From positions 252,924 to 316,923 of the forward strand of contig WLPX01000001.1 of the NCBI GenBank assembly GCA_009698575.1: a DNA stretch of 64,000 nucleotides, written 5' to 3'. Below the pieces are notes generated by a model. The model was not told the DNA's origin. It made no database searches and worked only from the letters and a program-made list of their open reading frames with translations. Positions 1 through 64,000 of this stretch are shown here, one piece after another. This DNA is from Actinomycetota bacterium. Lineage in GTDB: Bacteria; Actinomycetota; Actinomycetes; S36-B12; UBA5976. Numbering within the stretch: position 1 is the first letter of the stretch; every line of letters starts with the position of its first letter. Position numbers and translations under genes: made by a program.

Positions 1-231
1 ACCGTACCTGGCGGGATTAATGTCGCCGCCGCCTGCAAGCAAGACACCTTGGTAACCCTGAAGTCGCTGCTGCCAGTCACTTTCTGGCGCAGCCAACAGG
101 GTTACTGGATCAGCTCCCGCATCCCAGAGTGATTCCAGCAACGCTCGCGAACTGACGACTCCGGCATATCTAAGTGCCGAAGCCGAGTTTGTAAACCGCC
201 CTATTAGTGCGATTTTGGGACGTAACGACAT
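1..231 (-). CDS. Gamma-glutamyl-GABA hydrolase-like class I glutamine amidotransferase (partial, N-terminus only)
   Basis: The first 77 codons of a gene running off the left edge; ATG at 231. The N-terminus has an IALIGR strand, then a helix, then LLAGGGDINPARYG near residues 64-77. That GGGD-x-x-P-x-x-YG motif is diagnostic of the peptidase C26/PuuD family, which hydrolyses gamma-glutamyl amides (for example gamma-glutamyl-GABA in putrescine breakdown). The catalytic Cys and His/Glu lie outside the window, so activity cannot be confirmed. It is divergent from the aromatic operon starting at 333, with a 100-bp shared intergenic region. Family sure, substrate unknown. Confidence 0.8.
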   Translation of the reverse strand, partial: MSLRPKIALIGRFTNSASALRYAGVVSSRALLESLWDAGADPVTLLAAPESDWQQRLQGYQGVLLAGGGDINPARYG

Positions 232-260
232 TTCACCAGCCTAATGAAAGAATTACCTAA

Positions 261-275
261 ATTTGGTTCCCAAAT
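261..275. promoter_or_regulatory. Perfect palindrome in the divergent promoter region (candidate operator)
   Basis: ATTTGG, spacer TTC, CCAAAT form a perfect 6-bp inverted repeat midway between the divergent starts at 231 and 333. Position and symmetry suit a dimeric repressor controlling the aromatic operon. No regulator gene lies next to it, so the binding protein is unknown. Confidence 0.35.
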
Positions 276-332
276 CACTAGATTTAACGTATCGTAATTC
301 GTTAGTACCCGAACGACTTTTCAGGGGATGGC

Positions 333-1796
333 ATGACAATGGCAACAGTTGCTGGGGTTGAAGTTGATACTCGGCATTTCATCGGCGGTAAGCGGGTTGC
401 CTCCGATTCCACATTCGCGGATCATTCCCCAATAGATGGCACTTTTCTGGCGGACATTTCCCGCGGTGGAAAACGTGAAGTTGATTTAGCTGTTGCGGCC
501 GCAAAAGCTGCCTTTCCAATTTGGTCACAAATGTCGCCAGCTGAACGTGGCGCTATTTTAAATCGGGTCGCAGACATTATCGAGTCACGGATCGAAGACT
601 TAGCAATAGTTGAAACCACCGACAATGGCTCGCTGCTTCGATCACATCGTCGTGGTGTTATGCCCCGCGTTGCCATGAACTTTAGATTCTTTGCTGACTA
701 CGCGATGAATCAACTGAACTACCCAGACTTTGAAACGCGCGGACATACCAATCACGTAACTTGGGATCCAGCAGGTGTTACCGGAATCATCACGCCTTGG
801 AATGCGCCACTTATGCTCGCGTCTTGGCGAATCGGTCCAGCCCTTGCAGCTGGCGATACCGTCGTAGCAAAACCACCTGAGTGGGCACCGCTAACTGCTT
901 CCCTACTTGCAGACATAACTGTGGAGGCAGGTATGCCACCAGGGGTTTTCAATGTGGTTCAAGGTTTTGGCGAAGAAGCTGGCGCAGCCTTAACTGCGCA
1001 CCCAGATTTATCTCGCATTTCATTTACTGGTTCAGTACCGACCGCAAAACTTGTCGCTAAAGCAGCAGCCGAAAATCTTGTGCCATGTTCATTCGAACTT
1101 GGTGGCAAAAGTCCGCTCATCATCACTGACGATGCGGACTTAGATATCGCAGTCACTGTTGCCGTTGAGCAGTATGACAATGCTGGACAAGTTTGTTTGT
1201 CAGGTACTCGGTTCTTGGTGCAACGTGGAATTGCCGACAAGTTCAAAGCAGCATTTATCGAGCGAGCTAAGCAAATCAAACAGGGCGACCCGCGAGATGA
1301 AGCTACTGACATTGGGCCGCAAATTCATCCTGAACATTTTTCTCGCGTAAAGGGATTCGTTGATCGCGCAGTAGCCGAAGGTCAGACCGTAGTTTTGGGT
1401 GGCGGGCCTAATTCAGAGTTGGGCGGAAACTTCTTCTTGCCTACTTTGATTGATAATCCAACAGTTGGCAGCGAAATCGTAACGCAAGAAGTTTTTGGCC
1501 CAGTTCTATCTATGCAGCAATTCGATACTGATGCCGAAGCAATTGAAATGGCTAACGGAACAGAATTTGGATTAGCCGCAGTGGTTGTTTGTGGAAACAA
1601 AAAACGTGCCCAAGCAATTACTGACCGACTCGTCGCTGGCACGATTTGGGTTAACTGCTTCTTTGTACGCGATCTTGGTGCGCCATTTGGTGGTTCTAAG
1701 AAATCAGGTATTGGCCGTGAAGGCGGAATCTGGTCATTTGATTTTTATGCAGACGTAAAGAACACGGTCTTTGCGCCTAACGGTTGGAAGGAATAA
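333..1796 (+). CDS. HpaE-like aldehyde dehydrogenase (carboxymethyl-hydroxymuconate semialdehyde dehydrogenase family)
   Basis: A full-length NAD(P)-dependent aldehyde dehydrogenase of 487 aa. Visible residues: Asn157 in PWNAP, Lys180 in VAKPPE, the FTGS cofactor motif at 231-234, general base Glu255 in FELGGKS, and catalytic Cys288 in NAGQVC. The N-terminal third (AVAAAKAAFPIW, VETTDNG, PRVAMNFRFFADY) reads like HpaE, which oxidises the ring-cleavage semialdehyde of homoprotocatechuate to the dicarboxylate. The next two genes are HpaD-like and HpaG-like, supporting this role; betaine-aldehyde-type activity cannot be excluded from sequence. ATG at 333 follows AGGGGA; an in-frame ATG at 339 is an alternative. 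First gene of a five-gene operon. Confidence 0.82.
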   Translation: MTMATVAGVEVDTRHFIGGKRVASDSTFADHSPIDGTFLADISRGGKREVDLAVAAAKAAFPIWSQMSPAERGAILNRVADIIESRIEDLAIVETTDNGSLLRSHRRGVMPRVAMNFRFFADYAMNQLNYPDFETRGHTNHVTWDPAGVTGIITPWNAPLMLASWRIGPALAAGDTVVAKPPEWAPLTASLLADITVEAGMPPGVFNVVQGFGEEAGAALTAHPDLSRISFTGSVPTAKLVAKAAAENLVPCSFELGGKSPLIITDDADLDIAVTVAVEQYDNAGQVCLSGTRFLVQRGIADKFKAAFIERAKQIKQGDPRDEATDIGPQIHPEHFSRVKGFVDRAVAEGQTVVLGGGPNSELGGNFFLPTLIDNPTVGSEIVTQEVFGPVLSMQQFDTDAEAIEMANGTEFGLAAVVVCGNKKRAQAITDRLVAGTIWVNCFFVRDLGAPFGGSKKSGIGREGGIWSFDFYADVKNTVFAPNGWKE

Positions 1797-1799
1797 ATC

Positions 1800-2708
1800 A
1801 TGGGTGAAATTGTTGGAGCGGGCCTGTTGGCACATGTGCCGACCATTGTCTTGCCACTTGAGATTCGTAAGGAACTCAACAACGGCAAAGACTTCACGCT
1901 GGTCGCTGGTTTAGAACAACTTCGCAAAGACGTATTTGAGACTGTCGACTACGACACAGTCATAGTCTTTGATTCCCACTGGGCGACCACAGTTGAGTTC
2001 GTAGTGACCTCACATGATCGTCGGGAAGGTTTCTATACCAGCGAAGAACTACCGCGCGGAATGTCATCAGTACCTTTTGATTGGAAGGGCGATCCTGCGC
2101 TAGCCAAAGAAATCGCATCACTTGGCGAAAAGCATGGCACTTGGATTACTCCTATCGATAACCCACATTTGCCAACTTTCTATGCGACTTTGAATCTCTG
2201 GATGTACCTAGGTAAAGGTCTAAACAAGAACTGGATCAGTATCGGCATGTGCCAAACCGGTGATGACGAAGACAACTTACGGTTAGGTCGCGCAGTAGGT
2301 GAAGCAATTGCAAACTCGGATCGTAAAGTCTTGCTAATTGCTTCCGGTGCTTTGTCACATACTTTCTGGCCATTGCGTGAACTACGAAAGCATGAATCTG
2401 CAGATCTGAATTCAATTTATACGCCAGAAGCTCGGGCTGCCGATGAAGAACGTATCGCTTGGTACCTAGCAGGCGATCATGCCAAGGTACTCGACACTAT
2501 GGATAGCTTCCATAAGTACAAGCCAGAAGCACGCTACGGACACGGCATGATGATGCACGGCGCCCTTGGTGAAAAAGATTGCACAGCACCTGGTCGTCAA
2601 TATGGCGATTATGAAAACTCAATTGGAACCGGCCAAGTGCACATCTGGTTTGACCAACCCACAGGCGGATTTCCTGCGGTAAAGCATCCGGTAGTGTCAC
2701 GTGGCTGA
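1800..2708 (+). CDS. Class III (LigB-type) extradiol catechol dioxygenase, HpaD-like
   Basis: 302 aa, matching the length and architecture of E. coli HpaD (3,4-dihydroxyphenylacetate 2,3-dioxygenase). It would use non-haem Fe(II) and O2 to open a catechol ring next to the hydroxyls. Shared landmarks are His12 in AHVPT and His60 in FDSHWA (expected metal ligands), the FYTSEELPRGM block, His187 in SGALSH (expected acid/base), and Glu243 near the C-terminus as probable third ligand. It begins 3 nt after the aldehyde dehydrogenase stop, so the two are probably co-translated. The exact catechol cannot be read from sequence; homoprotocatechuate is the default. Confidence 0.82.
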   Translation: MGEIVGAGLLAHVPTIVLPLEIRKELNNGKDFTLVAGLEQLRKDVFETVDYDTVIVFDSHWATTVEFVVTSHDRREGFYTSEELPRGMSSVPFDWKGDPALAKEIASLGEKHGTWITPIDNPHLPTFYATLNLWMYLGKGLNKNWISIGMCQTGDDEDNLRLGRAVGEAIANSDRKVLLIASGALSHTFWPLRELRKHESADLNSIYTPEARAADEERIAWYLAGDHAKVLDTMDSFHKYKPEARYGHGMMMHGALGEKDCTAPGRQYGDYENSIGTGQVHIWFDQPTGGFPAVKHPVVSRG

Positions 2709-3579
2709 GTATCGTCGCATTCTGCTTGATGGCTTTGCAGTACAAACAATTCGCCATGGTGAAACTCTCGTTGCACCAGATGGCAGAGAAGTCGCAATTG
2801 CTAATGCAATTCACTTGCCGCCAAGTGAGCCGACAAAAATCATTGCGGTTCATTTGAATTACGACAGTCGCACCAAGGAGTTCATGACTAAACTTCCCGC
2901 GGCGCCAACGTACTTCCACAAGCCAATTACTGCTCTCAATAGCCACTTGGGATCAATCGTTCGGCCGCAAGGTTGTAAATGGTTGAACTACGAAGGCGAG
3001 ATCGTAATTGTGATTGGCAAAACTTGCCGCAACATCAGTCCAGCAGAGGCGGGCGATTACATCGCTGGCTACACCATTGGTAATGATTACGGATTACATG
3101 ACTTCCGAGATACCGATGCCGGTTCTATGTTGCGAGTAAAAGGCAGCGACACCTTGGCACCAGTCGGTCCTGGCTTGATAACCGACTGGGACTTCCGCGG
3201 AAAACAAATTCGCACTTTAGTTAATGGCGTTGTTAAACAAGATGACAACACCAGCAACATGGAATGGGACATGCATTACCTAGTGGCTGACATTGCGCGA
3301 ACCATCACGTTAGTTCCTGGCGACATTTTGTTCTCCGGAACGCCAGCTAACTCTCGCCCAGTGGAGCCTGGCGACGTGGTTGAAGTAGAAGTTGAAGGCC
3401 TTGGCAAATTGACTAACACAATTGTCACCGGCCCAACTGCAATCCGTACCGATGTCGGAGCGCAACCGACGGAAAGTGAAGAAGTGGTCTCCACCGCCAT
3501 GGGTGGCGACTGGGAGTTCCGCGGAATTAGAACTCCATCTAAAGATCTGTATCCATCAACTGTTGAGGAGAAGAAATGA
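2701..3579 (+). CDS. Fumarylacetoacetate hydrolase-family enzyme, HpaG-like isomerase/decarboxylase
   Basis: 292 aa with a C-terminal FAH fold. The divalent-metal site is visible as Glu98 and Glu100 in NYEGEIVIVIGK and Asp129 in IGNDYG. In homoprotocatechuate catabolism HpaG decarboxylates and isomerises the ring-opened triacid after HpaE, which fits its place as third gene. Other FAH members hydrolyse acylpyruvates. GTG start at 2701 overlaps the dioxygenase stop by 8 nt, implying translational coupling. The hydratase and aldolase that would finish the pathway (HpaH, HpaI) are not in the window. Confidence 0.78.
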   Translation: MAEYRRILLDGFAVQTIRHGETLVAPDGREVAIANAIHLPPSEPTKIIAVHLNYDSRTKEFMTKLPAAPTYFHKPITALNSHLGSIVRPQGCKWLNYEGEIVIVIGKTCRNISPAEAGDYIAGYTIGNDYGLHDFRDTDAGSMLRVKGSDTLAPVGPGLITDWDFRGKQIRTLVNGVVKQDDNTSNMEWDMHYLVADIARTITLVPGDILFSGTPANSRPVEPGDVVEVEVEGLGKLTNTIVTGPTAIRTDVGAQPTESEEVVSTAMGGDWEFRGIRTPSKDLYPSTVEEKK

Positions 3580-3767
3580 TAACCATCGATGTCGACATGG
3601 ATAAGTGCCAGCACTATGGCCAATGCGTGTTTGAAGCACCAGATATTTTTAAGTTGAATGACAACGACAAGCTTGAGTTTGTTGCTACCGCTGATGACAG
3701 TCGCAGAAGCGATGTTGAAAGCGCCGTGGATGTTTGCCCAATGCAGGCAATATCCATCGTTGAATAA
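3576..3767 (+). CDS. [3Fe-4S] ferredoxin, probable P450 redox partner
   Basis: A 63-aa small acidic electron carrier. The cluster motif is Cys11-x5-Cys17 with Cys54-Pro55. Tyr14 replaces the second cysteine that a [4Fe-4S] ferredoxin would have, so a [3Fe-4S] cluster is expected. This class typically donates electrons to actinobacterial cytochromes P450. ATG overlaps the upstream stop (ATGA), and the ferredoxin reductase follows 14 bp later. The only P450 in the window is 2.7 kb away on the other strand. Confidence 0.9.
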   Translation: MITIDVDMDKCQHYGQCVFEAPDIFKLNDNDKLEFVATADDSRRSDVESAVDVCPMQAISIVE

Positions 3768-3781
3768 CTGACACGTTATTT

Positions 3782-4987
3782 ATGTCAAAGTCAGTAGTTA
3801 TTGTTGGTGCTTCCATGGGCGGCTTGCGGGCAGCCGAAGCGCTGCGCAATAACGGGTTCGATGGCCAAATTGCGGTAATCGGTGAGGAAGTACACGCGCC
3901 TTATAACCGCCCACCACTATCAAAAGAAGTGCTGGCCAAGGAAGTTACTCATGAAGCTGTGGCTTTCAAGTTACGCGCTCAGGTTGAAGATGTCATTTGG
4001 AATCTTGGTGATCCAGCGACTTCGGTTGATTTAGAAAAGCAGGTTGTTACAACAGCCTCTGGCAAAACTTTTGAATATGACGGATTGGTGATTGCGTCCG
4101 GGTTGCGGCCACGGGTACTTGATCTACCAAATGGCAAAGTATCGGGTCGTCATACAGTGCGCACGCTAGATGATGCAATTGGATTGCGGGCTGCTTTAGT
4201 ACCTGGTGCCCAAGTCGTCGTAGCTGGCGCAGGATTTATTGGCTGTGAAGTTGCAGCTACTGCAAGAGGTTTGGGATGCGCAGTTACCAACGTCGCTATT
4301 GATAGTTACCCAATGATTCGCCCACTTGGCGAATTGCTTGCTGCCGAACTCCAGCGCAGACATGAATCCAAAGGTGTAAATTTTCGGTTGCAGCGTGGAA
4401 TCAAGGATTTGACCGGAACCGATTCGCTGTCTGGAGTAATTCTGGATGACGGGGATTTCTTAGAAGCCACGGTGTTGGTTGAAGCAATTAGTTCACACTG
4501 CAATGTTGAGTGGCTGGCAAATACCAATCTTGATATTTCTAATGGCGTGCTTACTGATTCAGCGCTTCGAGCTGTAACTACCGAAGGTCAGTCAGTCGAC
4601 GGAGTTTATGTAGTTGGCGACTTGGCTAGATTCGCCAATCCACTTTTTGATGATGAGGCTAGACGAATCGAGCATTGGAACATTCCTACCGAAACTGGAA
4701 AGCGAGTAGGTGCCGCATTGAGTGCTTACTTGGCAGAAGCGGATCACTTTGCAGAACTAGCTGCCCAAACTTTCACTCCATTGCCGACTTTTTGGTCAGA
4801 TCAATATGAAATGAAAATTCAAGGCTTTGGCATGCCCGGTCTCGCAGATCGATACGAATTAGTTGATGGCGAATTATCCGATGAACTTGTTATGGCTTAC
4901 TTCCGAAATGATGTGTTAATCGGTGTTGTTGGTATTGGAATGACTGCAGAAGTTATGAAATACCGCAAGCAACTTCTCGGCACCTAG
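3782..4987 (+). CDS. FAD-dependent ferredoxin reductase (NAD(P)H:ferredoxin/rubredoxin reductase family)
   Basis: 401 aa with two dinucleotide-binding motifs: an FAD-binding segment at residues 5-14 (VVIVGASMGG, second glycine altered) and NAD(P)H-binding GAGFIG at 149-154. A C-terminal VYVVGDLA segment contacts FAD. It would pass electrons from NAD(P)H to the ferredoxin encoded just upstream and on to a P450 or other oxygenase. Last gene of the operon: its TAG shares bases with the TAG of the convergent asparaginase gene, the stops overlapping within CTAG at 4984-4987. Confidence 0.88.
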   Translation: MSKSVVIVGASMGGLRAAEALRNNGFDGQIAVIGEEVHAPYNRPPLSKEVLAKEVTHEAVAFKLRAQVEDVIWNLGDPATSVDLEKQVVTTASGKTFEYDGLVIASGLRPRVLDLPNGKVSGRHTVRTLDDAIGLRAALVPGAQVVVAGAGFIGCEVAATARGLGCAVTNVAIDSYPMIRPLGELLAAELQRRHESKGVNFRLQRGIKDLTGTDSLSGVILDDGDFLEATVLVEAISSHCNVEWLANTNLDISNGVLTDSALRAVTTEGQSVDGVYVVGDLARFANPLFDDEARRIEHWNIPTETGKRVGAALSAYLAEADHFAELAAQTFTPLPTFWSDQYEMKIQGFGMPGLADRYELVDGELSDELVMAYFRNDVLIGVVGIGMTAEVMKYRKQLLGT

Positions 4988-5934
4988 ACCGAAAATGCTG
5001 GGATAACTTTTCCAACGTGAACGCCGCCACCAAATAGTTCCTGACTATCTAGTTGGCGCTCGACTTCTTGGGAAACCACACCCATTACTTTTTGCAAAAT
5101 TGACATTGCCACAACGATGCGAGCTCGATCAGCGCCGTCTTCGATTTTGATCGCCAATGCTCGCCCATCCCCTAGGCCAATTCCATAAACGGCTTCGGCG
5201 CCATCTTTGGCTACCAAGCCTGGGACACCTTGCATAAGTTTGGTGACATCACGCCGAGTGCCGCCAAGGTACTGCGGATTTTCTTTGATTGCAGTTGCGA
5301 TTTTCTTTTGATCTGCGTCAGCAGCAGGTCCGGCAAACTGAGAAAAAGATCTGGCTAGTCCCGTTAGTGACATGGACATTAATGGTGCGCCACAGCCATC
5401 AACTCCAATGTGTGCAACTTTTTCGCCAGTTACGGACTCGATCGTTTCGCGGCAGGCTTCTTGCATTGGATGATTTGGCTTCAAGTAAGTCTCGGTATCC
5501 CAACCATTCAAAACGCTGGTAAAAAGCATGGCCGAGTGTTTGCCGCTGCAGTTCATATATAGGGATGCTTTACCCATTCCCGCAGCCAAGAAAGTATCTC
5601 GCTCAATTTCGTCTAACGGCCAGTCCGGTGGGCATTTCAATGAGTCAGTATCTAGATTTGCCCCGTTTAAGATATCGCGCACACCATCTAGGTGAAAGTC
5701 CTCGCCACTATGAGATGCACAAGCAAGCGCAAGTAGTTCATTCTTAAGTGGCAGGCCGTTTCGAACCATAGCCAAACCTTGCATCAGTTTGTTTGAAGAC
5801 CTGGGAAACATCGCACTGGTGACATCACCAATAGACCATTCGACTTTGCCTTGGTCATCGACCACGACCGCGCTACCGAAGTGAGCCCCTTCGACCAGGC
5901 CACTGCGAACCACATATGCAACAGGAACTGACAT
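4984..5934 (-). CDS. L-asparaginase, Rhizobium etli type (AnsA/asparaginase II family)
   Basis: 316-aa cytosolic enzyme hydrolysing asparagine to aspartate and ammonia. The class is unrelated to E. coli AnsB and has a beta-lactamase-like fold. Diagnostic features are an SxxK motif at Ser46-Lys49 in PRSSNK, NCSGKH with Cys129 and Lys132, and Cys181 in DGCGAP. Cys, Lys and Cys form the zinc site in the R. etli enzyme ReAV. No signal peptide. Single gene between the aromatic operon and dtd, with no obvious link to either. Confidence 0.88.
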   Translation of the reverse strand: MSVPVAYVVRSGLVEGAHFGSAVVVDDQGKVEWSIGDVTSAMFPRSSNKLMQGLAMVRNGLPLKNELLALACASHSGEDFHLDGVRDILNGANLDTDSLKCPPDWPLDEIERDTFLAAGMGKASLYMNCSGKHSAMLFTSVLNGWDTETYLKPNHPMQEACRETIESVTGEKVAHIGVDGCGAPLMSMSLTGLARSFSQFAGPAADADQKKIATAIKENPQYLGGTRRDVTKLMQGVPGLVAKDGAEAVYGIGLGDGRALAIKIEDGADRARIVVAMSILQKVMGVVSQEVERQLDSQELFGGGVHVGKVIPAFSV

Positions 5935-6006
5935 GTGACTATCGTTCCACGGCCAGATACCTAATGCCTAATGCAGATACCCTTGCTTATCCAGCAGAAT
6001 GTACTC

Positions 6007-6477
6007 ATGCGTGCAGTTATTCAGCGAGTCGATAGTGCCAGTGTTGAAGTCGAGGGCAAAGTTATTGGGTCATTTACTGGTCCAGGCTTACTCGTATTAA
6101 TAGGCGTAAGTGTCGACGACGATGACAGTAAGTGCGCAGTCCTTGCTGACAAGATTTGGAAACTCCGAATTTTTGAATCAGCCGCTCTAAAAGCTGTAGG
6201 TAAAACAGTTAATTCTGAATCAGTAGAAGTTGCTGCAGCTGATGCAAACCTGCCAATTCTGGCAATCAGCCAATTCACGCTATTTGCAGACACCACAAAT
6301 GGCCGCCGGCCGACATGGCAACAAGCAGCGCGTGGGCCACAAGCTGAACCATTAGTTGAAAATGTAGTTACAGCCTTACGCGGACTTGGAGCTCAAGTTG
6401 AAACCGGAAAGTTTGGAGCCGATATGCGTATCAGCGCAATTTGCGATGGACCGATGACTGTAACGGTTGAGGTTTAA
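6007..6477 (+). CDS. dtd: D-aminoacyl-tRNA deacylase
   Basis: 156 aa; removes D-amino acids wrongly attached to tRNA. The start MRAVIQRV is the classic family N-terminus, so ATG 6007 is chosen over the in-frame ATG at 5971. Catalytic signatures are SQFTLFAD near residue 98 and CDGPMT near the C-terminus, where most homologues read GPVT. Its TAA abuts the stop of the convergent P450 gene with no intergenic base. Confidence 0.95.
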   Translation: MRAVIQRVDSASVEVEGKVIGSFTGPGLLVLIGVSVDDDDSKCAVLADKIWKLRIFESAALKAVGKTVNSESVEVAAADANLPILAISQFTLFADTTNGRRPTWQQAARGPQAEPLVENVVTALRGLGAQVETGKFGADMRISAICDGPMTVTVEV

Positions 6478-7656
6478 TTACCAGTTTGCATTGAGAGCTG
6501 TAGGGGCTCGAAATTCCCAACCAGCAAACTCAACTTTGTCACTGTCAGGCAACGCGATTTCTGGCAAACCTTCTACGAGAATCTGAAGTGAAATTCGCTC
6601 AACGCCTCGCGCGAAAGCATGTCCCGCGCAAAAATGTGGACCATAACCAAAGGATGCATTGGATTGGCGCGGTCGATCCATGTCGAACGTGTCTGGGTTA
6701 GTAAATACCGTTTCATCTCTTGAGGCACTTGCGACAACAGCTGCGACTGCTGAACCCGCAGGGATAGTTACTCCGCCTAACTCCACGTCCTGAGTAGTCT
6801 GACGAGTCTGGGTACCGATCGGTGCGATCCAGCGCAAACCTTCTTGAATCACGTCATCCCAAAGTTCCGGGTTCAAGCGGAGTCGATCGAATGCACCTGG
6901 AATATTCGCTAGCGCGAAAAAGGTAGCTGCTGCGCCATGACCAGGTTCTTGCATACCACCCAAAATCGTAAGTTTAAGAGTTGGCAAAATATATTCGGCG
7001 CTACGTTTCTCGCCATCTGGCATTCCAGAATGCAACATGTGCGAAATCGTTGAATCATCTGGAGTAGCAAGTAGCCGTTCCATAATCGGTAGCAACTCAT
7101 CATTCATTTCAGCTTCTACTTCATCTGAAATCTTTTGCTTTTCTGGGTCGCGCTCAAAGTTTGTGGCACCCATGGCTAAGCCATGAAACCAGTGCTGCAA
7201 TGTGTCGGCGCTTAAATGACCTAGGCCTAGGACCGCACCTAAACTCAAAACCGAAATTGGTTCAAAATATGACGCCACTAATTCCCGACGATCATTTGAA
7301 ACAATTTCATCAAGTTGGTTCATTGCAATTGGAGTAACCAAATCATCGATGTAAGTGGAGACCATGCGTGGCCGATATTTGCTATCAAGACTCTTGCGCA
7401 TATTTAGGTGCTCGTCACCATCCATAGTCAGCAGACTTTTGCCTTTAAAGGAGCGATCTAGGGTGGAATCGGTAACTTGAGCGGTGAACAAATCTGGATG
7501 AGTTGTTACATATTCAACATCTTCGGCTCGGGTAACCAACCATAAGTTAACTGCTGGAACGTGAGCGACCGGCGCTTCTTTTCGTAATCTGGCATAAATT
7601 GGGTACGGATCGCGATCAAGATCCGCAACTGTTATTGATTCAGCAAACGTAGTCAC
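6478..7656 (-). CDS. Cytochrome P450, GcoA/CYP255A-like candidate aryl O-demethylase
   Basis: 392-aa soluble P450. Landmarks: haem loop FGYGPHFCAG with ligand Cys343, ExxR at Glu272-Arg275, and helix I carrying GGMQEPGHG at 233-241 in place of the usual acid-alcohol pair. That EPGHG block, the segments YIDDLVTPIA, PDDSTISHMLHSGMP and EGLRWIAPI, and the terminal GWEFRAPTAL match Amycolatopsis GcoA as I recall it. GcoA O-demethylates guaiacol to catechol, releasing formaldehyde. Two of the three pocket phenylalanines are kept (Phe70 for F75, Phe382 for F395), but Ala164 replaces F169. GTG start with GAAAGG six bases upstream; an imperfect inverted repeat (7661-7681) covers this SD. No GcoB-type reductase lies nearby; the ferredoxin and reductase at 3576-4987 are the plausible partners. 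Confidence 0.8.
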   Translation of the reverse strand: MTTFAESITVADLDRDPYPIYARLRKEAPVAHVPAVNLWLVTRAEDVEYVTTHPDLFTAQVTDSTLDRSFKGKSLLTMDGDEHLNMRKSLDSKYRPRMVSTYIDDLVTPIAMNQLDEIVSNDRRELVASYFEPISVLSLGAVLGLGHLSADTLQHWFHGLAMGATNFERDPEKQKISDEVEAEMNDELLPIMERLLATPDDSTISHMLHSGMPDGEKRSAEYILPTLKLTILGGMQEPGHGAAATFFALANIPGAFDRLRLNPELWDDVIQEGLRWIAPIGTQTRQTTQDVELGGVTIPAGSAVAAVVASASRDETVFTNPDTFDMDRPRQSNASFGYGPHFCAGHAFARGVERISLQILVEGLPEIALPDSDKVEFAGWEFRAPTALNANW

Positions 7657-7726
7657 AACTAACCTTTCGATAAGGAAAGTTAATCAGCAACGCAAGAGTT
7701 TGACTCGAGATTTAGTTAAAAACTCG

Positions 7727-8704
7727 CTATTCAACAATCACTGTTTGGCTGGCTGAAACTGTGCCAGCCGTTAGAACTACATCTGTTGGAACTGAACGCT
7801 TAATAACAGCCAGGGCTAATGGACCACTTTCGTAATCTTGAGTTACCGAAGTAACACGGCCGACTGCTTTGCCATCCCAAAGAACAGCGTCCCCAATCAA
7901 TGGAAGTTCATTCGTTGAACCGTCTAATTCCAGTTGCACTATGCGACGCGGTGGTTTACCTAAGTTGTAAACCCGAGCCACTGTTTCTTGGCCACGGTAG
8001 CAGCCCTTATTTAAATGCACTGAGGATGCGATTAAGCCAAGCTCATGCGGAATCGTTTTGTGATCTGTTTCAAAATTTAATCTTGGGACACCGGCGCGAA
8101 TTCGATGCGCCTCCCAAGCCCAAATACCGACAGGTACATCTTGGGCGAGAACTTCTGCTAACTCGGCGCGCGGCACAAATAACTCACTGATTTTCCAATC
8201 AGCTGGACGTTGCGCCACATATTTATCAGTAACTGCAGAGCCGACAACAAAAGCATCTGAGGAATGCCAAACCGGATACTTATCGGATGCAATCCAACCT
8301 GGCGCTCCCACAATGGCGTAATCAGAACTTACGTCAGTGATTTCCACCCGCAACATGAATTTCATGGATTCTAAATAAGTCATCAAGTCATTTACAGTTC
8401 CCGGTTCACAACTGATCCAGGTGGTTTCACCATCGTCAGTGACATGCATGTCGTGTTCAATGTGCCCGTGAGGCGACAAAATTAAAGATGTTAAATGCGC
8501 TTGTGGAGATTCAAAATCTTGCGTAGTTATGGAATGTAACCAAGACTTTCTATCAACACCGGAGACGGTAACAATTCCGTGATGGGATAAATCAACTCGG
8601 CCGCGACCTGCTACTAGCTCGCGCTGTTCCTTGAGTGGCTCCCCGTAATGCCATGGCACCGCAGCATCGATACTGGCTTCATCCATGTTAGGAATTGCGG
8701 TCAT
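7727..8704 (-). CDS. ygfZ: YgfZ/GcvT-domain folate-binding protein, Fe-S cluster maturation
   Basis: 325 aa from ATG 8704 (GAGAG upstream). The open frame reaches 8803, but that start would lie inside the fur gene. The KGCYRGQE motif near residue 225 is the YgfZ signature, with the regulatory Cys. YgfZ proteins use tetrahydrofolate to help assemble or repair certain Fe-S enzymes, related to the aminomethyltransferase fold without its full activity. It sits downstream of the fur and nitrobindin-like genes, an order common in actinobacteria. The ferredoxin island nearby is not obviously linked. Confidence 0.88.
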   Translation of the reverse strand: MTAIPNMDEASIDAAVPWHYGEPLKEQRELVAGRGRVDLSHHGIVTVSGVDRKSWLHSITTQDFESPQAHLTSLILSPHGHIEHDMHVTDDGETTWISCEPGTVNDLMTYLESMKFMLRVEITDVSSDYAIVGAPGWIASDKYPVWHSSDAFVVGSAVTDKYVAQRPADWKISELFVPRAELAEVLAQDVPVGIWAWEAHRIRAGVPRLNFETDHKTIPHELGLIASSVHLNKGCYRGQETVARVYNLGKPPRRIVQLELDGSTNELPLIGDAVLWDGKAVGRVTSVTQDYESGPLALAVIKRSVPTDVVLTAGTVSASQTVIVE

Positions 8705-8766
8705 AAGTACATTCTCTCGCAGATACTGGCAACTAAATACCTGTGATTGCTCAGAACTAATGCAAT

Positions 8767-9195
8767 TTAAAGCAGTTTCTGGCGATCCATGCAGGTTGTG
8801 CACTGGCCGTGAACTGAAACATGGGCAACGTCGGTTTCAAATCCCGCCTTTTCACGAAGCATCTGCACGAATAGTTCTGCGGCATCAGCTGGGATTGACG
8901 TGACAGATTGGCAAGTGTCACAGACCAGATGGATGTGAGCGTCAGTATCAACTGAATGATACGTCGGAGCGCCATGCCCGATGTGGGCATGAGTTACTAA
9001 GCCAACTTGTTCTAGAACTTCTAAAGTTCGATAGATCGTTGAAAGGTTCACGGCTGCAGCAGTTTTTTGAACTTCCGCCAATAATTCTTCTGGAGTGGCG
9101 TGAGCTAGCGTATTTACAGCCTCAAGAACTAGCTGGCGCTGTGGCGTAATTCGGTAACCCTGTTCGCGTAAAACGTCATCCCACTGATTACTCAT
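8767..9195 (-). CDS. Fur-family metalloregulator (FurB/Zur-like)
   Basis: 142 aa: N-terminal winged helix (TPQRQLVLEAV, STIYRTLEVLEQVGLV), then a C-terminal dimerisation domain with a metal-binding HIHLVCDTC segment and a second CxxC in QCTTC, the structural zinc site. Spacing resembles actinobacterial FurB/Zur more than catalase-linked FurA; the sensed metal cannot be settled by eye. ATG overlaps the stop of the nitrobindin-like gene (ATGA), so they are co-translated. Confidence 0.88.
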   Translation of the reverse strand: MSNQWDDVLREQGYRITPQRQLVLEAVNTLAHATPEELLAEVQKTAAAVNLSTIYRTLEVLEQVGLVTHAHIGHGAPTYHSVDTDAHIHLVCDTCQSVTSIPADAAELFVQMLREKAGFETDVAHVSVHGQCTTCMDRQKLL

Positions 9196-9716
9196 GGCGC
9201 AGTTGCCTTCGTTAGGTGGAATGAGGCATGTGACTTCATAGTCTGCCCTTCGGCCGCCATGTCATAAACCCAACCGATGTTGCCATCTACTAGGCCATAA
9301 ATTCGTTCACCCGAGTCAACTTGTTTAGCTGAAGCAGTTCGCAAAATCGCATCTGTCTTTAACTCAACCCGCGCGCCAGTGATCTGGGCATTTTCTAAAC
9401 CAGTAATCGTAACTTTGCCAAACCAAGATTCTAAGAATCCCGTTGGATGCGCCAGCAGAAATTCAACTTCGTTGTTAGGTCGTGGGCGCCAAAATCCACT
9501 TTCTAATGCAAGTGGCCGAACTCGCTCGCCTTCATCATCCAACTCCCAAGTGCGAGACCAGTGAATCAAAAATGGTCGGCCGTCCGAGTGAATGCTTAGT
9601 TCCTGGCCCACTTGAATATCAGATTCCATACTTGGATATCCAACAACGCCTACGCCTACCCAGGTGCCGACCAGCCAGGACAATGGCGCTAAATCAGGAT
9701 GGAGTTTCGTAGTCAC
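9192..9716 (-). CDS. Nitrobindin-like haem-binding beta-barrel protein (FABP/THAP4 family)
   Basis: 174-aa single-domain protein. The N-terminal LVGTWVGVGVVGYPS loop is the nitrobindin signature (GxWxGxGxGxYP), and the C-terminal segment with His near MKSHASFHL supplies the expected haem ligand. Family members bind ferric haem and scavenge or isomerise peroxynitrite. GTG start at 9716 overlaps the stop of the small upstream ORF, giving one unit with the peptide gene, fur and ygfZ. Confidence 0.85.
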   Translation of the reverse strand: MTTKLHPDLAPLSWLVGTWVGVGVVGYPSMESDIQVGQELSIHSDGRPFLIHWSRTWELDDEGERVRPLALESGFWRPRPNNEVEFLLAHPTGFLESWFGKVTITGLENAQITGARVELKTDAILRTASAKQVDSGERIYGLVDGNIGWVYDMAAEGQTMKSHASFHLTKATAP

Positions 9717-9814
9717 GCTTGGCCCTTGAAAAGTTTGTAAACCATGTAGCTGGCATAGCCCGTTATGGACAAGGACGACACAACTAACAACCCGGTGTAA
9801 AACGTCTCAGCCAT
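9713..9814 (-). CDS. 33-aa single-pass membrane microprotein, unrecognised
   Basis: A short frame with ATG at 9814 and TGA at 9713-9715; the stop overlaps the GTG start of the next gene, a coupling typical of real genes. The peptide is a hydrophobic helix (about residues 7-28) flanked by acidic MAETF at the N-terminus and Lys at the C-terminus (YKLFKGQA), a membrane topology with the tail in the cytosol. I do not recognise a family. The case rests on position, coupling and composition. It may anchor or regulate the haem-protein operon, which is inference. Confidence 0.6.
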   Translation of the reverse strand: MAETFYTGLLVVSSLSITGYASYMVYKLFKGQA

Positions 9815-9875
9815 GTCTCCAAGTCTATCTGGCAAGTATTCTCGAACTAGCAACTAAGCCGACGGAAGAGGACTT

Positions 9876-10307
9876 ATGGAAAGCGCAAAAGTAAAAGAGA
9901 TTTTGCAATCGGCTAAAACTGTCGCAGTAATCGGCGTCTCCGGAAAGCCCGATCGCGCTAGCCATCAGGTTGCTGCCTATTTGATCGAACAAACACATTT
10001 TGATGTCTACCTAATTAATCCAGCGACAACTGAAGAGATCCTTGGCCAACAGGTTTATAAGTCATTGGCAGAGTTGCCGATAGTTCCCGACATCGTGAAT
10101 GTCTTTAGAAAAGGCGAAGATATGCCTGGGGTATTTGCAAAGGAATTCCCAGCAATTGAAAATCAAGCAGCTGGAAAAACTTGGTGGATGCAACTTGGGA
10201 TTGAGAATCAAGACGTTGCCAAACTTGCAAGTGATGCTGGCATGCAAGTTGTCATGAATCGATGTATCAAAGTTGATTACCAGAATTTTATTGCGGAAGG
10301 CAAGTAG
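9876..10307 (+). CDS. CoA-binding domain protein (YccU family)
   Basis: 143 aa made of one Rossmann-type CoA-binding domain. Features: TVAVIGVSGKPDRASHQVA at the N-terminus, the INPATTEEILGQ turn, and PDIVNVFRK; these are the standard YccU/CoA_binding motifs. Function is not established, though succinyl-CoA synthetase-like CoA binding is predicted. The downstream cysteine-containing segment (MNRCIKVDY) matches the usual family C-terminus. Monocistronic, ending at a terminator shared with DUF1416. Confidence 0.85.
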   Translation: MESAKVKEILQSAKTVAVIGVSGKPDRASHQVAAYLIEQTHFDVYLINPATTEEILGQQVYKSLAELPIVPDIVNVFRKGEDMPGVFAKEFPAIENQAAGKTWWMQLGIENQDVAKLASDAGMQVVMNRCIKVDYQNFIAEGK

Positions 10308-10319
10308 AGAATTCAAGCG

Positions 10320-10354
10320 AAACGGCTGGCTTCCCGAAGGAAACCAGCCGTTTT
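10320..10354. terminator. Bidirectional intrinsic terminator
   Basis: AAACGGCTGG and CCAGCCGTTT form a 10-bp stem around a 14-nt loop, followed by T on one strand and preceded by A on the other. It lies between the convergent CoA-binding and DUF1416 genes and can serve both. Confidence 0.85.
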
Positions 10355-10361
10355 GTTGTGC

Positions 10362-10664
10362 TTAAGCTAATTGGATATTTATATCGACAATCTTTCCCAA
10401 TTCGGCAGTTGTAGGTGTTCGCTTAGTCGCGCTAGGTACCAAAGTAACTATGGTCCAATCTCCAGCCGCAGCGAAAAATCTAAATTCACCAAGCTTTGAA
10501 ACTGGCATCTCTGCCACAAACTCGTCATTGCGATCCAATAACCTCACGTAACCAAGGTTTGCGGGCGCTGCGCCAACAGTAACTACGCCTTGAATAACTG
10601 CCTGAGTTGCAATATCAATGTTGTCCAGAGATACGCCACCGACTACAGCGCCGCAAGCACTCAT
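10362..10664 (-). CDS. DUF1416 (SseC-like) protein
   Basis: 100-aa beta-sandwich-type protein. The block YVRLLDRNDEFVAEM followed by GEFRFFAAAGDWT is characteristic of SseC/DUF1416, a conserved actinobacterial companion of thiosulfate sulfurtransferase (Rv0814c next to CysA2 in M. tuberculosis). Biochemical role unknown; a contribution to sulfur transfer is assumed from linkage. ATG overlaps the sulfurtransferase stop by 4 nt (10661-10664). Confidence 0.9.
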   Translation of the reverse strand: MSACGAVVGGVSLDNIDIATQAVIQGVVTVGAAPANLGYVRLLDRNDEFVAEMPVSKLGEFRFFAAAGDWTIVTLVPSATKRTPTTAELGKIVDINIQLA

Positions 10665-11506
10665 GCTGAACCTGGCTCGTCTCCGACAGCTACTGGAACA
10701 CCAACAAGTGATCCGTATTCTGTCCAGGAACCGTCATAGTTACGAACGTTCTTAACGCCCAACAGCTCGTGCAATACGAACCAGGAATGTGCTGAACGCT
10801 CACCAATCCGGCAATAAGCAACGGTGTCTTTCTTTAAGTCCACGCCTGCGCCTTCGTAGAGAGATGTCAATTCATCAATTGACTTAAATGAGCCATCTTC
10901 GTTAGCAGCTTTACTCCATGGAATGTTTGCAGCAGTTGGAATGTGTCCACCGATGCGAGCGGCTTCTTGTGGCAAATGTGCTGGAGCTAGTAAGCGACCG
11001 GCGTACTCATCCGGGCTACGCACATCAACTAGATTCTGCACTCCAATTGCCTTAAGTACATCTTCACGGAAAGCGCGAATCGATAGGTCCTGATCCTTGG
11101 CAACGTATTTAGTTAATGCACGAGTTGAAGCGGCGCTAACTAGTTCACGACCATCTAGTTCCCACTTTTTGCGACCACCATCAAGTAAGCGAACATCGCC
11201 ATGACCATAGAGCTTGAAGTACCAGTACGCATAAGCAGCAAACCAATTGTTGTTCCCGCCGTAAAGCACCACAGTGTCGTCATTTGAAACACCCTTAGCA
11301 CTCAACAAAGCTTCAAACTGTTCCTTGTTTACAAAATCGCGACGGACTGGATCCTGCAGATCTGTTTTCCAGTTAAGTGCAATTGCGTTCTTGATGTGAT
11401 TGCCGGCATACGCTTCGGTGTCTTCATCAACTTCGATGAAAACTACTTTTGCATCATCAAGATGCGCCAGCGCCCATTCTGCGTCAACTAGTGCTTGGTT
11501 ACTCAT
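10661..11506 (-). CDS. Thiosulfate/mercaptopyruvate sulfurtransferase, two rhodanese domains
   Basis: 281 aa: an inactive N-terminal rhodanese domain (about 1-130) and an active C-terminal one (about 150-275), with catalytic Cys in YCRIGERS. That CRxGxR loop fits thiosulfate:cyanide-type sulfurtransferases, which move sulfane sulfur to thiol acceptors. Homologue of mycobacterial CysA2/SseA. Good SD (AAGGAG) before ATG 11506. Part of the leader-DUF4395-sulfurtransferase-DUF1416 operon, so probably controlled by cysteine supply through the leader at 12029-12109. Confidence 0.9.
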   Translation of the reverse strand: MSNQALVDAEWALAHLDDAKVVFIEVDEDTEAYAGNHIKNAIALNWKTDLQDPVRRDFVNKEQFEALLSAKGVSNDDTVVLYGGNNNWFAAYAYWYFKLYGHGDVRLLDGGRKKWELDGRELVSAASTRALTKYVAKDQDLSIRAFREDVLKAIGVQNLVDVRSPDEYAGRLLAPAHLPQEAARIGGHIPTAANIPWSKAANEDGSFKSIDELTSLYEGAGVDLKKDTVAYCRIGERSAHSWFVLHELLGVKNVRNYDGSWTEYGSLVGVPVAVGDEPGSA

Positions 11507-11537
11507 TTGTTTCTCCTTGTGTGTTCTTAAGTTTTTG

Positions 11538-11963
11538 TTATGAAAAAATTCGCTTGCCGATTAAGTACATTTCGCACCCAAGGCAAAAGTTAAATGCTGC
11601 GTTCAAAAAAGCAGCACCAAGTGCAAAGCCGACCGCAATTGTTGCGACCAAGTCAGCACCCGCGAGCAGTGCCACTAAGCCAACAATTGCAAAAAGGAAA
11701 CCTACTAGTTGGGCAAAACGTGGTGGCTCGACTGCTTCTAATTCAGTTGGCTTGCCAAGTTTTGGCGCTACTAGCTTGCGATACAAAATTCCGTATGGTT
11801 GAGCATGTAATCCAACAAATGCACCAAGTGCAAATACCACTGTTTGAATTCCTAACAACACTGTGGCAATGCTCGATGGGATCGTAAGCAATATAACTGC
11901 CAAAACAATAGTTGTAATAGCCGCTCCAAAGCGGGGGCCTCTTGGATCAATTTGCTTGCTCAT
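11538..11963 (-). CDS. DUF4395 membrane protein
   Basis: 141-aa integral membrane protein with about four helices (approx. residues 13-35, 37-52, 80-100, 103-122). It ends with FCLGCEMYLIGKRI, whose CxxC at a membrane face is the DUF4395 hallmark. Members occur beside thioredoxin and sulfurtransferase genes and may carry thiol redox equivalents or sulfur across the membrane, which is not proven. AAAAGGAA precedes ATG. First structural gene of the sulfur operon, about 65 bp after the leader peptide. Confidence 0.88.
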   Translation of the reverse strand: MSKQIDPRGPRFGAAITTIVLAVILLTIPSSIATVLLGIQTVVFALGAFVGLHAQPYGILYRKLVAPKLGKPTELEAVEPPRFAQLVGFLFAIVGLVALLAGADLVATIAVGFALGAAFLNAAFNFCLGCEMYLIGKRIFS

Positions 11964-12028
11964 CTAAATTCCTTTTGCAGTTTCGGTTGGCTTTGCTGAA
12001 TTAATGCAGGCCACTCGGGTCTGCGGAA

Positions 12029-12109
12029 TTAGCTGCACATACACATGTCAGAACCCAGCCGGCCGTAATCAACGACCCGACGCTTGGTAAGTACTTTTCC
12101 GCCTGACAT
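12029..12109 (-). CDS. Cys-rich leader peptide (26 aa), Ms5788A-like, candidate cysteine attenuator
   Basis: A 26-codon frame ahead of the DUF4395-sulfurtransferase operon. Residues 7-14 read LTKRRVVD, and the peptide ends MCMCS, with Cys codons at 23 and 25 just before TAA. In mycobacteria, Cys-rich leaders of the Ms5788A type precede the same operon and carry a similar LTKRRAVD core before terminal cysteines; ribosome stalling at the Cys codons relieves attenuation. Motif, operon and position all agree. AAGG lies 8 nt before the ATG, so translation may be leadered rather than leaderless. Confidence 0.75.
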   Translation of the reverse strand: MSGGKVLTKRRVVDYGRLGSDMCMCS

Positions 12110-12111
12110 GT
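12043..12111 (-). promoter_or_regulatory. Inverted repeat joining the leader start and its Cys codons (attenuator arm)
   Basis: On the transcribed strand ACATGTCAG at the leader ATG (12111-12103) is exactly complementary to CTGACATGT (12051-12043), which includes codons 21-23. The two 9-nt arms lie 51 nt apart. The pairing would hide the leader start and the Cys codons together and would be disrupted by a stalled ribosome. Direct observation; the regulatory reading is inference. Confidence 0.5.
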
Positions 12112-12145
12112 CCTCAACCTTAGGCCAGTTAAGCCACGGACAAAA

Positions 12146-12189
12146 CTTGAGATTTCTCTACTGCAAAACCTTCGCAGTAGTTTCTCAAG
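12146..12189. promoter_or_regulatory. Long imperfect hairpin between the divergent sulfur operon and thioredoxin gene
   Basis: CTTGAGA/TCTCAAG (7 bp) encloses CTACTGC/GCAGTAG (7 bp) with a 5/2 internal loop and a 9-nt apex. There is no U-tract, so it is not a classic terminator. It sits 57 bp before the thioredoxin start and 37 bp before the leader start. It could be a regulator site or an RNA element in the thioredoxin 5' UTR. Confidence 0.45.
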
Positions 12190-12246
12190 TTGGCGAATCT
12201 GGCCATTTCACCTAAGTTCAGAAGGGTTGATTTATAAGGAGTGGCA

Positions 12247-12675
12247 ATGAGTACCGGCGGTTACGTGTTACTTGCGGTACTTGCGCTCTCTGCCGGCTTT
12301 GGGATTTACCGGAAACTAAGTGATGGCAAACTTCGCGGCGAGATTGTCCCGCCACTTCAAGGCCTTACTGAGCACCTTCACTTGGATCATGATCATCCGC
12401 CGCAGGTAACATTTCTGCAGTTTTCATCCGAGTTCTGCCAACCCTGCCGTGTTACAACGCGAGTCCTGGATGAAGTAACAAATAGCTTTCCGGCAATCTG
12501 CCACATCGAACTCGATGTAGTTGAGCATTTAGATTTAGTTAAGACTTATGGAATTACTCGCACGCCGACTACTTTAATTATCGATAAAGCAGGCACTGTG
12601 CATTTTCGTGCAGTAGGCGTGCCAAAGGCTGCTGATTTAACTAATGCAGTGTCTGCATTAACAGAAGTCCCCTAA
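12247..12675 (+). CDS. Membrane-anchored thioredoxin-like protein
   Basis: 142 aa from ATG 12247 (AAGGAG six bases upstream; an in-frame GTG at 12241 is alternative). One N-terminal membrane helix (about residues 5-20), then a thioredoxin fold with active-site CQPC in EFCQPCRVTT and the cis-Pro loop TRTPTTLII. It probably reduces or transfers thiols at the membrane. In mycobacteria a thioredoxin (ThiX) also sits at this locus, linking it to the divergent sulfurtransferase operon. Confidence 0.86.
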   Translation: MSTGGYVLLAVLALSAGFGIYRKLSDGKLRGEIVPPLQGLTEHLHLDHDHPPQVTFLQFSSEFCQPCRVTTRVLDEVTNSFPAICHIELDVVEHLDLVKTYGITRTPTTLIIDKAGTVHFRAVGVPKAADLTNAVSALTEVP

Positions 12676-12756
12676 ACCCTTAGAAATCCTGCCCCCATTT
12701 CGGGCTCCAAGTTCTGCTCTAGACTTAAGGCATAACCAGGAACGGCAGGTGAAGTC

Positions 12757-13458
12757 ATGGCTCAGATCCTTTTGCTAACCCGTGCCCTCACCCCTTCAAA
12801 TGCAGTATTGCCAGGGCTGGAACTACTAAGCCATCACATTAAAGTGATGTCCCCTGAGCCAACGGCGCTAATCACTGCACCTGAAGTTGACGTCATTTTG
12901 ATCGATGGTCGCACTGATTTACCAGCAGTTCGAAGCTTGTGTCGCTTGATGGAAACAACTGGAAACACTTCGCCAATAATTTTGATTACTACTGAGGGTG
13001 GCCTAGCTGCAGTTACGCACGAGTGGGGGCTAACTGACGTACTACTTGTTGATGCCAGCCCAGCTGAAATCGAAGTGCGAATTAGATTGGCCACAACTAG
13101 TAAGGCTGTAACGGCACAAACAGATGTCGAGATTCGCGCTGGCGAACTTCATATTGACGAAGCGACCTACACTGCCAAGCTTCGCGGCCGTGCGCTTGAT
13201 CTAACTTTCAAAGAATTCGAACTACTTAAGTTCTTGGCGCAACATCCAGGTCGAGTATTTTCTCGGGACCAGTTGCTAAGTGAAGTTTGGGGATTTGATT
13301 ATTTTGGTGGCACTAGAACAGTTGATGTTCATGTGCGACGTCTGCGCGCAAAGCTCGGTCCCGAAAATGAAAACCTAATTGGCACTGTCAGAAATGTTGG
13401 ATACCGATACGTCACTTCACCCGTTACCGATAGTGAATCCCACGAAGTTCTTGTTTAA
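12757..13458 (+). CDS. glnR: GlnR, OmpR-family orphan nitrogen regulator
   Basis: 233 aa: a degenerate receiver domain (about 1-120, with [10 protein letters not shown] holding the conserved Asp) and a C-terminal OmpR winged helix (about 128-225: [20 protein letters not shown], then [10 protein letters not shown]). GlnR proteins act without a cognate kinase and activate nitrogen-assimilation genes. Identity rests on the atypical receiver and on adjacency to mshD, as in Rv0818/Rv0819. The mshD gene begins 3 nt after its stop. Confidence 0.85.
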
Positions 13459-13461
13459 TTC

Positions 13462-14394
13462 ATGTCGATAAATATCTCGGTACTCTCCCACTTAAGCGAC
13501 GCCCAGACTGAAGAAGTTACGCAACTTGCCTTTGCTGCTGCTGCAGTAGATGAGATGGCTCCCCTTTCTGAACATGTTTTGATTCACTTGCACCATGGCG
13601 GAGATGATGCCGATGAACATTTAATTGCCTCCAATGAAACCGGAAAAATCATTGGGTACTTGCATCTAGATCAAACAGATGTTGTTGCGGGCTCAGTTGT
13701 TGAAGTTGTGGTGCATCCAGATTTTCGCCGAAACGGTGTGGGCCGAGCTTTAGTTGAATCAGCGATGGCTAAATCAAATGATCCACGAATGCGGCTTTGG
13801 GCTCATGGTGAACTAACTAGTGCATATACCTTGGCTGCAAAACTAGGTTTTGCAAAAGCGCGCGAGCTGTGGCAAATGCGACGTTCGCTTTTTGCTCCGC
13901 TGCCTAAAGCAAGCGACAGCTTGGAGGTCAGCATTCGCGCTTTTCAACTCGGCCACGATGAATCCGAGTGGCTGGCATTAAACTCAAGAGTTTTTGCCGA
14001 CCATCCAGAGCAAGGCCGGATGTCCGAACAAGATCTGGCAATTCGTATGTCAGAGGCCTGGTTTGATCCGGCAGGATTTTTGATCGCAACGCGCAATGTC
14101 GGTGGCAAAGAAACCATAGTTGGCTATCACTGGACAAAAGTTCATGGTGGCGCTGGCGGACACGGTCACTCGGAAATTGGCGAAATTTATGTTCTGGGTA
14201 TTGCGCCCGAAGAACGTGGTTCTGGGCTTGCCAAACTACTTAGTATTCGCGGCCTAGAACACTTGCGCGGTCTTGGATTACCAGCAGCCATGCTTTATGT
14301 TGACGCAGACAATTCAGCCGCAATTGGTTTGTATGAATCCCTTGGCTTTGCGCACTGGGACACTGACGTGATGTTTAAACGAGCGCAGGCGTAA
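13462..14394 (+). CDS. mshD: Mycothiol synthase, tandem GNAT
   Basis: 310 aa with two GNAT domains. The first has VEVVVHPDFRRNGVGRALVESA (acetyl-CoA loop) at about 75-96; the second has IYVLGIAPEERGSGLAKLLS and ends YVDADNSAAIGLYESLGF. MshD acetylates Cys-GlcN-Ins in the last step of mycothiol synthesis, and the C-terminal domain is the catalytic one. mshA is in the same window at 59266. Transcribed with glnR; its 3' end overlaps the convergent S51-like gene by 20 bp. Confidence 0.92.
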   Translation: MSINISVLSHLSDAQTEEVTQLAFAAAAVDEMAPLSEHVLIHLHHGGDDADEHLIASNETGKIIGYLHLDQTDVVAGSVVEVVVHPDFRRNGVGRALVESAMAKSNDPRMRLWAHGELTSAYTLAAKLGFAKARELWQMRRSLFAPLPKASDSLEVSIRAFQLGHDESEWLALNSRVFADHPEQGRMSEQDLAIRMSEAWFDPAGFLIATRNVGGKETIVGYHWTKVHGGAGGHGHSEIGEIYVLGIAPEERGSGLAKLLSIRGLEHLRGLGLPAAMLYVDADNSAAIGLYESLGFAHWDTDVMFKRAQA

Positions 14395-15082
14395 TTAGTG
14401 TTTGACCAGCACTAAATTCTTTGCGGTGCCCATCTACAAATAACCACGCAGATTGACGCCCTTGAACTTCCCATTCGACCGGGCCACCAACAATGGCAGT
14501 GTCTTCATCAATTCCCACAACGCTTACGCCATCGGGGACTTTCATAAATCGAGTCATGAAGTCTGGAATACGAGCGAACATTTTGTCGAAGTGCGGCAGG
14601 ACTTGAATATGTGGCAGGAGTCCAAAGCCTCGGGTTGCAGTATGAGTTGGTAATCGAAGAGCTGGAATGTGATCTGCTAATGCCATCGCCCCGGCACTAC
14701 AACCAGCAAGAGCTGCGCCGTCACGCCAGGCAATTTCAATTTCTTTCCATAACAAAGTGTCACGGATTGTGTTTGCCAAGAAAGTCGGATTACCACCGGA
14801 TAAATAAATTAATCCAGCGCCTCGAACAAGTTCTGCAATCCGCGGATCTTCGGCGTCATTTCGATCATGGGCGATAACTGAGACCGCTTCCACGCCAATG
14901 CGATCAGCTTGAGACTTGCCCAACCTAATCCAGTGATGTAAAGATGACTCACCTTCGGGCGCAGCAGCCGTTGGAATCTGAACATATTTTGGATTTCTAC
15001 CGGCAATTAAATTGGCTTCAATTGTTTGCATAATTGGTAAATACTCACCCGAACCAACTAGCGCAATTGGACCAGGACTCAT
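14375..15082 (-). CDS. Peptidase S51/cyanophycinase-like type 1 glutamine amidotransferase-fold protein
   Basis: 235 aa from ATG 15082, which overlaps the upstream stop as ATGA; a longer frame to 15100 is less likely. N-terminal ALVGSGEYLP, a YLSGGNPTFL loop and the nucleophile elbow AGCSAGAMAL (Ser in GxSAGA) match peptidase E and cyanophycinase. These are serine peptidases of alpha/beta GATase-like fold, often acting on Asp-X bonds. Substrate unknown. It is paired with the related fused gene upstream, so the two probably act together. Confidence 0.75.
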   Translation of the reverse strand: MSPGPIALVGSGEYLPIMQTIEANLIAGRNPKYVQIPTAAAPEGESSLHHWIRLGKSQADRIGVEAVSVIAHDRNDAEDPRIAELVRGAGLIYLSGGNPTFLANTIRDTLLWKEIEIAWRDGAALAGCSAGAMALADHIPALRLPTHTATRGFGLLPHIQVLPHFDKMFARIPDFMTRFMKVPDGVSVVGIDEDTAIVGGPVEWEVQGRQSAWLFVDGHRKEFSAGQTLITPALV

Positions 15083-16245
15083 GAACTTTCGATCTCCCAA
15101 GATGATCCATCTTTAGTGTCTTGGATGGTTACTTTCATTTCCATAAGTTGATCGCGAATCGCATCAGCATCATCCCAACGGCCGCCAGCCCGCGCAGCTT
15201 GGCGAGCTTGCAGTAGTGCATCAACGTAAGGACCAATTACCGACATGATGTCGACTTTAGGACTTGCTGCGATGTGACCAAGTCGAGTTACGAGCGAATG
15301 CACAGCAGCGCGTGTTTCAGTATCGCGATCAAGTTCATCCAAATTTAGTAAGGCATCTACCGCGTCACTAACTTTTCCGGCATCAAGTAATTCTTCGACT
15401 TTATGCGGATCAACTTTAAATAGTGGCGCGGGTTCGCCAAGCACGATGGTGCTTCCAGTATGGGAAATAATTTCTTCGAAAGTTGCGCTCTGACCGGATG
15501 CAACAGTCCATGACTCACCGTGATGGCGAATAGTCATAGTGCCTCTACCAAATACATGTGCAATTCGTTCATCTAAATCAAATCGAATACCGGTGTGTTC
15601 ATCTACCCCAATTATGAAAACTTCTGGAGGTAGCAATGACTCCATAGTTCGCAAGCGACGTTCACCGATGTAACAGAATCGGGTGTCGTGGTTTGCACCA
15701 TCGGCATTGTCGTAATGCGGGATTATTGCGGCTGGCATTCCAGTGTGACGCTCGATTAAATTCAAACCTGGCAGCCAGTGTGGCTCTTCGCCAACTTTAT
15801 ACATTTCATATACAGGAATGGTGTGTGAGCCTGCGGTCAATGCCGCAGCCGACGCCAGAACCACAGTTCCATCCAACAGCACTTCATCAAAGTGTGGACT
15901 CACACCTAGTTTGTGCCAAACCTTCAACGCGTACGACGGGCTGCCCGGTCCAGCAAATAGCCAGTCTGATTCGCGAATGGAATTAACCGCTTCACCAAGT
16001 GCTGCTCCATTGACAGATGTATCTCGAAGTGAAATCGCTTTCGGAGTTGCGCCAACTGAATGAGTAAAGAATTCAATTAACTTCTCAGTTAAGTCATCAG
16101 CATTTTCTTGGAACCCAAATGGTGTGTCCAAAATGGTGAGTTTGAGCTGGTTCAATTTGCCTAGGGATGCCAGGATTTTCTGATGTGGCGTAACCATCGT
16201 TGGGCTGGTTTCCCCAGATCCCATAACCACAATTTGTCTAGCCAC
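15079..16245 (-). CDS. S51-like domain fused to a CysRS-type C-terminal domain (CysS/YqeB_C)
   Basis: 388 aa in two parts. Residues 1-280 resemble the next gene (VVMGSGETSP at the start, FAGPGSPSYAL loop), but the nucleophile elbow reads LASAAALTAG rather than GxSAGA, so serine-peptidase activity is doubtful. Residues about 330-388 (DALLQARQAARAGGRWDDADAIRDQL, then DTKDGSSWEI) copy the terminal helical domain of cysteinyl-tRNA synthetase, which in CysRS ends with a DxxxGxxW motif. No synthetase catalytic domain is present. A tRNA- or cysteine-related role is inference. Confidence 0.75.
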   Translation of the reverse strand: MARQIVVMGSGETSPTMVTPHQKILASLGKLNQLKLTILDTPFGFQENADDLTEKLIEFFTHSVGATPKAISLRDTSVNGAALGEAVNSIRESDWLFAGPGSPSYALKVWHKLGVSPHFDEVLLDGTVVLASAAALTAGSHTIPVYEMYKVGEEPHWLPGLNLIERHTGMPAAIIPHYDNADGANHDTRFCYIGERRLRTMESLLPPEVFIIGVDEHTGIRFDLDERIAHVFGRGTMTIRHHGESWTVASGQSATFEEIISHTGSTIVLGEPAPLFKVDPHKVEELLDAGKVSDAVDALLNLDELDRDTETRAAVHSLVTRLGHIAASPKVDIMSVIGPYVDALLQARQAARAGGRWDDADAIRDQLMEMKVTIQDTKDGSSWEIESS

Positions 16246-16274
16246 GGCTAAATCATTGCACTATCTCGCCAAAT

Positions 16275-16313
16275 GTTCACCTTTTGATTTTTTCGCTTTA
16301 GGAGTTGTTTACC
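16275..16313 (+). promoter_or_regulatory. Two PHO-box-like half-sites before ppk
   Basis: GTTCACC at 16275-16281 and GTTTACC at 16307-16313 lie 32 nt apart, upstream of the ppk ATG at 16338. The half-site sequence matches those at the pst genes, but the spacing is one base short of three 11-nt repeats, so this is weaker than the other sites. Confidence 0.3.
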
Positions 16314-16337
16314 TAAGTATGTAAAGGTAGAAGGGCT

Positions 16338-18497
16338 ATGACCGAGACTTCCCAACTGGCCCCCGTGGCAAGCATGCTTCCTAGCGATCGATTCCTAGAT
16401 CGCGAGCTATCTTGGCTCGCCTTCAATCAGCGCGTACTTGAACTAGCTCAAGACCAAGACATGGAACTTCTAGAGCGAGTTAAATACTTATCAATTTTCG
16501 CTAGCAATTTAGATGAATTCTTTATGGTGCGAGTTGCTGGGTTAAAGCGCCGATTGGCCACCGGCTTAGCAAAAAAGACCATCTCTGGGAAACTTCCAGG
16601 AGAAGTTCACTCTGAAGTTTTAGCGCAGAGTTACGAAGCGATGAAAGAAGCCTCGAAAACATTCAACGATTCAATTTTACCTGCACTAGTTGCCAGTGGG
16701 ATTGAAATTTTGCGATGGGAAGAACTAACTAGTGACGAACGCGAAGCTATGTCTAAGTTGTTCGAAGAGCAAGTATTTCCGGTTCTAACTCCCCTCGCCG
16801 TGGACCCGTCGCACCCATTTCCATATATTTCTGGATTATCCCTAAATCTGGCAGTTGTTGTTAAGAACCCTTCTGCTGGCGATGAACTTTTCGCTCGCGT
16901 AAAAGTGCCACCATCGCTTCCACGCTTCATTGAAGTCTCGCGACAACGGTTTGTGACACTAGAAGACGTAATCTCTGGACACCTAGACAAACTCTTTCCT
17001 GGCATGCAAGTTCTGCAGTATCACGCATTTCGAGTTACGCGTAATGAGGAACTTGAAGTTGAAGAAGATGACGCAGAAAACTTACTTCAGGCACTTGAGC
17101 GTGAGCTTATGCGTCGTCGCTTTGGACCAGCTGTTCGCCTCGAAGTAGAAAACTCAATTGACCCACATGTGTTAGAACTGATTATCAGTGAACTTGGTGT
17201 CGAATACAACGAAGTCTTTAGACTGACTGGTCCACTAGATCACGAGTCATTACTTGAATTGGCAAAACTAAATCGTGAGGATCTAAAAGCCCCTGTCTTT
17301 ATTGCACGAACCAGTACTGCACTTGCTGAAGTCGAAAGTTCGACAGCTCCGGATATTTTGGATGTTATGCGGCACCGTGAGGTGTTGCTACATCATCCCT
17401 ATGATTCATTTTCTACGAGTATGCAGCTTTTCTTGGAGCAAGCTTCTAACGATCCGAATGTTTTAGCTATTAAGCAAACTTTGTATCGCACTTCAGGTGA
17501 TTCCCCGATTGTTGATGCCTTAATTAATGCTGCGGAAATGGGTAAACAAGTACTGGCCGTAGTTGAAATTAAGGCTCGCTTTGATGAACAAAACAATATT
17601 GATTGGGCGCGAAAGCTGGAAGAAGCGGGCGTGCACGTCGTTTACGGAATTGTCGGTCTAAAAACTCACGCCAAACTTTGTTTAGTAGTTCGAAACGATG
17701 GCGGCAAACTGAATCGCTATGTACACATCGGAACTGGTAACTACAATCCTCGAACCGCCCGGCACTACGAAGACTACGGATTGCTAACTACTGATCCCAA
17801 AATAGGTGAAGATGTTGCTAGTTTGTTTAATCACTTGAGTGGCTATGGCGTACAGGGTGATTATCACCGACTAATAGTGGCTCCAAAGGGTTTGCGCACC
17901 GGACTAGTTTCCCGGATCGAACGCGAAATCGAACATGTCCGCAATGGCCATGAGGGCCATATCCGGTTTAAGTGCAATGCCATAGTTGACGAGACCATCA
18001 TTGATGCCTTGTACCGAGCCTCCCAAGCTGGCGTGAAGGTAGATATTTTTGTTCGCGGAATTTGTGCCTTGCGCCCAGGTGTACCTGGATATTCAGAAAA
18101 CATTCGAGTTCGGAGTGTGCTTGGCAGATTTTTGGAACATAGTCGCATCTATGACTTTGCGAATGCCGGAGATCGCGAGACTTGGTTAGGCTCACCAGAT
18201 CTGATGCATCGAAACCTAGATCGCCGGGTCGAAGCATTGGTTCGAATTAACCCTCAAGATTTCGAAACTATCGTTGAAGTAATTGATTTGGGCATGTCAG
18301 ATAACACCGCTTCTTGGCATCTGCAGCCAGATGGTGAATGGGTTCGCAAGCATGAAGACGAAAACGGCGAACCTTTAATCAACTACCAAGAATTATTGAT
18401 TAATCGCCATCCCATTGCTAGATCAGCTGCCGACTCACCTATCCCACGACGCATCGACACAATCTTAAATAAGGTTGGACTCTTTGGCAGCCACTGA
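16338..18497 (+). CDS. ppk: Polyphosphate kinase 1
   Basis: 719 aa, the normal length. It reversibly transfers ATP gamma-phosphate to polyphosphate. N-terminal [17 protein letters not shown] is the family start. The phospholipase D-like catalytic half carries the phosphorylated His in LKTHAKL and the second essential His in [15 protein letters not shown] and [15 protein letters not shown] are further signatures. It sits among pst and Nudix genes and has PHO-like half-sites upstream, consistent with control by phosphate. Confidence 0.97.
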
Positions 18498-19404
18498 AAA
18501 AATAATTGCAGCTGGTGCAGTCGTTACTCGAATGGGTGCCTCGGGAACCGAGTACTTATTAATACATCGCGGATACCGTTCGGACTGGACTTTTCCAAAG
18601 GGCAAAGTCGATCCTGGGGAGCACGTTCTTACTGCAGCTATCAGAGAAGTACGCGAAGAGACGGGCTATGCGATTGAGCTTGGCGTGCCACTTCCTACAC
18701 AGACTTACAAAGTTGAAGGCAAGCTAAAGGACTCGCACTACTGGATCGGCAAGTTGCTTTCCGGTGACTTTGTTCCTAATGATGAAGTTGATGAAATAGC
18801 TTGGTTACCGTTTGAACTGGCAAAAGCAAAACTAACTTACGAACACGATCTCGAAGTTCTTACCGCGGCAGCTAATGCAATTCCAACTGTTGCATTTGCG
18901 ATATTGCGACATACCCAATCTGTTAAGCGAGTCGAGTGGCTAATAAGTACTGATGGCCTGTCTGAAGTTGATGCCAGCCGCCCACTAACTGCGGTAGGGC
19001 GAATGCAAGCTAACTCACTTGTTGGCGCCCTGGCTGCCTTCGGCATAGCCGAGATACACTCTTCGGATTCACGAAGGTGTCGAGATACTGTTGGCCCATA
19101 TGCAACTGCACGAAGTTTGGCAGTCACTTTGGAAAAAACTGTAAGTGAAGAACGTCATAAAGATAATCCAGAAAAGGCAATGGCTCGTGTCGGCGAACTT
19201 GCTGGAATTGCACAGCCAGTTGTGTTGTGCACTCATCGTCCTGTACTTCCAACAGTTATGGATGCGCTTAGTTCAATATTTACGGTTGCTGAAGAAACTA
19301 AAAAGACATTTGATCCAGCTCTCACACCTGGTTCACTAATCGTTTATCACAGAGATGTTAAAGATCTCAAACACATAGTCGCCGTAGAGCGCTACTTGCA
19401 CTAA
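18484..19404 (+). CDS. Nudix hydrolase with histidine phosphatase domain (MutT1-like)
   Basis: About 306 aa: an N-terminal Nudix domain with the complete box [20 protein letters not shown], and a C-terminal histidine-phosphatase domain (RHTQS at about 145, [16 protein letters not shown]). The same two-domain layout occurs in mycobacterial MutT1, which hydrolyses 8-oxo-dGTP and diadenosine polyphosphates. Starts at TTG 18484, nine bases after AAGG, inside the ppk 3' end; TTG 18475 is an alternative. Ends directly against the convergent pstB. Confidence 0.85.
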
Positions 19405-20256
19405 CTATCCGAAGCGACCGGAAATGTAATCTTCAGTTCGGGAATCACTCGGGTTTGTAAATATTTTTGATGTTTGATCCATCTCAACTAAATGTCCATA
19501 CCGTTGACCGGCTTCATCAACGCGGGCGCTAAAGAATGCGGTGCGGTCAGATACTCGAGCTGCCTGCTGCATATTGTGAGTAACAATTACTACTGTGTAA
19601 TCATTTACTAACTCCAACATCAAATCTTCGATTAAGGATGTCGCAATTGGATCCAGCGAAGCACATGGCTCATCCATTAACAAGATGTCTGGTGATGTTG
19701 CGATTGCGCGCGCAATACATAAACGCTGTTGCTGTCCGCCAGAAAGTGCGAATCCACTTTGGTCCAGCTTGTCCTTAACCTCAGACCACAAGCCAGCTTT
19801 ATTGAGAGCGTGCTCTACTAAATCTGCAGTTGAGGACTTATCCAATTTCATGCCTGTGACTCTTGGACCATAGGCAACATTGTCAAAAATCGATTTTGGA
19901 AATGGATTCGGTTTCTGAAATACCATACCAACGCGGCGCCGAACTTCAATTGGATCCACAGTTGAGGCATACAAATCCTGCCCACGGTAATCAATTACTC
20001 CAGTGACTCTCGCGCTCGGAACTAAATCGTTAGTTCGGTTTAAGCAGCGCAAGACTGTTGATTTACCGCAACCCGACGGTCCGATAAATGCCGTAATTTG
20101 ATTAGCACCAACATCGAGGGAGATGTCCCGTACGGCGTGGAAGTTTCCGTAGTAAACATCAAGGTTTCGAAGCTCCATGATTGGGTGCACGGTTTCGCCA
20201 CGAGTAGATGCACCAAGGTGCATGCTTCGACTTAGGCCCTGGGGTTCTGATGTCAT
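19405..20256 (-). CDS. pstB: Phosphate ABC transporter ATPase (system 1)
   Basis: 283 aa. Walker [10 protein letters not shown], signature LSGGQQQR, Walker B ILLMDEP followed by the D-loop CASLDP, and switch His in IVTHNM. Hydrolyses ATP to drive phosphate uptake by PstA/PstC. ATG 20256 is chosen because AGGAG lies five bases upstream; the frame could extend to 20271. Final gene of pstS-pstC-pstA-pstB. A second paralogue lies at 53642. Confidence 0.96.
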
Positions 20257-20264
20257 ATTTTCTC

Positions 20265-21149
20265 CTACCAACGCTTTGCAAACTTGTTACGAATGAAAAT
20301 TGCTACACCATTCATACTTAACAAAATAACGAGTAATAGCATGCTTGTTGCTGCGGCTAGTTGTTTGAACTCATCCTGGGCAGCACTAGTCCAGCTGAAA
20401 ATCTGAATTGGCATGGTGGTAAATCCGGCAAACAAACCATTTGGATCATAGGTTATAAAAACTAGAGCACCGAGAAGCAATAGCGGTGCTGCTTCACCAA
20501 TTGCACGCGAAACGGCCAGGATGGTTCCAGTGGCTATACCAGGAATCGCAGCGGGCAGGGTTTGCTTAGTTACGGTTTGAACTTCAGTCGCCCCTAATGC
20601 AAGTGAGCCATCTCGGATTTCTTGTGGCACAGCACGTAATGCCTCTCGAGTAGTCAGAATGACTACTGGCAAAATTAGAAGCGCTAGAGCTAATGAACCG
20701 CCAATTACTACGTTCTTGTTTTTCAAACCAAGCAAGGTAAGGATGCCAAGCGTCAACATTCCATAAAGAATTGCTGGTACAGCGGCCAAGTTCTGAATAT
20801 TCAATTCGATGAGTTTGTTGTACCACTTGGTGCGGTCTGCAAATTCTTCTAAGTAAACAGCAGCTGCAATTCCGATCGGAATTGCCATAAATGCGGTAAC
20901 CGTAACAACGAAAAGCGAACCTAAGATTGCTGCCCTAGCTCCAGCGTCTGCCGGAGTGGTGTTGTTGTAATCAGTAAAGAGACGCATGTCGTATCGGCCC
21001 ATACCATTCATGGCAGTCGTTACTAACAAAATTATTAGGAATAGAAATGCTACAAAAAGGCTGAGCCAGAGTAATCCCAAGAACATAATGGACTTAAAGT
21101 TGCGCTCGTGGTTCTTGCCTTCGATTGACCAATTTGTTGCAGTTGTCAT
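20265..21149 (-). CDS. pstA: Phosphate ABC transporter permease PstA (system 1)
   Basis: 294 aa with about six membrane helices and the permease EAA-like loop around [22 protein letters not shown] that docks on PstB. The N-terminal helix and [19 protein letters not shown] extracytoplasmic segment are standard for PstA. Its ATG shares a base with the pstC stop at 21149. Forms the channel with PstC. Confidence 0.94.
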
Positions 21150-22084
21150 TAGTAAGCCTCTCGATATCGGCGGACTAATCGAATACTTATGAAATTAATT
21201 ATTAAAGTACTCATGAAAAGCAAGAGGCCGACAGCAAATAATGTGTCGTACTCAAGAGATCCCACACGTGAATCTCCCAGAGCTGCATTTGCGATGAAAC
21301 CAGTCATAGTTTGGGCGCCTTCAAGCGGATTACTCGAAATGTTTGGCTTATTTCCAGCGGCAAGTGCAACGATCATGGTTTCACCCACTGCTCGAGAAAT
21401 TCCGAGTACTACGGCTGCAGCAATTCCAGAAAACGCAGCTGGAAATACAACTCGTAATGTCGTTTGCATTTTGTTTGCACCAAGTGCAAAAGATCCTTGA
21501 CGCATTGCAAGTGGAACTGCCGAAAGTGCATCTTCAGAGAGTGAAGCTACGGTTGGAATGATCATTACACCCATTACTAAACCTGCAGACAGCACGCTAA
21601 ATGTTCCAACATCTAGTCCCATCCAATCTTTGAGCACTACGCGTGTAACAAACTCAATGGCAAAGAAACCATAGACAACGGTTGGAATGCCAGCCAGCAA
21701 TTCAACTACTGGCTTCAATCGACGTCGTGTTTTATCACTTGCATACTCCGATAGATACATCGCCGACCCAAGGCCAAATGGAACTGCCACAATTAATGCG
21801 ATTGCGGTGGTCCAAAGTGTGCCAACTATGAGAGGCACCACGCCAAAGCTGGCTGGTTTAAATCGAGGTGCCCAGCGAGTTCCAGTTAGAAAATCCATAA
21901 CTGGAACTTGGCGAAAGAATTCAAGTGCGGGAGCTAGCAAGGACCAAACAATGCCAATTGTGATCAAAACTGAAAATGCAGATGCAGCAAAAAGCGTGCC
22001 GCGAATAACGCGTTCACCGATTCGAAGTGAGGAACTTCGAAGTGAAAAATCTTCCATTTTCACCGAACTGCTCATTTCGCTCAT
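21149..22084 (-). CDS. pstC: Phosphate ABC transporter permease PstC (system 1)
   Basis: 311 aa, about six membrane helices. Typical PstC features are MDFLTGTRWAPRF in the first external loop, LAGIPTVVYGFFAIEF, and the cytoplasmic coupling loop LGANKMQTTLRVVFPAAFSGI. Located between the pstS-proximal hairpin and pstA. Several Met codons near the N-terminus leave the precise start open by a few residues. Confidence 0.94.
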   Translation of the reverse strand: MSEMSSSVKMEDFSLRSSSLRIGERVIRGTLFAASAFSVLITIGIVWSLLAPALEFFRQVPVMDFLTGTRWAPRFKPASFGVVPLIVGTLWTTAIALIVAVPFGLGSAMYLSEYASDKTRRRLKPVVELLAGIPTVVYGFFAIEFVTRVVLKDWMGLDVGTFSVLSAGLVMGVMIIPTVASLSEDALSAVPLAMRQGSFALGANKMQTTLRVVFPAAFSGIAAAVVLGISRAVGETMIVALAAGNKPNISSNPLEGAQTMTGFIANAALGDSRVGSLEYDTLFAVGLLLFMSTLIINFISIRLVRRYREAY

Positions 22085-22145
22085 TTCCTGAGATCAACGC
22101 TTTCTGGAATTCGGGGAACTACTAAATAGGTTATCGGACACGCAA

Positions 22146-22177
22146 CTGGCCTGGCAGGACTATCCCCGCCAGGCCAG
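22146..22177. terminator. Perfect 10-bp hairpin between pstS and pstC
   Basis: CTGGCCTGGC and GCCAGGCCAG form a perfect stem with a 12-nt loop, 13 bp after the pstS stop. No U-tract follows on the minus strand. Most likely a stabilising or attenuating hairpin that keeps the binding-protein message more abundant than that of the permeases. Confidence 0.6.
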
Positions 22178-22190
22178 AATTTAGTGCGAA

Positions 22191-23147
22191 TTACTTAAGG
22201 CCAGCTACTGCTGTTTGGGCAGATGTCTTCTGGTCTGCACTCAACGGTACGAAAAGTGCCTTTGTAGTGATGGCATCATCATTAGCGACAAAGTACTCAG
22301 CGAAGGCCAAAACTTCAGCGCGTGCTGCTGCTGCGTTGCTTACATAGATGAACAATGGGCGGGAAAGTGGTGCGTAGGTTCCAGCCTGCGCGGTATCGAT
22401 TGATGGAGCAACACAACCAGCGCCGCCATCAACTTCAACAGCAGTTAGCTTGTCCATGTTCTCTTCGAAGTAAGAAAGTCCGAAGTAACCAAGAGCACCC
22501 TTTGCACCTTCAACACCCTGAACTGTGACGTTGTCATCTTCAGTTGGGTTGTAGTCAGTGCGGGATGCACCTTCTTCGCCATTGATTGCTTTGGTGAAGT
22601 AGTCGAATGTTCCGGAGTCAGTTCCAGCGCCATAAAGATCAAGTGGCACATCTGGGAAACCCGCACGAATTTGAGACCATGAAGTAACAGTGCCTTCGGC
22701 AGCTGGTTCCCACATCTTCTTTAACTCATCTACGGTCAAGCAAGTCGCCCAATCGTTTTCCTTGTTTACAACAATTGTTAGTGCATCATTGGCTACAACG
22801 ATTTCAGTAAATTCGATTCCTGCTGCAGCACATTCTGCGGCTTCTTCGTCCTTAATTGAACGGGAGGCATTTGATATGTCCGTTTCACCGGCGCAGAATT
22901 TCTTGAATCCACCACCAGTTCCTGAAGTACCTACCGAAACGTTAACGCTTGGATTTTCAGCTTTGAAAAGTTCGCCAGCTGCAGCTGCAAGAGGGGCAAC
23001 AGTTGATGAACCATCAATGCGAATTTCAGATGAACTAGCGGCAGGTGCTGAAGAAGCACCGTCAGCTGAATTTGTGCCACCACAGGCGGCTAGAAGTAAT
23101 GCGGCAGGTATTACAACTGCTGCTACTTTCAGGTTAAAACGAGGCAT
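22191..23147 (-). CDS. pstS: Phosphate-binding lipoprotein PstS (system 1)
   Basis: 318 aa from ATG 23147 (AAAGGAAAAAGG upstream; a longer frame reaches 23168). Signal peptide with lipobox LLAAC, lipidated Cys22, then a Ser/Ala linker. The periplasmic-binding fold shows [35 protein letters not shown] and SGTFDYF, the loops that hold phosphate. Extracellular receptor anchored to the membrane. First gene of operon 1, preceded by a PHO-box-like repeat. Confidence 0.95.
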
Positions 23148-23222
23148 TTGCCTTTTTCCTTTCGGCATGAGAACTTCTCACTAATCCACAAATTATTGGG
23201 ATTCAGCAAACTAACACTTACT

Positions 23223-23244
23223 TGTGGGTTAACGGAAGGTGAAT
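23223..23244 (-). promoter_or_regulatory. PHO-box-like direct repeat upstream of pstS (system 1)
   Basis: On the minus strand two adjacent 11-nt units, ATTCACCTTCC and GTTAACCCACA, resemble the actinobacterial PHO-box half-site GTTCACC. They lie about 76 bp before the pstS start. The cognate regulator would be the RegX3-type protein encoded at 56576. Confidence 0.5.
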
Positions 23245-23303
23245 TTATCTACCTATTTAAAAACCGTATTTTTAGGCAATATGCCGAGAATTAGATCTGG
23301 AGT

Positions 23304-23319
23304 TGACCTGCTAAGGTCA
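23304..23319. promoter_or_regulatory. Palindrome before the DMT transporter gene (candidate operator)
   Basis: TGACCT, GCTA, AGGTCA form a perfect 6-bp inverted repeat, 14 bp upstream of the ATG at 23334. The location would overlap the promoter or the start of the transcript. The binding protein is unknown. Confidence 0.35.
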
Positions 23320-23333
23320 TAGGAAAACCCAGA

Positions 23334-24365
23334 ATGTATTGGTTTTCCAAGCAATTTACCGAAAGATTGAATTTCAGGTTTACAGACGCCATGGCTAAAC
23401 ATAGACGAGCACATACCAAAAACCCCAAGCTTGGATACTCCCTTTATCTAGCCGCCGCGACCTGCTGGGCACTGAACGGCACGGTTGCCAAAGTAGTTCT
23501 CCTGGAAGTTGGAGACCCCTTGCGCGTCTCACAATTTCGTGGAACTGGCACAGCGGTAATTCTGACTATCTTTGTTGCGCTAACAAATCGTAAAGCATTT
23601 CGAATTAAGCCTAAAGAAGCATTGCTGCTCGCTGGTTACGGCATTATTGGCGTTGCTATGTGCCAGTGGTTTTACTTTGAATCAATTTCTCGAATGCCAA
23701 TTACTATCAGCCTTCTAATTGAATTTATGGCACCAATTTTTGTCGTGCTTTATGCCCGCTTTGTTATGCATGTGTCAGTGCGAAACACAGTTTGGCTTGG
23801 ACTTGCGCTTGCTGTTGCCGGCTTAGCTATGGTGGCTCAAGTCTGGGATGGCTTTACGCTCGACAAAATCGGTGTGCTTTACGCAATGGCGTCGATGACC
23901 ACATTGGTATTTATGTACTTGCTTGGTGATAAAGCTAGCCAGGGTCGCGATCCAATGTCACTTCTGATGTGGGCATTTATTTTCGCATCACTGTTCTTTG
24001 CGATTTTGCGGCCATGGAACACTTTCCCGTGGGAATCACTGCAAGCACAAGTAACTCCTTTTGAAGGTGGCACTCAGGTATACCCAATCTGGCCATTCTT
24101 TACATTTATGGTGTTAATCGGAACTTTGACGCCATACATTTTTGTCATCAATTCAATTCGACATATCGGTGGCCCGGGCGCAAGCATCATGGGAATGACT
24201 GAGCCACCGATTGCTTCAATCGCAGCTTGGATCGTACTTGGCGAAATCTTTGTCCCAATCCAAATGTTGGGTGGGGCAATTATGTTGGTGGGAATTGTGG
24301 TGGCCGAACGTGCCAGAGAACAGTCACCACACGAAGCCCTGCCAGAACCCGAACTAGCCACCTAA
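23334..24365 (+). CDS. DMT-superfamily (EamA) metabolite exporter
   Basis: Ten predicted membrane helices arranged as two EamA repeats of five, the usual form of drug/metabolite exporters. AGGA lies 9-10 nt before ATG 23334, but the start at 23391 (MAKHRRAH) would remove a non-hydrophobic 19-residue leader and is equally possible. The C-terminal tail (REQSPHEALPEPE) is cytosolic. Substrate cannot be read; members export amino acids, purines or other small molecules. Confidence 0.8.
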   Translation: MYWFSKQFTERLNFRFTDAMAKHRRAHTKNPKLGYSLYLAAATCWALNGTVAKVVLLEVGDPLRVSQFRGTGTAVILTIFVALTNRKAFRIKPKEALLLAGYGIIGVAMCQWFYFESISRMPITISLLIEFMAPIFVVLYARFVMHVSVRNTVWLGLALAVAGLAMVAQVWDGFTLDKIGVLYAMASMTTLVFMYLLGDKASQGRDPMSLLMWAFIFASLFFAILRPWNTFPWESLQAQVTPFEGGTQVYPIWPFFTFMVLIGTLTPYIFVINSIRHIGGPGASIMGMTEPPIASIAAWIVLGEIFVPIQMLGGAIMLVGIVVAERAREQSPHEALPEPELAT

Positions 24366-24375
24366 ACTAACTGCT

Positions 24376-25710
24376 ATGGCAGGATCCCTAAGTCAGGCTT
24401 TGGCTCCTTTGGTGGCAACAGTTTCTGACCCCGAAGTTGTTTTCTCGTACACAACGGACTGGACCGGCCGATTCACGGGTCATGCCGATGTAGTAGTTAG
24501 ACCTGAATCCACTGAGCAAGTAGTTGCAACCGTTCAAGTCTGCCTGGCTGCCGGGGCAAAAATTCAGATCCAAGGTGGCAACACCGGCTTAGTTGGTGGC
24601 TCCGTGCCGCCTACAAAATCAGATTACGCAGTATGCCTAGTGTCGACGAAGTCACTAACTTCGATTATTGATTTCGACGAAATCTCAGGACACATCACAG
24701 TTGGTGCCGGTGTCACACTTGGCCAAGTTCAAGACTTGGTGCGCGCGAAAGGCTGGGATTTTGCTGTTGACTTAGCGGCTCGGGAAAGTGCCACTGTGGG
24801 CGGGTTAGTCGCTACCAATGCTGGTGGGATTCGGGTTTGTGCATTTGGAATGACTAAACGTAGCGTAGTTGGAATTGAAATGGTGCTTGCTGATGGTCGA
24901 GTTATGTCAAACCTAAAAAGTCCTCTAAAAGACAACACTGGATATGCCGTTGAAGATATTGCAATTGGTGCCGAGGGAACTTTAGGCATAATTACTGCAG
25001 TAAAACTTAAACTGATTCGACCAGTTGCCGAAACTACTTTGTATCTGATTCCAGCAAAATCCATGAAGAGCGCCCTCGAGACATTAACGAAGGTGCAAAG
25101 CTCTGGACATCAATTACTTGCTGCTGAATGTGTTGATGCAGTTTCCATGCAGCTAATTTTGGATCATGCAAACTTTCGGCCACTTTGGAATGAAATTCCT
25201 AAACTAACTTTACTTATTGAAGTTGCAGGCCAGAATGTGGATTTGGAATTACCTGCCGACGCACTTGGATCAAGTGAGCCTGCTGCCAAACGAAACTATT
25301 GGCAGTACCGCGAAGTCGCAAGTGATACTTGGACGGCACTAGGCAAAGTTCATAAATTGGATGTGAGTGTTGCCATTTCTGACCTCGCAGAATTTGATTT
25401 ATCACTTCATAATCTCCTCTCGTCGTTCAAGGGGGTAGAACTTTTTGGAGCTTTTGGTCATTTAGCTGATGGCAACTTGCACATTGAATTTGTCGGTCCT
25501 GCAATTGATGACTTTGCAGTTGATTATGCAGTTTTAAAGTTGGTTGCAGAATTTAATGGCAGCATCAGCGCTGAACATGGAATTGGCAGAGCAAAGCGGG
25601 AATATCTCTCGCTGACTCGACCAGCTCTTGACATTGAAATTGGAAGACAAATCAAATCTGTTTTTGATCCAACCGGATTATTTAATCCTGGTGTCCTGTA
25701 TGCGGACTAA
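24376..25710 (+). CDS. FAD-linked 2-hydroxyacid dehydrogenase (GlcD / D-2-hydroxyglutarate / D-lactate dehydrogenase family)
   Basis: 444 aa: N-terminal PCMH FAD-binding domain (IQGGNTGLVGGSVP at about 55-68, and ATVGGLVATNAGG), C-terminal FAD-oxidase domain with metal-binding HLADGNLHIEF and the terminal EHGIGRAK motif. Oxidises a D-2-hydroxy acid to the 2-oxo acid, passing electrons to a flavoprotein or cytochrome acceptor. Glycolate, D-lactate and D-2-hydroxyglutarate are all possible. Its 3' end overlaps the convergent YczE gene by 29 bp. Confidence 0.82.
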   Translation: MAGSLSQALAPLVATVSDPEVVFSYTTDWTGRFTGHADVVVRPESTEQVVATVQVCLAAGAKIQIQGGNTGLVGGSVPPTKSDYAVCLVSTKSLTSIIDFDEISGHITVGAGVTLGQVQDLVRAKGWDFAVDLAARESATVGGLVATNAGGIRVCAFGMTKRSVVGIEMVLADGRVMSNLKSPLKDNTGYAVEDIAIGAEGTLGIITAVKLKLIRPVAETTLYLIPAKSMKSALETLTKVQSSGHQLLAAECVDAVSMQLILDHANFRPLWNEIPKLTLLIEVAGQNVDLELPADALGSSEPAAKRNYWQYREVASDTWTALGKVHKLDVSVAISDLAEFDLSLHNLLSSFKGVELFGAFGHLADGNLHIEFVGPAIDDFAVDYAVLKLVAEFNGSISAEHGIGRAKREYLSLTRPALDIEIGRQIKSVFDPTGLFNPGVLYAD

Positions 25711-26362
25711 GGCGTTCAACTACGCCGAATGACATGGCAACTGCTTGACCGATCAATACCGCAAACAGCAGCGTGCCGATTCCAACAATGCCACCAAGTG
25801 CCCAACCAATAGTTAGCACAATTACTTCGATACCCAAACGCACTCGACCGACTCGAATTCCAGTCCTGGCATTTAAGCCAGTCATCAAGCCATCACGCGG
25901 ACCAGGTCCAACATTGCAAGTTATGTATAGCCCACTAGCGATACCAACGATTGCAATTCCGATTAGAACTTCAATAAGTTGTGCAGCGAAGTTTGTTGGT
26001 GATGGCAAGATATTTATCATTACTTCAAGTGCCAGCGCAACAACCAGGATGTTCATTACGGTGCCTAAACCAGGCCGACGCTTTAATGGAATCCACAACA
26101 GCAAAACAAAAACTGAAGTTAAAAAGGTGGTTTCCCCAATCGTCAGACCAAATGTTTTGGCCAAGCCATAAGCCAGCACCGTCCATGGCGATTGACCAAT
26201 TCCTGCATCTACTAAAAAGGCTTCCCCGGTTCCAAATAGCCACAAGCCAAGCATCAGAACGAAAAATGTCTTTGGACTAACTTTCCAATTGGATTCACCG
26301 GCGGACCATGAGGTTTTTGGAACTGTTAATGCAGGTCTAAGCCATTGCCCAATTGATGCCAT
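25682..26362 (-). CDS. YczE/YitT-type membrane protein, copy B
   Basis: 226 aa, about five membrane helices. The loop GPGPRDGLMTGLNARTGIRVGRVRLGIE is the YczE/YyaS hallmark. Paralogue of the gene directly upstream (26385-27062): same length, same loop, similar N-terminus (KTSWSAGES versus TTSWSASGS). Transport or membrane role, function unknown. Probably transcribed with copy A across a 22-bp gap. Confidence 0.82.
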   Translation of the reverse strand: MASIGQWLRPALTVPKTSWSAGESNWKVSPKTFFVLMLGLWLFGTGEAFLVDAGIGQSPWTVLAYGLAKTFGLTIGETTFLTSVFVLLLWIPLKRRPGLGTVMNILVVALALEVMINILPSPTNFAAQLIEVLIGIAIVGIASGLYITCNVGPGPRDGLMTGLNARTGIRVGRVRLGIEVIVLTIGWALGGIVGIGTLLFAVLIGQAVAMSFGVVERLSPHTGHQD

Positions 26363-26384
26363 TGTTATTCCCCCGGATTAAGTC

Positions 26385-27062
26385 TTAGTTTGTTGAACTT
26401 GGTTTGCTAACGCGACCGACAATACCAAAGAAAATTGCTACAACTTCGCCAACCAAGACGGTGACTAATACGGTACCAAGTCCTACGGATCCGCCAAGTA
26501 ACCAACCGGCTACCAAGAACACGGCTTCGACTGCGAATCGCACGCGCCCAATTGGAATTCCAGTTCGGTAATGAAAGCCTGTCATAAGTCCATCTCGCGG
26601 TCCAGGGCCTAAATTGCTTGGAATGTAGAAAGCACTGCCTAATCCAATTACCAAAATTCCAATAAGTACTTGGACAACGGAAAGCGCATAGCTATCTGGA
26701 CTTGGGAAAACAGGCATCATTACATCAATTGCAACCGATACAAAAATGATGTTCAGTACCGTTCCAATTCCAACTTTATTTTTTAATGGGATCCACATGA
26801 ACATCACACCAACTGAAATATAAAAGCTAGTCCAACCCAAACTATCGCCAGTTAGGTTCTGGATTCCTTGCGCTAATACAGTTCCCGCCGACTGACCAAT
26901 GTCAGCTTTAATCAGGATTGCTTCGCCAGTACCATAAAGCCAATTACCAAGCATCAAGAAAAATAAAGTCTTAGGACTTGCTTTCCACATCGAGCCGGAT
27001 GCACTCCACGATGTTGTGGGTACTGTTCTCGATGGCTTTAGCCACTCCGCAAGTTTTGACAT
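26385..27062 (-). CDS. YczE/YitT-type membrane protein, copy A
   Basis: 225 aa, the tandem partner of copy B. The hallmark loop reads GPGPRDGLMTGFHYRTGIPIGRVR. The copies have diverged well beyond recent duplication, so two functions or a heteromer are possible. It starts 3 bp after the stop of the FAD-dependent oxidase gene, which suggests co-transcription with the 27066-29755 catabolic genes. Confidence 0.82.
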   Translation of the reverse strand: MSKLAEWLKPSRTVPTTSWSASGSMWKASPKTLFFLMLGNWLYGTGEAILIKADIGQSAGTVLAQGIQNLTGDSLGWTSFYISVGVMFMWIPLKNKVGIGTVLNIIFVSVAIDVMMPVFPSPDSYALSVVQVLIGILVIGLGSAFYIPSNLGPGPRDGLMTGFHYRTGIPIGRVRFAVEAVFLVAGWLLGGSVGLGTVLVTVLVGEVVAIFFGIVGRVSKPSSTN

Positions 27063-27065
27063 GTG

Positions 27066-28232
27066 TTAGACGATGTTTTTTTCTGGGCGAAGTTCGCCGC
27101 CAGAAGAGAAGCGATCATTGCTTAACGGTGAGATATCAACAAATGGTTTTTTACCTAAATACATGTCACGCAAAATTTCACCGATTGCTGGTCCTTGTAA
27201 GAAACCGTGACCGCTAAAACCTGTGGCATATAGGAATCTAGAGACGCCTTCCCATTCGCCCATGATCGCATTGTGATCCGGTGCTAAGTCATATAAACCA
27301 GCCCATCCACTAGCTGCGCCCAATTCCAGAAGTCGAGGTGCGCGAACATCTGCAAGCTCGCCGATCTTTTCTAGGAATTTTGGGTCACGACGCAGGTCCC
27401 AGGAGTACTCAACAGTCTTGTCTGAAAATCCCATCAGCATGGCGTTACCTTCACGGTGCCAATAAAGCGAAGTTGAGTAATCAATTGTCATTGGCATGTT
27501 TTCTGGAACGTCATCAAAATCAGCAGTCAGTGGCTCAGTGATTAAAAGTTCGCGACGAAGTGGCTTAACAGGAATTTCTAACCCAACCATCTCGCCTATT
27601 GTTGGTGACCAGGCACCCGCGCAATTGATAACTGTCTTAGTTTTAACCGTTCCCGCACTTGTAGTAACGCTTACGATCTGACCATCGACAACATCAATAC
27701 CAGTTGCCTCAGTGTGAGTCATTACGGTCGCGCCGTGTTTGCGAGCGCCACTTGCGTAACCCAAAACCACAGATTCTGGTGTGCAGTAACCATCATTTGG
27801 CGTAAAGGATGCGGCCAGAATGCCATCGATTTCAAGAAGTGGATTGAGTTCTTTTGCTTCTTGTGGCGTAAGCATACGAGATTCAACACCAGCAGCTAAG
27901 TGCAGGGCTGTTGATTTCTCAAATAGCTCAACGTCTTCTGGTGTTGAAAGTGCAAACATGTAACCCGGGCGATGTAAATCAATTTCTTGACCTGGTCGGT
28001 TAGGAAAATCTGCCAGCAAATCCAGGGAACGCGCTCCCATTGCGATGTTCAACTCGTCGGAGAAGTTAGCGCGCACGCCACCTGCTGCCTTTGAAGTTGA
28101 ACCACTCGCGAGTTCATTTTTTTCAACTAAGAGAACACTCACGCCAGCTTCGGCCAAGTGGAACGTAGTGGAAGCGCCCATGACGCCACCACCTATGACA
28201 ACTACATCAACTTCTTCTGGAAGATTAGCCAT
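27066..28232 (-). CDS. FAD-dependent amine/amino-acid oxidase (sarcosine oxidase beta / DadA-like)
   Basis: 388-aa DAO-family flavoprotein. FAD site VVVIGGGVMGASTTFHLAEAG at the N-terminus, a GSTSKAAGGVRANFS covalent-loop region, INCAGAWSP in the middle, and a C-terminal ATGFSGHGFLQGP loop. It oxidises secondary or alpha amino groups of an N-methyl or cyclic amino acid. Directly downstream of an ALDH7-like dehydrogenase (11-bp gap), which would suit an imine or semialdehyde product. Substrate unproven: sarcosine, proline or pipecolate are candidates. Confidence 0.8.
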   Translation of the reverse strand: MANLPEEVDVVVIGGGVMGASTTFHLAEAGVSVLLVEKNELASGSTSKAAGGVRANFSDELNIAMGARSLDLLADFPNRPGQEIDLHRPGYMFALSTPEDVELFEKSTALHLAAGVESRMLTPQEAKELNPLLEIDGILAASFTPNDGYCTPESVVLGYASGARKHGATVMTHTEATGIDVVDGQIVSVTTSAGTVKTKTVINCAGAWSPTIGEMVGLEIPVKPLRRELLITEPLTADFDDVPENMPMTIDYSTSLYWHREGNAMLMGFSDKTVEYSWDLRRDPKFLEKIGELADVRAPRLLELGAASGWAGLYDLAPDHNAIMGEWEGVSRFLYATGFSGHGFLQGPAIGEILRDMYLGKKPFVDISPLSNDRFSSGGELRPEKNIV

Positions 28233-28243
28233 CGAGTGGTTCC

Positions 28244-29755
28244 TTAAATCTTGAAGTCTGGGTTGTGTGGGACTTCTTCGTTATCCATCTGGGCTTTTTG
28301 AAGTTTGCCTGACCAGTCCCAGTTAAGTGACTGCCAGCGAGTGAACACATCAAGAACCCAGATGCCGGACTGACGAGAACCATTGCCGCTCTTGCCGTTG
28401 CCACCAAACGGTAAGTGTGCTTCAGCGCCTGAAGTCGAGTTGTTGATAGAAAGCATGCCAGCTGAAATTCCTTCCCGGAAAGTCCAAACTGCCTTTGGAT
28501 CGCTGGTGTAGATCGCAGCTGATAATCCGAAGCCATGATCGTTACCAAGTTCGATTGCTTCTTCGATTGTTGAGAAGCGACCAACTGTTACAAGTGGACC
28601 GAAAGTTTCGGTGTCATAAAGTTCGTCGTCCTTGGTGATGCCCGCAACGATTGTTGGGTGAGCGAAAACGCCAGCGTCAGGATCTCCAACGAAACCTTCA
28701 CGCGGGTTGTCTTTAGTGATTCGGCCAATTCCAGTTGAACCAAGCACGGTGTGATGCGGCTGAATCAACTTTAAGTTTTCTTCGTGAGTTGCAAGATACT
28801 TCTCACCAATCATCGGACCAAACAAAACGTCTTGCATTGGGTCACCAACTTTAGAACTAGCAACCTTGTCGGCGTACATCTTTAAGAACTTGTCATAGAC
28901 CGAGTCATGAACCCATAAAGTTCCAAGTGAAGTACAGCGCTGCCCAGCAGTACCAAAGCCTGCGAACAATGCGCCATCAAGTGCTAGTTCTAAATCAGCA
29001 TCCGGCATGATGATCATTGGATTCTTGCCACCAAGTTCTAGGCAAGCACTCTGAATGTATTCGCCAACTTTGGCGCCAATTAAGCGACCAACTTCTGTTG
29101 AACCAGTGAAACCAACTTTGTTAATGGTTCCTTCATCAAGGCCCTTGACCATGCCTTCGAAAGTTTCTTTGCCTTCGGCAACAACTGTGATCAAAACATC
29201 CTTTGGCACACCTGCAGCATGGAAAATTGCTGTCATTGCTTCGGCAACGGCTGGGGTGTATTCCGAAGGCTTCCAGACAACGGAGTTTCCAGTTAGTAGC
29301 GCAGGGATGATGTACCAAGATGGCACAGCAGCTGGGAAGTTTCCGGCAGTAATAATTAGCGCAGTACCAACTGGCATGCGGAAAGTGAATAAGTTCTTGT
29401 TTGGCATTTCACTAGGAACGGTTTGACCGTATAGACGACGGCCTTCGCCTAAGAAGAAGTCACAAGTATCAATTACTTCCTGAACATCGCCAAGTGCTTC
29501 GCGGTATACCTTGCCCATTTCGCGGGTGACCAACTTGGAAAGCGCTTCCTTATTGTTCTCAAACAACCTTCCAGCGTTTGCAATTACTCGACCGCGAGCA
29601 GGTGCAGGCATTTTGGCCCAAGCTTTTTGGGCGGCCTTGGCGCGACGAGCGGCATCTGCGATGTCATCGGCAGTAGCAAGCTTGGTCTCTACGACAACGT
29701 CGCTCAAGTTGGTTGGATTTAGAGATTTGAAGGTGGACACCAGGGCCTCTTTCAT
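28244..29755 (-). CDS. Aldehyde dehydrogenase, ALDH7-like (2-aminoadipate semialdehyde / piperidine-6-carboxylate dehydrogenase type)
   Basis: 503 aa. General base Glu in LELGGKNPM and catalytic Cys in GTAGQRCTS; TSGAEAHLPFGGNGKSGNG resembles the TSGAE-x-GGAFGG substrate loop of antiquitin (ALDH7). The family oxidises aminoadipate semialdehyde in lysine and pipecolate breakdown; succinate-semialdehyde dehydrogenase annotation would be another common call. Lies upstream of the DAO-family oxidase, as AmaB and AmaA do in Pseudomonas pipecolate catabolism (inference). Divergent from the ThDP gene by 19 bp. Confidence 0.78.
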   Translation of the reverse strand: MKEALVSTFKSLNPTNLSDVVVETKLATADDIADAARRAKAAQKAWAKMPAPARGRVIANAGRLFENNKEALSKLVTREMGKVYREALGDVQEVIDTCDFFLGEGRRLYGQTVPSEMPNKNLFTFRMPVGTALIITAGNFPAAVPSWYIIPALLTGNSVVWKPSEYTPAVAEAMTAIFHAAGVPKDVLITVVAEGKETFEGMVKGLDEGTINKVGFTGSTEVGRLIGAKVGEYIQSACLELGGKNPMIIMPDADLELALDGALFAGFGTAGQRCTSLGTLWVHDSVYDKFLKMYADKVASSKVGDPMQDVLFGPMIGEKYLATHEENLKLIQPHHTVLGSTGIGRITKDNPREGFVGDPDAGVFAHPTIVAGITKDDELYDTETFGPLVTVGRFSTIEEAIELGNDHGFGLSAAIYTSDPKAVWTFREGISAGMLSINNSTSGAEAHLPFGGNGKSGNGSRQSGIWVLDVFTRWQSLNWDWSGKLQKAQMDNEEVPHNPDFKI

Positions 29756-29774
29756 TGACGATAAAGTAATTTAC

Positions 29775-31406
29775 ATGTCTAACAATGCCAGTTCGAACCA
29801 CCAAACAGTAGCCGGGGTAATCCTGGATCTGCTCTGGGAAGCAGGTGTTAAAACCACCTTTGGAATTCCAGGCGTGCATAACCTGGCTTTCTGGGATGCA
29901 TTAGGTCCCAATCGCCCTGAAATTGTTGGCGTTAGGCACGAACAGACCACTGCCTACGCCGCCGACGGCGTGGCTCGGACGACTGGCTCACTGGGCGTGG
30001 CCTTAACAACTACTGGCCCAGGAGCTGCAAATACCCTTGGGGCTTTCGGTGAGGCAGCAATAAGTGGCTCCCCGGTCTTTGTAATTTCATCTGAAGCTCC
30101 AATTGGTAAGCGTTCCAAAGATGGTTCGCGTGGCCTGCTCCACGAAATGGATGACCAGGCAGCCATGTTTGCCCCGCTTGCCAAAAAACTTGCTGGCGTA
30201 TCAATGGCTATCAGCGTTACTGATGGTGTCACTGCTGTCGATGTTGCCGCTGAAATGATTCGCGATCTTTTGCGTGCCCCGGTCGGCGCTGGTTATCTAG
30301 GAATTCCTGCCGATGTATTGGGACAACAATTCACAGGCGAAAAACCAAAACTTGAAATCGGTCAAGAAGTAATTGAAGTTGATATCGCTGCAGCGCAAGC
30401 CGCACTTGCTGATGCCGACAAAATTGTGATTTGGGCTGGTGGTGGCGCAGTTGATTCATCCGATTCACTATCTGCCCTGGCCACGCATTGGAATGCACCG
30501 ATTCTGACTTCATTTGCAGGACGTGGGATTGCAGCTGAATCGGAGTTAACGGTCGTTGCGCCGATTCATGAACCAGAAACGGAAGCCGTTCTTGCGCAAG
30601 CAGATGCATTGGTAGTTTTTGGAAGTCAGCTAGATGGCATGAATACCAAGAACTGGGCGATCGCCTGGCCAAAGACAATCGTGTTAGTTGATGTTGAGCC
30701 AACAAAAACTATGCGAAACGTGGATCCAACCGCTGTTGTACTTAACAACAACATCAATGGTGTTGCAGCTGCCCTTGTTTCTGGAACCGCAGCTCGCGAA
30801 TCTTGGGTTGATGTTGCTGCTGTGAATAAAACTGTTCGTGATCGATTACGGGTTGGCGAAAAATCTGCCCGTGGCATCGCGCTAGTTGAAGCCATTGAAC
30901 AACATTGGCCAGCCGATGGCACCATCGTTTGCGACATGTCAGTCTGTGGTTACTGGACTGGCGTATATGCAGTACAGCCACGTTCCCGTCGCATTGTTTA
31001 TCCAGTTGGTTGGGGAACTTTAGGTTTTGGATTGCCGGCTGCAATTGGTCCAGCAGCAAATGGAAGTCGCACTCTGGCTGTCTGTGGTGATGGTGGCGTT
31101 GCCTTCGCACTTGGTGAACTTGCCACTATTGTGCAAGAAAATTTGCCTTACACATTGTTAATCGTTGATGACGGCGGCTACGGAATGCTTCGTTATGACC
31201 AGCAAGTTATGGGTCATCCTGAGCGCGGTGTTGATTTACTTTCTCCAGATTGGGCAATCCTGGCACAATCCTTTGGACTGTCATTCACTGAAACCACGAT
31301 TGAAGAATTAGGCGATGCGCTAGATCTAAAGCAACCAGGAATTATCTTGATTCGCGAAAAACTTTATCCACCAAAGAGCACTAGCCCGCGGTGGAACGAA
31401 AAGTAA
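29775..31406 (+). CDS. Thiamine-diphosphate enzyme, acetolactate synthase-like
   Basis: 543 aa from ATG 29775; the frame is open to 29511 but the extension lies antisense to the aldehyde dehydrogenase. Three domains: ThDP-pyrimidine (with cofactor Glu in RHEQTTAYAADG), central, and ThDP-pyrophosphate (GDGGVAFALGELATI). Not a clear AHAS: it lacks a regulatory subunit gene and typical acetolactate residues are not obvious. Could be a decarboxylase or ligase of 2-oxo acids. Substrate unrecognised. Confidence 0.8.
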   Translation: MSNNASSNHQTVAGVILDLLWEAGVKTTFGIPGVHNLAFWDALGPNRPEIVGVRHEQTTAYAADGVARTTGSLGVALTTTGPGAANTLGAFGEAAISGSPVFVISSEAPIGKRSKDGSRGLLHEMDDQAAMFAPLAKKLAGVSMAISVTDGVTAVDVAAEMIRDLLRAPVGAGYLGIPADVLGQQFTGEKPKLEIGQEVIEVDIAAAQAALADADKIVIWAGGGAVDSSDSLSALATHWNAPILTSFAGRGIAAESELTVVAPIHEPETEAVLAQADALVVFGSQLDGMNTKNWAIAWPKTIVLVDVEPTKTMRNVDPTAVVLNNNINGVAAALVSGTAARESWVDVAAVNKTVRDRLRVGEKSARGIALVEAIEQHWPADGTIVCDMSVCGYWTGVYAVQPRSRRIVYPVGWGTLGFGLPAAIGPAANGSRTLAVCGDGGVAFALGELATIVQENLPYTLLIVDDGGYGMLRYDQQVMGHPERGVDLLSPDWAILAQSFGLSFTETTIEELGDALDLKQPGIILIREKLYPPKSTSPRWNEK

Positions 31407-31407
31407 A

Positions 31408-32304
31408 TTAGCTAAATTTCTGGCCGGTTAGTTGTTCGTAAGCTGCGATATAACGCTCGCGAGTTTTTTCGATTACATCCTCAGGCAATGCAGGTGGTGC
31501 TTCGCCAGAATTCTTATCCCAGCCGGAAAATGGAGAAGTTAACCAGTCGCGGACAAACTGTTTGTCGTACGAAGGCTGGGCTTGGCCAGGCACCCATTGG
31601 TCAGCTGGCCAATAGCGTGAGGAATCTGGAGTTAGCACCTCGTCTGCAAGTACGATCTGGTCTTTGTTCGCGCCAACAATCCCTAAACCAAATTCGAACT
31701 TAGTATCGGCCAAAATAATTCCGCGTTCGAATGCAATTTCTGCCGCTACGTCATAAATCCAAGTTGTGAAGCGCTTTAGTTGTTGCGCTTCTTCCATACC
31801 GATCGAAGTTATTACTTCATCAAAAGTTACATTCTCATCGTGATCGCCAATGGCTGCTTTGGTAGCTGGGGTGAACAACGTCTTAGGAAGTTTGGCGCCA
31901 TCCTTTAGACCTGGTGGCAAGCCGTTTCCGCAGATTGATTGATCCCGCAAGTAATCGGTGTAACCAGAACCAGCTAAATAGCCGCGCGCAACACATTCGA
32001 TTGGCAGCATTTCAAGTTTTTCACAATACGTTGCTCGGCCACGAACGGAATTTGGCACGTTTGTAGAAAGCACGTGATTAGGCACAATGCCCTCAAGGCG
32101 TTCAAACCACCACATCGACATTGCCGTCAGGATGCGTCCTTTGTCAGGAATTACTGAGGGCAAAATCCAGTCGTATGCAGAGATGCGATCGCTAGCGATA
32201 AATAGCAAGCGCCCATCGGGTGCTTCATATAGATCGCGGACTTTGCCGGAGTAGACATGCTTGAACTCAGCACCTAAGTCATAGTTGGTGGACTGAATTG
32301 TCAC
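31408..32304 (-). CDS. purC: SAICAR synthase (phosphoribosylaminoimidazole-succinocarboxamide synthase)
   Basis: 298 aa, the longer form found in actinobacteria and yeast. Ligates aspartate to CAIR in purine synthesis. VYSGKVRDLYE, FIASDRISAYDWILP and DTKFEFGL are signatures. ATG overlaps the purB stop by 4 nt. Last gene of purD-purB-purC. Confidence 0.96.
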   Translation of the reverse strand: MTIQSTNYDLGAEFKHVYSGKVRDLYEAPDGRLLFIASDRISAYDWILPSVIPDKGRILTAMSMWWFERLEGIVPNHVLSTNVPNSVRGRATYCEKLEMLPIECVARGYLAGSGYTDYLRDQSICGNGLPPGLKDGAKLPKTLFTPATKAAIGDHDENVTFDEVITSIGMEEAQQLKRFTTWIYDVAAEIAFERGIILADTKFEFGLGIVGANKDQIVLADEVLTPDSSRYWPADQWVPGQAQPSYDKQFVRDWLTSPFSGWDKNSGEAPPALPEDVIEKTRERYIAAYEQLTGQKFS

Positions 32305-33734
32305 AGAATTGGCTCCGGTCGGTAAGTGGCTGCCTCAGGTGAGGAAGCTACGAGTTTAGAAACTTTAGCTGCGACGGTGGCCACTTGCTCACGAGCAGCA
32401 CCGGTAAATTCCAGCGGCTGTGCAATCAAGCCTTCTAAATCTTGGCGATTGATCCCCAAGCGCGCATCTGCGGCTAATCGATCTAGCACTGCGTTGCCAT
32501 CGCCACCATTAGGACCGCGCATTTCCAAGGCCACAGCGACTGCGTGTTCTTTGATAACTTCATGTGCAGTTTCCCGGCCAACGCCATTGCGAACGGCAGC
32601 CATCAAAATTTTGGTAGTTGCTAGGAACGGCAGATAACGAGAGAGTTCGCGATCTATTACTGCAGGGAAAGCGCCGAACTCTTCTAGGACGGTTAAGAAA
32701 GTTTCAAATAAACCATCAATGGCATAGAACGAATCCGGCAGAGCAACGCGACGAACGACGGAACAGAAAACGTCACCTTCATTCCATTGGTTGCCGGCAA
32801 GTTCGCCAACCATGGATGCGTACCCACGCAGAATTACCGCAAAACCATTTACGCGTTCGCAAGAACGAGTATTCATCTTGTGCGGCATCGCGCTGGAACC
32901 AACTTGGCCTTCTTTGAAGCCTTCAGTTACAAGTTCATGGCCTGCCATCAAACGAATCGTTGTTGCGAAACTACTTGGGCCAGCTGCTAATTGAACTAAG
33001 GCAGTTACGGTGTCGTAATCAACTGAGCGCGGATAAACCTGACCAACACTTGTAAACACATTCGTGAAGCCTAAGTGTTTTGCGATCCGAGTCTCTAAGT
33101 CAGCAAGCTTGCTGGCATCACCAACAAGTAGGTCGAGCATGTCCTGGGCCGTTCCAACTGGACCTTTGATTCCCCGCAATGGATAGCGTGCAATTAAATC
33201 ATCGAGGCGCGCAATCGCTACCAGTAATTCATCGGCAGCAGATGCAAAGCGCTTACCAAGTGTTGTGGTTTGGGCAGCTACGTTATGGCTACGACCAGTT
33301 AGCGCCACATCGGTATAGCGAACTGCAAGTTCAGCGAGCGCCCCTGCAGTGGCAACTGCTTTGGTGCGAATTAACTTAAGGCCAGCGAGTACTTGAAGTT
33401 GTTCAACATTTTCAGTTAAGTCGCGGCTAGTCATTCCCTTATGGATATGTTCGTGACCCGCTAGTGCACAAAATTCTTCGATTCGAGCTTTTACATCGTG
33501 ACGAGAAATCTTTTCTCTTGCCGCGATACTGGCTAAGTCAACGTTTTCGATTACCACTTCGTAAGCCTCGATCACACCGTTTGGGACTTCAATTCCCAAA
33601 TCTTTTTGGGCACGTAATACTGCGATCCAAAGTTGGCGTTCCAACACAATCTTGTTAGTTGGCGACCAGATCTGTGCCATCGAAGTTGAGGCGTATCGCC
33701 CAGCAAGAACATTTGGAATGTTTGGCTTACTCAA
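32301..33734 (-). CDS. purB: Adenylosuccinate lyase
   Basis: 477 aa fumarase-superfamily lyase acting twice in purine synthesis (SAICAR to AICAR, adenylosuccinate to AMP). Signature loop SSAMPHKMNTRSCERV contains the catalytic Ser; GMTSRDLTENVEQ and TTLGKR are the other conserved regions. Overlaps both neighbours by 4 nt, so the three pur genes are translationally coupled. Confidence 0.96.
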   Translation of the reverse strand: MSKPNIPNVLAGRYASTSMAQIWSPTNKIVLERQLWIAVLRAQKDLGIEVPNGVIEAYEVVIENVDLASIAAREKISRHDVKARIEEFCALAGHEHIHKGMTSRDLTENVEQLQVLAGLKLIRTKAVATAGALAELAVRYTDVALTGRSHNVAAQTTTLGKRFASAADELLVAIARLDDLIARYPLRGIKGPVGTAQDMLDLLVGDASKLADLETRIAKHLGFTNVFTSVGQVYPRSVDYDTVTALVQLAAGPSSFATTIRLMAGHELVTEGFKEGQVGSSAMPHKMNTRSCERVNGFAVILRGYASMVGELAGNQWNEGDVFCSVVRRVALPDSFYAIDGLFETFLTVLEEFGAFPAVIDRELSRYLPFLATTKILMAAVRNGVGRETAHEVIKEHAVAVALEMRGPNGGDGNAVLDRLAADARLGINRQDLEGLIAQPLEFTGAAREQVATVAAKVSKLVASSPEAATYRPEPIL

Positions 33735-35014
33735 TTTCGGTCTCCCAATCTGATCTCACCAAGCGCTGCCTTCAGCGCAATATCCGAGCGGTGATGTTCG
33801 CCGTCGAATCTAATTCTCTCAATTTCTGAGTAAACCTCGCTACGTGCATCATTTAGGTCTGCGCCAAGGGCTGTGACACTTAGAACTCTGCCACCATTTA
33901 CCTGTAATTCGCCGTGCTCATTGGTTTTAGTGCCAGCGTGATAAACCATGGTGCCAGACTTAGGTGTTTCGGCAATCCCCGAAATGATCGCTCCAGTGAC
34001 CGGAGAATCTGGATAACCCTGGGCAGCCATGACCACGGTCACCGCAGCTTCGGACTTCCAACTAAGTTCTGGCAAGCTAGCTAGCTCGCCTGTTGCGGCG
34101 GCAAAAAGTAATTCGCTAAGCGAAGACTTCAGGCGCGCTAACACAACTTGCGTTTCTGGATCCCCAAATCGAGCATTGAATTCAATGACACGAACACCGC
34201 GTGAAGTAATTGCAAGACCAGCAAAAAGCAATCCGCTAAATGGAATGCCACGTCGATTCATTTCATCAATAGTTGGTTGCAACACTGTTTTCATAACTTC
34301 AGTTACAAAGTTTTCTGGTGCCCAAGGCAATGGTGAGTAAGCCCCCATGCCCCCAGTGTTAGGTCCAGCATCATTGTTGCCAACGCGCTTGAAGTCTTGC
34401 GCTGGTGTCAAGGCAACGATTGTTTTGCCGTCGCTAACTCCAAATAAACTAACTTCTGGGCCATCGAGGTATTCTTCGATTACAACCGCACCACCATCAC
34501 GACTATCGATGCAAGCAAATGCATGACGTAATGCTTCCGCGCGATCATCTGTTACGACGACGCCTTTTCCTGCAGCCAAACCATCGTCTTTAACTACATA
34601 TGGTGCGCCGTATAAATCAAGGGCAATTGCAACTTTGTCAAGATCTACGCAGTAACTTGCAGCCGCAGTTGGTACGCCAGCGGCAATCATTATTTCTTTT
34701 GCGAATGCTTTACTGCCTTCGAGTGCGGCGGCGGCTTGTGATGGACCAAATACAACGAAATCGGCATTGCGTAGCTCATCAGCTACGCCAGCAACCAGTG
34801 GTGCCTCGGGACCAATCACAACTAAATCAGGATTGTGTTTTTTGGCTAATGCCACAACAGCCAAAGCGTCAGTTGGGTTTACTGGTTCGATTTGTGCGAT
34901 CTGTGCAATTCCCGGATTGCCTGGTGCGCAAATTACCTGAACGTCAGGATCTCGAAGCAGGGTGTGGGTTATGGCGTGCTCTCGTGCACCTTGACCAATA
35001 ACCAGGATTAACAC
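33731..35014 (-). CDS. purD: Phosphoribosylamine-glycine ligase
   Basis: ATP-grasp enzyme of about 427 aa joining glycine to phosphoribosylamine. The start is set at GTG 35014, where the protein begins VLILVIGQGAREHA as in other PurD proteins, with AGGA just upstream; the frame extends to 35041. KDDGLAAGKGVVV is the ATP-grasp loop and EFNARFGDPE holds metal ligands. First gene of purD-purB-purC, starting next to a strong terminator. Confidence 0.94.
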   Translation of the reverse strand: MLILVIGQGAREHAITHTLLRDPDVQVICAPGNPGIAQIAQIEPVNPTDALAVVALAKKHNPDLVVIGPEAPLVAGVADELRNADFVVFGPSQAAAALEGSKAFAKEIMIAAGVPTAAASYCVDLDKVAIALDLYGAPYVVKDDGLAAGKGVVVTDDRAEALRHAFACIDSRDGGAVVIEEYLDGPEVSLFGVSDGKTIVALTPAQDFKRVGNNDAGPNTGGMGAYSPLPWAPENFVTEVMKTVLQPTIDEMNRRGIPFSGLLFAGLAITSRGVRVIEFNARFGDPETQVVLARLKSSLSELLFAAATGELASLPELSWKSEAAVTVVMAAQGYPDSPVTGAIISGIAETPKSGTMVYHAGTKTNEHGELQVNGGRVLSVTALGADLNDARSEVYSEIERIRFDGEHHRSDIALKAALGEIRLGDRN

Positions 35015-35046
35015 TTTCCTAAGCCTATTGCTTATTCGCACAACAA

Positions 35047-35086
35047 AAAAATCCCGAACCTAGATTCGCACTAGGTTCGGGATTTT
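35047..35086. terminator. Strong intrinsic terminator downstream of the aminotransferase
   Basis: AAAATCCCGAACCTAG and CTAGGTTCGGGATTTT form a 16-bp perfect stem with a 7-nt loop, followed by T-rich DNA on the minus strand. It ends the minus-strand unit from the class III aminotransferase and separates it from purD. Confidence 0.93.
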
Positions 35087-35095
35087 GATTAAGTG

Positions 35096-36439
35096 TTACT
35101 TGCCTTCGTAGTACTTTCCTAGGCTGGCAAAGACTTCGTCCAAAATGGCTAGCCCTTCTTTGGCTTCGGTTTCTGTCACGTTGCAAGGTGGAACTACGTG
35201 CAAACGGTTGTAGTTAGTAAATGGCATCAAGCCATGCTTCTTACAAGTTGCAACCAAGTCAGCCATAGCTGGTGAAGTGCCACCGTATGGCGCAATCATT
35301 TCTTTGGTATCGCGGTCCTTGACTAAATCAAGTGCCCAGAAGACACCCTTGCCGCGAGCTTCACCAATGATCTTGTGGCGGTCAGCTAGATCCTTAAGGC
35401 CTGGACCAAGAACGGTTTCGCCAATGTGCTTGGCGTTCTCAACAATCTTTTCTTCCTTCATGACATCGATAGTTGCCACGATTGATGCTGCGGCAAGTGG
35501 ATGACCTGAGTATGTTAAACCACCAGGGAATACTCGATCGTTGAATGTTGCTGCGATGTCATCGCTAATCACAACGCCACCAACTGGTACGTAACCACTG
35601 TTTGAACCTTTAGCAAATACAAACAGGTCCGGTTTTACATCAAAGGCATCGAATGCAAACCATTCACCGGTACGGCCAAAGCCAGCCATAACTTCATCAA
35701 GGATCAACATGATGCCGTTATCGTCACAAAGTTTGCGAACACCTTCGAGGTAACCCGGAGGTGGGATAAGTACGCCCGCAGTTCCAACCACAGTTTCAAT
35801 AATGATTGAACCGATAGTAGCTGCGCCTTCGTACTTGATTACATCTGCAAGATGAGTAAGAGCGCGCTCAGTTTCTTGTTCCTGAGTTTCTGACCAGAAA
35901 CTTGTGCGATATAGATGTGGTCCGAAGAAGTGAACGTGACCAGAAGAATTTTCATTTGGCCAACGACGTGGGTCGCCAGTTGCATTAATAGCTGACCCAG
36001 TATTGCCGTGGTACGAGCGATAGAACGAAAGCACTTTCTGCTTTCCGGTGTGCAGACGTGCCATCCGGATCGCGTTTTCAACTGCATCTGCTCCACCATT
36101 AGTAAAGAAAACTTTGTTCATGTGATCTGGTGCAAGATCAGAAATACGCTTAGCTGCTTCACCACGCATATCATTTGCGTGCTGTGGCGCAATTGTTGTT
36201 AACTTGCCAGCCTGATCCTGAATTGCCTTAACAACTTTTGGATGCTGGTGACCAATATTTACGTTTACTAACTGGCTAGAGAAATCTAAATACCGATTTC
36301 CGTCGTAGTCCCAAACATACGAACCTTCGCCACCTTGAATCAACATTGGGTTTAGGGCACCCTGTGCACTCCAAGAGTGAAAAACGTGGGCACGATCAAG
36401 ATCGTAAACTTCTTTGCCGCGGGCTGAATTAGCTTCCAT
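35096..36439 (-). CDS. Class III PLP aminotransferase (omega-aminotransferase; taurine:pyruvate-like)
   Basis: 447 aa from ATG 36439 (AGGAG 11 bases upstream; the frame extends to 36553). The N-terminal DRAHVFHSWSAQG resembles taurine-pyruvate aminotransferases. PLP Lys lies in FAKGSNSGYVP, and FTNGGADAVENAIRMAR and ILDEVMAGFGRTG are class III signatures. Transfers a terminal amine of an omega-amino acid to a keto acid. Amine donor (taurine, beta-alanine, GABA) not determinable. Confidence 0.85.
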   Translation of the reverse strand: MEANSARGKEVYDLDRAHVFHSWSAQGALNPMLIQGGEGSYVWDYDGNRYLDFSSQLVNVNIGHQHPKVVKAIQDQAGKLTTIAPQHANDMRGEAAKRISDLAPDHMNKVFFTNGGADAVENAIRMARLHTGKQKVLSFYRSYHGNTGSAINATGDPRRWPNENSSGHVHFFGPHLYRTSFWSETQEQETERALTHLADVIKYEGAATIGSIIIETVVGTAGVLIPPPGYLEGVRKLCDDNGIMLILDEVMAGFGRTGEWFAFDAFDVKPDLFVFAKGSNSGYVPVGGVVISDDIAATFNDRVFPGGLTYSGHPLAAASIVATIDVMKEEKIVENAKHIGETVLGPGLKDLADRHKIIGEARGKGVFWALDLVKDRDTKEMIAPYGGTSPAMADLVATCKKHGLMPFTNYNRLHVVPPCNVTETEAKEGLAILDEVFASLGKYYEGK

Positions 36440-36519
36440 GGTTATCGCAACTCCTATTACTGGTCTAGACAATGCTACGCCTGAGGCGAGTGTCATGGTA
36501 ATGCCATTGGCTAAACGGG

Positions 36520-37281
36520 TTAGCGCTGGACATCCAGATTCAGGCTTGGCCAACGGGCTTCTACGATTGGAGCCGTTAAGTCCGAAAGGCGCAGTTTCTG
36601 CTGGCCCGCCGAGTCAAAGTTTTCTGGCGAAAGCCAAGTTTCATATGCATCCTGAGCAACTGGCCAGTCTCGGTCGATGATTGCAAACCAAGCAGTATCT
36701 CGATTATGGCCCTTGACCATAGTTGCCTGGCGGAACAAACCTTCGAAGGACATTCCCAACCGCATTGCAGCATTAATGGATGGCTGATTTAGCGAATTGC
36801 ATTTCCATTCATAACGGCGATAACCCATATCAAACGCATTTTTCATCATTAAATACATGGCTTCGGTGGCAATTGGTTTTTGTTGAATCAGAGGCGAATA
36901 CGTAATCCAACCAACTTCGATTGAGCTAGCGCCTGGATCTACGCGTAAGTAAGAGGCAACACCTACAGCTTTATTGGATTCGCTATCGATGATCGCGTAA
37001 AAGAATGGGTCAGCCTTGTGTTGTGCGCCTTCAACCCAAGTTCGGTACTCGGCTTCACTATTAAATGGTCCCTGTGGCATGTATGTCCAAAGCCGACCAT
37101 CAGTATCAAGTGAGTATGCGGCAAATAAATCAGCAGTGTGCTTTTCTGCATCTAGAACTTCTAAGTAGCAGTACTGCCCAGTTAGTTTGGCCGAATCATC
37201 TGGCAGTGAGGGCGTAGATACTTGGCTTACAGGCAGGCCAATTGGATCGCCAAATTCATTTTTAACCGAACTGATCTTCAT
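36520..37281 (-). CDS. GNAT acetyltransferase, RimJ/RimL-like
   Basis: 253 aa with a GNAT core: a beta strand with GVASYLRVDPGASSIEVGWITYSP, the acetyl-CoA region around QQKPIATEAMYLMM, and YRRYEWKCNSLNQPSINAAMRLGMSFEG typical of N-terminal alanine acetyltransferase relatives. Longer N-terminus than RimJ. Substrate unknown. Located 17 bp from purA and 81 bp before the aminotransferase, on the same strand. Confidence 0.8.
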   Translation of the reverse strand: MKISSVKNEFGDPIGLPVSQVSTPSLPDDSAKLTGQYCYLEVLDAEKHTADLFAAYSLDTDGRLWTYMPQGPFNSEAEYRTWVEGAQHKADPFFYAIIDSESNKAVGVASYLRVDPGASSIEVGWITYSPLIQQKPIATEAMYLMMKNAFDMGYRRYEWKCNSLNQPSINAAMRLGMSFEGLFRQATMVKGHNRDTAWFAIIDRDWPVAQDAYETWLSPENFDSAGQQKLRLSDLTAPIVEARWPSLNLDVQR

Positions 37282-37298
37282 GGCAGAAATATTCTCTA

Positions 37299-38649
<1,351 letters not shown>

Positions 38650-38650
<1 letters not shown>

Positions 38651-39066
38651 TACTCGGCTAGTGCTTGAGTGGCCGCCGGGTCACAATCAGTTAGAAACTG
38701 GGCGCAGCGAGTGGCTTCGGCAGTTTCACCAATTACTTTGGCACTGCGCGCTAAGGCGTTTAGGCAGCGCAGGAATCCTTGATTTGGTTCATGGCTCCAA
38801 GGAACTGGTCCAAATCCCTTCCAGCCATTTTTGCGAAGTGAATCAAGTCCGCGGTGATAGCCAACGCGGGCAAAGGCATAGGACTCGATAACTCTTTTTT
38901 CGCCCCAAGCTTGGTCGGCAAGAATTGCCCAAGCCAAACTGCTGTCAGGAAAATCTGCAGCAACTTTTTCTGGAGTTGCTCCGACGCCTAAGGCATCAGT
39001 TGTCCGATTATCAACCGGCAACAAAGTCGGTGGTGGACCATCTAGTAGATCTTGGCCAATTGTCAT
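38650..39066 (-). CDS. DUF3151 protein
   Basis: 138-aa soluble helical protein. LPVDNRTTDALGVGATPEKVAADFPDSSLAWAILADQAW, then YAFARVGYHRGLDSLRKNGWKG, are the DUF3151 signature segments (short stretches conserved in actinobacteria). Function unknown; always near fba in this phylum. ATG shares one base with the fba stop (TAATG). Confidence 0.88.
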
Positions 39067-40088
39067 TAGATCTTGGTTCCAGTTGATCGCAGATCTTCGC
39101 AGGCTTTCGCAACGCGGGCAGCCATACCAGCTTCGGCCGCTTTGCCAAAAGCACGTGGATCGTAAATCTTCTTGTTTCCAACTTCGCCGTCAATTTTCAA
39201 AATACCGTCATAGTTTTTGAAAACGTGATCTGCAACTGGCCGCGTAAATGCGTACTGGGTATCGGTGTCGATGTTCATTTTGATCACACCGTAATCCAGA
39301 GATTCGCGAATTTCTGAAAGTAAGGAACCGGAGCCGCCGTGGAATACCAAGTCAAGTGGCTTGTCTTTGGTGTTGTGCTTTGCCTGAACCGCGTCCTGAA
39401 GTTCCTTCAAGATGCCCGGGGTAAGTACTACATTGCCTGGCTTGTAAACACCATGCACGTTTCCAAAAGTTGCTGCCACTAAGTAGCGCCCACGTTCGCC
39501 AAGGCCTAAGCGATCAGCCATGGCTAATGCATCTTCTGGTGTTGAGAATAACTTGGCATCATGTGATGCTTCAACGCCATCTTCTTCGCCGCCAACAACA
39601 CCAATTTCGATCTCCAAAATTGTTTGAGCTGCTGCGCACTTGTCCAACATCTCGTCAGCGACAGCTAAGTTTTCTTTCATTGAAACTGCCGAACCATCCC
39701 ACATGTGAGACTGAAATAGTGGGCCTTGGCCATTGTTGACTCGGTCTGCTGAAATTTGCACTAATGGACGCATGAAGCCGTCAAGTTTTTCCGCTGGGCA
39801 ATGATCGGTATGTAGCGCAATGTTTACGCCGTAACCTTTTGCAACTGCATGGGCAAATTCAGCAAGAGCAACTGCGCCGATAACCATATCTTTAACGCCT
39901 TGACCGGATGCAAATTCCGCGCCGCCCCAAGAAACTTGAACGATGCCATCACTTTCAGCTTCAGCAAAGCCACGGATCGCAGCAACAATGGTTTGCGAAG
40001 ATGTGCAGTTAATAGCGGGGTAAGCGAATGCGCCAGCCTTGGCGCGATCAAGCATTTCGTTGTAAATCTCTGGACTAGCAATAGGCAT
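39066..40088 (-). CDS. fba: Fructose-bisphosphate aldolase, class II
   Basis: 340 aa from ATG 40088 (AGGAG eight bases upstream; the frame extends to 40142). Zinc ligands include His in HTDHCPAEK and His in FHGGSGS; the active-site Asp is in LHTDH. Cleaves FBP to DHAP and G3P in glycolysis and the reverse in gluconeogenesis. Single long class IIA form as in mycobacteria. gpmA is in the same window. Confidence 0.96.
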   Translation of the reverse strand: MPIASPEIYNEMLDRAKAGAFAYPAINCTSSQTIVAAIRGFAEAESDGIVQVSWGGAEFASGQGVKDMVIGAVALAEFAHAVAKGYGVNIALHTDHCPAEKLDGFMRPLVQISADRVNNGQGPLFQSHMWDGSAVSMKENLAVADEMLDKCAAAQTILEIEIGVVGGEEDGVEASHDAKLFSTPEDALAMADRLGLGERGRYLVAATFGNVHGVYKPGNVVLTPGILKELQDAVQAKHNTKDKPLDLVFHGGSGSLLSEIRESLDYGVIKMNIDTDTQYAFTRPVADHVFKNYDGILKIDGEVGNKKIYDPRAFGKAAEAGMAARVAKACEDLRSTGTKI

Positions 40089-40170
40089 TTGGCATACTCC
40101 TGGAATCAATAATTCTGTGGGTTTGGGCTTACCGCTGCCCACGTTCTTATTGTGTCACGGGTACAGTCAT

Positions 40171-40830
40171 ATGGTGATTGCAACTACCCCATTCGAATTC
40201 GCAACATCCATTCAAGCTGCGGGACTACTTGACCCTGAGGGCTTACTTAAAGGATTCGGCAGTTTAGCGCTTGTTGTTGCCTGTGGGATTTTGTTGATTG
40301 AATGCGCACTGCTTATTGGGCTGGTGCTCCCAGGCGATTCACTTCTCTTTATCGTCGGAATTCTGCTCGCCACTGGATTCATATCCACACCGGTTTGGAT
40401 TGCAATTGTCGCAATGTCCTTAGCCGCCGTTTTGGGCAACTTGCTTGGATATTGGACTGGCGCAAAACTAGGACCAAAGCTATTTAGTAAAGCTGACTCT
40501 CGATTTTTCAAACAGGAGTATGTAGTTATAACTCAAAACTTTTTTGAAAAGCACGGACCACGTGCAATCGTCTTGGCCAGATTTGTTCCTGTTGTTAGAC
40601 CTGTGATTACCAGCATGGCTGGTGTGGCCCGAATGAACTTCCGCGTTTACGCAATCTACAGCACCATCGGTGGAATTCTTTGGGTTCTAACTCTCACTTT
40701 GGCTGGATACTTTTTCGGCGGAATTCAGTTTGTTGCAGACAATATCGAACTTGTCACACTTGGAATTGTTGCTCTTAGTTTGGTCCCAGTAATTATTGAA
40801 GTCTTAAAGCAACGCAGAAATAAGTCTTAA
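40171..40830 (+). CDS. DedA-family membrane protein
   Basis: 219 aa from ATG 40171; the frame is open to 40117. About five helices, with the DedA hallmarks GLVLPGDSLLFIVG and FFEKHGPRAIVLARFVPVVRP (the conserved F-x-R-x-x-P-x-x-R region). DedA proteins flip lipid carriers or support membrane homeostasis. Divergent from fba, convergent with pyrE, monocistronic. Confidence 0.9.
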   Translation: MVIATTPFEFATSIQAAGLLDPEGLLKGFGSLALVVACGILLIECALLIGLVLPGDSLLFIVGILLATGFISTPVWIAIVAMSLAAVLGNLLGYWTGAKLGPKLFSKADSRFFKQEYVVITQNFFEKHGPRAIVLARFVPVVRPVITSMAGVARMNFRVYAIYSTIGGILWVLTLTLAGYFFGGIQFVADNIELVTLGIVALSLVPVIIEVLKQRRNKS

Positions 40831-40853
40831 CTTAAAACTTTCGCTTCAGTCTT

Positions 40854-41387
40854 TTAAAGACCTAAATCTGGCAAGTTGTACGCATAAAGGTACTTAAGTC
40901 CGGCAGCTTCTACTGCAGGAGCTGCGGCCCGTTCCACAATAACGGCGACTGCAACAACTTCTGCGCCAGCTTCACGCAATGCTTCAACTGCAGTCATAAC
41001 TGAACCGCCTGTGGTACTGGTATCTTCGACAGCAAGTACTCGCTTGCCCTTCACATCTGGTCCTTCGATGCGACGCTGCAGTCCATGAGCCTTTTCAGCT
41101 TTGCGAACTACGAAGGCATCGAGTTTTCGTCCTTGCGCAGCAGCAGCATGCAACATCGCAGTAGCAACGGGATCGGCACCTAGCGTGAGTCCGCCAACTG
41201 CATCGAAATCTAAATCTTTCGTTAGTTCCAGCATCACTCGACCAATGATTGGCGCAGCTTCGGCGTCAAGAGTTACGCGACGCAAGTCAACGTAGTAATC
41301 AGCTTCTTTGCCACTGGAAAGAATCACCTTTCCATGGACTACTGCTTTATCAATAATTTGCTGACGAAGTGCTTCGCGATCTGACAT
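40854..41387 (-). CDS. pyrE: Orotate phosphoribosyltransferase
   Basis: 177 aa. Joins orotate to PRPP in pyrimidine synthesis. PRPP-binding loop VLAVEDTSTTGGSV at about 115-128, FVVRKAEKAHG as the flexible catalytic loop, and a YYVDLRRVTLD start. Standalone gene convergent with DedA. Confidence 0.95.
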   Translation of the reverse strand: MSDREALRQQIIDKAVVHGKVILSSGKEADYYVDLRRVTLDAEAAPIIGRVMLELTKDLDFDAVGGLTLGADPVATAMLHAAAAQGRKLDAFVVRKAEKAHGLQRRIEGPDVKGKRVLAVEDTSTTGGSVMTAVEALREAGAEVVAVAVIVERAAAPAVEAAGLKYLYAYNLPDLGL

Positions 41388-41453
41388 GTGCCTAGCCTAA
41401 TTCGCGCGAGCCGCGTACGAATAGGGAACCCACTAATCTGACATGATTAACGC

Positions 41454-42236
41454 GTGAGCATTCTGTTACTTCGGCTATTGCTTACCCCTTCACTCGTTGT
41501 CCTAGTTTCTTACATTCAAAAACGCTGGGGGCATGCGATAGGAGGCAGAGTAATTGGACTTCCACTATCCACGGCACCGTTTTTGGTACTGGTTTATCTG
41601 ATGGACGGCGCAAGTGAAACTGAAAAAGCAGCGCACGGAGTAGTCGCTGGGCAAATTGCAGTTGTTTCCTACTGCTACATCTTCACCTTCATCAACTGGC
41701 GTAAGGCCTGGCCATTTGCACTAGTGTCCGGCTGGCTAGTTGCAGGACTCGCGGATTTCACATTGATTCAACTTTCTAACACTTGGTTAGTCGGCGGAAT
41801 AGTTGTTTTCGTTTCTGCCATGGCAATCAAATTCTGGCCAGGGCCGTTAACAGACGATCAATCAATTCGTATTCCGCAATGGTGGGAAACTCCGATGAAG
41901 GCAGCTGTCGCAGGAACTTTAGTTGCGACTTTGACTGGAGTTAAGGACATCATTGGTGTCCAAGCTGCCGGCGTCTTGGCGTCGATGCCAGTTATCTTGT
42001 CAGTGCTAGCGCCAACGACATCTCGCAGTTACGGACCTTCGGCTGTATCTGATCTCTTACACGGCACGACTAAATCACTTGGTGGCTCCGTTATGTTTTC
42101 AACGGTTGTGGCTGCAACGATCACAGTCCTGCCAGCACCAGTTGCATTCACACTTGGGCTAGCAGGACTGATCACAACAGATCTTGTCTTGACTTGGTCA
42201 AGACGTAATCCAGATAGTGAAGTTTCGGTTCTTTAA
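41454..42236 (+). CDS. Unrecognised polytopic membrane protein, possibly duplicated GlpM-like
   Basis: 260 aa, about eight helices, GTG start. The first half has GGRVIGLPLSTAPFLVLVYL, then GVVAGQIAVVSYCYIF; the second has AAGVLASMPVILSVLAP, then GTTKSLGGSVMFST. The halves look like repeats of one four-helix unit, and each recalls GlpM of E. coli (GL-x-PLFPTFALI, FSMWSIIPYFVYL). No residues identify a substrate. Low confidence for family, high for being a gene. Ends at the terminator it shares with csp. Confidence 0.7.
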   Translation: MSILLLRLLLTPSLVVLVSYIQKRWGHAIGGRVIGLPLSTAPFLVLVYLMDGASETEKAAHGVVAGQIAVVSYCYIFTFINWRKAWPFALVSGWLVAGLADFTLIQLSNTWLVGGIVVFVSAMAIKFWPGPLTDDQSIRIPQWWETPMKAAVAGTLVATLTGVKDIIGVQAAGVLASMPVILSVLAPTTSRSYGPSAVSDLLHGTTKSLGGSVMFSTVVAATITVLPAPVAFTLGLAGLITTDLVLTWSRRNPDSEVSVL

Positions 42237-42240
42237 TAAC

Positions 42241-42271
42241 AAAAGGACCCGAGAAAATCTCGAGTCCTTTT
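42241..42271. terminator. Bidirectional terminator between the membrane protein and csp
   Basis: AAAAGGAC and GTCCTTTT, plus inner CGAGA and TCTCG with one C/A mismatch, enclose a short A-rich loop. T-runs on both strands fit a bidirectional terminator. Confidence 0.85.
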
Positions 42272-42287
42272 GTATAAAGTGTTGGTC

Positions 42288-42488
42288 TTAAACCGGGCGA
42301 ACGTGCTCTGCCTGAGGACCCTTTGGGCCTTCTCCGATTTCGAACTCAACTCGCTGATCCTGTTCCAGGGTCTTGAATCCATCAACCTCAATAGCTGAGT
42401 AATGAAGGAATACATCGCGATCAGTGCCATCAACTTCTACGAAGCCATAGCCCTTTTCCTGGTTGAACCACTTGACTGTGCCTAACAT
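42288..42488 (-). CDS. Cold-shock protein (CspA-type)
   Basis: 66 aa from ATG 42488, the normal start (MLGTVKWFN) and length; the open frame runs to 42569 but has no match to the family. RNA-binding RNP1 KGYGFV and RNP2 DVFLHYSAI are intact. Single-stranded nucleic-acid chaperone. About 240 bp of 5' flank, including an 18-nt repeat, separates it from moaD. The order thrC-moaD-csp resembles that in Streptomyces as I recall. Confidence 0.94.
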
Positions 42489-42527
42489 GGCATCTCTTTT
42501 CTTAATGGGTCGAAGCGACGTTTGCCA

Positions 42528-42606
42528 CTTCGGGTCTTGCTCCCTGCCCACCAAGGTGAGAGTTCGCATCGTGCTCGCGAATCTTTGTCTTCGAGTCTTG
42601 CTCTCT
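42528..42606 (-). repeat. 18-nt imperfect direct repeat in the csp 5' region
   Basis: Copies at 42528-42545 and 42589-42606 read CTTCGGGTCTTGCTCCCT and CTTCGAGTCTTGCTCTCT, 16 of 18 identical, offset 61 nt. They lie in the likely csp untranslated leader, where cold-shock mRNAs often carry structured elements. Role unknown. Confidence 0.6.
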
Positions 42607-42732
42607 AACGAAATGCTTGCCTTTGACCAAAACTAACCCTACGGCACATAAGCACAAGGTATTCGCCACATTCACTAAAAACGCTGTCTTCAATCAGTTT
42701 TTAATGGATTAATCGGCCCAATTAGTGGTTAA

Positions 42733-43017
42733 TTAACCACCAGCAACTGCAGGAACTATCGAAACAGTCACGCCAGCTGGAGTTGGTGTTGAAAGGCCAT
42801 CTAGGAATCGAACGTCATCATCATTGACATATACATTCACAAAGCGTCGTAATTCTCCAGTGTCGGAGATTACTCGCTGCAAAATTCCAGGTGCCATAGC
42901 TTCCAGGGCATCAAGTACACCCTGCAGAGTTTCTGGGTTTGGTTCTAGTTCAACTGTTGATTGATCGGACACATATGCCCGCAAAATTGTTGGGACTCGG
43001 ACAGTTACGCTCATCAT
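42733..43017 (-). CDS. MoaD/ThiS-family sulfur-carrier protein
   Basis: 94-aa ubiquitin-like protein ending in Gly-Gly (PAVAGG), the residue pair that is adenylated and thiocarboxylated. VNVYVNDDDVRFLDGLST and VSIVPAVAGG are typical of MoaD/CysO relatives. Coupled to thrC by ATGA overlap, so the carrier is translated with a PLP enzyme, not with molybdopterin genes. A role like CysO (sulfur donor to a PLP synthase) is inference. Confidence 0.85.
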   Translation of the reverse strand: MMSVTVRVPTILRAYVSDQSTVELEPNPETLQGVLDALEAMAPGILQRVISDTGELRRFVNVYVNDDDVRFLDGLSTPTPAGVTVSIVPAVAGG

Positions 43018-44282
43018 GCACCTTCGATAACTCTTGCAACGGATTCAACATTTGGAGTAATGGTTGCAGTGAAACCATTACCAGTGGATACCGCGTCAAG
43101 GGTTTTAAGCCCTTCACCAGTATTTACAATCACAGTTTCTGCAGTTGGATCTAGCAGCCCTTGTGCCAATAACTTTCGTGTCACGGCAACGGTTACGCCG
43201 CCAGATGTCTCGCCAAATATTCCTTCGCACTCAGCCAACAATCGGATGCCTTCCACAACTTCTTCGTCAGTGACATCGCCAACTGCGCCATTTGTGCGAC
43301 GCACTGCATCTAGTGCATACGGACCATCAGCTGGGTTTCCGATTGCAAGTGATTTGGCAATGGTGTCGGGTTTAACTGGACGCACTACTTCGCTGCCATC
43401 AGCCCAAGCAGTTGATACTGGATTGCATCCAGTTGCTTGTGCGCCGAATACGCGCCATTGTCGATCCGGAACTAAACCAAGTTCTACAAATTCGCGCCAG
43501 CCTTTGTCGACTTTAGTTAACAGCGCGCCGGAAGCCACTGGAATCACAACTTGGTCAGGAAGTCTCCAGCCGAGTTGCTCGGCAATTTCGTAACCAACCG
43601 TTTTAGAACCTTCGGCATAGTAAGGCCGCAAGTTAACGTTTACGAATCCCCAGTTAGCAGAAACTTCTTCGCCAATTAATTCCCCGCAAAGGCGATTCAC
43701 GTCATCGTAGTTTCCTTCGATGCCAATCACGTGACCGTTGTAAGCAGCGGTTGCTTGAATTTTGTTTTGCTCCAAATTCGATGGAACTAAGACAACTGAT
43801 TTTTGTCCAGCACGTGCGGCAGCAGCTGCAACCGCGTGTGCCAAGTTCCCAGTTGAAGCACATGCCAAAGTGTCAAAGCCAAGTTGAATGCCGGCGCTTT
43901 GTGCCACAGCAACAACGCGATCTTTGAATGAGTGCGTTGGGTTTCCGCTGTCGTCTTTAACCCAAAGCGTGCCGGTGATGCCAAGTGCTTTTGCCAAATT
44001 GTCAGCGCGATGAAGGCGAGTCATGCCAGGCGCTAAGTTACGAGACTCGGCGATGTTCGCTGGAACTGGCAAAAGCGCCGCATAACGCCACAAAGAGAAC
44101 GGACCCGATTGGATCTGTTCTCTTGTTACGGTGCCGAAGTCATATGCCACTTCAAGTGGGCCAAAACATTCCCAACAGGAATAGTCGGCGCCAAGTTTTG
44201 CATGCGCGCCACAAGCACGACAGACCAAGTGAGTTGCCGCACCAAATGGTGCAGTATCGATTTTTTCTAGTGTTACAGACAT
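43014..44282 (-). CDS. thrC: Threonine synthase (PLP), zinc-ribbon type, riboswitch-controlled
   Basis: 422 aa. N-terminal zinc ribbon (CRACG at about 21-25 and CWEC at about 36-39), then a fold type II PLP domain: PLP-Lys in THSFKDR, ASTGNLAHAVAA phosphate loop, and GGVTVAVT. Converts O-phosphohomoserine to threonine. Preceded by a SAM riboswitch and followed by an overlapping MoaD-like gene, neither expected of a plain threonine gene. Alternative use in sulfur assimilation is possible (see findings). The SD AAAGG lies just after the riboswitch P1 helix. Confidence 0.85.
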   Translation of the reverse strand: MSVTLEKIDTAPFGAATHLVCRACGAHAKLGADYSCWECFGPLEVAYDFGTVTREQIQSGPFSLWRYAALLPVPANIAESRNLAPGMTRLHRADNLAKALGITGTLWVKDDSGNPTHSFKDRVVAVAQSAGIQLGFDTLACASTGNLAHAVAAAAARAGQKSVVLVPSNLEQNKIQATAAYNGHVIGIEGNYDDVNRLCGELIGEEVSANWGFVNVNLRPYYAEGSKTVGYEIAEQLGWRLPDQVVIPVASGALLTKVDKGWREFVELGLVPDRQWRVFGAQATGCNPVSTAWADGSEVVRPVKPDTIAKSLAIGNPADGPYALDAVRRTNGAVGDVTDEEVVEGIRLLAECEGIFGETSGGVTVAVTRKLLAQGLLDPTAETVIVNTGEGLKTLDAVSTGNGFTATITPNVESVARVIEGA

Positions 44283-44298
44283 TGAGCTGGAAGCCTTT

Positions 44299-44427
44299 CG
44301 TCATCTCTACTAAAAACAGCAAGCTGTCTTTAGTCGGAATTGGCACCGGGTCGCAAGGCCTTAACGGTTCTGCGGTGGTTGCCGGGGCTTCAACGGGCCG
44401 TTCCCTCTGCCCCTCTGGATGAGGTGT
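44299..44427 (-). promoter_or_regulatory. SAM riboswitch (S-box; SAM-I or SAM-IV) upstream of thrC
   Basis: On the minus strand the core is nearly consensus: CAGAGGGG CAGAGGGAACGGCCC, TTGAAGCCCCGGCAACC, GGTGCCAATTCC. Helix P1 pairs TCATC (near 44422-44418) with GATGA (near 44305-44301). P4 is a ten-pair stem (CTAAAGACAG / CTGTTTTTAG) around CTTG. thrC's SD follows P1 directly, so SAM binding may block translation. Class I versus IV needs a covariance search. Confidence 0.9.
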
Positions 44428-44528
44428 ATTTAGTTTTTAGAAGCGGTAAACCGCGTCCGTGGAAAAACTGTATCAGGGCTGGGGGAAAAAGCAATTTCGA
44501 GTATCAATTCGTGATAAATGATCACGAA

Positions 44529-45008
44529 TTATTTAATAATCACCAAAGTTAACGCGGTTTGGCTCAAATCTGCTGGGGCCTCGACTAATGTGCCACCGGT
44601 CTGGGTAGCCAACTCTTCGGCCGAACTCAACTCGTTAGCTGGATAAAAAATTGTGGTTTCCAATAGTGGCTCACCGGTCCAGTTGCCAGTCTCTTCCACA
44701 ACCCAATCCGCATCGTGCAATTCATCACTCATGGTTTTTGCAAGTCCTGCAGTTTGTGTTCCGTTAAGAACGATAACTGGAATCCGACCGTTTGCATCCA
44801 GGTTTGCACCTGCTGATCCGCTTGGCAGCGCTGAAGGCATCACTGGTATTGACGGTTCTGCGGATGCGGATATGGTTGGTTCGGCGGCAACTGGATTGGG
44901 ATCAAGTTTCCAGAGTTTGTAGCCAACTAGAAAAAGCACGCTCACAGTTGCCAAAATTACAACTGCAGGGACAGTTACTCGTTGATGAAAAGTTTGGCCG
45001 CCAGGCAT
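44529..45008 (-). CDS. LytR C-terminal domain protein
   Basis: 159 aa: one N-terminal membrane helix (about 14-30), a Ser/Pro/Ala-rich linker (35-70), and a LytR_C domain beginning VIVLNGTQTAGLAKTMSDEL. Extracytoplasmic, likely envelope-related; binding partner unknown. Located directly downstream of DUF3263, an actinobacterial pairing. Confidence 0.85.
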   Translation of the reverse strand: MPGGQTFHQRVTVPAVVILATVSVLFLVGYKLWKLDPNPVAAEPTISASAEPSIPVMPSALPSGSAGANLDANGRIPVIVLNGTQTAGLAKTMSDELHDADWVVEETGNWTGEPLLETTIFYPANELSSAEELATQTGGTLVEAPADLSQTALTLVIIK

Positions 45009-45017
45009 GGCAATTGC

Positions 45018-45314
45018 CTAATTCTTTAGTTCAATGCCCAAGCGACGAGCTGAACGAGCGCGTTGCCGAGCTGCCCGCATACGCTGAAGGCGCTTGACCA
45101 ACATTGGATCAAAAGCAAGAGCTTCTGGTTGATCAATCAAGGCATTAAGTACTTGGTAATAACGAGTCGCAGACATATCGAATTGTTCGCGGATTGCCTG
45201 TTCCTTTGCGCCGGCAAACTTCCACCATTGGCGTTCAAATTCCAGGACCTGTTGATCTCGCTCTGGTAGGACACCAGAGTTATCAGCAGACAGGGCGCGT
45301 ACAGCATCGTTCAC
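45018..45314 (-). CDS. DUF3263 protein
   Basis: 98 aa, GTG start at 45314. Helical domain LEFERQWWKFAGAKEQAIREQFDMSATRYYQVLNALID, the family core in short segments, with a basic tail (KRLQRMRAARQRARSARRLG) suggesting nucleic-acid binding. The RYYQVLNALID region looks like a helix-turn-helix. Function unknown. Confidence 0.86.
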   Translation of the reverse strand: MNDAVRALSADNSGVLPERDQQVLEFERQWWKFAGAKEQAIREQFDMSATRYYQVLNALIDQPEALAFDPMLVKRLQRMRAARQRARSARRLGIELKN

Positions 45315-45411
45315 GTAACCAATGCTAAACCTTGGGGCACAAGAAATACGTTCACCCCCCGTCTCGGGGTGTCACATCAAGTGGTAGTGCGGGCTACGAC
45401 AAGATGGACAG

Positions 45412-46323
45412 GTGAATACTTCCCCAGCACCAACTAAAAGTTGGCTTGCGCTCTGGCTAGTCCTGACAACTATTTGGGGATTTTCCTTTTTCTTCATCAA
45501 GGTGGCTAGCAGTTTTCTAGACCCATATGAGCAAACTTTCGCCCGCATGGGATTCGGCGCGCTCGCGCTCATCCTTATTGTGCTGGTAACTAGACGCAAA
45601 TTTATTGTTCGCGGTCCGGCCGTAAAACATCTGGCACTTATTACTGTCATGGCGCAAGTACTTCCCTTCGCCACATTTGCTTGGGCGATCCATCACATCT
45701 CTTCGATTGCTGCTGGATTACTAAATTCGACTATGCCGCTTTGGACCGCAGTTTTGGCAGTACTTATGTTGCCGGAAGAAAAGCTAACAACATTTCGTGT
45801 TGGTGGCCTGATTCTTGGTTTCCTAGGACTGCTAGTTCTGCTTGGCGTTTGGGATGTTAATTTCCAAGCAAATTGGTTGGCCTACACAGCGTGCGCTTTT
45901 TGCACAATTGGATATGCGTTTTCCGCAATCTGGACTCGCAAGTACCTAACACCTATGGGATTAGATTCGATTAGTGCGGTGGCAACGCAACTAACAATTG
46001 GTGCCGCAATTTGTGCCGTCTTCGCGATTGCTTCGCCACATGAAATTACCTCTTGGCCAATAACTGGAATTTTGGCAATCGTTGCGCTTGGCGTTTTAGG
46101 AACTGGCGCTGCCTTGGTGATTGGTTTTGTGATTGTGAAACGCGCTGGCGCAATTGCAATGTCGACAGTGACTTACTCAATTCCGGTGGTATCAACTTTG
46201 GCCGGCGTTTTACTACTTAACGAAAAAATGAATTGGTACGAACCGATTGGGGCATTGATTGTTCTGATTGGAATTGCAATCGTGCAGGAGCTAATCAAAC
46301 CTCGAGTTGTGGCGTTACCTTAG
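45412..46323 (+). CDS. DMT-superfamily (EamA) transporter
   Basis: 303 aa, ten helices in two EamA repeats. TTIWGFSFFFIKVAS and the second-half STVTYSIPVVSTLAGVLLLNEKM are family motifs. GTG start with weak SD. Predicted exporter of amino acids or metabolites; not closely similar to the DMT gene at 23334. Monocistronic. Confidence 0.85.
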   Translation: MNTSPAPTKSWLALWLVLTTIWGFSFFFIKVASSFLDPYEQTFARMGFGALALILIVLVTRRKFIVRGPAVKHLALITVMAQVLPFATFAWAIHHISSIAAGLLNSTMPLWTAVLAVLMLPEEKLTTFRVGGLILGFLGLLVLLGVWDVNFQANWLAYTACAFCTIGYAFSAIWTRKYLTPMGLDSISAVATQLTIGAAICAVFAIASPHEITSWPITGILAIVALGVLGTGAALVIGFVIVKRAGAIAMSTVTYSIPVVSTLAGVLLLNEKMNWYEPIGALIVLIGIAIVQELIKPRVVALP

Positions 46324-46353
46324 ATCGTCATGGCTCTTGCCAAAGGCAAAAAA

Positions 46354-46428
46354 TGGAGCCCCCTATCCGATTTGAACGGATGACATTCGCTTTACAAGAG
46401 CGACGCTCTACCACTGAGCTAAGGAGGC
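46354..46428 (-). tRNA. tRNA-Thr (TGT)
   Basis: Cloverleaf on the minus strand: acceptor GCCTCCT/AGGGGGC, D-arm GCTC-AGTGGTA-GAGC, anticodon stem TCGCT/AGCGA with loop CTTGTAA (anticodon TGT, reading ACA), and T-arm ATCCG/CGGAT. Discriminator U and an encoded CCA (46356-46354) follow, then a T-run. Isolated gene. Confidence 0.97.
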
Positions 46429-46508
46429 TTGGACAACAGACCCGAGTCCGGTGTCGCTAGAACAGTCTAGGAAAAAAATCCAATTTTCCCAAAACGAGGT
46501 GCTAACTG

Positions 46509-47474
46509 TTACGGATGACGAATCTTGGCCAATTCATAAAGTGCGATACCAGCAGCCACGCCAGCATTTAGAGATTCAGTTTCATCAAACATTGGAATTG
46601 AAACCACTAGATCGCAGGTGTCGCGAACTAACCGAGACATGCCAGTTGCTTCGCCACCGACAACTAACACAATCGGTCCAGCCACAATGTCTTGCTTTAG
46701 ATCCTGGACGAAAGTATCGCCATCCGAATCAAGCCCAATAATTGTGCAGCCTGCGCGCTTAAATTCAACAAGTGAGCGAGTTAAGTTTACAGCGCGCGAG
46801 ACCGGTACGCGCGTCGCTGCCCCAGCGGAAGTTTTCCAAGCCGAGGCTGTCATGCCAGCAGCACGACGTTCTGGAACCAATACGCCATCCACGCCAAATG
46901 CAGCTGACGATCGAATCACCGCACCAAGATTTCGTGGATCGGTTACGCCATCAAGGGCAACAACAAATGGTGCCTCATCGTGGTCAAAGGATTGATCCAA
47001 TAAATCGATTGGATCTAAATATGAATACGGCGGAATTCGAAGTGCCACACCTTGGTGAACTGCGCCATCAGTGTTTCGATCAATTTCACTTCGTGGCGCC
47101 TCCAGGAATGGCAAACCGCGATCATTTGCTAATTGCAGAATTTCCTTAACACGATCATCGGCATCAAGGAACTGTTGCATGTAAAGCGCATTTGCTGGAA
47201 TGTTTGCCCGCAGCGCTTCAAGTACCGAGTTACGTCCTGCGACCCACTCGATACCATCACGATCGCGCGGACGACTTACTCGAGTTGAACCACGCTTTTC
47301 GGCAGCTCTTTCTGCTGCGCGAGCGCGCTTTGCAGCTGGATGCTTATCGCGTTCTGAAGCCTTTGGTGTTGGGCCGCGACCTTCAAGTTTTTGTTTGCCA
47401 CGACCACCAGAACCAGCGGACGCACCTTTTTTGCTGGTGCGGATCGCACCCTTGCGCTTGGAATTGCCAGCCAT
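46509..47474 (-). CDS. rlmB: 23S rRNA (guanosine-2'-O-)-methyltransferase RlmB (SpoU family)
   Basis: 321 aa. A Lys/Arg-rich disordered extension (residues 1-70) precedes the substrate-binding domain (GRNSVLEAL) and SPOUT fold: DPRNLGAVIRSSAAFGV, VVGGEATGMSRL, SLNAGVAAGIAL. Methylates G2251 in 23S rRNA; the basic extension, common in actinobacteria, likely binds RNA. Last in ispD-ispF-cysS-rlmB with 1-nt overlap to cysS. Confidence 0.93.
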   Translation of the reverse strand: MAGNSKRKGAIRTSKKGASAGSGGRGKQKLEGRGPTPKASERDKHPAAKRARAAERAAEKRGSTRVSRPRDRDGIEWVAGRNSVLEALRANIPANALYMQQFLDADDRVKEILQLANDRGLPFLEAPRSEIDRNTDGAVHQGVALRIPPYSYLDPIDLLDQSFDHDEAPFVVALDGVTDPRNLGAVIRSSAAFGVDGVLVPERRAAGMTASAWKTSAGAATRVPVSRAVNLTRSLVEFKRAGCTIIGLDSDGDTFVQDLKQDIVAGPIVLVVGGEATGMSRLVRDTCDLVVSIPMFDETESLNAGVAAGIALYELAKIRHP

Positions 47475-48871
47475 TACTTCTCCAAATTCCAGCGCACACC
47501 ATCAGATGTGTCTTCTAGTGCGATACCAACATCGCGCAACGAATCGCGAATTGCGTCCGCGGCTTCAAAAGCCTTATTTTCTTTTGCAGCATTTCGAACT
47601 GCAATTGCTTGCTGCACGAAGTGATCCAAGGCAGCTTCCAAACTCTCGGTGTTCTTGCCAGCTTGATTCCAAGTTGGCGACAGTGGATCTACACCAAGTA
47701 CATCCAGCATTTTGCGCACCGATGCTAAACAGCCCTTTATTGCTGCAGCGTCTGCTTTATTCGCTAGCAAAGTGTTTCCCTCGCCCACTACTTCATGAAG
47801 TGCGGCCAGTGCTGATGGCACATTCAAGTCTTCGTTCATGGCAACTTCGAAATCCGCACACATCGGAGTGCTGGCGAAATCTACGTCACCAACGATTGAA
47901 GTTGCGCGCTCGACGAAGTTTTCAATGCGTTGGAAGGCAACTGCTGATTCTTGCAGCGAGCTATCTGAAAATTCAAGATTGCTGCGGTAATGCGCACTGG
48001 CTAAATACCAACGAAGTTCAATTGGGCGAACTCGTTTTGCCACTTCGGTGACCACAAGTGAGTTACCAAGTGACTTAGACATTTTTTCGCCGGCCGTTGT
48101 TACCCAGGCATTGTGCAACCAGAAGTTTGCGAAGTTTTGACCAGCAGCTTTTGATTGTGCTACTTCATTTTCATGATGCGGGAAAACTAGATCTAAGCCA
48201 CCACCATGAATATCGAAAGCATCACCAAGGTAGGCGTGTGCCATCGCAGAACATTCAATGTGCCAGCCAGGACGACCGTTACCCCACGGTGTTGGCCAAG
48301 AAGGTTCACCTGGCTTTACGGATTTCCAAAGTGCAAAATCACGCGAGTCTTTCTTGCGGGATTCACCTTCGGAATCGCCAGCAGGAAGTAAGTCGTCAAT
48401 CTTTTGTCCAGAAAGCTTGCCGTAATCAGCAAATGAGCGAACATCGAAATAAACATCACCATCAGCAGCGTATGCGTGGCCACGTTCGATTAGGGCCTGC
48501 ATTAATTCGATCATCTGGGTGATGTGACCGGTTGCGCGTGGCTCAACAGTTGGTGGCGTGCAACCCAAAATTTCATAAGCATTTTGGAATTCACGTTCGT
48601 AATGCGCGGCCACTGCCCACCAGGGACGATTTTCTACTGATTCTTTTGCCAAAATCTTGTCATCAATGTCAGTTACATTTCGCACCAGTGTTACGTCATG
48701 GCCGTTAGCCCGCAGCCATCGGGCCAGCACGTCAAAAGCAACGCCAGAACGGATGTGACCTACGTGCGGCGCAGATTGAACCGTCGCGCCACAGACGTAC
48801 ATAGACACCTTGCCGTCAACCAACGGGGTGAAATCTCGGACTGCGCGAGTGGCAGTGTCATATAAACGCAC
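47474..48871 (-). CDS. cysS: Cysteinyl-tRNA synthetase
   Basis: 465 aa class I synthetase. CGATVQSAPHVGHIRSG carries the HIGH-type motif and zinc Cys; KMSKSLGN is the KMSKS loop; WHIECSAMA holds zinc ligands. The C-terminal EDTSDGVRWNLE is the domain echoed in the fusion at 15079. Charges tRNA-Cys; a MshC paralogue (mycothiol ligase) is unlikely because the CysRS C-terminal domain is complete. ATG 48871 close to the ispF stop. Confidence 0.95.
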   Translation of the reverse strand: MRLYDTATRAVRDFTPLVDGKVSMYVCGATVQSAPHVGHIRSGVAFDVLARWLRANGHDVTLVRNVTDIDDKILAKESVENRPWWAVAAHYEREFQNAYEILGCTPPTVEPRATGHITQMIELMQALIERGHAYAADGDVYFDVRSFADYGKLSGQKIDDLLPAGDSEGESRKKDSRDFALWKSVKPGEPSWPTPWGNGRPGWHIECSAMAHAYLGDAFDIHGGGLDLVFPHHENEVAQSKAAGQNFANFWLHNAWVTTAGEKMSKSLGNSLVVTEVAKRVRPIELRWYLASAHYRSNLEFSDSSLQESAVAFQRIENFVERATSIVGDVDFASTPMCADFEVAMNEDLNVPSALAALHEVVGEGNTLLANKADAAAIKGCLASVRKMLDVLGVDPLSPTWNQAGKNTESLEAALDHFVQQAIAVRNAAKENKAFEAADAIRDSLRDVGIALEDTSDGVRWNLEK

Positions 48872-48880
48872 GGTTCAAGG

Positions 48881-49369
48881 TTACCGATCTGCGAAGCGTT
48901 CTAATAATGCTGAAGCCATCGCCGCCACACCTTCGCCGCGACCAGTTAGACCAAGGCCATCAGTAGTGGTGCCGGCCACGGAAACAGATGCTCCGGACAA
49001 GGCTTTAGACATTGCGGTTTGAGCTTCTTCGCGGCGGGAACCGATTTTTGGTGAATTAGCGATTACCTGGACGCTGACATTCACAATGCGCCAGCCAGAT
49101 TTCGAAATCAAGCGAGTAACTTCGCCAAGCAGCTCAGCACCTGATGCGCCAGCCCACTTTGGATCTGAAGTACCAAACACTGACCCCAGGTCTCCCATTC
49201 CGGCAGCCGACAGAATCGCGTCACAGGCTGCGTGTGCTGCTACGTCGCCATCAGAGTGACCGTCGCAGCCAGCACCTTCATCTGGCCAAGACAAACAGGC
49301 AAGCTGCATTGGTCGTCCTGCTACTAATGGATGAACATCAACCCCAGTTCCAATTCTTAAGTCACTCAT
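48881..49369 (-). CDS. ispF: 2-C-methyl-D-erythritol 2,4-cyclodiphosphate synthase
   Basis: 162 aa, complete. Metal ligands Asp-x-His in GVDVHPL and the [15 protein letters not shown] loop are diagnostic. Catalyses cyclisation in the MEP isoprenoid pathway. Overlaps ispD by 8 nt, so they are translated together. Confidence 0.97.
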
Positions 49370-50051
49370 GAGTGCCCTCCAACATACTTATTGCGTGATA
49401 CACATCAGACATCGTTGTTATCTTTAGCGCTCGTTCATCACCGACAACAGTTGTCACTTCGACTCCGAGGGCGTCCATTAATCCTGCATCATCAGTTGCA
49501 ACCACGGCTGGATCTTTATGAGCTGAATCTAGAGTTGCCCGATCAAATCCTTGCGGGGTCTGCACTCTGCGCAATTGATTTCGATCTACGGTTTCAATCG
49601 CAATACCTTGACCGTTAACTCGCTTTATGGTGTCTACCAACGGCAAAACTGGAATAACTGCCTTTGCGCCATTGCGAACCGCTTCAACTACGTCTTTTAC
49701 AACCTGGATTGGAACGAGAGGCCTTGCTGCATCATGAACTAACACGATAGAAACGTCGGCTGGAACTTTTCGTAAGGCATTAGCCACAGATTCTTGCCGA
49801 TGTTCGCCGCCAGCAACAATATGAATTTCGGCATCTACTTGTTGTAGTTGCGCACTGGCTTCTTCTAGTGCGTCAACCGGCGCTGAAATTATTAAGACAT
49901 CCGCTACTGCGCTCATTGCTAATGCACTACGAGTTAATAAGGACATGCCACCGAGAGTTAAAAATGCTTTCGGAACATCCGCACCTAAGCGAATTCCTAA
50001 ACCGGCGGCAGGAATAATTGCCGCCACTCGTCCAGTAGCGGCGGTTGACAT
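49362..50051 (-). CDS. ispD: 2-C-methyl-D-erythritol 4-phosphate cytidylyltransferase
   Basis: 229 aa. N-terminal [19 protein letters not shown] is the CTP-binding loop, and [12 protein letters not shown] carries the catalytic Asp. Third step of the MEP pathway. Directly follows carD by 1-nt overlap, as in mycobacteria. Confidence 0.97.
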
Positions 50052-50533
50052 TAGGAAGCCAGTACCTCGTCGAGAACTTCTTCAGCTTTAACTTCGTTAG
50101 TTTTTTCCGCTAATGCGATTTCACTAATCAGTTGGGTGCGTGCTCGAGCTAGCATGCTCTTTTCGCCAGTTGAAAGTGGCTTCTTTTGCGCACGACGCCA
50201 TAGGTCACGCACTACTTCGGCAACTTTAATTACATCGCCGGAGGAAAGTTTTTCAGTATTTGCCTTGAATCGGCGAGACCAGTTCGCTGGATCTTCAACA
50301 TATGGCATCCGCAGCACGCCAAAGACTTTTTCTAATCCTGCTTGGCTAGTTACATCTCGCACGCCAACAAGATCAAGGTTGTCCGATGGAACTCGCACAG
50401 TCAGGTCGCTCTGGTGAACCCGAAGTACTAAGTACTCGCGTTCTTCGCCCTTGATGGTGCGCTTTTCTTTGGAAATGATGTCTGCTGCGCCGTGATGTGG
50501 ATACACGACAGTTTCCCCGACTTTGTAGGCCAT
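50051..50533 (-). CDS. carD: CarD RNA polymerase-binding transcription factor
   Basis: 160 aa. N-terminal Tudor-like RNAP-interaction domain ([14 protein letters not shown]) and C-terminal helical DNA-binding domain ([27 protein letters not shown]). Stabilises the open promoter complex, especially at rRNA promoters. Lead gene of the ispD-ispF-cysS-rlmB group. Confidence 0.96.
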
Positions 50534-50752
50534 TTAGATTGATCCTTTGGTTGCCTTGAACCTCAATTCTACCATGCGACACGCCGTCTCGATGCCACAA
50601 AAACCCCGCAACTAATGGAGTTTTTGCTCAGTTCAGCCGATGGGTCTAAATCTGTAATCTGTCCAAAGGTGGGTGAATATTCAATTTTTTCCACAAGTAG
50701 GCTTAGAGGCGAAACCACTAATTACTGGTATTTCACTAAAGGGGAATCGTTC

Positions 50753-51280
50753 ATGGCGCGTAAGCACTTTGCAGTAGCAGCAGCCGTTTCAGCTGCCATC
50801 CTTCTACTTAGCGGCTGTGCCACTGGTTTTGATGCTGCGACGAACAACCAGCCAGACTCCGGAAATGGTCGAAGTGTCGATGTTGGAGCGCTCCAAATTC
50901 GCAACGCATCCGTGATTGTGGATCCTGCGGACACCTCACGCGCCACCATAATCATGACTGTGATCAACAATGACAAAACTACTGATGACGTACTTAATGG
51001 AGTTGCAGCTGCTAAGACTGTAGGTGTCGACGGTGAAGTTAACATCTCACTTCCGCACATGCAGGTTGTAAAGGTTGGATATGACTCCCAATACCGAATC
51101 GTGCTCACGAGCGTTTCCGGTGCGCTGGAGCCAGGTCAGTTTGTAGATGTTTCGCTGATGTTTGCAAGCGGTCAATCTGCACCGCTTTCGATGCTGGTTA
51201 ATGCCAACACCGGAATTTACGCGGACATTGAAATTCCAGCCACAGCTGTTGCCCCAGCCCCAGCACCTAGCGCTTCTTAG
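50753..51280 (+). CDS. LpqE-like lipoprotein
   Basis: 175 aa from ATG 50753 (AAGGGGAA upstream; the longer frame to 50615 lacks a signal). Lipobox LLSGC with Cys22, then a beta-rich domain of PCuAC/DUF461-like pattern (TIIMTVINNDKTTDDVLNGV, SLPHMQVVKV). The divergent carD/lpqE pair matches Rv3583c/Rv3584. Extracellular; function in mycobacteria unclear, possibly metal handling. Confidence 0.75.
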   Translation: MARKHFAVAAAVSAAILLLSGCATGFDAATNNQPDSGNGRSVDVGALQIRNASVIVDPADTSRATIIMTVINNDKTTDDVLNGVAAAKTVGVDGEVNISLPHMQVVKVGYDSQYRIVLTSVSGALEPGQFVDVSLMFASGQSAPLSMLVNANTGIYADIEIPATAVAPAPAPSAS

Positions 51281-51297
51281 CGCCTGACCTCATTTAA

Positions 51298-52416
51298 CTA
51301 AGAAGTTGGCTCCGGCGTAGCCGCGTCTGTTGCATCTACAGCCGGTTCTTCAGTTGGCATTTCAGTAGGTAGTGCAGGCTCAGGCTCACCCGATGGTGGT
51401 ACTGACGGTTCAGGTAATCCCGCTGAAACGATACCCAACAATTCAATTCGAATGTTTTCCGGTGTCGCGTTGCGCCCCACTCCTACTAATTCTCCTTGGG
51501 AGTCCAAGCGCAAAATGTATTTGGCGAAAGCCTTAGCTGCAAGTTCATTCTGACCCTTGCAAATACTTACCGTAGTTTGCGCAATGCCGTGCCATGGGAT
51601 TGCTGCTTCGTCTGTTCCTTCGGAAGCAGTCGGTTCAATCGTTGGGTCAATTTCAGCTACGTAATCATCGCCAGTATTAGTCAAAACCATCTGAGTACCG
51701 CCGGAGTCAACACCAGCAGATTCTGCGTATAGCGATTGATCACTAGAAGGAAGTAGGAATTCGGCAAGGCTCAATGAATTGTTTTGTGCGTATGCTAAAG
51801 ACGCAATTCCAATTGATCCATCAGTAGCCAGTTCCTCTAAGTTCTGTTCTGCAGCCGCAGTTATTGGCTGCCAAGTACCGCCCGTCTCAGTTGCCATCCA
51901 AAGATTTAGTGCTTCAACTTCGGTTTTTGATCCTGATTGGATGACCTGCATCGGAAGGTCTGGGAATTCAATATCTGGATTCAAGTCTGTAATGTCAGCA
52001 TCCTGCCAGTTTGAAATTTCTCCAAGTAAGACCTTGTTTAGAACCTCTGGTGATAGCACGATGTTTTCGACACCCTCGAGAGGTGTTGCGACTACAACGC
52101 CGTCCAGCCCTACTGGGATTTTTAAGCTCGAACTACAAAATGGAGTCGCTTCTGAGGCGCCGGAAATCACTATGTCCGAAGTGTTTCCATACTCAGTAAT
52201 TTGAAGTTTTGAGTTAGCACAATTGGTTGTATAGCTTTCTGACCAAATGTTTAGTAGTTCTTCGAATTCGGGCTGACTAGAAATGGTCAACGGCCCATCA
52301 ACACATGTCACGTATTTATCAGCCAAAGCAGCCTTAACTTCTGGCGGCATTGGAGGTGTGCAGCCAACTAATCCAGCTGCCAGCAATAAGCTGCCTACTA
52401 CTTTGACCAATTTCAT
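51298..52416 (-). CDS. PstS-like lipoprotein (third phosphate-binding-protein paralogue)
   Basis: 372 aa. Lipobox GLVGC with Cys19; a periplasmic-binding fold with SGASEATPFC, LGEISNWQDADI and VIQSGSKTEVEALNLW, positions where PstS binds phosphate (SGT becomes SGS). Pro/Glu-rich tail (residues about 340-372) is unusual. More divergent from the other two PstS proteins, so it may bind another ligand or act as an accessory sensor. Downstream of pstS2. Confidence 0.75.
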   Translation of the reverse strand: MKLVKVVGSLLLAAGLVGCTPPMPPEVKAALADKYVTCVDGPLTISSQPEFEELLNIWSESYTTNCANSKLQITEYGNTSDIVISGASEATPFCSSSLKIPVGLDGVVVATPLEGVENIVLSPEVLNKVLLGEISNWQDADITDLNPDIEFPDLPMQVIQSGSKTEVEALNLWMATETGGTWQPITAAAEQNLEELATDGSIGIASLAYAQNNSLSLAEFLLPSSDQSLYAESAGVDSGGTQMVLTNTGDDYVAEIDPTIEPTASEGTDEAAIPWHGIAQTTVSICKGQNELAAKAFAKYILRLDSQGELVGVGRNATPENIRIELLGIVSAGLPEPSVPPSGEPEPALPTEMPTEEPAVDATDAATPEPTS

Positions 52417-52443
52417 TTAAGTTATCTTTCGCTAGCCGTTAAT

Positions 52444-52483
52444 GTCAGTAGCCCGCAAGGCAATTGCCAAGCGGGCTAATGAC
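52444..52483. terminator. Hairpin between pstS2 and the PstS-like lipoprotein gene
   Basis: TAGCCCGC/GCGGGCTA (8 bp) with outer GTCA/TGAC; the loop itself contains GGCAATTGCC. No U-tract. Lies just after the pstS2 stop and probably limits readthrough or protects the pstS2 message. Confidence 0.55.
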
Positions 52484-52490
52484 GGATTAA

Positions 52491-53522
52491 TTAGAATCCA
52501 GAACGTGCGTTCGATAGTGCGCGCTGGTATAGCTTGCTCTTTGAGCTAAAGCCAGCGTATCCTGCTGCTGGCTTCTTGCCACAAGTTACAACTGCATACT
52601 CAGCGAAGTCACTTACGACTCCCGCTTTAGCGGCATCATAAGTTCCAGGTGAGGCTCCCTTTGGAATCACTAAGTAAGTAAGGATGCTTAAGTTGTAGCC
52701 GCCTGTAACTTTCTTTTTGAAATTGATTGTTACGATTCCATTCTTACCTGGATCAGCTTGAGCAGAAATAAATTTCTTTGCTGCTGCTGCAGTTGGCTTT
52801 ACGTAAGCACCCTTGGCATTCTTAAGGGAAACATACTTCAATTTCACCGTTACATCTGCTAGATCTGCATAGCCGATAGCACCTGGGGTACTCGCAATAG
52901 TGGATACCATCACGGCACTGGTGCTTGCAAGCGCTCCCTTAGCGCCATCCCAGTTCTTGTTGGCATTGCTTGCTGTAAAGCCGCCGACTGTTTGGTTTAG
53001 GTAATCTTGCACGTTAGCTGTGGTTCCAGAGCCATCGCGGTAAACGACAGTAATGTTGCCCTTTAGCTTTCCCTTAGGTGCTGACTTGTTCAGCTTCTTG
53101 ATAGCTGGGTCATCCCACTTGGTAATTGTGCCCTTGAAAATCGCAGCAAGAGTTTTTGGATCTAGCTTTAGAGTCTTTACACCTGAAACGTTAAATCCGA
53201 TGGCAACTGGGCCAGAAGTAACTGGAACATAAGTAAAGGCTTGGGAAGGAGCTGAACCTGATGCCCATGGAACATCGGTAGCAGCGAATTCAACCGCGCC
53301 TGCCTTGTACTGAGAAAGCCCAGTTGAAGAGCCTGTTGATGTGTAAGCAACTGTATTTCCAGTTGCAGAGTTGAATTCTCGTGCACACTTTTGCATAAAG
53401 TTGTTGGCAAATGAGGAACCTTTACCATTTACTGTTTCGCCGGCTTGCGCTGCAGGTGCTGCAACAAGTACGGAAGCTGCCATTGCAAGCACAGCCACAG
53501 ATTTAGTAATAATGCTTCGCAT
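52491..53522 (-). CDS. Phosphate-binding protein PstS (system 2), secreted type
   Basis: 343 aa. Signal peptide ends PAAQA with predicted cleavage after residue 27, and there is no lipobox Cys, so it should be released or wall-associated. Phosphate loops GKGSSFANNF, TSTGSSTGLSQY and DGSGTTANV are intact. GGAG precedes ATG 53522. Third kind of PstS in the window by N-terminal processing. Confidence 0.9.
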   Translation of the reverse strand: MRSIITKSVAVLAMAASVLVAAPAAQAGETVNGKGSSFANNFMQKCAREFNSATGNTVAYTSTGSSTGLSQYKAGAVEFAATDVPWASGSAPSQAFTYVPVTSGPVAIGFNVSGVKTLKLDPKTLAAIFKGTITKWDDPAIKKLNKSAPKGKLKGNITVVYRDGSGTTANVQDYLNQTVGGFTASNANKNWDGAKGALASTSAVMVSTIASTPGAIGYADLADVTVKLKYVSLKNAKGAYVKPTAAAAKKFISAQADPGKNGIVTINFKKKVTGGYNLSILTYLVIPKGASPGTYDAAKAGVVSDFAEYAVVTCGKKPAAGYAGFSSKSKLYQRALSNARSGF

Positions 53523-53620
53523 TATTTCTCCTTCTTGATGTCACCGGCGTTTCCGGTATGAGAAGAGTTAATTACTCGGTTCTGAATGCAAGTTGTAGCG
53601 AAACCTAATTGCTAATGATT

Positions 53621-53642
53621 TTTGGGTAAACAGTTGGTGTAC
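53621..53642 (-). promoter_or_regulatory. PHO-box-like direct repeat upstream of pstS2
   Basis: Minus-strand units GTACACCAACT and GTTTACCCAAA, adjacent 11-mers, each 6 of 7 to GTTCACC. They start at the last base of the pstB2 stop and lie 99 bp before pstS2. Would give pstS2 its own phosphate-starvation promoter. Confidence 0.45.
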
Positions 53643-54484
53643 TACCCAAATCGACCATTTACGTAATCTTCTGTGCGTGGATCATTCGGGGATGAAAACA
53701 GCGCCTCGGTATTTCCAAACTCAACGACGTAACCTGGCTGGTTTTCTTCAGCCAAGAAAAATGCAGTTTGATCCGATACTCGTTGGGCTTGTTGCATGTT
53801 GTGCGTGACAATTACCACAGTCATGTCCGATGACAACTCGCGGATGGTTTCTTCGATGCGACGAGTGGAGCCCGGATCCAAGGCTGAACATGGCTCATCC
53901 ATCAAAAGCACATCTGGTGCAAGCGCAAGTGATCGTGCAATGCAAAGGCGTTGCTGTTGGCCGCCAGATAACGATCCAGCTGGAGCATCTAGCCGATCCT
54001 TTACTTCATTCCAGATGCTTGCCCGAGTTAGACATTTTTCAACCAATTCATTTTCGTCCCTGGTGCGCCGATTACTAAGTCGCAGCCCGGCTAGTACATT
54101 TCCTTTAATTGTCATGGTGGGGAATGGATTTGGCTTTTGAAACACCATCCCAATTTTTAGGCGTACTGAAACTGGATCTATATCAGCATCATAAATATTC
54201 TTGCCGTCAAGATATATTTCTCCAGCTAACCCTGCTCCAGGAATAAGTTCATGCATGCGATTAAGCGTTCTGATGAAAGATGACTTACCGCAGCCCGATG
54301 GACCAATCAGCGCCGTAACCGAATTTGTGGGGAACTTCAACGAGACATCCGAAAGCACATGGCGTTCTTTAAACCACACGTTTATGTCCCTAGCTTCGAG
54401 ATGATATTGCTCATCAAGAGTTCGCAACCTTTTAGTCTCCACTTGAGTAGTCATCTCCATACTTCCTTCGATAGTTGTGGTCAT
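53642..54484 (-). CDS. Phosphate ABC transporter ATPase (system 2)
   Basis: 280 aa. Walker [10 protein letters not shown], signature LSGGQQQR, Walker B VLLMDEP, D-loop CSALDPGS, His in [10 protein letters not shown]. Paralogue of the PstB at 19405 (both end NGRFG/SGRFG). ATGA overlap with pstA2. Confidence 0.95.
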
Positions 54485-55539
54485 TTCTTTCCTACTTCTC
54501 TACTTCCAAAAATTCGTGCAAGTGTGAATAAAATTCCGATAACAACCAACAGCACAAGTGCAGCGCCCCAAGCTCGTTGTCTTGAAGTGTCATAACCCGC
54601 ACCGAGGAATGAGTAGATATATGTGGTCAGCGTTGTCATGCCATCGCTAGTTGGATTTATATTCGTTTCATTGGAAATATTGGTTGTCAGAATCAATGGA
54701 GCCGTCTCGCCAAATACCCGGGCTAATCCCAGCAAAACAGCAGTGATAAGCCCAGTTTTTGCAGCAGGTAAAATCACTTGGAAGAACGCCCTGCGTCGGG
54801 GAGCACCAAGTGCTAACGCGGCGGCCCGCAACTCACCTGGTACCAGTTTTAATACCTCTTCGCTCATGCGAGCGATCGTTGGCAACATTAGAAGTAATAG
54901 TGATGCGGCACCTAACCAACCAACTGGTTTAACTAATCCAGATGCAATAAATACCGTATAGATAAAAAGTCCGGCAACCACAGATGGTAGGCCACTCATA
55001 GCTTGGGAAAAAAATCGGACTGGGCCTCGGAACCGACCATCAGTTTCAGTTAGATAAACTGCGACCCCGATTCCTATCGGAACGGTTGCCAAAGTAACTA
55101 AACCAACGACTATAAGACTTCCAAGGATCGCGTGCCCGACGCCACCATATTCAAGTGAAGTTGTCGGCGTTATGTAAACACTGTTTTGATAAAGAAAATG
55201 TGGACTTAACGCCTTCAATCCCCAACTTATTACCGAAAAGAGGACGGACCCCAGCAAAATACTGATTGCCACGGTTGAAAAGATCACACCTACGTTAAGG
55301 AATGCATCCGCAATCCCGCGCTTACCTCTTAATATCAGCGCTGCTAGGGCACTAAATAGTAACTGCAGCGGAAGGAAAATAAGAAGAAGCGTAACGGCAC
55401 CAGGTAGCTCCAGAAGAAAACGCACAATTACTGCTATGAGGCTTGGAGCTACCGATGCAATCGCAATTAAAGCAACGTTCTTTCGATTTCGATTTTTCCA
55501 AGGTGTCGCATTTGTGGGCCTGACGGCAATTTGTGTCAT
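54481..55539 (-). CDS. Phosphate ABC transporter permease PstA (system 2)
   Basis: 352 aa, longer than PstA1 by a hydrophobic N-terminal extension with two extra helices (residues about 20-70). The coupling loop [21 protein letters not shown] and [13 protein letters not shown] are permease signatures. ATG shares a base with the pstC2 stop. Confidence 0.93.
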
Positions 55540-56501
55540 TACGATGCCATTCGCTTTTCAGACCTTTGGACAATTGCAGTTGCAAGCATGTTTACAATTA
55601 AGGTAAACACGAACAATACGACGCCAGCGGCCATTAGGGCCCTTAGTTCGACTGGCGTGGCTTCACCAAACCTAGAAATAATGAGGGACGCAATCGAGCC
55701 GCCACGAGGTTCCAAAATTGAATAGAAGTTAGTCTCGAACAGTAAATTAAGCACATAGTAAATTGCAATTGTTTCACCAAGTGCGCGTCCAAGACCGAGA
55801 AGTATGCCACCCAGAATTCCGCTCCTGGCAGTGGGGATCACAACTCTACGAAGTGAGCTAAATGATGTACCACCTAATGCAAAGGCAGCTGCAATTAACT
55901 CTTTGTCGACTCGGCTCATCACTTCACGAGTTACAGAAGTAATGATTGGGATGACCATGATGGCAACTACAAATCCTGCTATGAATGGAGACCTGAAGGC
56001 ATTGGGTTCATCGTTTGCAAAAATAGGAATAAAGCCCAGATGTTTTGTAAGTAACTCAGACCACCCAGTTGCAACTGGAGTGAGCACTAACAATCCCCAC
56101 ATGGCAATTAAAATCGAAGGCAGTGCTGCGAGTAAGTCAATAATTGAAATCGCAACTTTTGCGAATATGCCTTTAGCCATAAATTGAATAAAGTAAGCCG
56201 TCGCAATCGAAACCGGAACAGCAATGACTAGACCAAGTGCCGATATCAAAAATGATCCATAAAGCATGGGAAATATTTGAAAAGTTGGAGTTTCGCTCGC
56301 TGAATCCCAGATTGACCCGGTCACAAATTTTAAACCTTGTTGCTGAAATGTGGTCCAAGAACCATTGAGCAAAAAGGCAACAATCATCAGCACCAGTAGC
56401 AAGGATAAAGCCGCGGCAAGAGATGCCCCGCCAAAGAATACGCGATCTGCATCCTTGGGTTTGTAGCTCTTTAAATCAATGCGCGATTGAGTTTTACTCA
56501 C
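55539..56501 (-). CDS. Phosphate ABC transporter permease PstC (system 2)
   Basis: 320 aa with about six helices. LAALPSILIAMWGLLV and ALGGTSFSSLRRVVIPTARSGI are PstC signatures. GTG start at 56501. First permease gene after regX3, with a PHO-box-like repeat in the 74-bp gap. Confidence 0.93.
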   Translation of the reverse strand: MSKTQSRIDLKSYKPKDADRVFFGGASLAAALSLLLVLMIVAFLLNGSWTTFQQQGLKFVTGSIWDSASETPTFQIFPMLYGSFLISALGLVIAVPVSIATAYFIQFMAKGIFAKVAISIIDLLAALPSILIAMWGLLVLTPVATGWSELLTKHLGFIPIFANDEPNAFRSPFIAGFVVAIMVIPIITSVTREVMSRVDKELIAAAFALGGTSFSSLRRVVIPTARSGILGGILLGLGRALGETIAIYYVLNLLFETNFYSILEPRGGSIASLIISRFGEATPVELRALMAAGVVLFVFTLIVNMLATAIVQRSEKRMAS

Positions 56502-56540
56502 CTCAACAGATTAGAAAGCCAAGGGATATAGCACGTGCAA

Positions 56541-56562
56541 ACTAGGTAAACACCGAGTGAAC
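56541..56562 (-). promoter_or_regulatory. PHO-box-like direct repeat between regX3 and pstC2
   Basis: Minus-strand units GTTCACTCGGT and GTTTACCTAGT, adjacent 11-mers, the best pair in the window. Located 40 bp before pstC2, within the short gap after regX3. Suggests a phosphate-responsive promoter for pstCAB2. Confidence 0.55.
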
Positions 56563-56575
56563 TGCTCGATAACTT

Positions 56576-57256
56576 TTAGGCTTCGAAGCGGTAACCCAAG
56601 CCACGAACTGTCGTTAGATAGACCGGATTTGCTGGATCTGGTTCAATTTTTGAGCGAATTCTCTTGATGTGAACATCGAGAGTCTTTCCATCGCCAACAT
56701 AGTTTGAGCCCCAGACTCGATCCATTAGCTGTCCGCGCGTCAAGACTCGTCCGGAATTACGCATTAACAATTCCAACAATTCAAATTCCTTAAGCGGCAT
56801 AGCAACAGCTTGTCCGTTGACTGAAAGTGCATGGCGCTCAACATCCATTCGAACTGGTCCAACTTCAACTGCTCCAACCGAGTCAATTTCGATTTCCCCA
56901 CCACGCCGAAGCACCGCCTTAATACGAGCAAGTAACTCTCTCGTAGAAAAAGGTTTTGTCACATAATCGTCTGCGCCTAGTTCAAGGCCGACGACCTTAT
57001 CGATTTCAGTATCTTTAGCAGTCAACATGATTACTGGCGTGTTTGATTTGGATCGGATGTATTTACAGACTTCGGTGCCTGATACTTCCGGAAGCATTAA
57101 GTCAAGCAAAACTAAATCTGGATTTTTGGAATCAAATAACTTCATGCCTTCGGCGCCGTTTGGTGCCAAGATCACATCAAAGCCTTCACGAGAAAGCATG
57201 AACTGCAGCGCATCGCGGAATGACTCTTCATCTTCGATGACCAGAACACGTGTCAT
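56576..57256 (-). CDS. regX3: RegX3/PhoB-type response regulator
   Basis: 226 aa. Receiver with phosphorylated Asp52 in LVLLDLMLP and KPFS Lys, plus OmpR winged helix (MPLKEFELLELLMRNSGRVLTRGQLM, TVRGLGYRF). Phosphate-starvation activator; predicted to bind the PHO-box-like repeats. Overlaps senX3 by 4 nt. Directly upstream of pstC2. Confidence 0.92.
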   Translation of the reverse strand: MTRVLVIEDEESFRDALQFMLSREGFDVILAPNGAEGMKLFDSKNPDLVLLDLMLPEVSGTEVCKYIRSKSNTPVIMLTAKDTEIDKVVGLELGADDYVTKPFSTRELLARIKAVLRRGGEIEIDSVGAVEVGPVRMDVERHALSVNGQAVAMPLKEFELLELLMRNSGRVLTRGQLMDRVWGSNYVGDGKTLDVHIKRIRSKIEPDPANPVYLTTVRGLGYRFEA

Positions 57257-58377
57257 TTACCTGTAACCTCCGTTGGGGTGCCGGCACCATTTAGGTACAC
57301 GGGAAAACGTAATGTAAATGTCGAACCTTGACCTACTTGCGACCAAACAACGCAATCGCCACCATGGTTTGCGCAAACATGTTTAACGATTGCTAGACCT
57401 AAGCCGGTACCACCAGTATCACGAGACCTGGCTGGGTCAACTCTATAGAAACGTTCAAAAATACGATTTAGATCTGCCTCAGGAATACCAGGGCCTTGAT
57501 CAGTAACTGAAATTTCAATTACGTCATCGTTTAGGCGAGCACCAACACCGACTCGGGTAGATTCTGGCGAATACTTAATGGCATTTGACAACAAATTATT
57601 TAATGCCACGTTTAGCTGACCTTCGTCGCCGAATATTCGTCCCACATTATTTACATCGTCCGCAACAACAACTTCAATGGATTTTTGCTCAGCAGCAATC
57701 TTTGTGGCATCAACTGCCTCATGGATGATGCTCGCAACATCAACTGGCGCAGAATTTCGCAGGGGTGCATCACTTTGCACTTGGGACAAGGCAACTAAAT
57801 CTGAAATCATGGCAGTTAATCGCTTCACTTCAATTTGCATCCGAGAAGTGAAATGGCGCACTTGTTCAATGTCGGTGTCTGCCGCTTGCACTGCCTCAGC
57901 TAACAGTGAAAGTGCACCAACTGGGGTCTTGAGTTCGTGGGAAACGTTCGCAACGAAATCACGACGCACATCATTTAGTCGACGCTCTTCGCTTAAGTCC
58001 TGTGCGATCAGCAAACTTAGTTCTTCATCAATCGGTGAAATTTGAACTCGGGCTTCCCATTCGCCAAGGCGAGAGCCATTTCGCTTAATTACTGCGTCTC
58101 GGCTTTGAGTCTTACTCAGGCGATGAACCTCGCGATTTAGCGCCCGTAATTCAACTGGGGCAATGCGTTCTAAGGAAATCAATCCCATGGCTACGCAGTT
58201 TGCACTTGCTGCTAAAACTCGATCGGCTGAATCTACGATTGCAGCTGCATCAGGAAGGACATCGAGAATTTGGCTCAACGCTTCCACTCGATCAGCCTGA
58301 CTTTGCGCAGCTTCAGTAGCGCCAGCCTTTGGCCGACCTGGCGATCTACGATTTAGCATGGCTGCACCAAGCACCAA
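57253..58377 (-). CDS. senX3: SenX3-type sensor kinase lacking the membrane anchor
   Basis: At most 374 aa. PAS-like region (residues about 30-125), HisKA with FVANVSHELKTPVGALS, and HATPase_c with NLLSNAIKYS, DQGPGIP and GTGLGLAIVKH. The reading frame is closed by an in-frame TAG just before the TTG start at 58377, and only MVLGAAML is hydrophobic. Mycobacterial SenX3 has two membrane helices, absent here. Start may also be GTG 58374 or ATG 58359. Confidence 0.9.
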   Translation of the reverse strand: MVLGAAMLNRRSPGRPKAGATEAAQSQADRVEALSQILDVLPDAAAIVDSADRVLAASANCVAMGLISLERIAPVELRALNREVHRLSKTQSRDAVIKRNGSRLGEWEARVQISPIDEELSLLIAQDLSEERRLNDVRRDFVANVSHELKTPVGALSLLAEAVQAADTDIEQVRHFTSRMQIEVKRLTAMISDLVALSQVQSDAPLRNSAPVDVASIIHEAVDATKIAAEQKSIEVVVADDVNNVGRIFGDEGQLNVALNNLLSNAIKYSPESTRVGVGARLNDDVIEISVTDQGPGIPEADLNRIFERFYRVDPARSRDTGGTGLGLAIVKHVCANHGGDCVVWSQVGQGSTFTLRFPVYLNGAGTPTEVTGK

Positions 58378-58558
58378 TCTCTAGCCATTCCGAATCTGTT
58401 CACCTTCTAAGGATAGGTAGATTTGGGGTTAGACATCTCACGTCCAGCCTTACTTCAGCAACTGTTCATCTAAAAGCCAAACTATGTTTGCCCGCACTTT
58501 CCCTAGTGTTTTTATGGCGAAAATCCAGGATTAGGGTCATCGGTATTAGACTCGTTTT

Positions 58559-59206
58559 ATGCGCGAGGATTACACGAATCAATTAGCTTCTATCAATGAA
58601 GGCTTAGTTTCCATGGCCGACCTAGTCGGTAAGGCTATTCGTGGTGCAACTGATGCACTACTTGAAGATGACTTAGCAATTGCCGAACAAGTTATTGCTG
58701 GCGACGAGCGAATCAATGAGCTAAATGCCGAGGTAGAAGAAATGTCTGCTCGAATCGCAGCGTTACAGGCTCCAGTTGCAACAGACCTTCGGTTAGTTAT
58801 GGGTGCAATTCGTATGGCAACGTCACTCGAGAGAATGGGTGACCTTGCGGTTCACATTGCAAAGCAAGTTCGGCTGCGCTATCCAAACCCTTCAATTCCT
58901 GCCGAACTAAAAGATACTTTCTCCCAGATGGGCGAAGCTGCAAGCCAAATTGTGGCCCAAACTGGCGAAGTTATTTCTTCGCGCGATACTACGCTGGCAG
59001 ACAACATGAAGAAATACGATGACGCCTTAGATCGACTGCATCGCGAACTCTTCACTGTGGTGCTTTCAGAAAATTGGTCGCATGGTGTTGAGGCTGCCAT
59101 CGACGTTACTTTGCTTTCCCGATTCTACGAACGCTTTGGCGATCATGCCGTATCGGTGGCACGACGCGTAATACACATTGTTACTGGCGAACCCTACGCA
59201 AAATAG
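58559..59206 (+). CDS. phoU: PhoU phosphate-signalling regulator
   Basis: 215 aa of two three-helix PhoU repeats with the metal-site motifs ERMGDLAVHIAKQ and ERFGDHAVSVARRV. Couples Pst transport to the kinase, turning it off when phosphate is plentiful. Divergent from senX3 over 181 bp, with a lone GTTCACC half-site (58398) in the gap. Confidence 0.95.
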   Translation: MREDYTNQLASINEGLVSMADLVGKAIRGATDALLEDDLAIAEQVIAGDERINELNAEVEEMSARIAALQAPVATDLRLVMGAIRMATSLERMGDLAVHIAKQVRLRYPNPSIPAELKDTFSQMGEAASQIVAQTGEVISSRDTTLADNMKKYDDALDRLHRELFTVVLSENWSHGVEAAIDVTLLSRFYERFGDHAVSVARRVIHIVTGEPYAK

Positions 59207-59265
59207 GAAATATTCCACCAAGTATCGCAGTTAGGCCCTTTTCGCTAAGTTAGTAAAGGGTTCTC

Positions 59266-60543
59266 ATGACAAACAACGCTTCCGGACTACATCGCATTGC
59301 GATCCTCTCTGTCCACACCTCTCCGCTGCATCAACCTGGAACTGGAGATTCTGGTGGCATGAATGTTTACGTCGCTGAGACTGCGAAAAGAATTGCGGCC
59401 CGAGGAATCGAAGTTGAGATTTTCACTCGGGCAACTTCACTTTCAGATCCAGAATTCAGCGAACTAGCACCTGGGGTTTTGGTGCGAAATATTCCAGCCG
59501 GACCATTTGAAGGTTTGCGTAAAGAAGATTTACCCGCGCAACTTTGCGCCGTTACTGCCGGCGTGCTGCGCGCAGAAGCTGCAAAGAACGAAGGCTTCTA
59601 CGACTTGGTACATAGTCACTACTGGCTGTCTGGTCAGGTTGGTTGGATTGCCCAAGAGCGTTGGGGTGTGCCATTGGTTCACACTATGCACACTATGGCT
59701 CGCGTTAAGAACTTAACTTTGGCGCAAGGCGATTCGCCAGAACCGGCCATTAGGGAAATTGGTGAAGAGCAAGTTGTAATTGCCGCGGATCGATTAGTGG
59801 CTAATACACACGCTGAAGCTAAGGAACTAATTGAGCTATATCACGCCGATCCAAATCGCGTGCGAGTTGTCCATCCAGGTGTAGATCTTGAACTTTTCAT
59901 TCCGGGAAGTGAAAACGCGGCTCGATCTGAATTAGGAATTGCTGACGATGCAATCGTGCTACTTTTTGTCGGACGAATCCAGCCACTAAAGGCACCTGAC
60001 GTATTGATTGAAGCTGCAGCAGAAATATTGAAGCGTAATCCAGGCCTTCGTAGTCGACTAGTAGTTGCAATTTGTGGTGGGCCCTCAGGCAGTGGACTGG
60101 AACAGCCTGACGCGCTCTTAACTCTTGCTAATGAGCTCGGCGTTTCTGATGTAGTGCAGTTTGTGCCACCAACCAGTCGTGCCAAGTTAGTTAAGTGGTA
60201 CCAAGCCGCAACAGTTTGCGTAGTTCCGTCTTATAGCGAGTCGTTTGGATTAGTTGCAATCGAAGCGCAGGCTTGTGGTACGCCAGTAATTGCAGCGCGA
60301 GTTGGTGGCCTACCTACTGCGGTGCGCGAAGGTATCAGCGGAGTACTTGTTGATGGACATAACGCCAATGACTGGGCTGAGTCAATTCTTAAAGTTGTTA
60401 GTGATGAACCCCTTCAGAAGCGGTTAACTGCAGGTGCTATTGCTCATGCCTCGCACTTTGGTTGGGAAGACACAACTGACAAATTAATTTCGGTTTACCA
60501 AGAAGCGGTTGCCTCGTCGAAGGCCCGGGTGCATTCAAAATGA
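59266..60543 (+). CDS. mshA: D-inositol-3-phosphate glycosyltransferase
   Basis: 425-aa GT4 glycosyltransferase, first mycothiol step (UDP-GlcNAc plus inositol-3-phosphate). N-terminal [18 protein letters not shown] and donor site [19 protein letters not shown] are family features. Start of mshA-ybjN-gpmA; ATGA overlap with ybjN. Confidence 0.95.
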
Positions 60544-61016
60544 TTTTCTTGAATCAGGTTGTCGAATTTCTAGCTGAACAAGATTTGAACTATGAACTAG
60601 CCGGTGACAAAACCGTTGTGGTTTCACTTCCCGGAGTTAACAAGCAATTCGTAAATGTCGCGCTCACAGTTGGTGACACTATCTTCAAAATTGAAAGCTT
60701 TGTGGCTAGGAATCCTGACGAGAACCACGAAGTTGTGTATCGCTGGATTCTTGAACAAAATCGCAAATTGCTGGTCATCAACTACTGTCTTGATCACTTA
60801 GGCGACATTTATCTATCTGGAACTTTGCCAATTGCCACAGTAGATACTGCACAGATCGACCAATTACTTGGAGTAATGCTGCAAACCTCTGACAACTCTT
60901 TCAACGTGCTATTAGAACTTGGATTTAAGTCCGCAATCGAGCGGGAATGGGCTTGGCGTACTAGTAACGGTATGGATTTGGCTAACTTGCAGGCCTTTGC
61001 TCATCTGTTCGAATAA
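60540..61016 (+). CDS. YbjN-domain protein
   Basis: 158 aa, a type III secretion chaperone-like YbjN fold ([25 protein letters not shown]-type strands, [15 protein letters not shown]). Between mshA and gpmA as Rv0487 in M. tuberculosis. Function unknown. Confidence 0.88.
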
Positions 61017-61033
61017 TCGGGCAGAATTGCCTT

Positions 61034-61783
61034 ATGAGTAACTACACCTTGATTTTGGTTCGTCATGGCGAAAGTCAATGGAATGAAAAGAACCTCTTCA
61101 CAGGCTGGGTCGACGTCGACTTAACTGCCAAGGGTCTTAAGGAAGCCGCCCGAGCTGGCGAGTTACTCAAAGAGCAAAATGTTTTGCCAGATGTGTTACA
61201 CACTTCCCTGCTTCGTCGCGCTATCAAGACCGCAAACATTGCACTAGATGTTGCTGATCGACATTGGATTCCAGTCGAACGTTCGTGGCGATTAAATGAA
61301 CGTCACTACGGTGCCTTGCAAGGTAAAGATAAGGCACAAACTTTGGCTGAATACGGCGAAGATCAATTCATGTTGTGGCGACGCTCATTCGATACTCCAC
61401 CACCAGCTGTTGACCCAAGCAATGAATACGCCCAAACTAACGATCCGCGTTATGCAAACTTAGGTAAAGATCTGCCATCAACTGAGTGCTTAGCCGATGT
61501 AGTTGTTCGCATGCTTCCATACTGGGAATCCAGCATCGTGCCTGATTTAAAATCGGGAAAGACGGTAATGGTTGCAGCTCACGGTAATTCCCTGCGCGCC
61601 CTTGTAAAGCACCTAGATGGAATTAGCGATTCTGAAATTGCGGGACTAAATATTCCTACTGGAATCCCGTTGGTTTATGAATTGGATGAGAATCTAAAGC
61701 CAATAGTTTCTGGTGGTAAGTATTTAGATCCCGAAGCTGCTGCTAGTGCTGCGGCGGCTGTAGCCAACCAAGGCAAAAAGTAA
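61034..61783 (+). CDS. gpmA: 2,3-bisphosphoglycerate-dependent phosphoglycerate mutase
   Basis: 249 aa. Catalytic His in [33 protein letters not shown] and [13 protein letters not shown]. Converts 3-PGA to 2-PGA. Ends with an Ala-rich tail. Gene order mshA-ybjN-gpmA next to senX3-regX3 is as in mycobacteria, but divided by phoU. Confidence 0.97.
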
Positions 61784-61808
61784 CCAGCAGTTCAGGCGAC
61801 TTGAAAAT

Positions 61809-62084
61809 TTAACGCCGCGTCATTTCATTTATCTTTGGTCGGATGTCGGCCAGATAAACACTGCACGCAATCAAACCGATTACTCCAGTGAATCCCCAAG
61901 GGCTAAATAAAATGTGTCCCAAGATGCTGCCAATTGTGATTGCCAGCCAAATGTTTTTAGTCTGGCGGTTTAAGAATGGGAACGCTTCAGCCGGTGCTTT
62001 CAAAACATCCGATAATGCCCAGGCTTTTATACCCAATGCAATGTATCCAGAAATTAACCAAATTAACGAAACGGTAGCTTCCAC
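61809..62084 (-). CDS. DUF2516 membrane protein
   Basis: 91 aa, three helices. KAWALSDVLKAPAEAFPF, KNIWLAITIGSIL and YLADIRPKINEM match DUF2516. Function unknown; common in actinobacteria. Confidence 0.82.
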   Translation of the reverse strand: MEATVSLIWLISGYIALGIKAWALSDVLKAPAEAFPFLNRQTKNIWLAITIGSILGHILFSPWGFTGVIGLIACSVYLADIRPKINEMTRR

Positions 62085-62112
62085 GATTTTCCTATCTACA
62101 ACTGTTTAAAGT

Positions 62113-63306
62113 CTAATCAAATTTTTGGCAGACATGATTCGCCATGGCCAAAGCGCTGGTCCAAGCAGGCGAAACTGCATTAAGTAAGTGTGTTGAGTTC
62201 TCATCGCCGCGAACTACAAAATCCATTTCAAGTTTTTTGTTCTTGACGTCAAGGAGTTGAGCCCTAATGCCTGGACGCCCACGCTCGGTGAAGTCCTGGG
62301 GATTTATACTCGGTACCAAGCTTTGTGCCTGCGACACTAGGTGTTTTTGTAAGTACTTAGGCATTTCAGCGCGAATCAATCCCAGAACATCATGATGTTT
62401 ACTCGTCAAAAATTTGGGATAGATGCCAACTATGTTCATGATTTCTTTTGGGCTTAGGCCGCCAAATCCGGAATAACTCTCTCGAGAAAAAATCGGAATT
62501 GCAGTTGGACCAATCTTGGCTCGGCCATCAACTGTGACAGTTATGTGAACTCCGAGGAATGGATTACGAACATCCGGCACTGGATATACATGACGCTGCA
62601 ACGTACCAGGTGCCCAGTTGCCGTACCAATACAAACCTTTGAACGGCAGCATTTGATAGTCATCACAGAATCCAAATGGCTTTGCAATTTTGTCGGCGTA
62701 TAGACCAGCCGTATTAACAATGTGACCGATTGAATAGTTACCAAGATTTGTAATGATGCGATTAGGTGCAGTCGAAGTAACACGTTGTCCTAGCTTTAAT
62801 TGAGTTCCTTCTCTGACTACTTTGTCTGCTAGTGCTTGCGTGACTGCGAGTGGATTTGCAACTGCGGTATTTGGTGACCAAAGCGCAATCTGCTCAGTTC
62901 GCGCTAGCGGCTCTAACTCTGCAAGCTGCTCGGTCGTAACAATTTCGGTAGTTACGCCGTTTGCATTTCCTCGACGATGCAATTCGTGCAAAGCCTGGAC
63001 TTCAGAGGCATTCTGGGCAACAACGACTTTGCCAGTTTCTTTGACTGCAATACCTTCACTGGCACAAAATTCACGTAGCAGTTGATTACCATCTCGCGTA
63101 AGCGCAGCCTTCAATGAATCTGGCGAGTAATAGAACCCGGCATGCAAAACTCCGCTGTTGCGACCACTTGCATGTTGCCCGACAGATGTTTCTTTATCAA
63201 AGACCGCAATCTTGGCATCAGGATGCAGCTCACGCAGGCGATTAGCCATTGCTAACCCAACAATGCCAGCTCCGATGACTCCGAAGTCAAAATTCTTAGC
63301 TGTCAT
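62113..63306 (-). CDS. lhgO: L-2-hydroxyglutarate oxidase
   Basis: 397-aa FAD-dependent DAO-family enzyme. FAD site VIGAGIVGLAMANRL, then VGQHASGRNSGVLHAGFYY (the LhgO signature) and FKGLYWYG. Oxidises L-2-hydroxyglutarate to 2-oxoglutarate, either for metabolite repair or in glutarate/lysine breakdown. Located 12 bp after clpC on the same strand. Confidence 0.92.
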   Translation of the reverse strand: MTAKNFDFGVIGAGIVGLAMANRLRELHPDAKIAVFDKETSVGQHASGRNSGVLHAGFYYSPDSLKAALTRDGNQLLREFCASEGIAVKETGKVVVAQNASEVQALHELHRRGNANGVTTEIVTTEQLAELEPLARTEQIALWSPNTAVANPLAVTQALADKVVREGTQLKLGQRVTSTAPNRIITNLGNYSIGHIVNTAGLYADKIAKPFGFCDDYQMLPFKGLYWYGNWAPGTLQRHVYPVPDVRNPFLGVHITVTVDGRAKIGPTAIPIFSRESYSGFGGLSPKEIMNIVGIYPKFLTSKHHDVLGLIRAEMPKYLQKHLVSQAQSLVPSINPQDFTERGRPGIRAQLLDVKNKKLEMDFVVRGDENSTHLLNAVSPAWTSALAMANHVCQKFD

Positions 63307-63317
63307 CAGCCAGTAAT

Positions 63318-64000
63318 CTACTCAGAAACTCCAGCAGTACCAGCTACTTCAATTTCGATATCAGATAGTTCACCTTTAAATTCACCACGCATGTTGAACT
63401 TGGCATCGTCGCCTTCGCCTTCAACATCCACAATGACGATTTCACCTGGCTTCAAATCACCAAAGAGCATCTTTTCGCTCATCGGATCTTCGATCTCGCG
63501 CTGAATAGTGCGACGAAGTGGACGGGCGCCAAGTACTGGATCGTAACCGCGCTTTGCCAGCAATGCCTTGGCAGCGGTAGTTAGCTCGATTGCCATGTCC
63601 TTGTCCTTGAGACGCGAATCCAATTTCGCAATCATCAGGTCGACGATCTCGACGATTTCGTCTTCACTTAACTGGTGGAACACGATGATGTCATCAATGC
63701 GGTTTAGGAATTCAGGTCGGAAGTGAGTCTTTAGCTCATCGTTGACCTTGGCCTTCATCCGATCGTAAGAAGTTGCCGTGTCATTACCATCAGCAAATCC
63801 CAGGCTTACACCCTTGGCAATGTCACGAGTACCCAGGTTAGTAGTCATGATGATTACGGTGTTTTTGAAGTCAACGACGCGACCCTGAGCATCTGTTAGG
63901 CGACCATCTTCCAAAATCTGTAACAATGAGTTAAAGATATCCGGATGCGCCTTTTCAACTTCGTCAAACAAGACAACGCTAAATGGCTTGCGTCTTACCT
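63318..64000 (-). CDS. clpC: ClpC AAA+ protease ATPase (partial, C-terminal portion)
   Basis: The last 226 codons of clpC; the N-terminus is beyond the window. Second AAA+ domain visible from VRRKPFSVVLFDEVEKAHPD (Walker B) through sensor-1 MTTNLGTRDI and sensor-2 GARPLRRTIQ. Unfolds proteins for ClpP. The frame is open to base 64000. Confidence 0.96.
   Translation of the reverse strand, partial: VRRKPFSVVLFDEVEKAHPDIFNSLLQILEDGRLTDAQGRVVDFKNTVIIMTTNLGTRDIAKGVSLGFADGNDTATSYDRMKAKVNDELKTHFRPEFLNRIDDIIVFHQLSEDEIVEIVDLMIAKLDSRLKDKDMAIELTTAAKALLAKRGYDPVLGARPLRRTIQREIEDPMSEKMLFGDLKPGEIVIVDVEGEGDDAKFNMRGEFKGELSDIEIEVAGTAGVSE

Follow-up and report, generated by a model that had tools for sequence, protein, structure and literature searches.

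A GcoA-related cytochrome P450 outside the GcoA clade and its linkage to genes of a likely aromatic-amine pathway

The 64,000-nucleotide stretch of DNA analysed here (the window) carries a soluble bacterial cytochrome P450, hereafter P450A, which by sequence comparison is a relative of GcoA and SyoA outside the GcoA clade. Its gene company likely represents a pathway from an aromatic amine to HpaD-like ring cleavage, the substrate class being a predicted one, and we rate the chances as about even that P450A, as a class-I P450, acts on an aromatic of the phenethylamine type ahead of extradiol cleavage, most likely via aryl O-demethylation. The residue at position 394 (GcoA numbering) tracks the gene neighbourhood better than the residue at position 169. 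Neither the P450 superfamily nor the GcoA fold nor meta-cleavage is new. No description of the P450A group, of its partner genes or of its gene company seems to exist in the searchable literature, and a literature search on 3-methoxytyramine, homovanillate and Nanopelagicales P450s returned nothing specific.

The P450A gene, its fold and its family

6478..7656, minus strand: GcoA-related cytochrome P450 (P450A), 392 aa, GTG start, without internal stop
6628..6630, minus strand: codon of the heme ligand Cys343, equivalent to GcoA C356

The P450A gene and a D-aminoacyl-tRNA deacylase gene are convergent (tail to tail), and a ygfZ-like gene precedes P450A at a gap of about 70 bases. The GcoA-like P450 proposed in the earlier note was borne out, and the four blocks on which the note had relied (PDDS-x-ISH, GMP-x-G, helix I EPGHG and FRxPT) were all read directly in the protein as PDDSTISH (199-206), GMPDG (211-215), EPGHG (237-241) and FRAPT (382-386). 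The P450 superfamily pattern FGxGxHxCxG is present as FGYGPHFCAG, with heme Cys343, and so is ExxR, whose E272 and R275 are invariant in 48 sequences.

The best phmmer matches of P450A were 9ia1 (E 5.9e-90, the top sequence score at 305 bits), GcoA (5NCB, 6.5e-84) and SyoA (8u09, 1.3e-82), and the next family after the GcoA-type chains, 6g71, fell to 177 bits. The AlphaFold model, built from 48 sequences of its own group, has a mean pLDDT of 95.6, and Foldseek placed it on GcoA with a TM of 0.95 and an rmsd of 1.9 A, on SyoA with 0.90-0.92 and on CYP1232A24 with 0.89. These scores indicate that the resemblance of P450A to GcoA is real and far above chance.

With GcoA (CYP255A, Amycolatopsis), P450A shares the fold, the EPGHG I-helix, F75 and F395 and the short soluble form, but the identity is 39.9%, F169 is replaced by Ala and Gly394 by Glu, the F-G loop is seven residues shorter, W293 is missing, a ferredoxin and a reductase replace GcoB, and the pathway neighbours are others. 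SyoA (8U09/8U19/8U1I) resembles P450A in its fold and in the Gly before position 169, but is 36-38% identical, carries Ile at 169 and possesses a long F-G segment. The Rhodococcus GcoA-like P450 9ia1 (the plasmid P450 of strain PD04) is 39.8% identical to P450A and 66% identical to GcoA, with which it groups at full support, and it is linked to a GcoB-like reductase. Members of a CYP subfamily usually share at least about 55% identity, and the threshold for a CYP family is about 40%. At 40% to both GcoA and 9ia1, P450A falls outside the CYP255A subfamily by identity, and its 39.9% to GcoA is borderline for the CYP255 family.

In a rooted maximum-likelihood tree of 55 sequences, with distant P450s as the root and SyoA left out, the GcoA clade (100/100) excluded P450A, which fell within a separate group carrying Glu at position 394 (99/96). 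More Glu-394 sequences branch deeper than GcoA, some of the deep supports being weak (87/24, 86/61), so with this root the GcoA type would be a derived offshoot. Of 43 genomes in the GTDB family of the source organism, only 6 carry the P450, and these all belong to a single genus.

Neighbouring genes and electron transfer

1..231, minus strand: start of a gamma-glutamyl-GABA-hydrolase-like amidotransferase gene, which extends left of the window
333..1796, plus strand: aldehyde dehydrogenase, HpaE-like (518 bits, equivalog cut-off 638)
1800..2708, plus strand: LigB-fold extradiol dioxygenase, HpaD-like (128.7 bits, cut-off 316)
2701..3579, plus strand: fumarylacetoacetate-hydrolase (FAH) family protein, HpaG-C-like
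3576..3767, plus strand: ferredoxin, 63 aa, type C-x5-C...CP (PF13459, Pfam model)
3782..4987, plus strand: FAD ferredoxin reductase (Pyr_redox_2 and Reductase_C, domain matches)

A plus-strand run of aldehyde dehydrogenase, extradiol dioxygenase, FAH protein, ferredoxin and ferredoxin reductase genes lies to the left of P450A. Further left, outside the window, locus L009 holds genes encoding an APC permease, two GS-like gamma-glutamyl ligases, three class-I amidotransferases, two P450s that share 41%, an acyl-CoA dehydrogenase, an MppR-like acetoacetate-decarboxylase-family protein and a MarR regulator. One of these P450s (L009:17088-18338) is CYP125-like. A duplicated module of GS-like gamma-glutamyl ligase, amidotransferase and CYP125-like P450, together with the MppR-like protein, was observed at L009:8259-18338.

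The HpaE-, HpaD- and HpaG-like enzymes and the MarR regulator resemble the hpa (4-hydroxyphenylacetate/homoprotocatechuate) meta-cleavage pathway, from which this set differs by its extra P450s, gamma-glutamyl ligases and MppR-like protein. All three enzymes lie under the curated equivalog cut-offs, the dioxygenase for instance with its 128.7 bits against the 315.95 bits of the HpaD model TIGR02298, so homoprotocatechuate itself is not proven. The pairs of GS-like ligase and amidotransferase hydrolase recall the PuuA/PuuD-type gamma-glutamyl amine route, but P450s stand in the place of the PuuB oxidase and the substrate is probably aromatic.

The ferredoxin (MITIDVDMDKCQHYGQCVFEAP...CPMQAI) was too short to appear in the open reading frame list; its start overlaps the stop of the FAH gene (ATGA), and a second similar ferredoxin is encoded at L009:13883-14074. 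While CYP255A enzymes have the three-domain GcoB as partner, P450A has the nearby ferredoxin and ferredoxin reductase instead, and these two would be its electron donors. In the source genome (92% complete) a GcoB homologue was not found, the weak matches being unrelated oxidoreductases (E of at least 2.3e-6). The Fer2 match at C1:350421 was rejected as a GcoB-type partner, as it is a ferric-reductase-like protein.

Eighty homologous loci were read. The genes linked with P450A encode the aldehyde dehydrogenase, the extradiol dioxygenase, the FAH protein, the acetoacetate-decarboxylase/MppR-like protein, the GS-like ligase, amidotransferases, the APC permease, the MarR regulator and the CYP125-like P450. 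This linkage recurs in Nanopelagicales, Dongia and other Alphaproteobacteria, Blastococcus, Streptomyces and Thermoleophilia, and is kept in another actinobacterial class, where the P450 identity is down to 39%. Within the source genus, the P450 stands apart from the amine genes, after a ygfZ-fur run. Annotated Rhizobium plasmids show the order APC permease, aldehyde dehydrogenase, P450, flavin reductase, 4-hydroxyphenylacetate 3-hydroxylase and class-III aminotransferases, with hpaD and hpaE near the P450 in the one Rhizobium record read far enough; rhizobial loci also hold a phosphotransferase and class-III PLP pair. Four MAG contigs titled Bifidobacterium breve (L020, L031, L034 and L080) carry P450A at 61-92% identity and are apparently mislabelled.

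Other gene sets were recognised from translations. Two pst-like phosphate transport sets are present in the window (19405-23168 and 51298-59206), the latter with PhoB/PhoR- and PhoU-like genes. Elsewhere in the source genome, C30:14000-26000 (L019) holds corrinoid methyl-transfer genes, a RACo-like activator and NuoE/F-like genes; these corrinoid methyl-transfer genes occur in an apparently aerobic small-genome actinobacterium.

Pocket positions 169 and 394

7447..7449, minus strand: Phe70 codon (GcoA F75; MAFFT)
7165..7167, minus strand: Ala164 codon (position of GcoA F169; phmmer and MAFFT)
6808..6810, minus strand: Gln283 codon (opposite A295 in phmmer, T296 in MAFFT)
6514..6516, minus strand: Glu381 codon (position of GcoA G394, clade-marking, adjoining F395; MAFFT, tree and tally)
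6511..6513, minus strand: Phe382 codon (GcoA F395; MAFFT)

GcoA numbering was verified on the known residues F75, I81, V241, L244, G245, I292, A295, T296, C356 and F395. F75, F169 and F395 form the aromatic triad of GcoA, two of whose members, F169 and F395, act as a gate for water (PMC9219061). The correspondence of Phe70, Ala164 and Phe382 to this triad, as first noted from the sequence, was the same in the phmmer and MAFFT alignments, and Leu229 aligned with V241. The placement of Gln283 opposite A295 held in phmmer and failed in MAFFT, where a one-residue deletion at W293 sets Thr282 against A295 and Gln283 against T296. Directly after Ala164, P450A lacks seven GcoA residues and its aromatic Phe167 occupies the position of GcoA Ala172, so the F-to-A difference at Ala164 does not stand alone.

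Machovina and colleagues described position 169 as highly variable in CYP255A and found Ala in most of 482 homologues (PMC6628648). Among 90 Glu-394 sequences, Ala was found in 80, Leu in 5, Val and Thr in 2 each and Gly in 1, and in the P450A group the pathway neighbourhood was unchanged whichever of these residues was present. The published survey and this tally together rule out that Ala164 is a rare natural change. SyoA, which demethylates syringol in nature and prefers it as substrate (PMC13101465), has Ile at this position. With Ala in most of CYP255A and Ile in SyoA, residue 169 does not mark syringol enzymes.

The gene context was tallied for the 81 Glu-394 loci that offered 10 kb of DNA or more and for nine GcoA-like loci in which position 394 holds a different residue, an amine module being a ligase, amidotransferase, APC permease or class-III aminotransferase; the loci are non-independent (many are from Mesorhizobium) and the marker proteins were drawn from the Glu-394 group itself. 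The amine module was present in 59 of the 81 Glu-394 loci and hpa-type genes in 53 (both in 48, neither in 17), and the amine module was present in none of the nine others. Formaldehyde-handling genes were found in four of these nine, versus one of the 81. GcoA types have Gly at 394 together with GcoB, and a Rhizobium/Sinorhizobium/Agrobacterium group has Arg, beside a protocatechuate/gallate 4,5-pathway aldolase and formaldehyde genes. This pattern suggests that residue 394 may sense substrate charge. The Arg-394 P450s on rhizobial plasmids (L104, L110 and L111), which have a 2Fe-2S ferredoxin, FdR, CHA aldolase and, to a varying extent, formaldehyde genes as neighbours, are candidate O-demethylases for aromatic acids. 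Mesorhizobium sp. RMAD-H1 carries a second, divergent GcoA-like P450 with Val at 394 and its own FdR and 2Fe-2S ferredoxin (L069:16054-18600).

Proposed reaction and alternative readings

The substrate of P450A would be an aromatic primary amine, most likely of the phenethylamine type, for example 3-methoxytyramine or its acid homovanillate. The amine would be imported via the APC permease and deaminated via gamma-glutamylation in the source genome, or via class-III aminotransferases in rhizobia. Electrons are predicted to pass from NADH to the FAD reductase, the small ferredoxin and P450A, which would oxidise the group that blocks the free catechol, most likely by aryl O-demethylation on the analogy of GcoA, SyoA and AgcA. 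The HpaD-like dioxygenase would then open the catechol, followed by the HpaE-like dehydrogenase, the FAH protein and the MppR-like enzyme.

Within the same pathway, it is possible, though rather unlikely, that P450A is a hydroxylase (ring ortho- or para-, or benzylic on the amine) which makes the phenol or catechol. No HpaB-type phenol hydroxylase was found in the source genome (92% complete), so the catechol must be made by something else, and the rhizobial phosphotransferase and class-III PLP pair could handle a beta-hydroxyamine. The near absence of formaldehyde genes from the Glu-394 loci also points to a hydroxylase, and, with no mycothiol-dependent formaldehyde dehydrogenase above cut-off in the same genome, weakens O-demethylation in particular. 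However, every biochemically characterised close relative (GcoA, SyoA and AgcA) is an O-demethylase, and in Rhizobium, whose loci pair P450A with an HpaB-like hydroxylase, this reading would mean that ring ortho-hydroxylation is provided twice.

The earlier note had taken Ala164 as the sign of a natural wide-pocket O-demethylase for syringol or other S-lignin monomers, as engineered GcoA F169A turns over syringol (PMC6628648) and F75 and F395 are retained in P450A. This is very improbable given the residue pattern at 169, the Phe167 and shorter F-G loop that adjoin Ala164, the Glu381 beside Phe382 and the amine-type neighbours; near P450A, no pyrogallol/gallate or other S-lignin pathway genes were recognised. 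Action on bulkier phenols, which the note also raised, is possible. A general GcoA-like guaiacol O-demethylase that feeds catechol into meta-cleavage would agree with the GcoA fold and with the extradiol dioxygenase and dehydrogenase close by, but it is highly unlikely, since the dioxygenase is of the LigB/HpaD type without a catechol dioxygenase among its matches, the conserved amine genes would be left unexplained, and GcoB and formaldehyde genes are missing.

Going beyond the phenethylamine reading of P450A, we propose, as an unlikely but broader view, an undescribed P450-dependent aromatic-amine pathway in Actinobacteria and Alphaproteobacteria, in which the P450A group would be the older one, GcoA and SyoA a derived offshoot, and Glu, Arg or Gly at 394 would select amine, acid or neutral substrates.

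The analysis removes a false lead, as Ala at 169 is no marker of natural syringol enzymes, and puts in its place a lead that can be tested: the P450 cluster is conserved, its candidate substrates are clear, its electron-transfer gene set is full, and Glu381 stands out as a specific residue. If true, lignin-enzyme engineers would learn which pocket position sets substrate charge, and an aromatic-amine route would be added to freshwater actinobacteria and root-nodule rhizobia.

Follow-up and report, generated by a model that had tools for sequence, protein, structure and literature searches.

How a leader peptide might report on cysteine supply is the question raised by a short open reading frame ahead of a sulfur operon in the window, the 64,000-nt stretch of DNA analysed here. 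The host is a freshwater actinobacterium with a 1.7-Mb genome, probably of the order Nanopelagicales, and the leader, judged from its sequence, looks like a candidate cysteine gauge for that operon. Actinobacterial cysteine leaders have so far been taken to count Cys codons, and the leaderless polycysteine ORFs of the Ms5788A type in mycobacteria were reportedly the subject of Canestrari et al. 2020 (doi 10.1111/mmi.14498). Cysteine leaders of actinobacterial cys genes were predicted in 2005 (Seliverstov, PMC1262725), and genes of the PF14340 family (DUF4395) have been tied to sulfur metabolism through their regulation (Lyubetsky 2014, doi 10.1016/j.compbiolchem.2014.01.001, as cited in PMC4833913). 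As far as the 2020 study is represented by papers that cite it (PMC13236596) or summarise it (PMC9031893), the mycobacterial polycysteine leaderless ORFs are cysteine-responsive attenuators, and the summary has such leaders of M. smegmatis controlling downstream translation via cysteine-dependent elongation. This kind of leader is already known; what selection maintains in the present one is addressed below.

The leader gene and its operon

The 26-codon leader ORF is a real gene. It stands, as the first-pass annotation had claimed, before a DUF4395, sulfurtransferase and DUF1416 operon, the order on the minus strand being leader, DUF4395, rhodanese and DUF1416, with the operon directly 3' of the leader after a 65-nt spacer (Table 1). 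The rhodanese gene also matches NF008557 (2.4e-31), below the cut-off of that family. A thioredoxin-like gene (12241-12675, plus strand) is divergent and has its upstream region in common with the leader operon.

Table 1. Features of the leader region and operon, in window coordinates
Feature	Position	Strand	Basis or remark
-10 element TAAGGT	12117..12122	-	ends 7 nt 5' of leader ATG
Leader ORF MSGGKVLTKRRVVDYGRLGSDMCMCS with stop codon, 26 codons	12029..12109	-	conserved at all usable loci of the genus
P1 5' arm AUGUCAGG, start codon included	12102..12109	-	fold; arms covary across leaders
Inner hairpin part over LTKRRVVD-YGRLG, loop at Asp codon	12053..12088	-	stability against synonymous permutations
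P1 3' arm UCUGACAU, immediately 5' of UGU	12045..12052	-	fold; covariation
Cys codon UGU at D+9, proposed stall codon	12041..12043	-	
Second Cys codon UGC, D+11	12035..12037	-	His in sister genome L076, not conserved
Anti-Shine-Dalgarno segment AAUUCC-GCAG, overlaps leader stop codon	12021..12030	-	folds onto DUF4395 Shine-Dalgarno, z -2.09
CUGC-AAAA-GGAAUU, carries DUF4395 Shine-Dalgarno AAGGAA	11967..11980	-	opening costs
DUF4395 gene	11538..11963	-	PF14340, E 4.5e-42
Rhodanese / 3-mercaptopyruvate sulfurtransferase-like gene	10661..11506	-	PF00581 in two stretches
DUF1416 gene	10362..10664	-	PF07210, E 8.6e-28

All 20 loci of the genus with usable upstream sequence (20/20) have the leader before DUF4395. 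A further genus in the family carries DUF4395, and with the motif used no leader was found upstream of it (G027, G033, G038-G041; L022, L030, L042, L043, L046, L017). The window's genome contains one leader copy; other genera of the same order have second copies of the leader family before other genes, which suggests a wider leader regulon in the order. The RRxVD-x8-Cys(UGU) layout occurs in L108-L122 before a putative cysteine synthase, sulfite/nitrite reductase, flavin reductase, carbonic anhydrase and sulfhydrylase, names that were given by reading the sequences without a family search.

Because the -10 element ends 7 nt before the leader ATG, the transcript in the window should start at the A of that ATG. 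The first-pass annotation's reading depended on a transcript that does not begin downstream of the leader, and the spacing places the predicted start at the leader ATG itself. Across the family, 91 of 102 leaders have a TAnnnT whose 3' end lies 6 or 7 nt upstream of the start codon, and the hexamer hardly ever occurs at another distance; our choice of start codons favoured TAnnnT at 4-9 nt, yet offsets 4, 5 and 9 gave zero cases. Such spacing marks a leaderless transcript; the messages of nearly all 102 leaders checked are predicted to be leaderless.

Conserved residues and the cysteine codon

We collected 103 distinct leaders and numbered their positions from the Asp of RRxVD, D(0). R(-4) and D(0) occur in 103/103, counts fixed by the search pattern to which both residues belonged and not independent of it, and R(-3) occurs in 102/103. 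The codons of R(-4) were left unconstrained; all six Arg codons are used there across the leaders, and therefore the amino acid is what selection keeps. The pattern demanded a Cys anywhere in the last 14 positions and left D+9 itself free; the Cys lies at D+9 in 100 of the 103 leaders and at D+10 in the remaining 3, while the stop lies at D+13 in 71/91. The conservation of LTKRRxVD, of the peptide frame and of the C-terminal Cys in relatives, on which the first-pass annotation's reading depended, is borne out.

The window leader has two Cys codons and that of the sister genome L076 has one; the leaders collected usually have one to three, and only exceptional ones have long Cys runs. The first-pass annotation was right in counting two Cys codons, which it took to be fewer than in mycobacteria, but this is the usual range of the family and not a reduced state.

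At D+9 the codon itself is biased, being TGT in 96/100 leaders, whereas Cys at D+2 of the same peptides is TGC in 54/58 (Fisher p 2e-32). Among leaders less than 70% alike the split is 35 TGT vs 2 TGC at D+9 and 3 TGT vs 11 TGC at D+2. TGT makes up 22-32% of the background in long ORFs of the same loci (193/856 Cys codons at GC of at least 60%; 32/99 below 60%). The long ORFs of the window use the two Cys codons about equally (62 vs 68), so UGU in the window alone means little. In L093, L094 and L095 the D+9 codon is UGC and a UGU stands at D+7 within a CCC run; here UGU seems to have shifted place rather than to have been lost. RNA structure was considered as the cause of the bias and set aside: changing UGU to UGC moves predicted folds both ways, with no clear mean effect, and for that reason we favour decoding over structure as its source. 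Slow wobble decoding by tRNA-Cys would be the simplest idea.

The fixed residues raise the question of whether the nascent chain, rather than the codon, might be the main trigger, with RRxVD-x8-Cys stalling the ribosome through a small molecule or Cys-tRNA and codon starvation playing a minor part. Under free synonymous change, R(-4), R(-3) and D(0) are kept together with the 9-residue spacing to the Cys, although two of these residues come from the search pattern, and in many of the leaders the C-terminal Cys is the only one. TnaC and other arrest leaders are likewise short and conserve residues that lie a set number of positions from the stall codon, and the spacing is like that of TnaC, which senses free tryptophan and acts through Rho. 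Sequence kinship with TnaC is absent, however, and the likeness is one of working, not of membership. The RRxVD segment is moreover partly under selection for RNA structure, and the mycobacterial relatives with Cys runs work, in the summary given in PMC9031893, through elongation speed and cysteine supply. We therefore hold arrest as the main trigger to be possible but doubtful, and prefer a reading in which the ribosome waits at UGU because cysteinyl-tRNA is scarce, with the nascent chain possibly assisting.

A helix from the start codon to the cysteine codons

The first-pass annotation described a perfect 9-nt pairing between the start codon region and the Cys codons. The complement is present (ACATGTCAG, 12111..12103, with CTGACATGT), but the RNA helix, P1, has 8 pairs, 7 Watson-Crick and one G-U, because the first two bases of the 9-nt arm precede the predicted transcript start. 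The predicted fold of the leader is a long hairpin that loops at the Asp codon, with P1 as the outer helix. The inner part, over RRxVD, beats within-column synonymous permutations in stability in two GC groups (z -6.4 and -4.3); its own arm-swap test is weak.

The arm-swap test compares the duplex energy of a leader's own arms with that of arms exchanged among leaders. For P1 the own arms pair more strongly in the genus (z -5.2), in leaders of at least 60% GC (z -5.4) and in the remaining leaders under 60% (z -4.1), and 0/500 swaps in these three groups reached the observed energy. Among 51 leaders less than 70% identical, z was -7.8 and 0/2000 swaps reached the observed energy, kinship being handled through such identity thresholds and not through a tree. 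A neighbouring control segment gave no comparable signal in the 51-leader test, and the last seven leader codons, tested for pairing directly to the gene start, showed no covariation with it (z -1.0). The letters of P1 vary among relatives, for example GGCGGA with UCUGCC and AUGCAG with CUGCAU. RNAalifold found no consensus structure on the ungapped leader alignment, apparently because the registers of the helix shift between lineages. An earlier reading of the pairing as a chance, non-conserved match, drawn from exact-match counts in the genus, was overturned by these swap tests, which allow different letters.

P1 is thus a conserved, covarying helix and a feature of the whole leader family. 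The compensatory change that the first-pass annotation had named as a check is found, linking the start region with the stretch that immediately precedes the Cys codons, while its view that the pairing is new to the window fails, and mycobacterium-like leaders with Cys runs are predicted to fold likewise.

With the 3' arm of P1 present, opening the 5' 16 nt of the window's message costs 7.8 kcal/mol, vs 3.0 kcal/mol without it; the genus means for the first 16 nt are 6.97 and 3.62 kcal/mol. In the computed folds the leader hairpin would probably shut the start codon at the 5' end in the absence of a stalled ribosome. At 5 of the first 6 nt of high-GC leaders, pairing to the P1 arm stays under 0.45, and closing of the AUG itself is therefore not uniform.

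A hairpin of this kind could also pause RNA polymerase or protect the 5' end of the RNA without gating initiation, and standing ahead of the stop it does resemble the 1:2 pause hairpin of classical attenuators. The covarying arm, however, is start-proximal and coincides with the footprint of a ribosome at UGU, which inclines us to think a pausing or protecting role improbable, though worth keeping in mind, and to retain gating of initiation as the preferred reading of P1.

The Shine-Dalgarno of DUF4395

Downstream of the segment that the first-pass annotation had described lies a region in which the DUF4395 Shine-Dalgarno is predicted to be sequestered. All fold energies here are computed. Opening the Shine-Dalgarno in the window costs 6.6 kcal/mol with no ribosome on the leader; when the A site holds UGU the cost is 3.4 kcal/mol, and when it holds UGC, 2.1 kcal/mol. 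A stall at UGU would thus keep part of the sequestration in the window, and the non-conserved second Cys frees more. Over 12 separate lineages of the genus the drop from the free to the UGU state is 2.33 kcal/mol, vs 0.68 (sd 0.29) in spacer shuffles; shuffles matched the drop in 0/120 cases over the lineages and in 1/120 for the window alone. An earlier form of the ribosome-position fold test pointed in the same direction. The effect is uneven, L036 showing none and L018 none at UGU. On these models, sequestration of the Shine-Dalgarno is the element most likely to act on expression.

Directly 3' of the leader stop (window 12007-12024) a hairpin GCAG[U/C]C with GGCUGC occurs in 13/13 members of one subclade. 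We considered it as the switch, and it would compete with the Shine-Dalgarno pairing, but its pairs hardly vary, so that it is only a possible switch.

Leader translation might instead govern how Rho reaches the RNA that separates leader and operon, and not access to the Shine-Dalgarno. A role of Rho at mycobacterial cys leaders was put forward in 2005 (PMC1262725), and no intrinsic terminator was found in the region 11900-12260, which also sets the window leader apart from a classical transcription attenuator. On the other hand, a 65-nt spacer is short for a Rho loading site, and the position of the ribosome alters predicted Shine-Dalgarno exposure far above shuffled spacers; we consider Rho-dependent attenuation unlikely and keep translational control as the preferred reading. 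Least credible is a functionless chance match of the start-to-Cys pairing in the window: about 5% of synonymous recodings of the window sequence equal or beat it and its exact arm letters are common only to the window and L076, yet covariation of the arms is seen within the genus and, in a separate test, among high-GC leaders, with not one swap reaching the observed energy.

Discussion

We consider it likely, with real room for doubt, that the leader is a cysteine-responsive translational attenuator of the sulfur operon. The transcript would begin at the leader AUG, as the -10 position indicates. When cysteinyl-tRNA is scarce, the ribosome would wait at the UGU of D+9, possibly aided from within the exit tunnel by the conserved RRxVD part of the nascent chain. 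Folding predicts that the footprint of the stalled ribosome would keep the end of the leader from the structure that hides the Shine-Dalgarno, so that the operon could be translated. A ribosome with UGU in its A site covers about the stretch between D+4 and the first base of the stop codon, and hence the P1 3' arm would be covered while it waits; with this arm masked, the 5' AUG should be open for more ribosomes. When cysteine is ample, the ribosome would finish and depart, P1 would close the 5' end, few new ribosomes would load and the Shine-Dalgarno would be hidden. Both the response to cysteine and the gating of initiation by P1 are what we infer from these features.

More tentatively, and on present evidence improbable as a whole, many actinobacteria may share a three-layer sensor made of the arrest motif RRxVD-x8-Cys, one fixed wobble-decoded UGU and a covarying hairpin that shuts the leaderless start as long as no stalled ribosome keeps it open; one such ribosome would then hold the message open for the next, and the switch would have memory.

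The first-pass annotation matched the leader to the Ms5788A type. Kinship and operon support this, as NF042933 (leader_Ms5788A) aligns to the window leader over positions 4-26 of 27 with E 1.7e-4, but the score of 21.2 bits does not reach the curated cut-off of 45 and the Cys run is absent. Alignment A2, used in the genome searches for leaders, contains the window peptide, which makes its E-value there circular; the NCBIfam match is independent. The window leader is a distant relative, by sequence, of the mycobacterial Ms5788A cysteine leader. Both are short ORFs, leaderless by prediction in the window, before a DUF4395/sulfur operon, with an LTKRRxVD core, a C-terminal Cys and no intrinsic terminator, and the mycobacterium-like leaders in our set have the same fold and -10 spacing; unlike the Ms5788A leaders, the window type has one to three Cys and not a run. 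The actinobacterial leaders of 2005 and 2014 share the predicted dependence on cysteine, the 2014 case concerning PF14340 genes, but in the parts of those accounts available to us they are described as runs of Cys codons without a conserved hairpin. We found no mention of the fixed UGU, the D+9 spacing or the covarying start-to-Cys helix in the cysteine-leader literature, in which the main mycobacterial study is represented by papers citing it; this is not proof of novelty.

On the present data, selection maintains a single codon in a single position (UGU at D+9), along with two Arg, one Asp and a helix to the start codon, and the same constraints hold in leaders with a single C-terminal Cys and in those with Cys runs. 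If our reading is true, leaderless mRNAs, which are common in mycobacteria and their relatives, could use the position of a ribosome that already sits on the message to switch initiation at their 5' end. This idea is directly testable in Mycobacterium smegmatis.

No Rfam family matches the leader region. Elsewhere in the window, a SAM riboswitch (RF00162, 67.8 bits; 44298-44425, minus strand) lies just 5' of an ORF (43014..44282, minus strand) that reads as threonine synthase; in Streptomyces lividans a SAM box stands ahead of threonine biosynthesis genes, according to PMC8079986.

Follow-up and report, generated by a model that had tools for sequence, protein, structure and literature searches.

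The stretch of DNA analysed here (64,000 nucleotides; hereafter the window) very probably carries a metM-metO operon, a homocysteine synthase system controlled by SAM, whose function we infer from homology and genome context. It is almost certainly one more instance of a system reported in 2024 and not a new kind of system. The operon lies in a source genome of 1.70 Mb (30 contigs, 92% complete). A sequence-only reading had described a near-consensus SAM riboswitch ending beside the Shine-Dalgarno sequence of thrC, which in turn overlaps a MoaD-like gene ending in Gly-Gly, and each of these elements is borne out. The covariance model search recovered RF00162 over its full length (model positions 1-108) with 67.8 bits and an E-value of 1.1e-13, against a gathering score of 44.4 bits. 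The riboswitch sits immediately 5' of the ThrC-like gene, with the Shine-Dalgarno sequence abutting it and overlapping its last bases. The ThrC-like and carrier reading frames overlap by 4 nt, and the carrier C-terminus reads AVAGG.

Table 1. Location of the features discussed in the text (positions are those of the window; carriers are given by locus).
Feature	Position	Strand	Basis
metO-like gene, beta-grasp sulfur-carrier protein, 94 aa	42733-43017	-	Pfam ThiS; CysO 3dwg
metM-like gene, ThrC-like PLP enzyme, 422 aa	43014-44282	-	PALP and TIGR00260 matches
Shine-Dalgarno GAAAGG	44294-44299	-	sequence; last two bases of riboswitch P1 stem overlapped
SAM-I (S-box) riboswitch aptamer, operon leader	44298-44425	-	Rfam RF00162
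Empty metX-metY counterpart site	9714-9875		tblastn synteny of G001:C44 against the window
Carriers with residues past Gly-Gly (among others)	L034, L042, L045, L046, L048, L077, L091, L106, L112, L119, L124		

From its match to RF00162, the window's riboswitch is predicted to bind SAM and to change expression in a SAM-dependent manner; it is the sole SAM riboswitch detected across the searched part of the source genome. No terminator-like hairpin was found between the aptamer and the start codon (44200-44700 searched), and across 39 inspected leaders the P1 3' strand leads directly into the Shine-Dalgarno region, with the start codon soon after. Control is thus likely to operate at the level of translation. 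RNA folding of the leader left the Shine-Dalgarno sequence partly paired both with and without P1.

The ThrC-like protein exceeds the cut-off of the general thrC model (TIGR00260, 258 bits against 167) and matches PALP with 225.8 bits, and among solved structures it is nearest in sequence to threonine synthases (2zsj, 6cgq, 1uim). MetM shares with canonical threonine synthases (2zsj, 1uim, 2d1f) the PLP fold and, as a likely substrate, O-phosphohomoserine. In contrast, it presents NPTHSFKDR and PVASGALL where the canonical enzymes have NPTGSFKDR and PVGNAGNI, and it carries an additional N-terminal segment with four cysteines, CxxC...CxxC in the window's protein. All 110 MetM proteins (110/110) contain NPTHSFKDR, whereas the source genome's own ThrC has NPTGSFKDR and is 32-33% identical to the window's protein; MetM orthologues elsewhere are about 63-96% identical to it. 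We predict that the window's gene encodes a putative O-phosphohomoserine-dependent homocysteine synthase. The "threonine synthase" label of the general thrC model would then mislead for the MetM clade, with consequences for the prediction of methionine and threonine pathways in Actinobacteria.

The gene content of the remaining genome bears directly on this assignment. A separate and complete hom-thrC-thrB operon resides on contig C23 (L009), its ThrC reaching 305 bits with TIGR00260, so that the second thrC with hom and thrB sought by the sequence-only reading does exist and the window's gene is not the only thrC. The genome also has a CysM-CysO pair with an adjacent JAB-domain (Mec+-like) gene on C6 (L015) and a MoaD beside moaA/moaE-like genes on C10 (L017). 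Given the separate CysO and MoaD, the window carrier is a third carrier of this genome. The locus could in theory encode a second ordinary threonine synthase, set by SAM to split homoserine between threonine and methionine, with a carrier serving molybdopterin or cysteine synthesis. The score above the general thrC cut-off favors this, as does a Microcystis homologue that yields some threonine at high substrate (PMC12172450). However, a threonine operon is already in place, the CysM-CysO-Mec+ cluster and MoaD already fill the proposed jobs of the carrier, and repression by SAM is usual for a methionine gene but hard to explain for a threonine enzyme. We reject a second ordinary threonine synthase because of the separate operon, the SAM control and the low identity to the genome's own ThrC; the explanation as a whole is very unlikely. 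The steering of homoserine flux between threonine and methionine by SAM, also suggested from the sequence, stands as a consequence of the homocysteine synthase assignment, not as a rival to it.

The homocysteine synthase assignment has a published counterpart. According to the passages of PMC12172450 that cite Hasebe et al. 2024 (AEM 90:e01247-24), the enzyme identified as MetM in Streptomyces strains is a homocysteine synthase and forms homocysteine from O-phosphohomoserine. Those passages also describe S. albulus metM as preceded by a SAM riboswitch, and S. albulus metO as related to the sulfur-carrier gene adjoining thrC in Microcystis (PMC12172450). The proposal that the ThrC-like enzyme may use carrier-bound sulfur and O-phosphohomoserine to make homocysteine therefore gains support from the reaction published for Streptomyces MetM, as described there, and is consistent with the separate thrC and with the searches for MetX and MetA described below, which found neither gene in the source genome. 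The sequence-only reading had expected a notable link; the link itself is upheld, its novelty is not, given its prior publication by Hasebe et al. 2024 as cited in PMC12172450.

For the window, we infer the reaction, the loading enzyme and the translational mechanism as follows. A MoeZ-type E1/rhodanese enzyme would most likely load sulfur onto the C-terminal Gly-Gly of MetO as a thiocarboxylate, while Hom and ThrB would supply O-phosphohomoserine. MetM would then swap the phosphate of this substrate for the MetO sulfur, giving homocysteine that would be methylated to methionine. With plentiful SAM, the riboswitch would lower the output of the operon, probably by making the Shine-Dalgarno sequence beside P1 less accessible to the ribosome. 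In the Streptomyces system, metO reportedly lies downstream of metM and its product is said to be the thiocarboxylated sulfur donor.

Regarding the loading step, most relatives encode a MoeZ-type E1. In one of these (G013) its gene is about 15 kb away from a ThiF-like gene, and the orthologue of that ThiF-like gene is found on contig C1 of the source genome. The searched part of the source genome gave no match to a MoeZ-type E1, but the syntenic place on C1 (within C1:58000-76000) reads N; we thus do not take this negative as a true absence of MoeZ. Since the mycobacterial MoeZR sulfurates not only CysO but also MoaD1 and MoaD2 (PMC3227635), a single E1 serving several carriers is plausible by analogy.

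To what extent is this arrangement shared? The metM-metO pair with a SAM riboswitch is widely recurrent in Actinobacteria. A MetM-like gene occurs in 37 of 60 relatives, partial copies counted. SAM riboswitches were found in 33/37 metM-positive genomes versus 3/23 metM-negative ones (Fisher p 3e-9, a guide only, the genomes being related), and in 26 of the 30 relatives' loci fetched the riboswitch lies directly upstream of metM. The riboswitch of the metM-negative G012 is located at a contig end and has the same kind of neighbor gene; that of G050 is also at a contig end. Given these positions, both may represent cut metM loci. In G041, without metM, a SAM riboswitch (G041:C19:22530-22613, L154) is found upstream of an NMT1-type ABC transporter. 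A search of the collection gave 80 named loci with MetM identities of about 63-70%; most are from Streptomyces, Actinomadura, Streptosporangium or Microbispora, or from MAGs, some of them Candidatus Nanopelagicales. Those Streptomyces proteins that come with this operon and riboswitch are about 63-67% identical to the window's MetM. The riboswitch precedes metM in 20/20 named actinobacterial loci scanned, which come from Streptomyces, Actinomadura, Nanopelagicales MAGs and others, and a simple script found a downstream carrier in 68/80 named loci, ending in AVAGG with at most two residues after it. With the gene linked to a SAM sensor in many families, genome context independently backs the MetM/MetO pathway published in 2024.

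The carrier of the window matches Pfam ThiS with 53 bits, its closest solved structure being M. tuberculosis CysO (3dwg, E 9e-20), and shares 49% identity with the genome's own CysO. Relatives in sequence suffice to settle the folds of both MetM and the carrier. In 76 of 82 cases, carriers at the metM loci of other families are closer to the window carrier than to the CysO of the genome. This bears on a different scenario, in which MetM, acting on O-phosphohomoserine, would draw its sulfur from free sulfide or some other thiol donor and the carrier would be an accessory only. A Microcystis test with Na2S as the sulfur source, which gave an unidentified product peak (PMC12172450), speaks for such a donor; the adjacency of carrier gene and metM across many families and the closeness of their carriers argue against it, leaving this scenario a very small chance. 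A main role in threonine/serine deamination or some other side activity has been argued for the Microcystis homologue, which has threonine-deaminase activity and apparently does not fully work as MetM in cells (PMC12172450); this behavior also counts against the homocysteine synthase assignment. Such a main role is extremely improbable here, the genome encoding a separate 403-aa IlvA-like protein (L008) and the SAM riboswitch not fitting such a role.

Some metO carriers bear one or two residues past the Gly-Gly (C, A, AR, Q, AV, AQ, AG or M), implying a putative trimming by a JAMM-type protease before loading. In G026, from the same family, metO forms an in-frame fusion with a ParA/MinD-type P-loop ATPase (L158:227-1450, minus strand, 407 aa; ThiS at 5-94, AAA_31 at 160-314). 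The Gly-Gly is internal in this fusion and would need cleavage. In G032, of the same genus as G026, the ATPase is encoded by its own gene immediately downstream, and the carrier has the C-terminus AVAGGC (L034:3057-4136). The SAM riboswitch is absent from both the G026 fusion locus (L158) and the G032 locus (L034).

Returning to the predicted homocysteine synthase, we considered the alternative routes to methionine in the source genome. MetX gave only a 19.6-bit partial match in the searched genome, versus about 388-434 bits in the relatives that have it, and MetA was not found in any of the 60 genomes. Neither a MetE domain (PF01717) nor a full-length MetH was found in the searched source genome, and these absences are provisional, 12,000 of the 18,001 bases of C1:58000-76000 (L066) reading N. 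The window itself provides an additional clue. The genes flanking metX-metY in the congener G001 have their orthologues side by side here, at 9207-9713 and 9876-10295 on an unbroken contig, and nothing aligns in the gap. Here metM would stand in for the missing metX/metY, whose empty site is visible in the same window. Over the 60 genomes, 13 have both MetM and MetX (metX being found in 13/37 metM-positive genomes), 24 MetM only, 14 MetX only and 9 neither (Fisher p 0.065). In the 34 genomes at least 90% complete the corresponding numbers are 12, 12, 9 and 1 (Fisher p 0.051), so that 33/34 have at least one of the two routes. We reject the notion that MetM and MetX exclude each other strictly enough to count as strong proof, since the pattern is a trend only (Fisher p 0.05-0.07). 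The genome also encodes one Cys_Met_Meta_PP protein of the cystathionine gamma-lyase/synthase kind (C7), through which a transsulfuration route is possible in principle. Two stand-alone homocysteine S-methyltransferase genes were identified (C4:24563-25411 and C1:340437-341270; L159, L160). It is conceivable, though rather unlikely, that MetM/MetO is the sole source of homocysteine here and that a stand-alone homocysteine S-methyltransferase also replaces MetE/MetH in the last step. If so, the two final steps of methionine synthesis would both depart from the textbook scheme.

The locus can be compared with known systems. It resembles most directly the Streptomyces MetM/MetO system, with which it shares a ThrC-like enzyme, a sulfur-carrier gene, an upstream SAM riboswitch and orthologous proteins; it differs in belonging to another lineage, with a 1.7-Mb actinobacterial genome, and in that its activity is a predicted one. 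An upstream SAM riboswitch is no strict requirement for such a system, and lack of the MetX/MetA acyl-homoserine route is common in it without being obligatory. In the CysM-CysO-Mec+ system of M. tuberculosis, as proposed for the window, a carrier with a C-terminal Gly-Gly feeds a PLP enzyme of fold type II. The product of CysM is cysteine, made from O-phosphoserine, whereas MetM is ThrC-like, and the window carrier is only 49% identical to the genome's own CysO. The HcyS/HcyD/HcyF system of Wolinella, which acts with MetY, also uses a protein thiocarboxylate as the sulfur donor for homocysteine, as proposed for MetM/MetO. Nevertheless, it relies on the MetY fold and an acylated homoserine, unlike the ThrC-like enzyme and O-phosphohomoserine of MetM/MetO.
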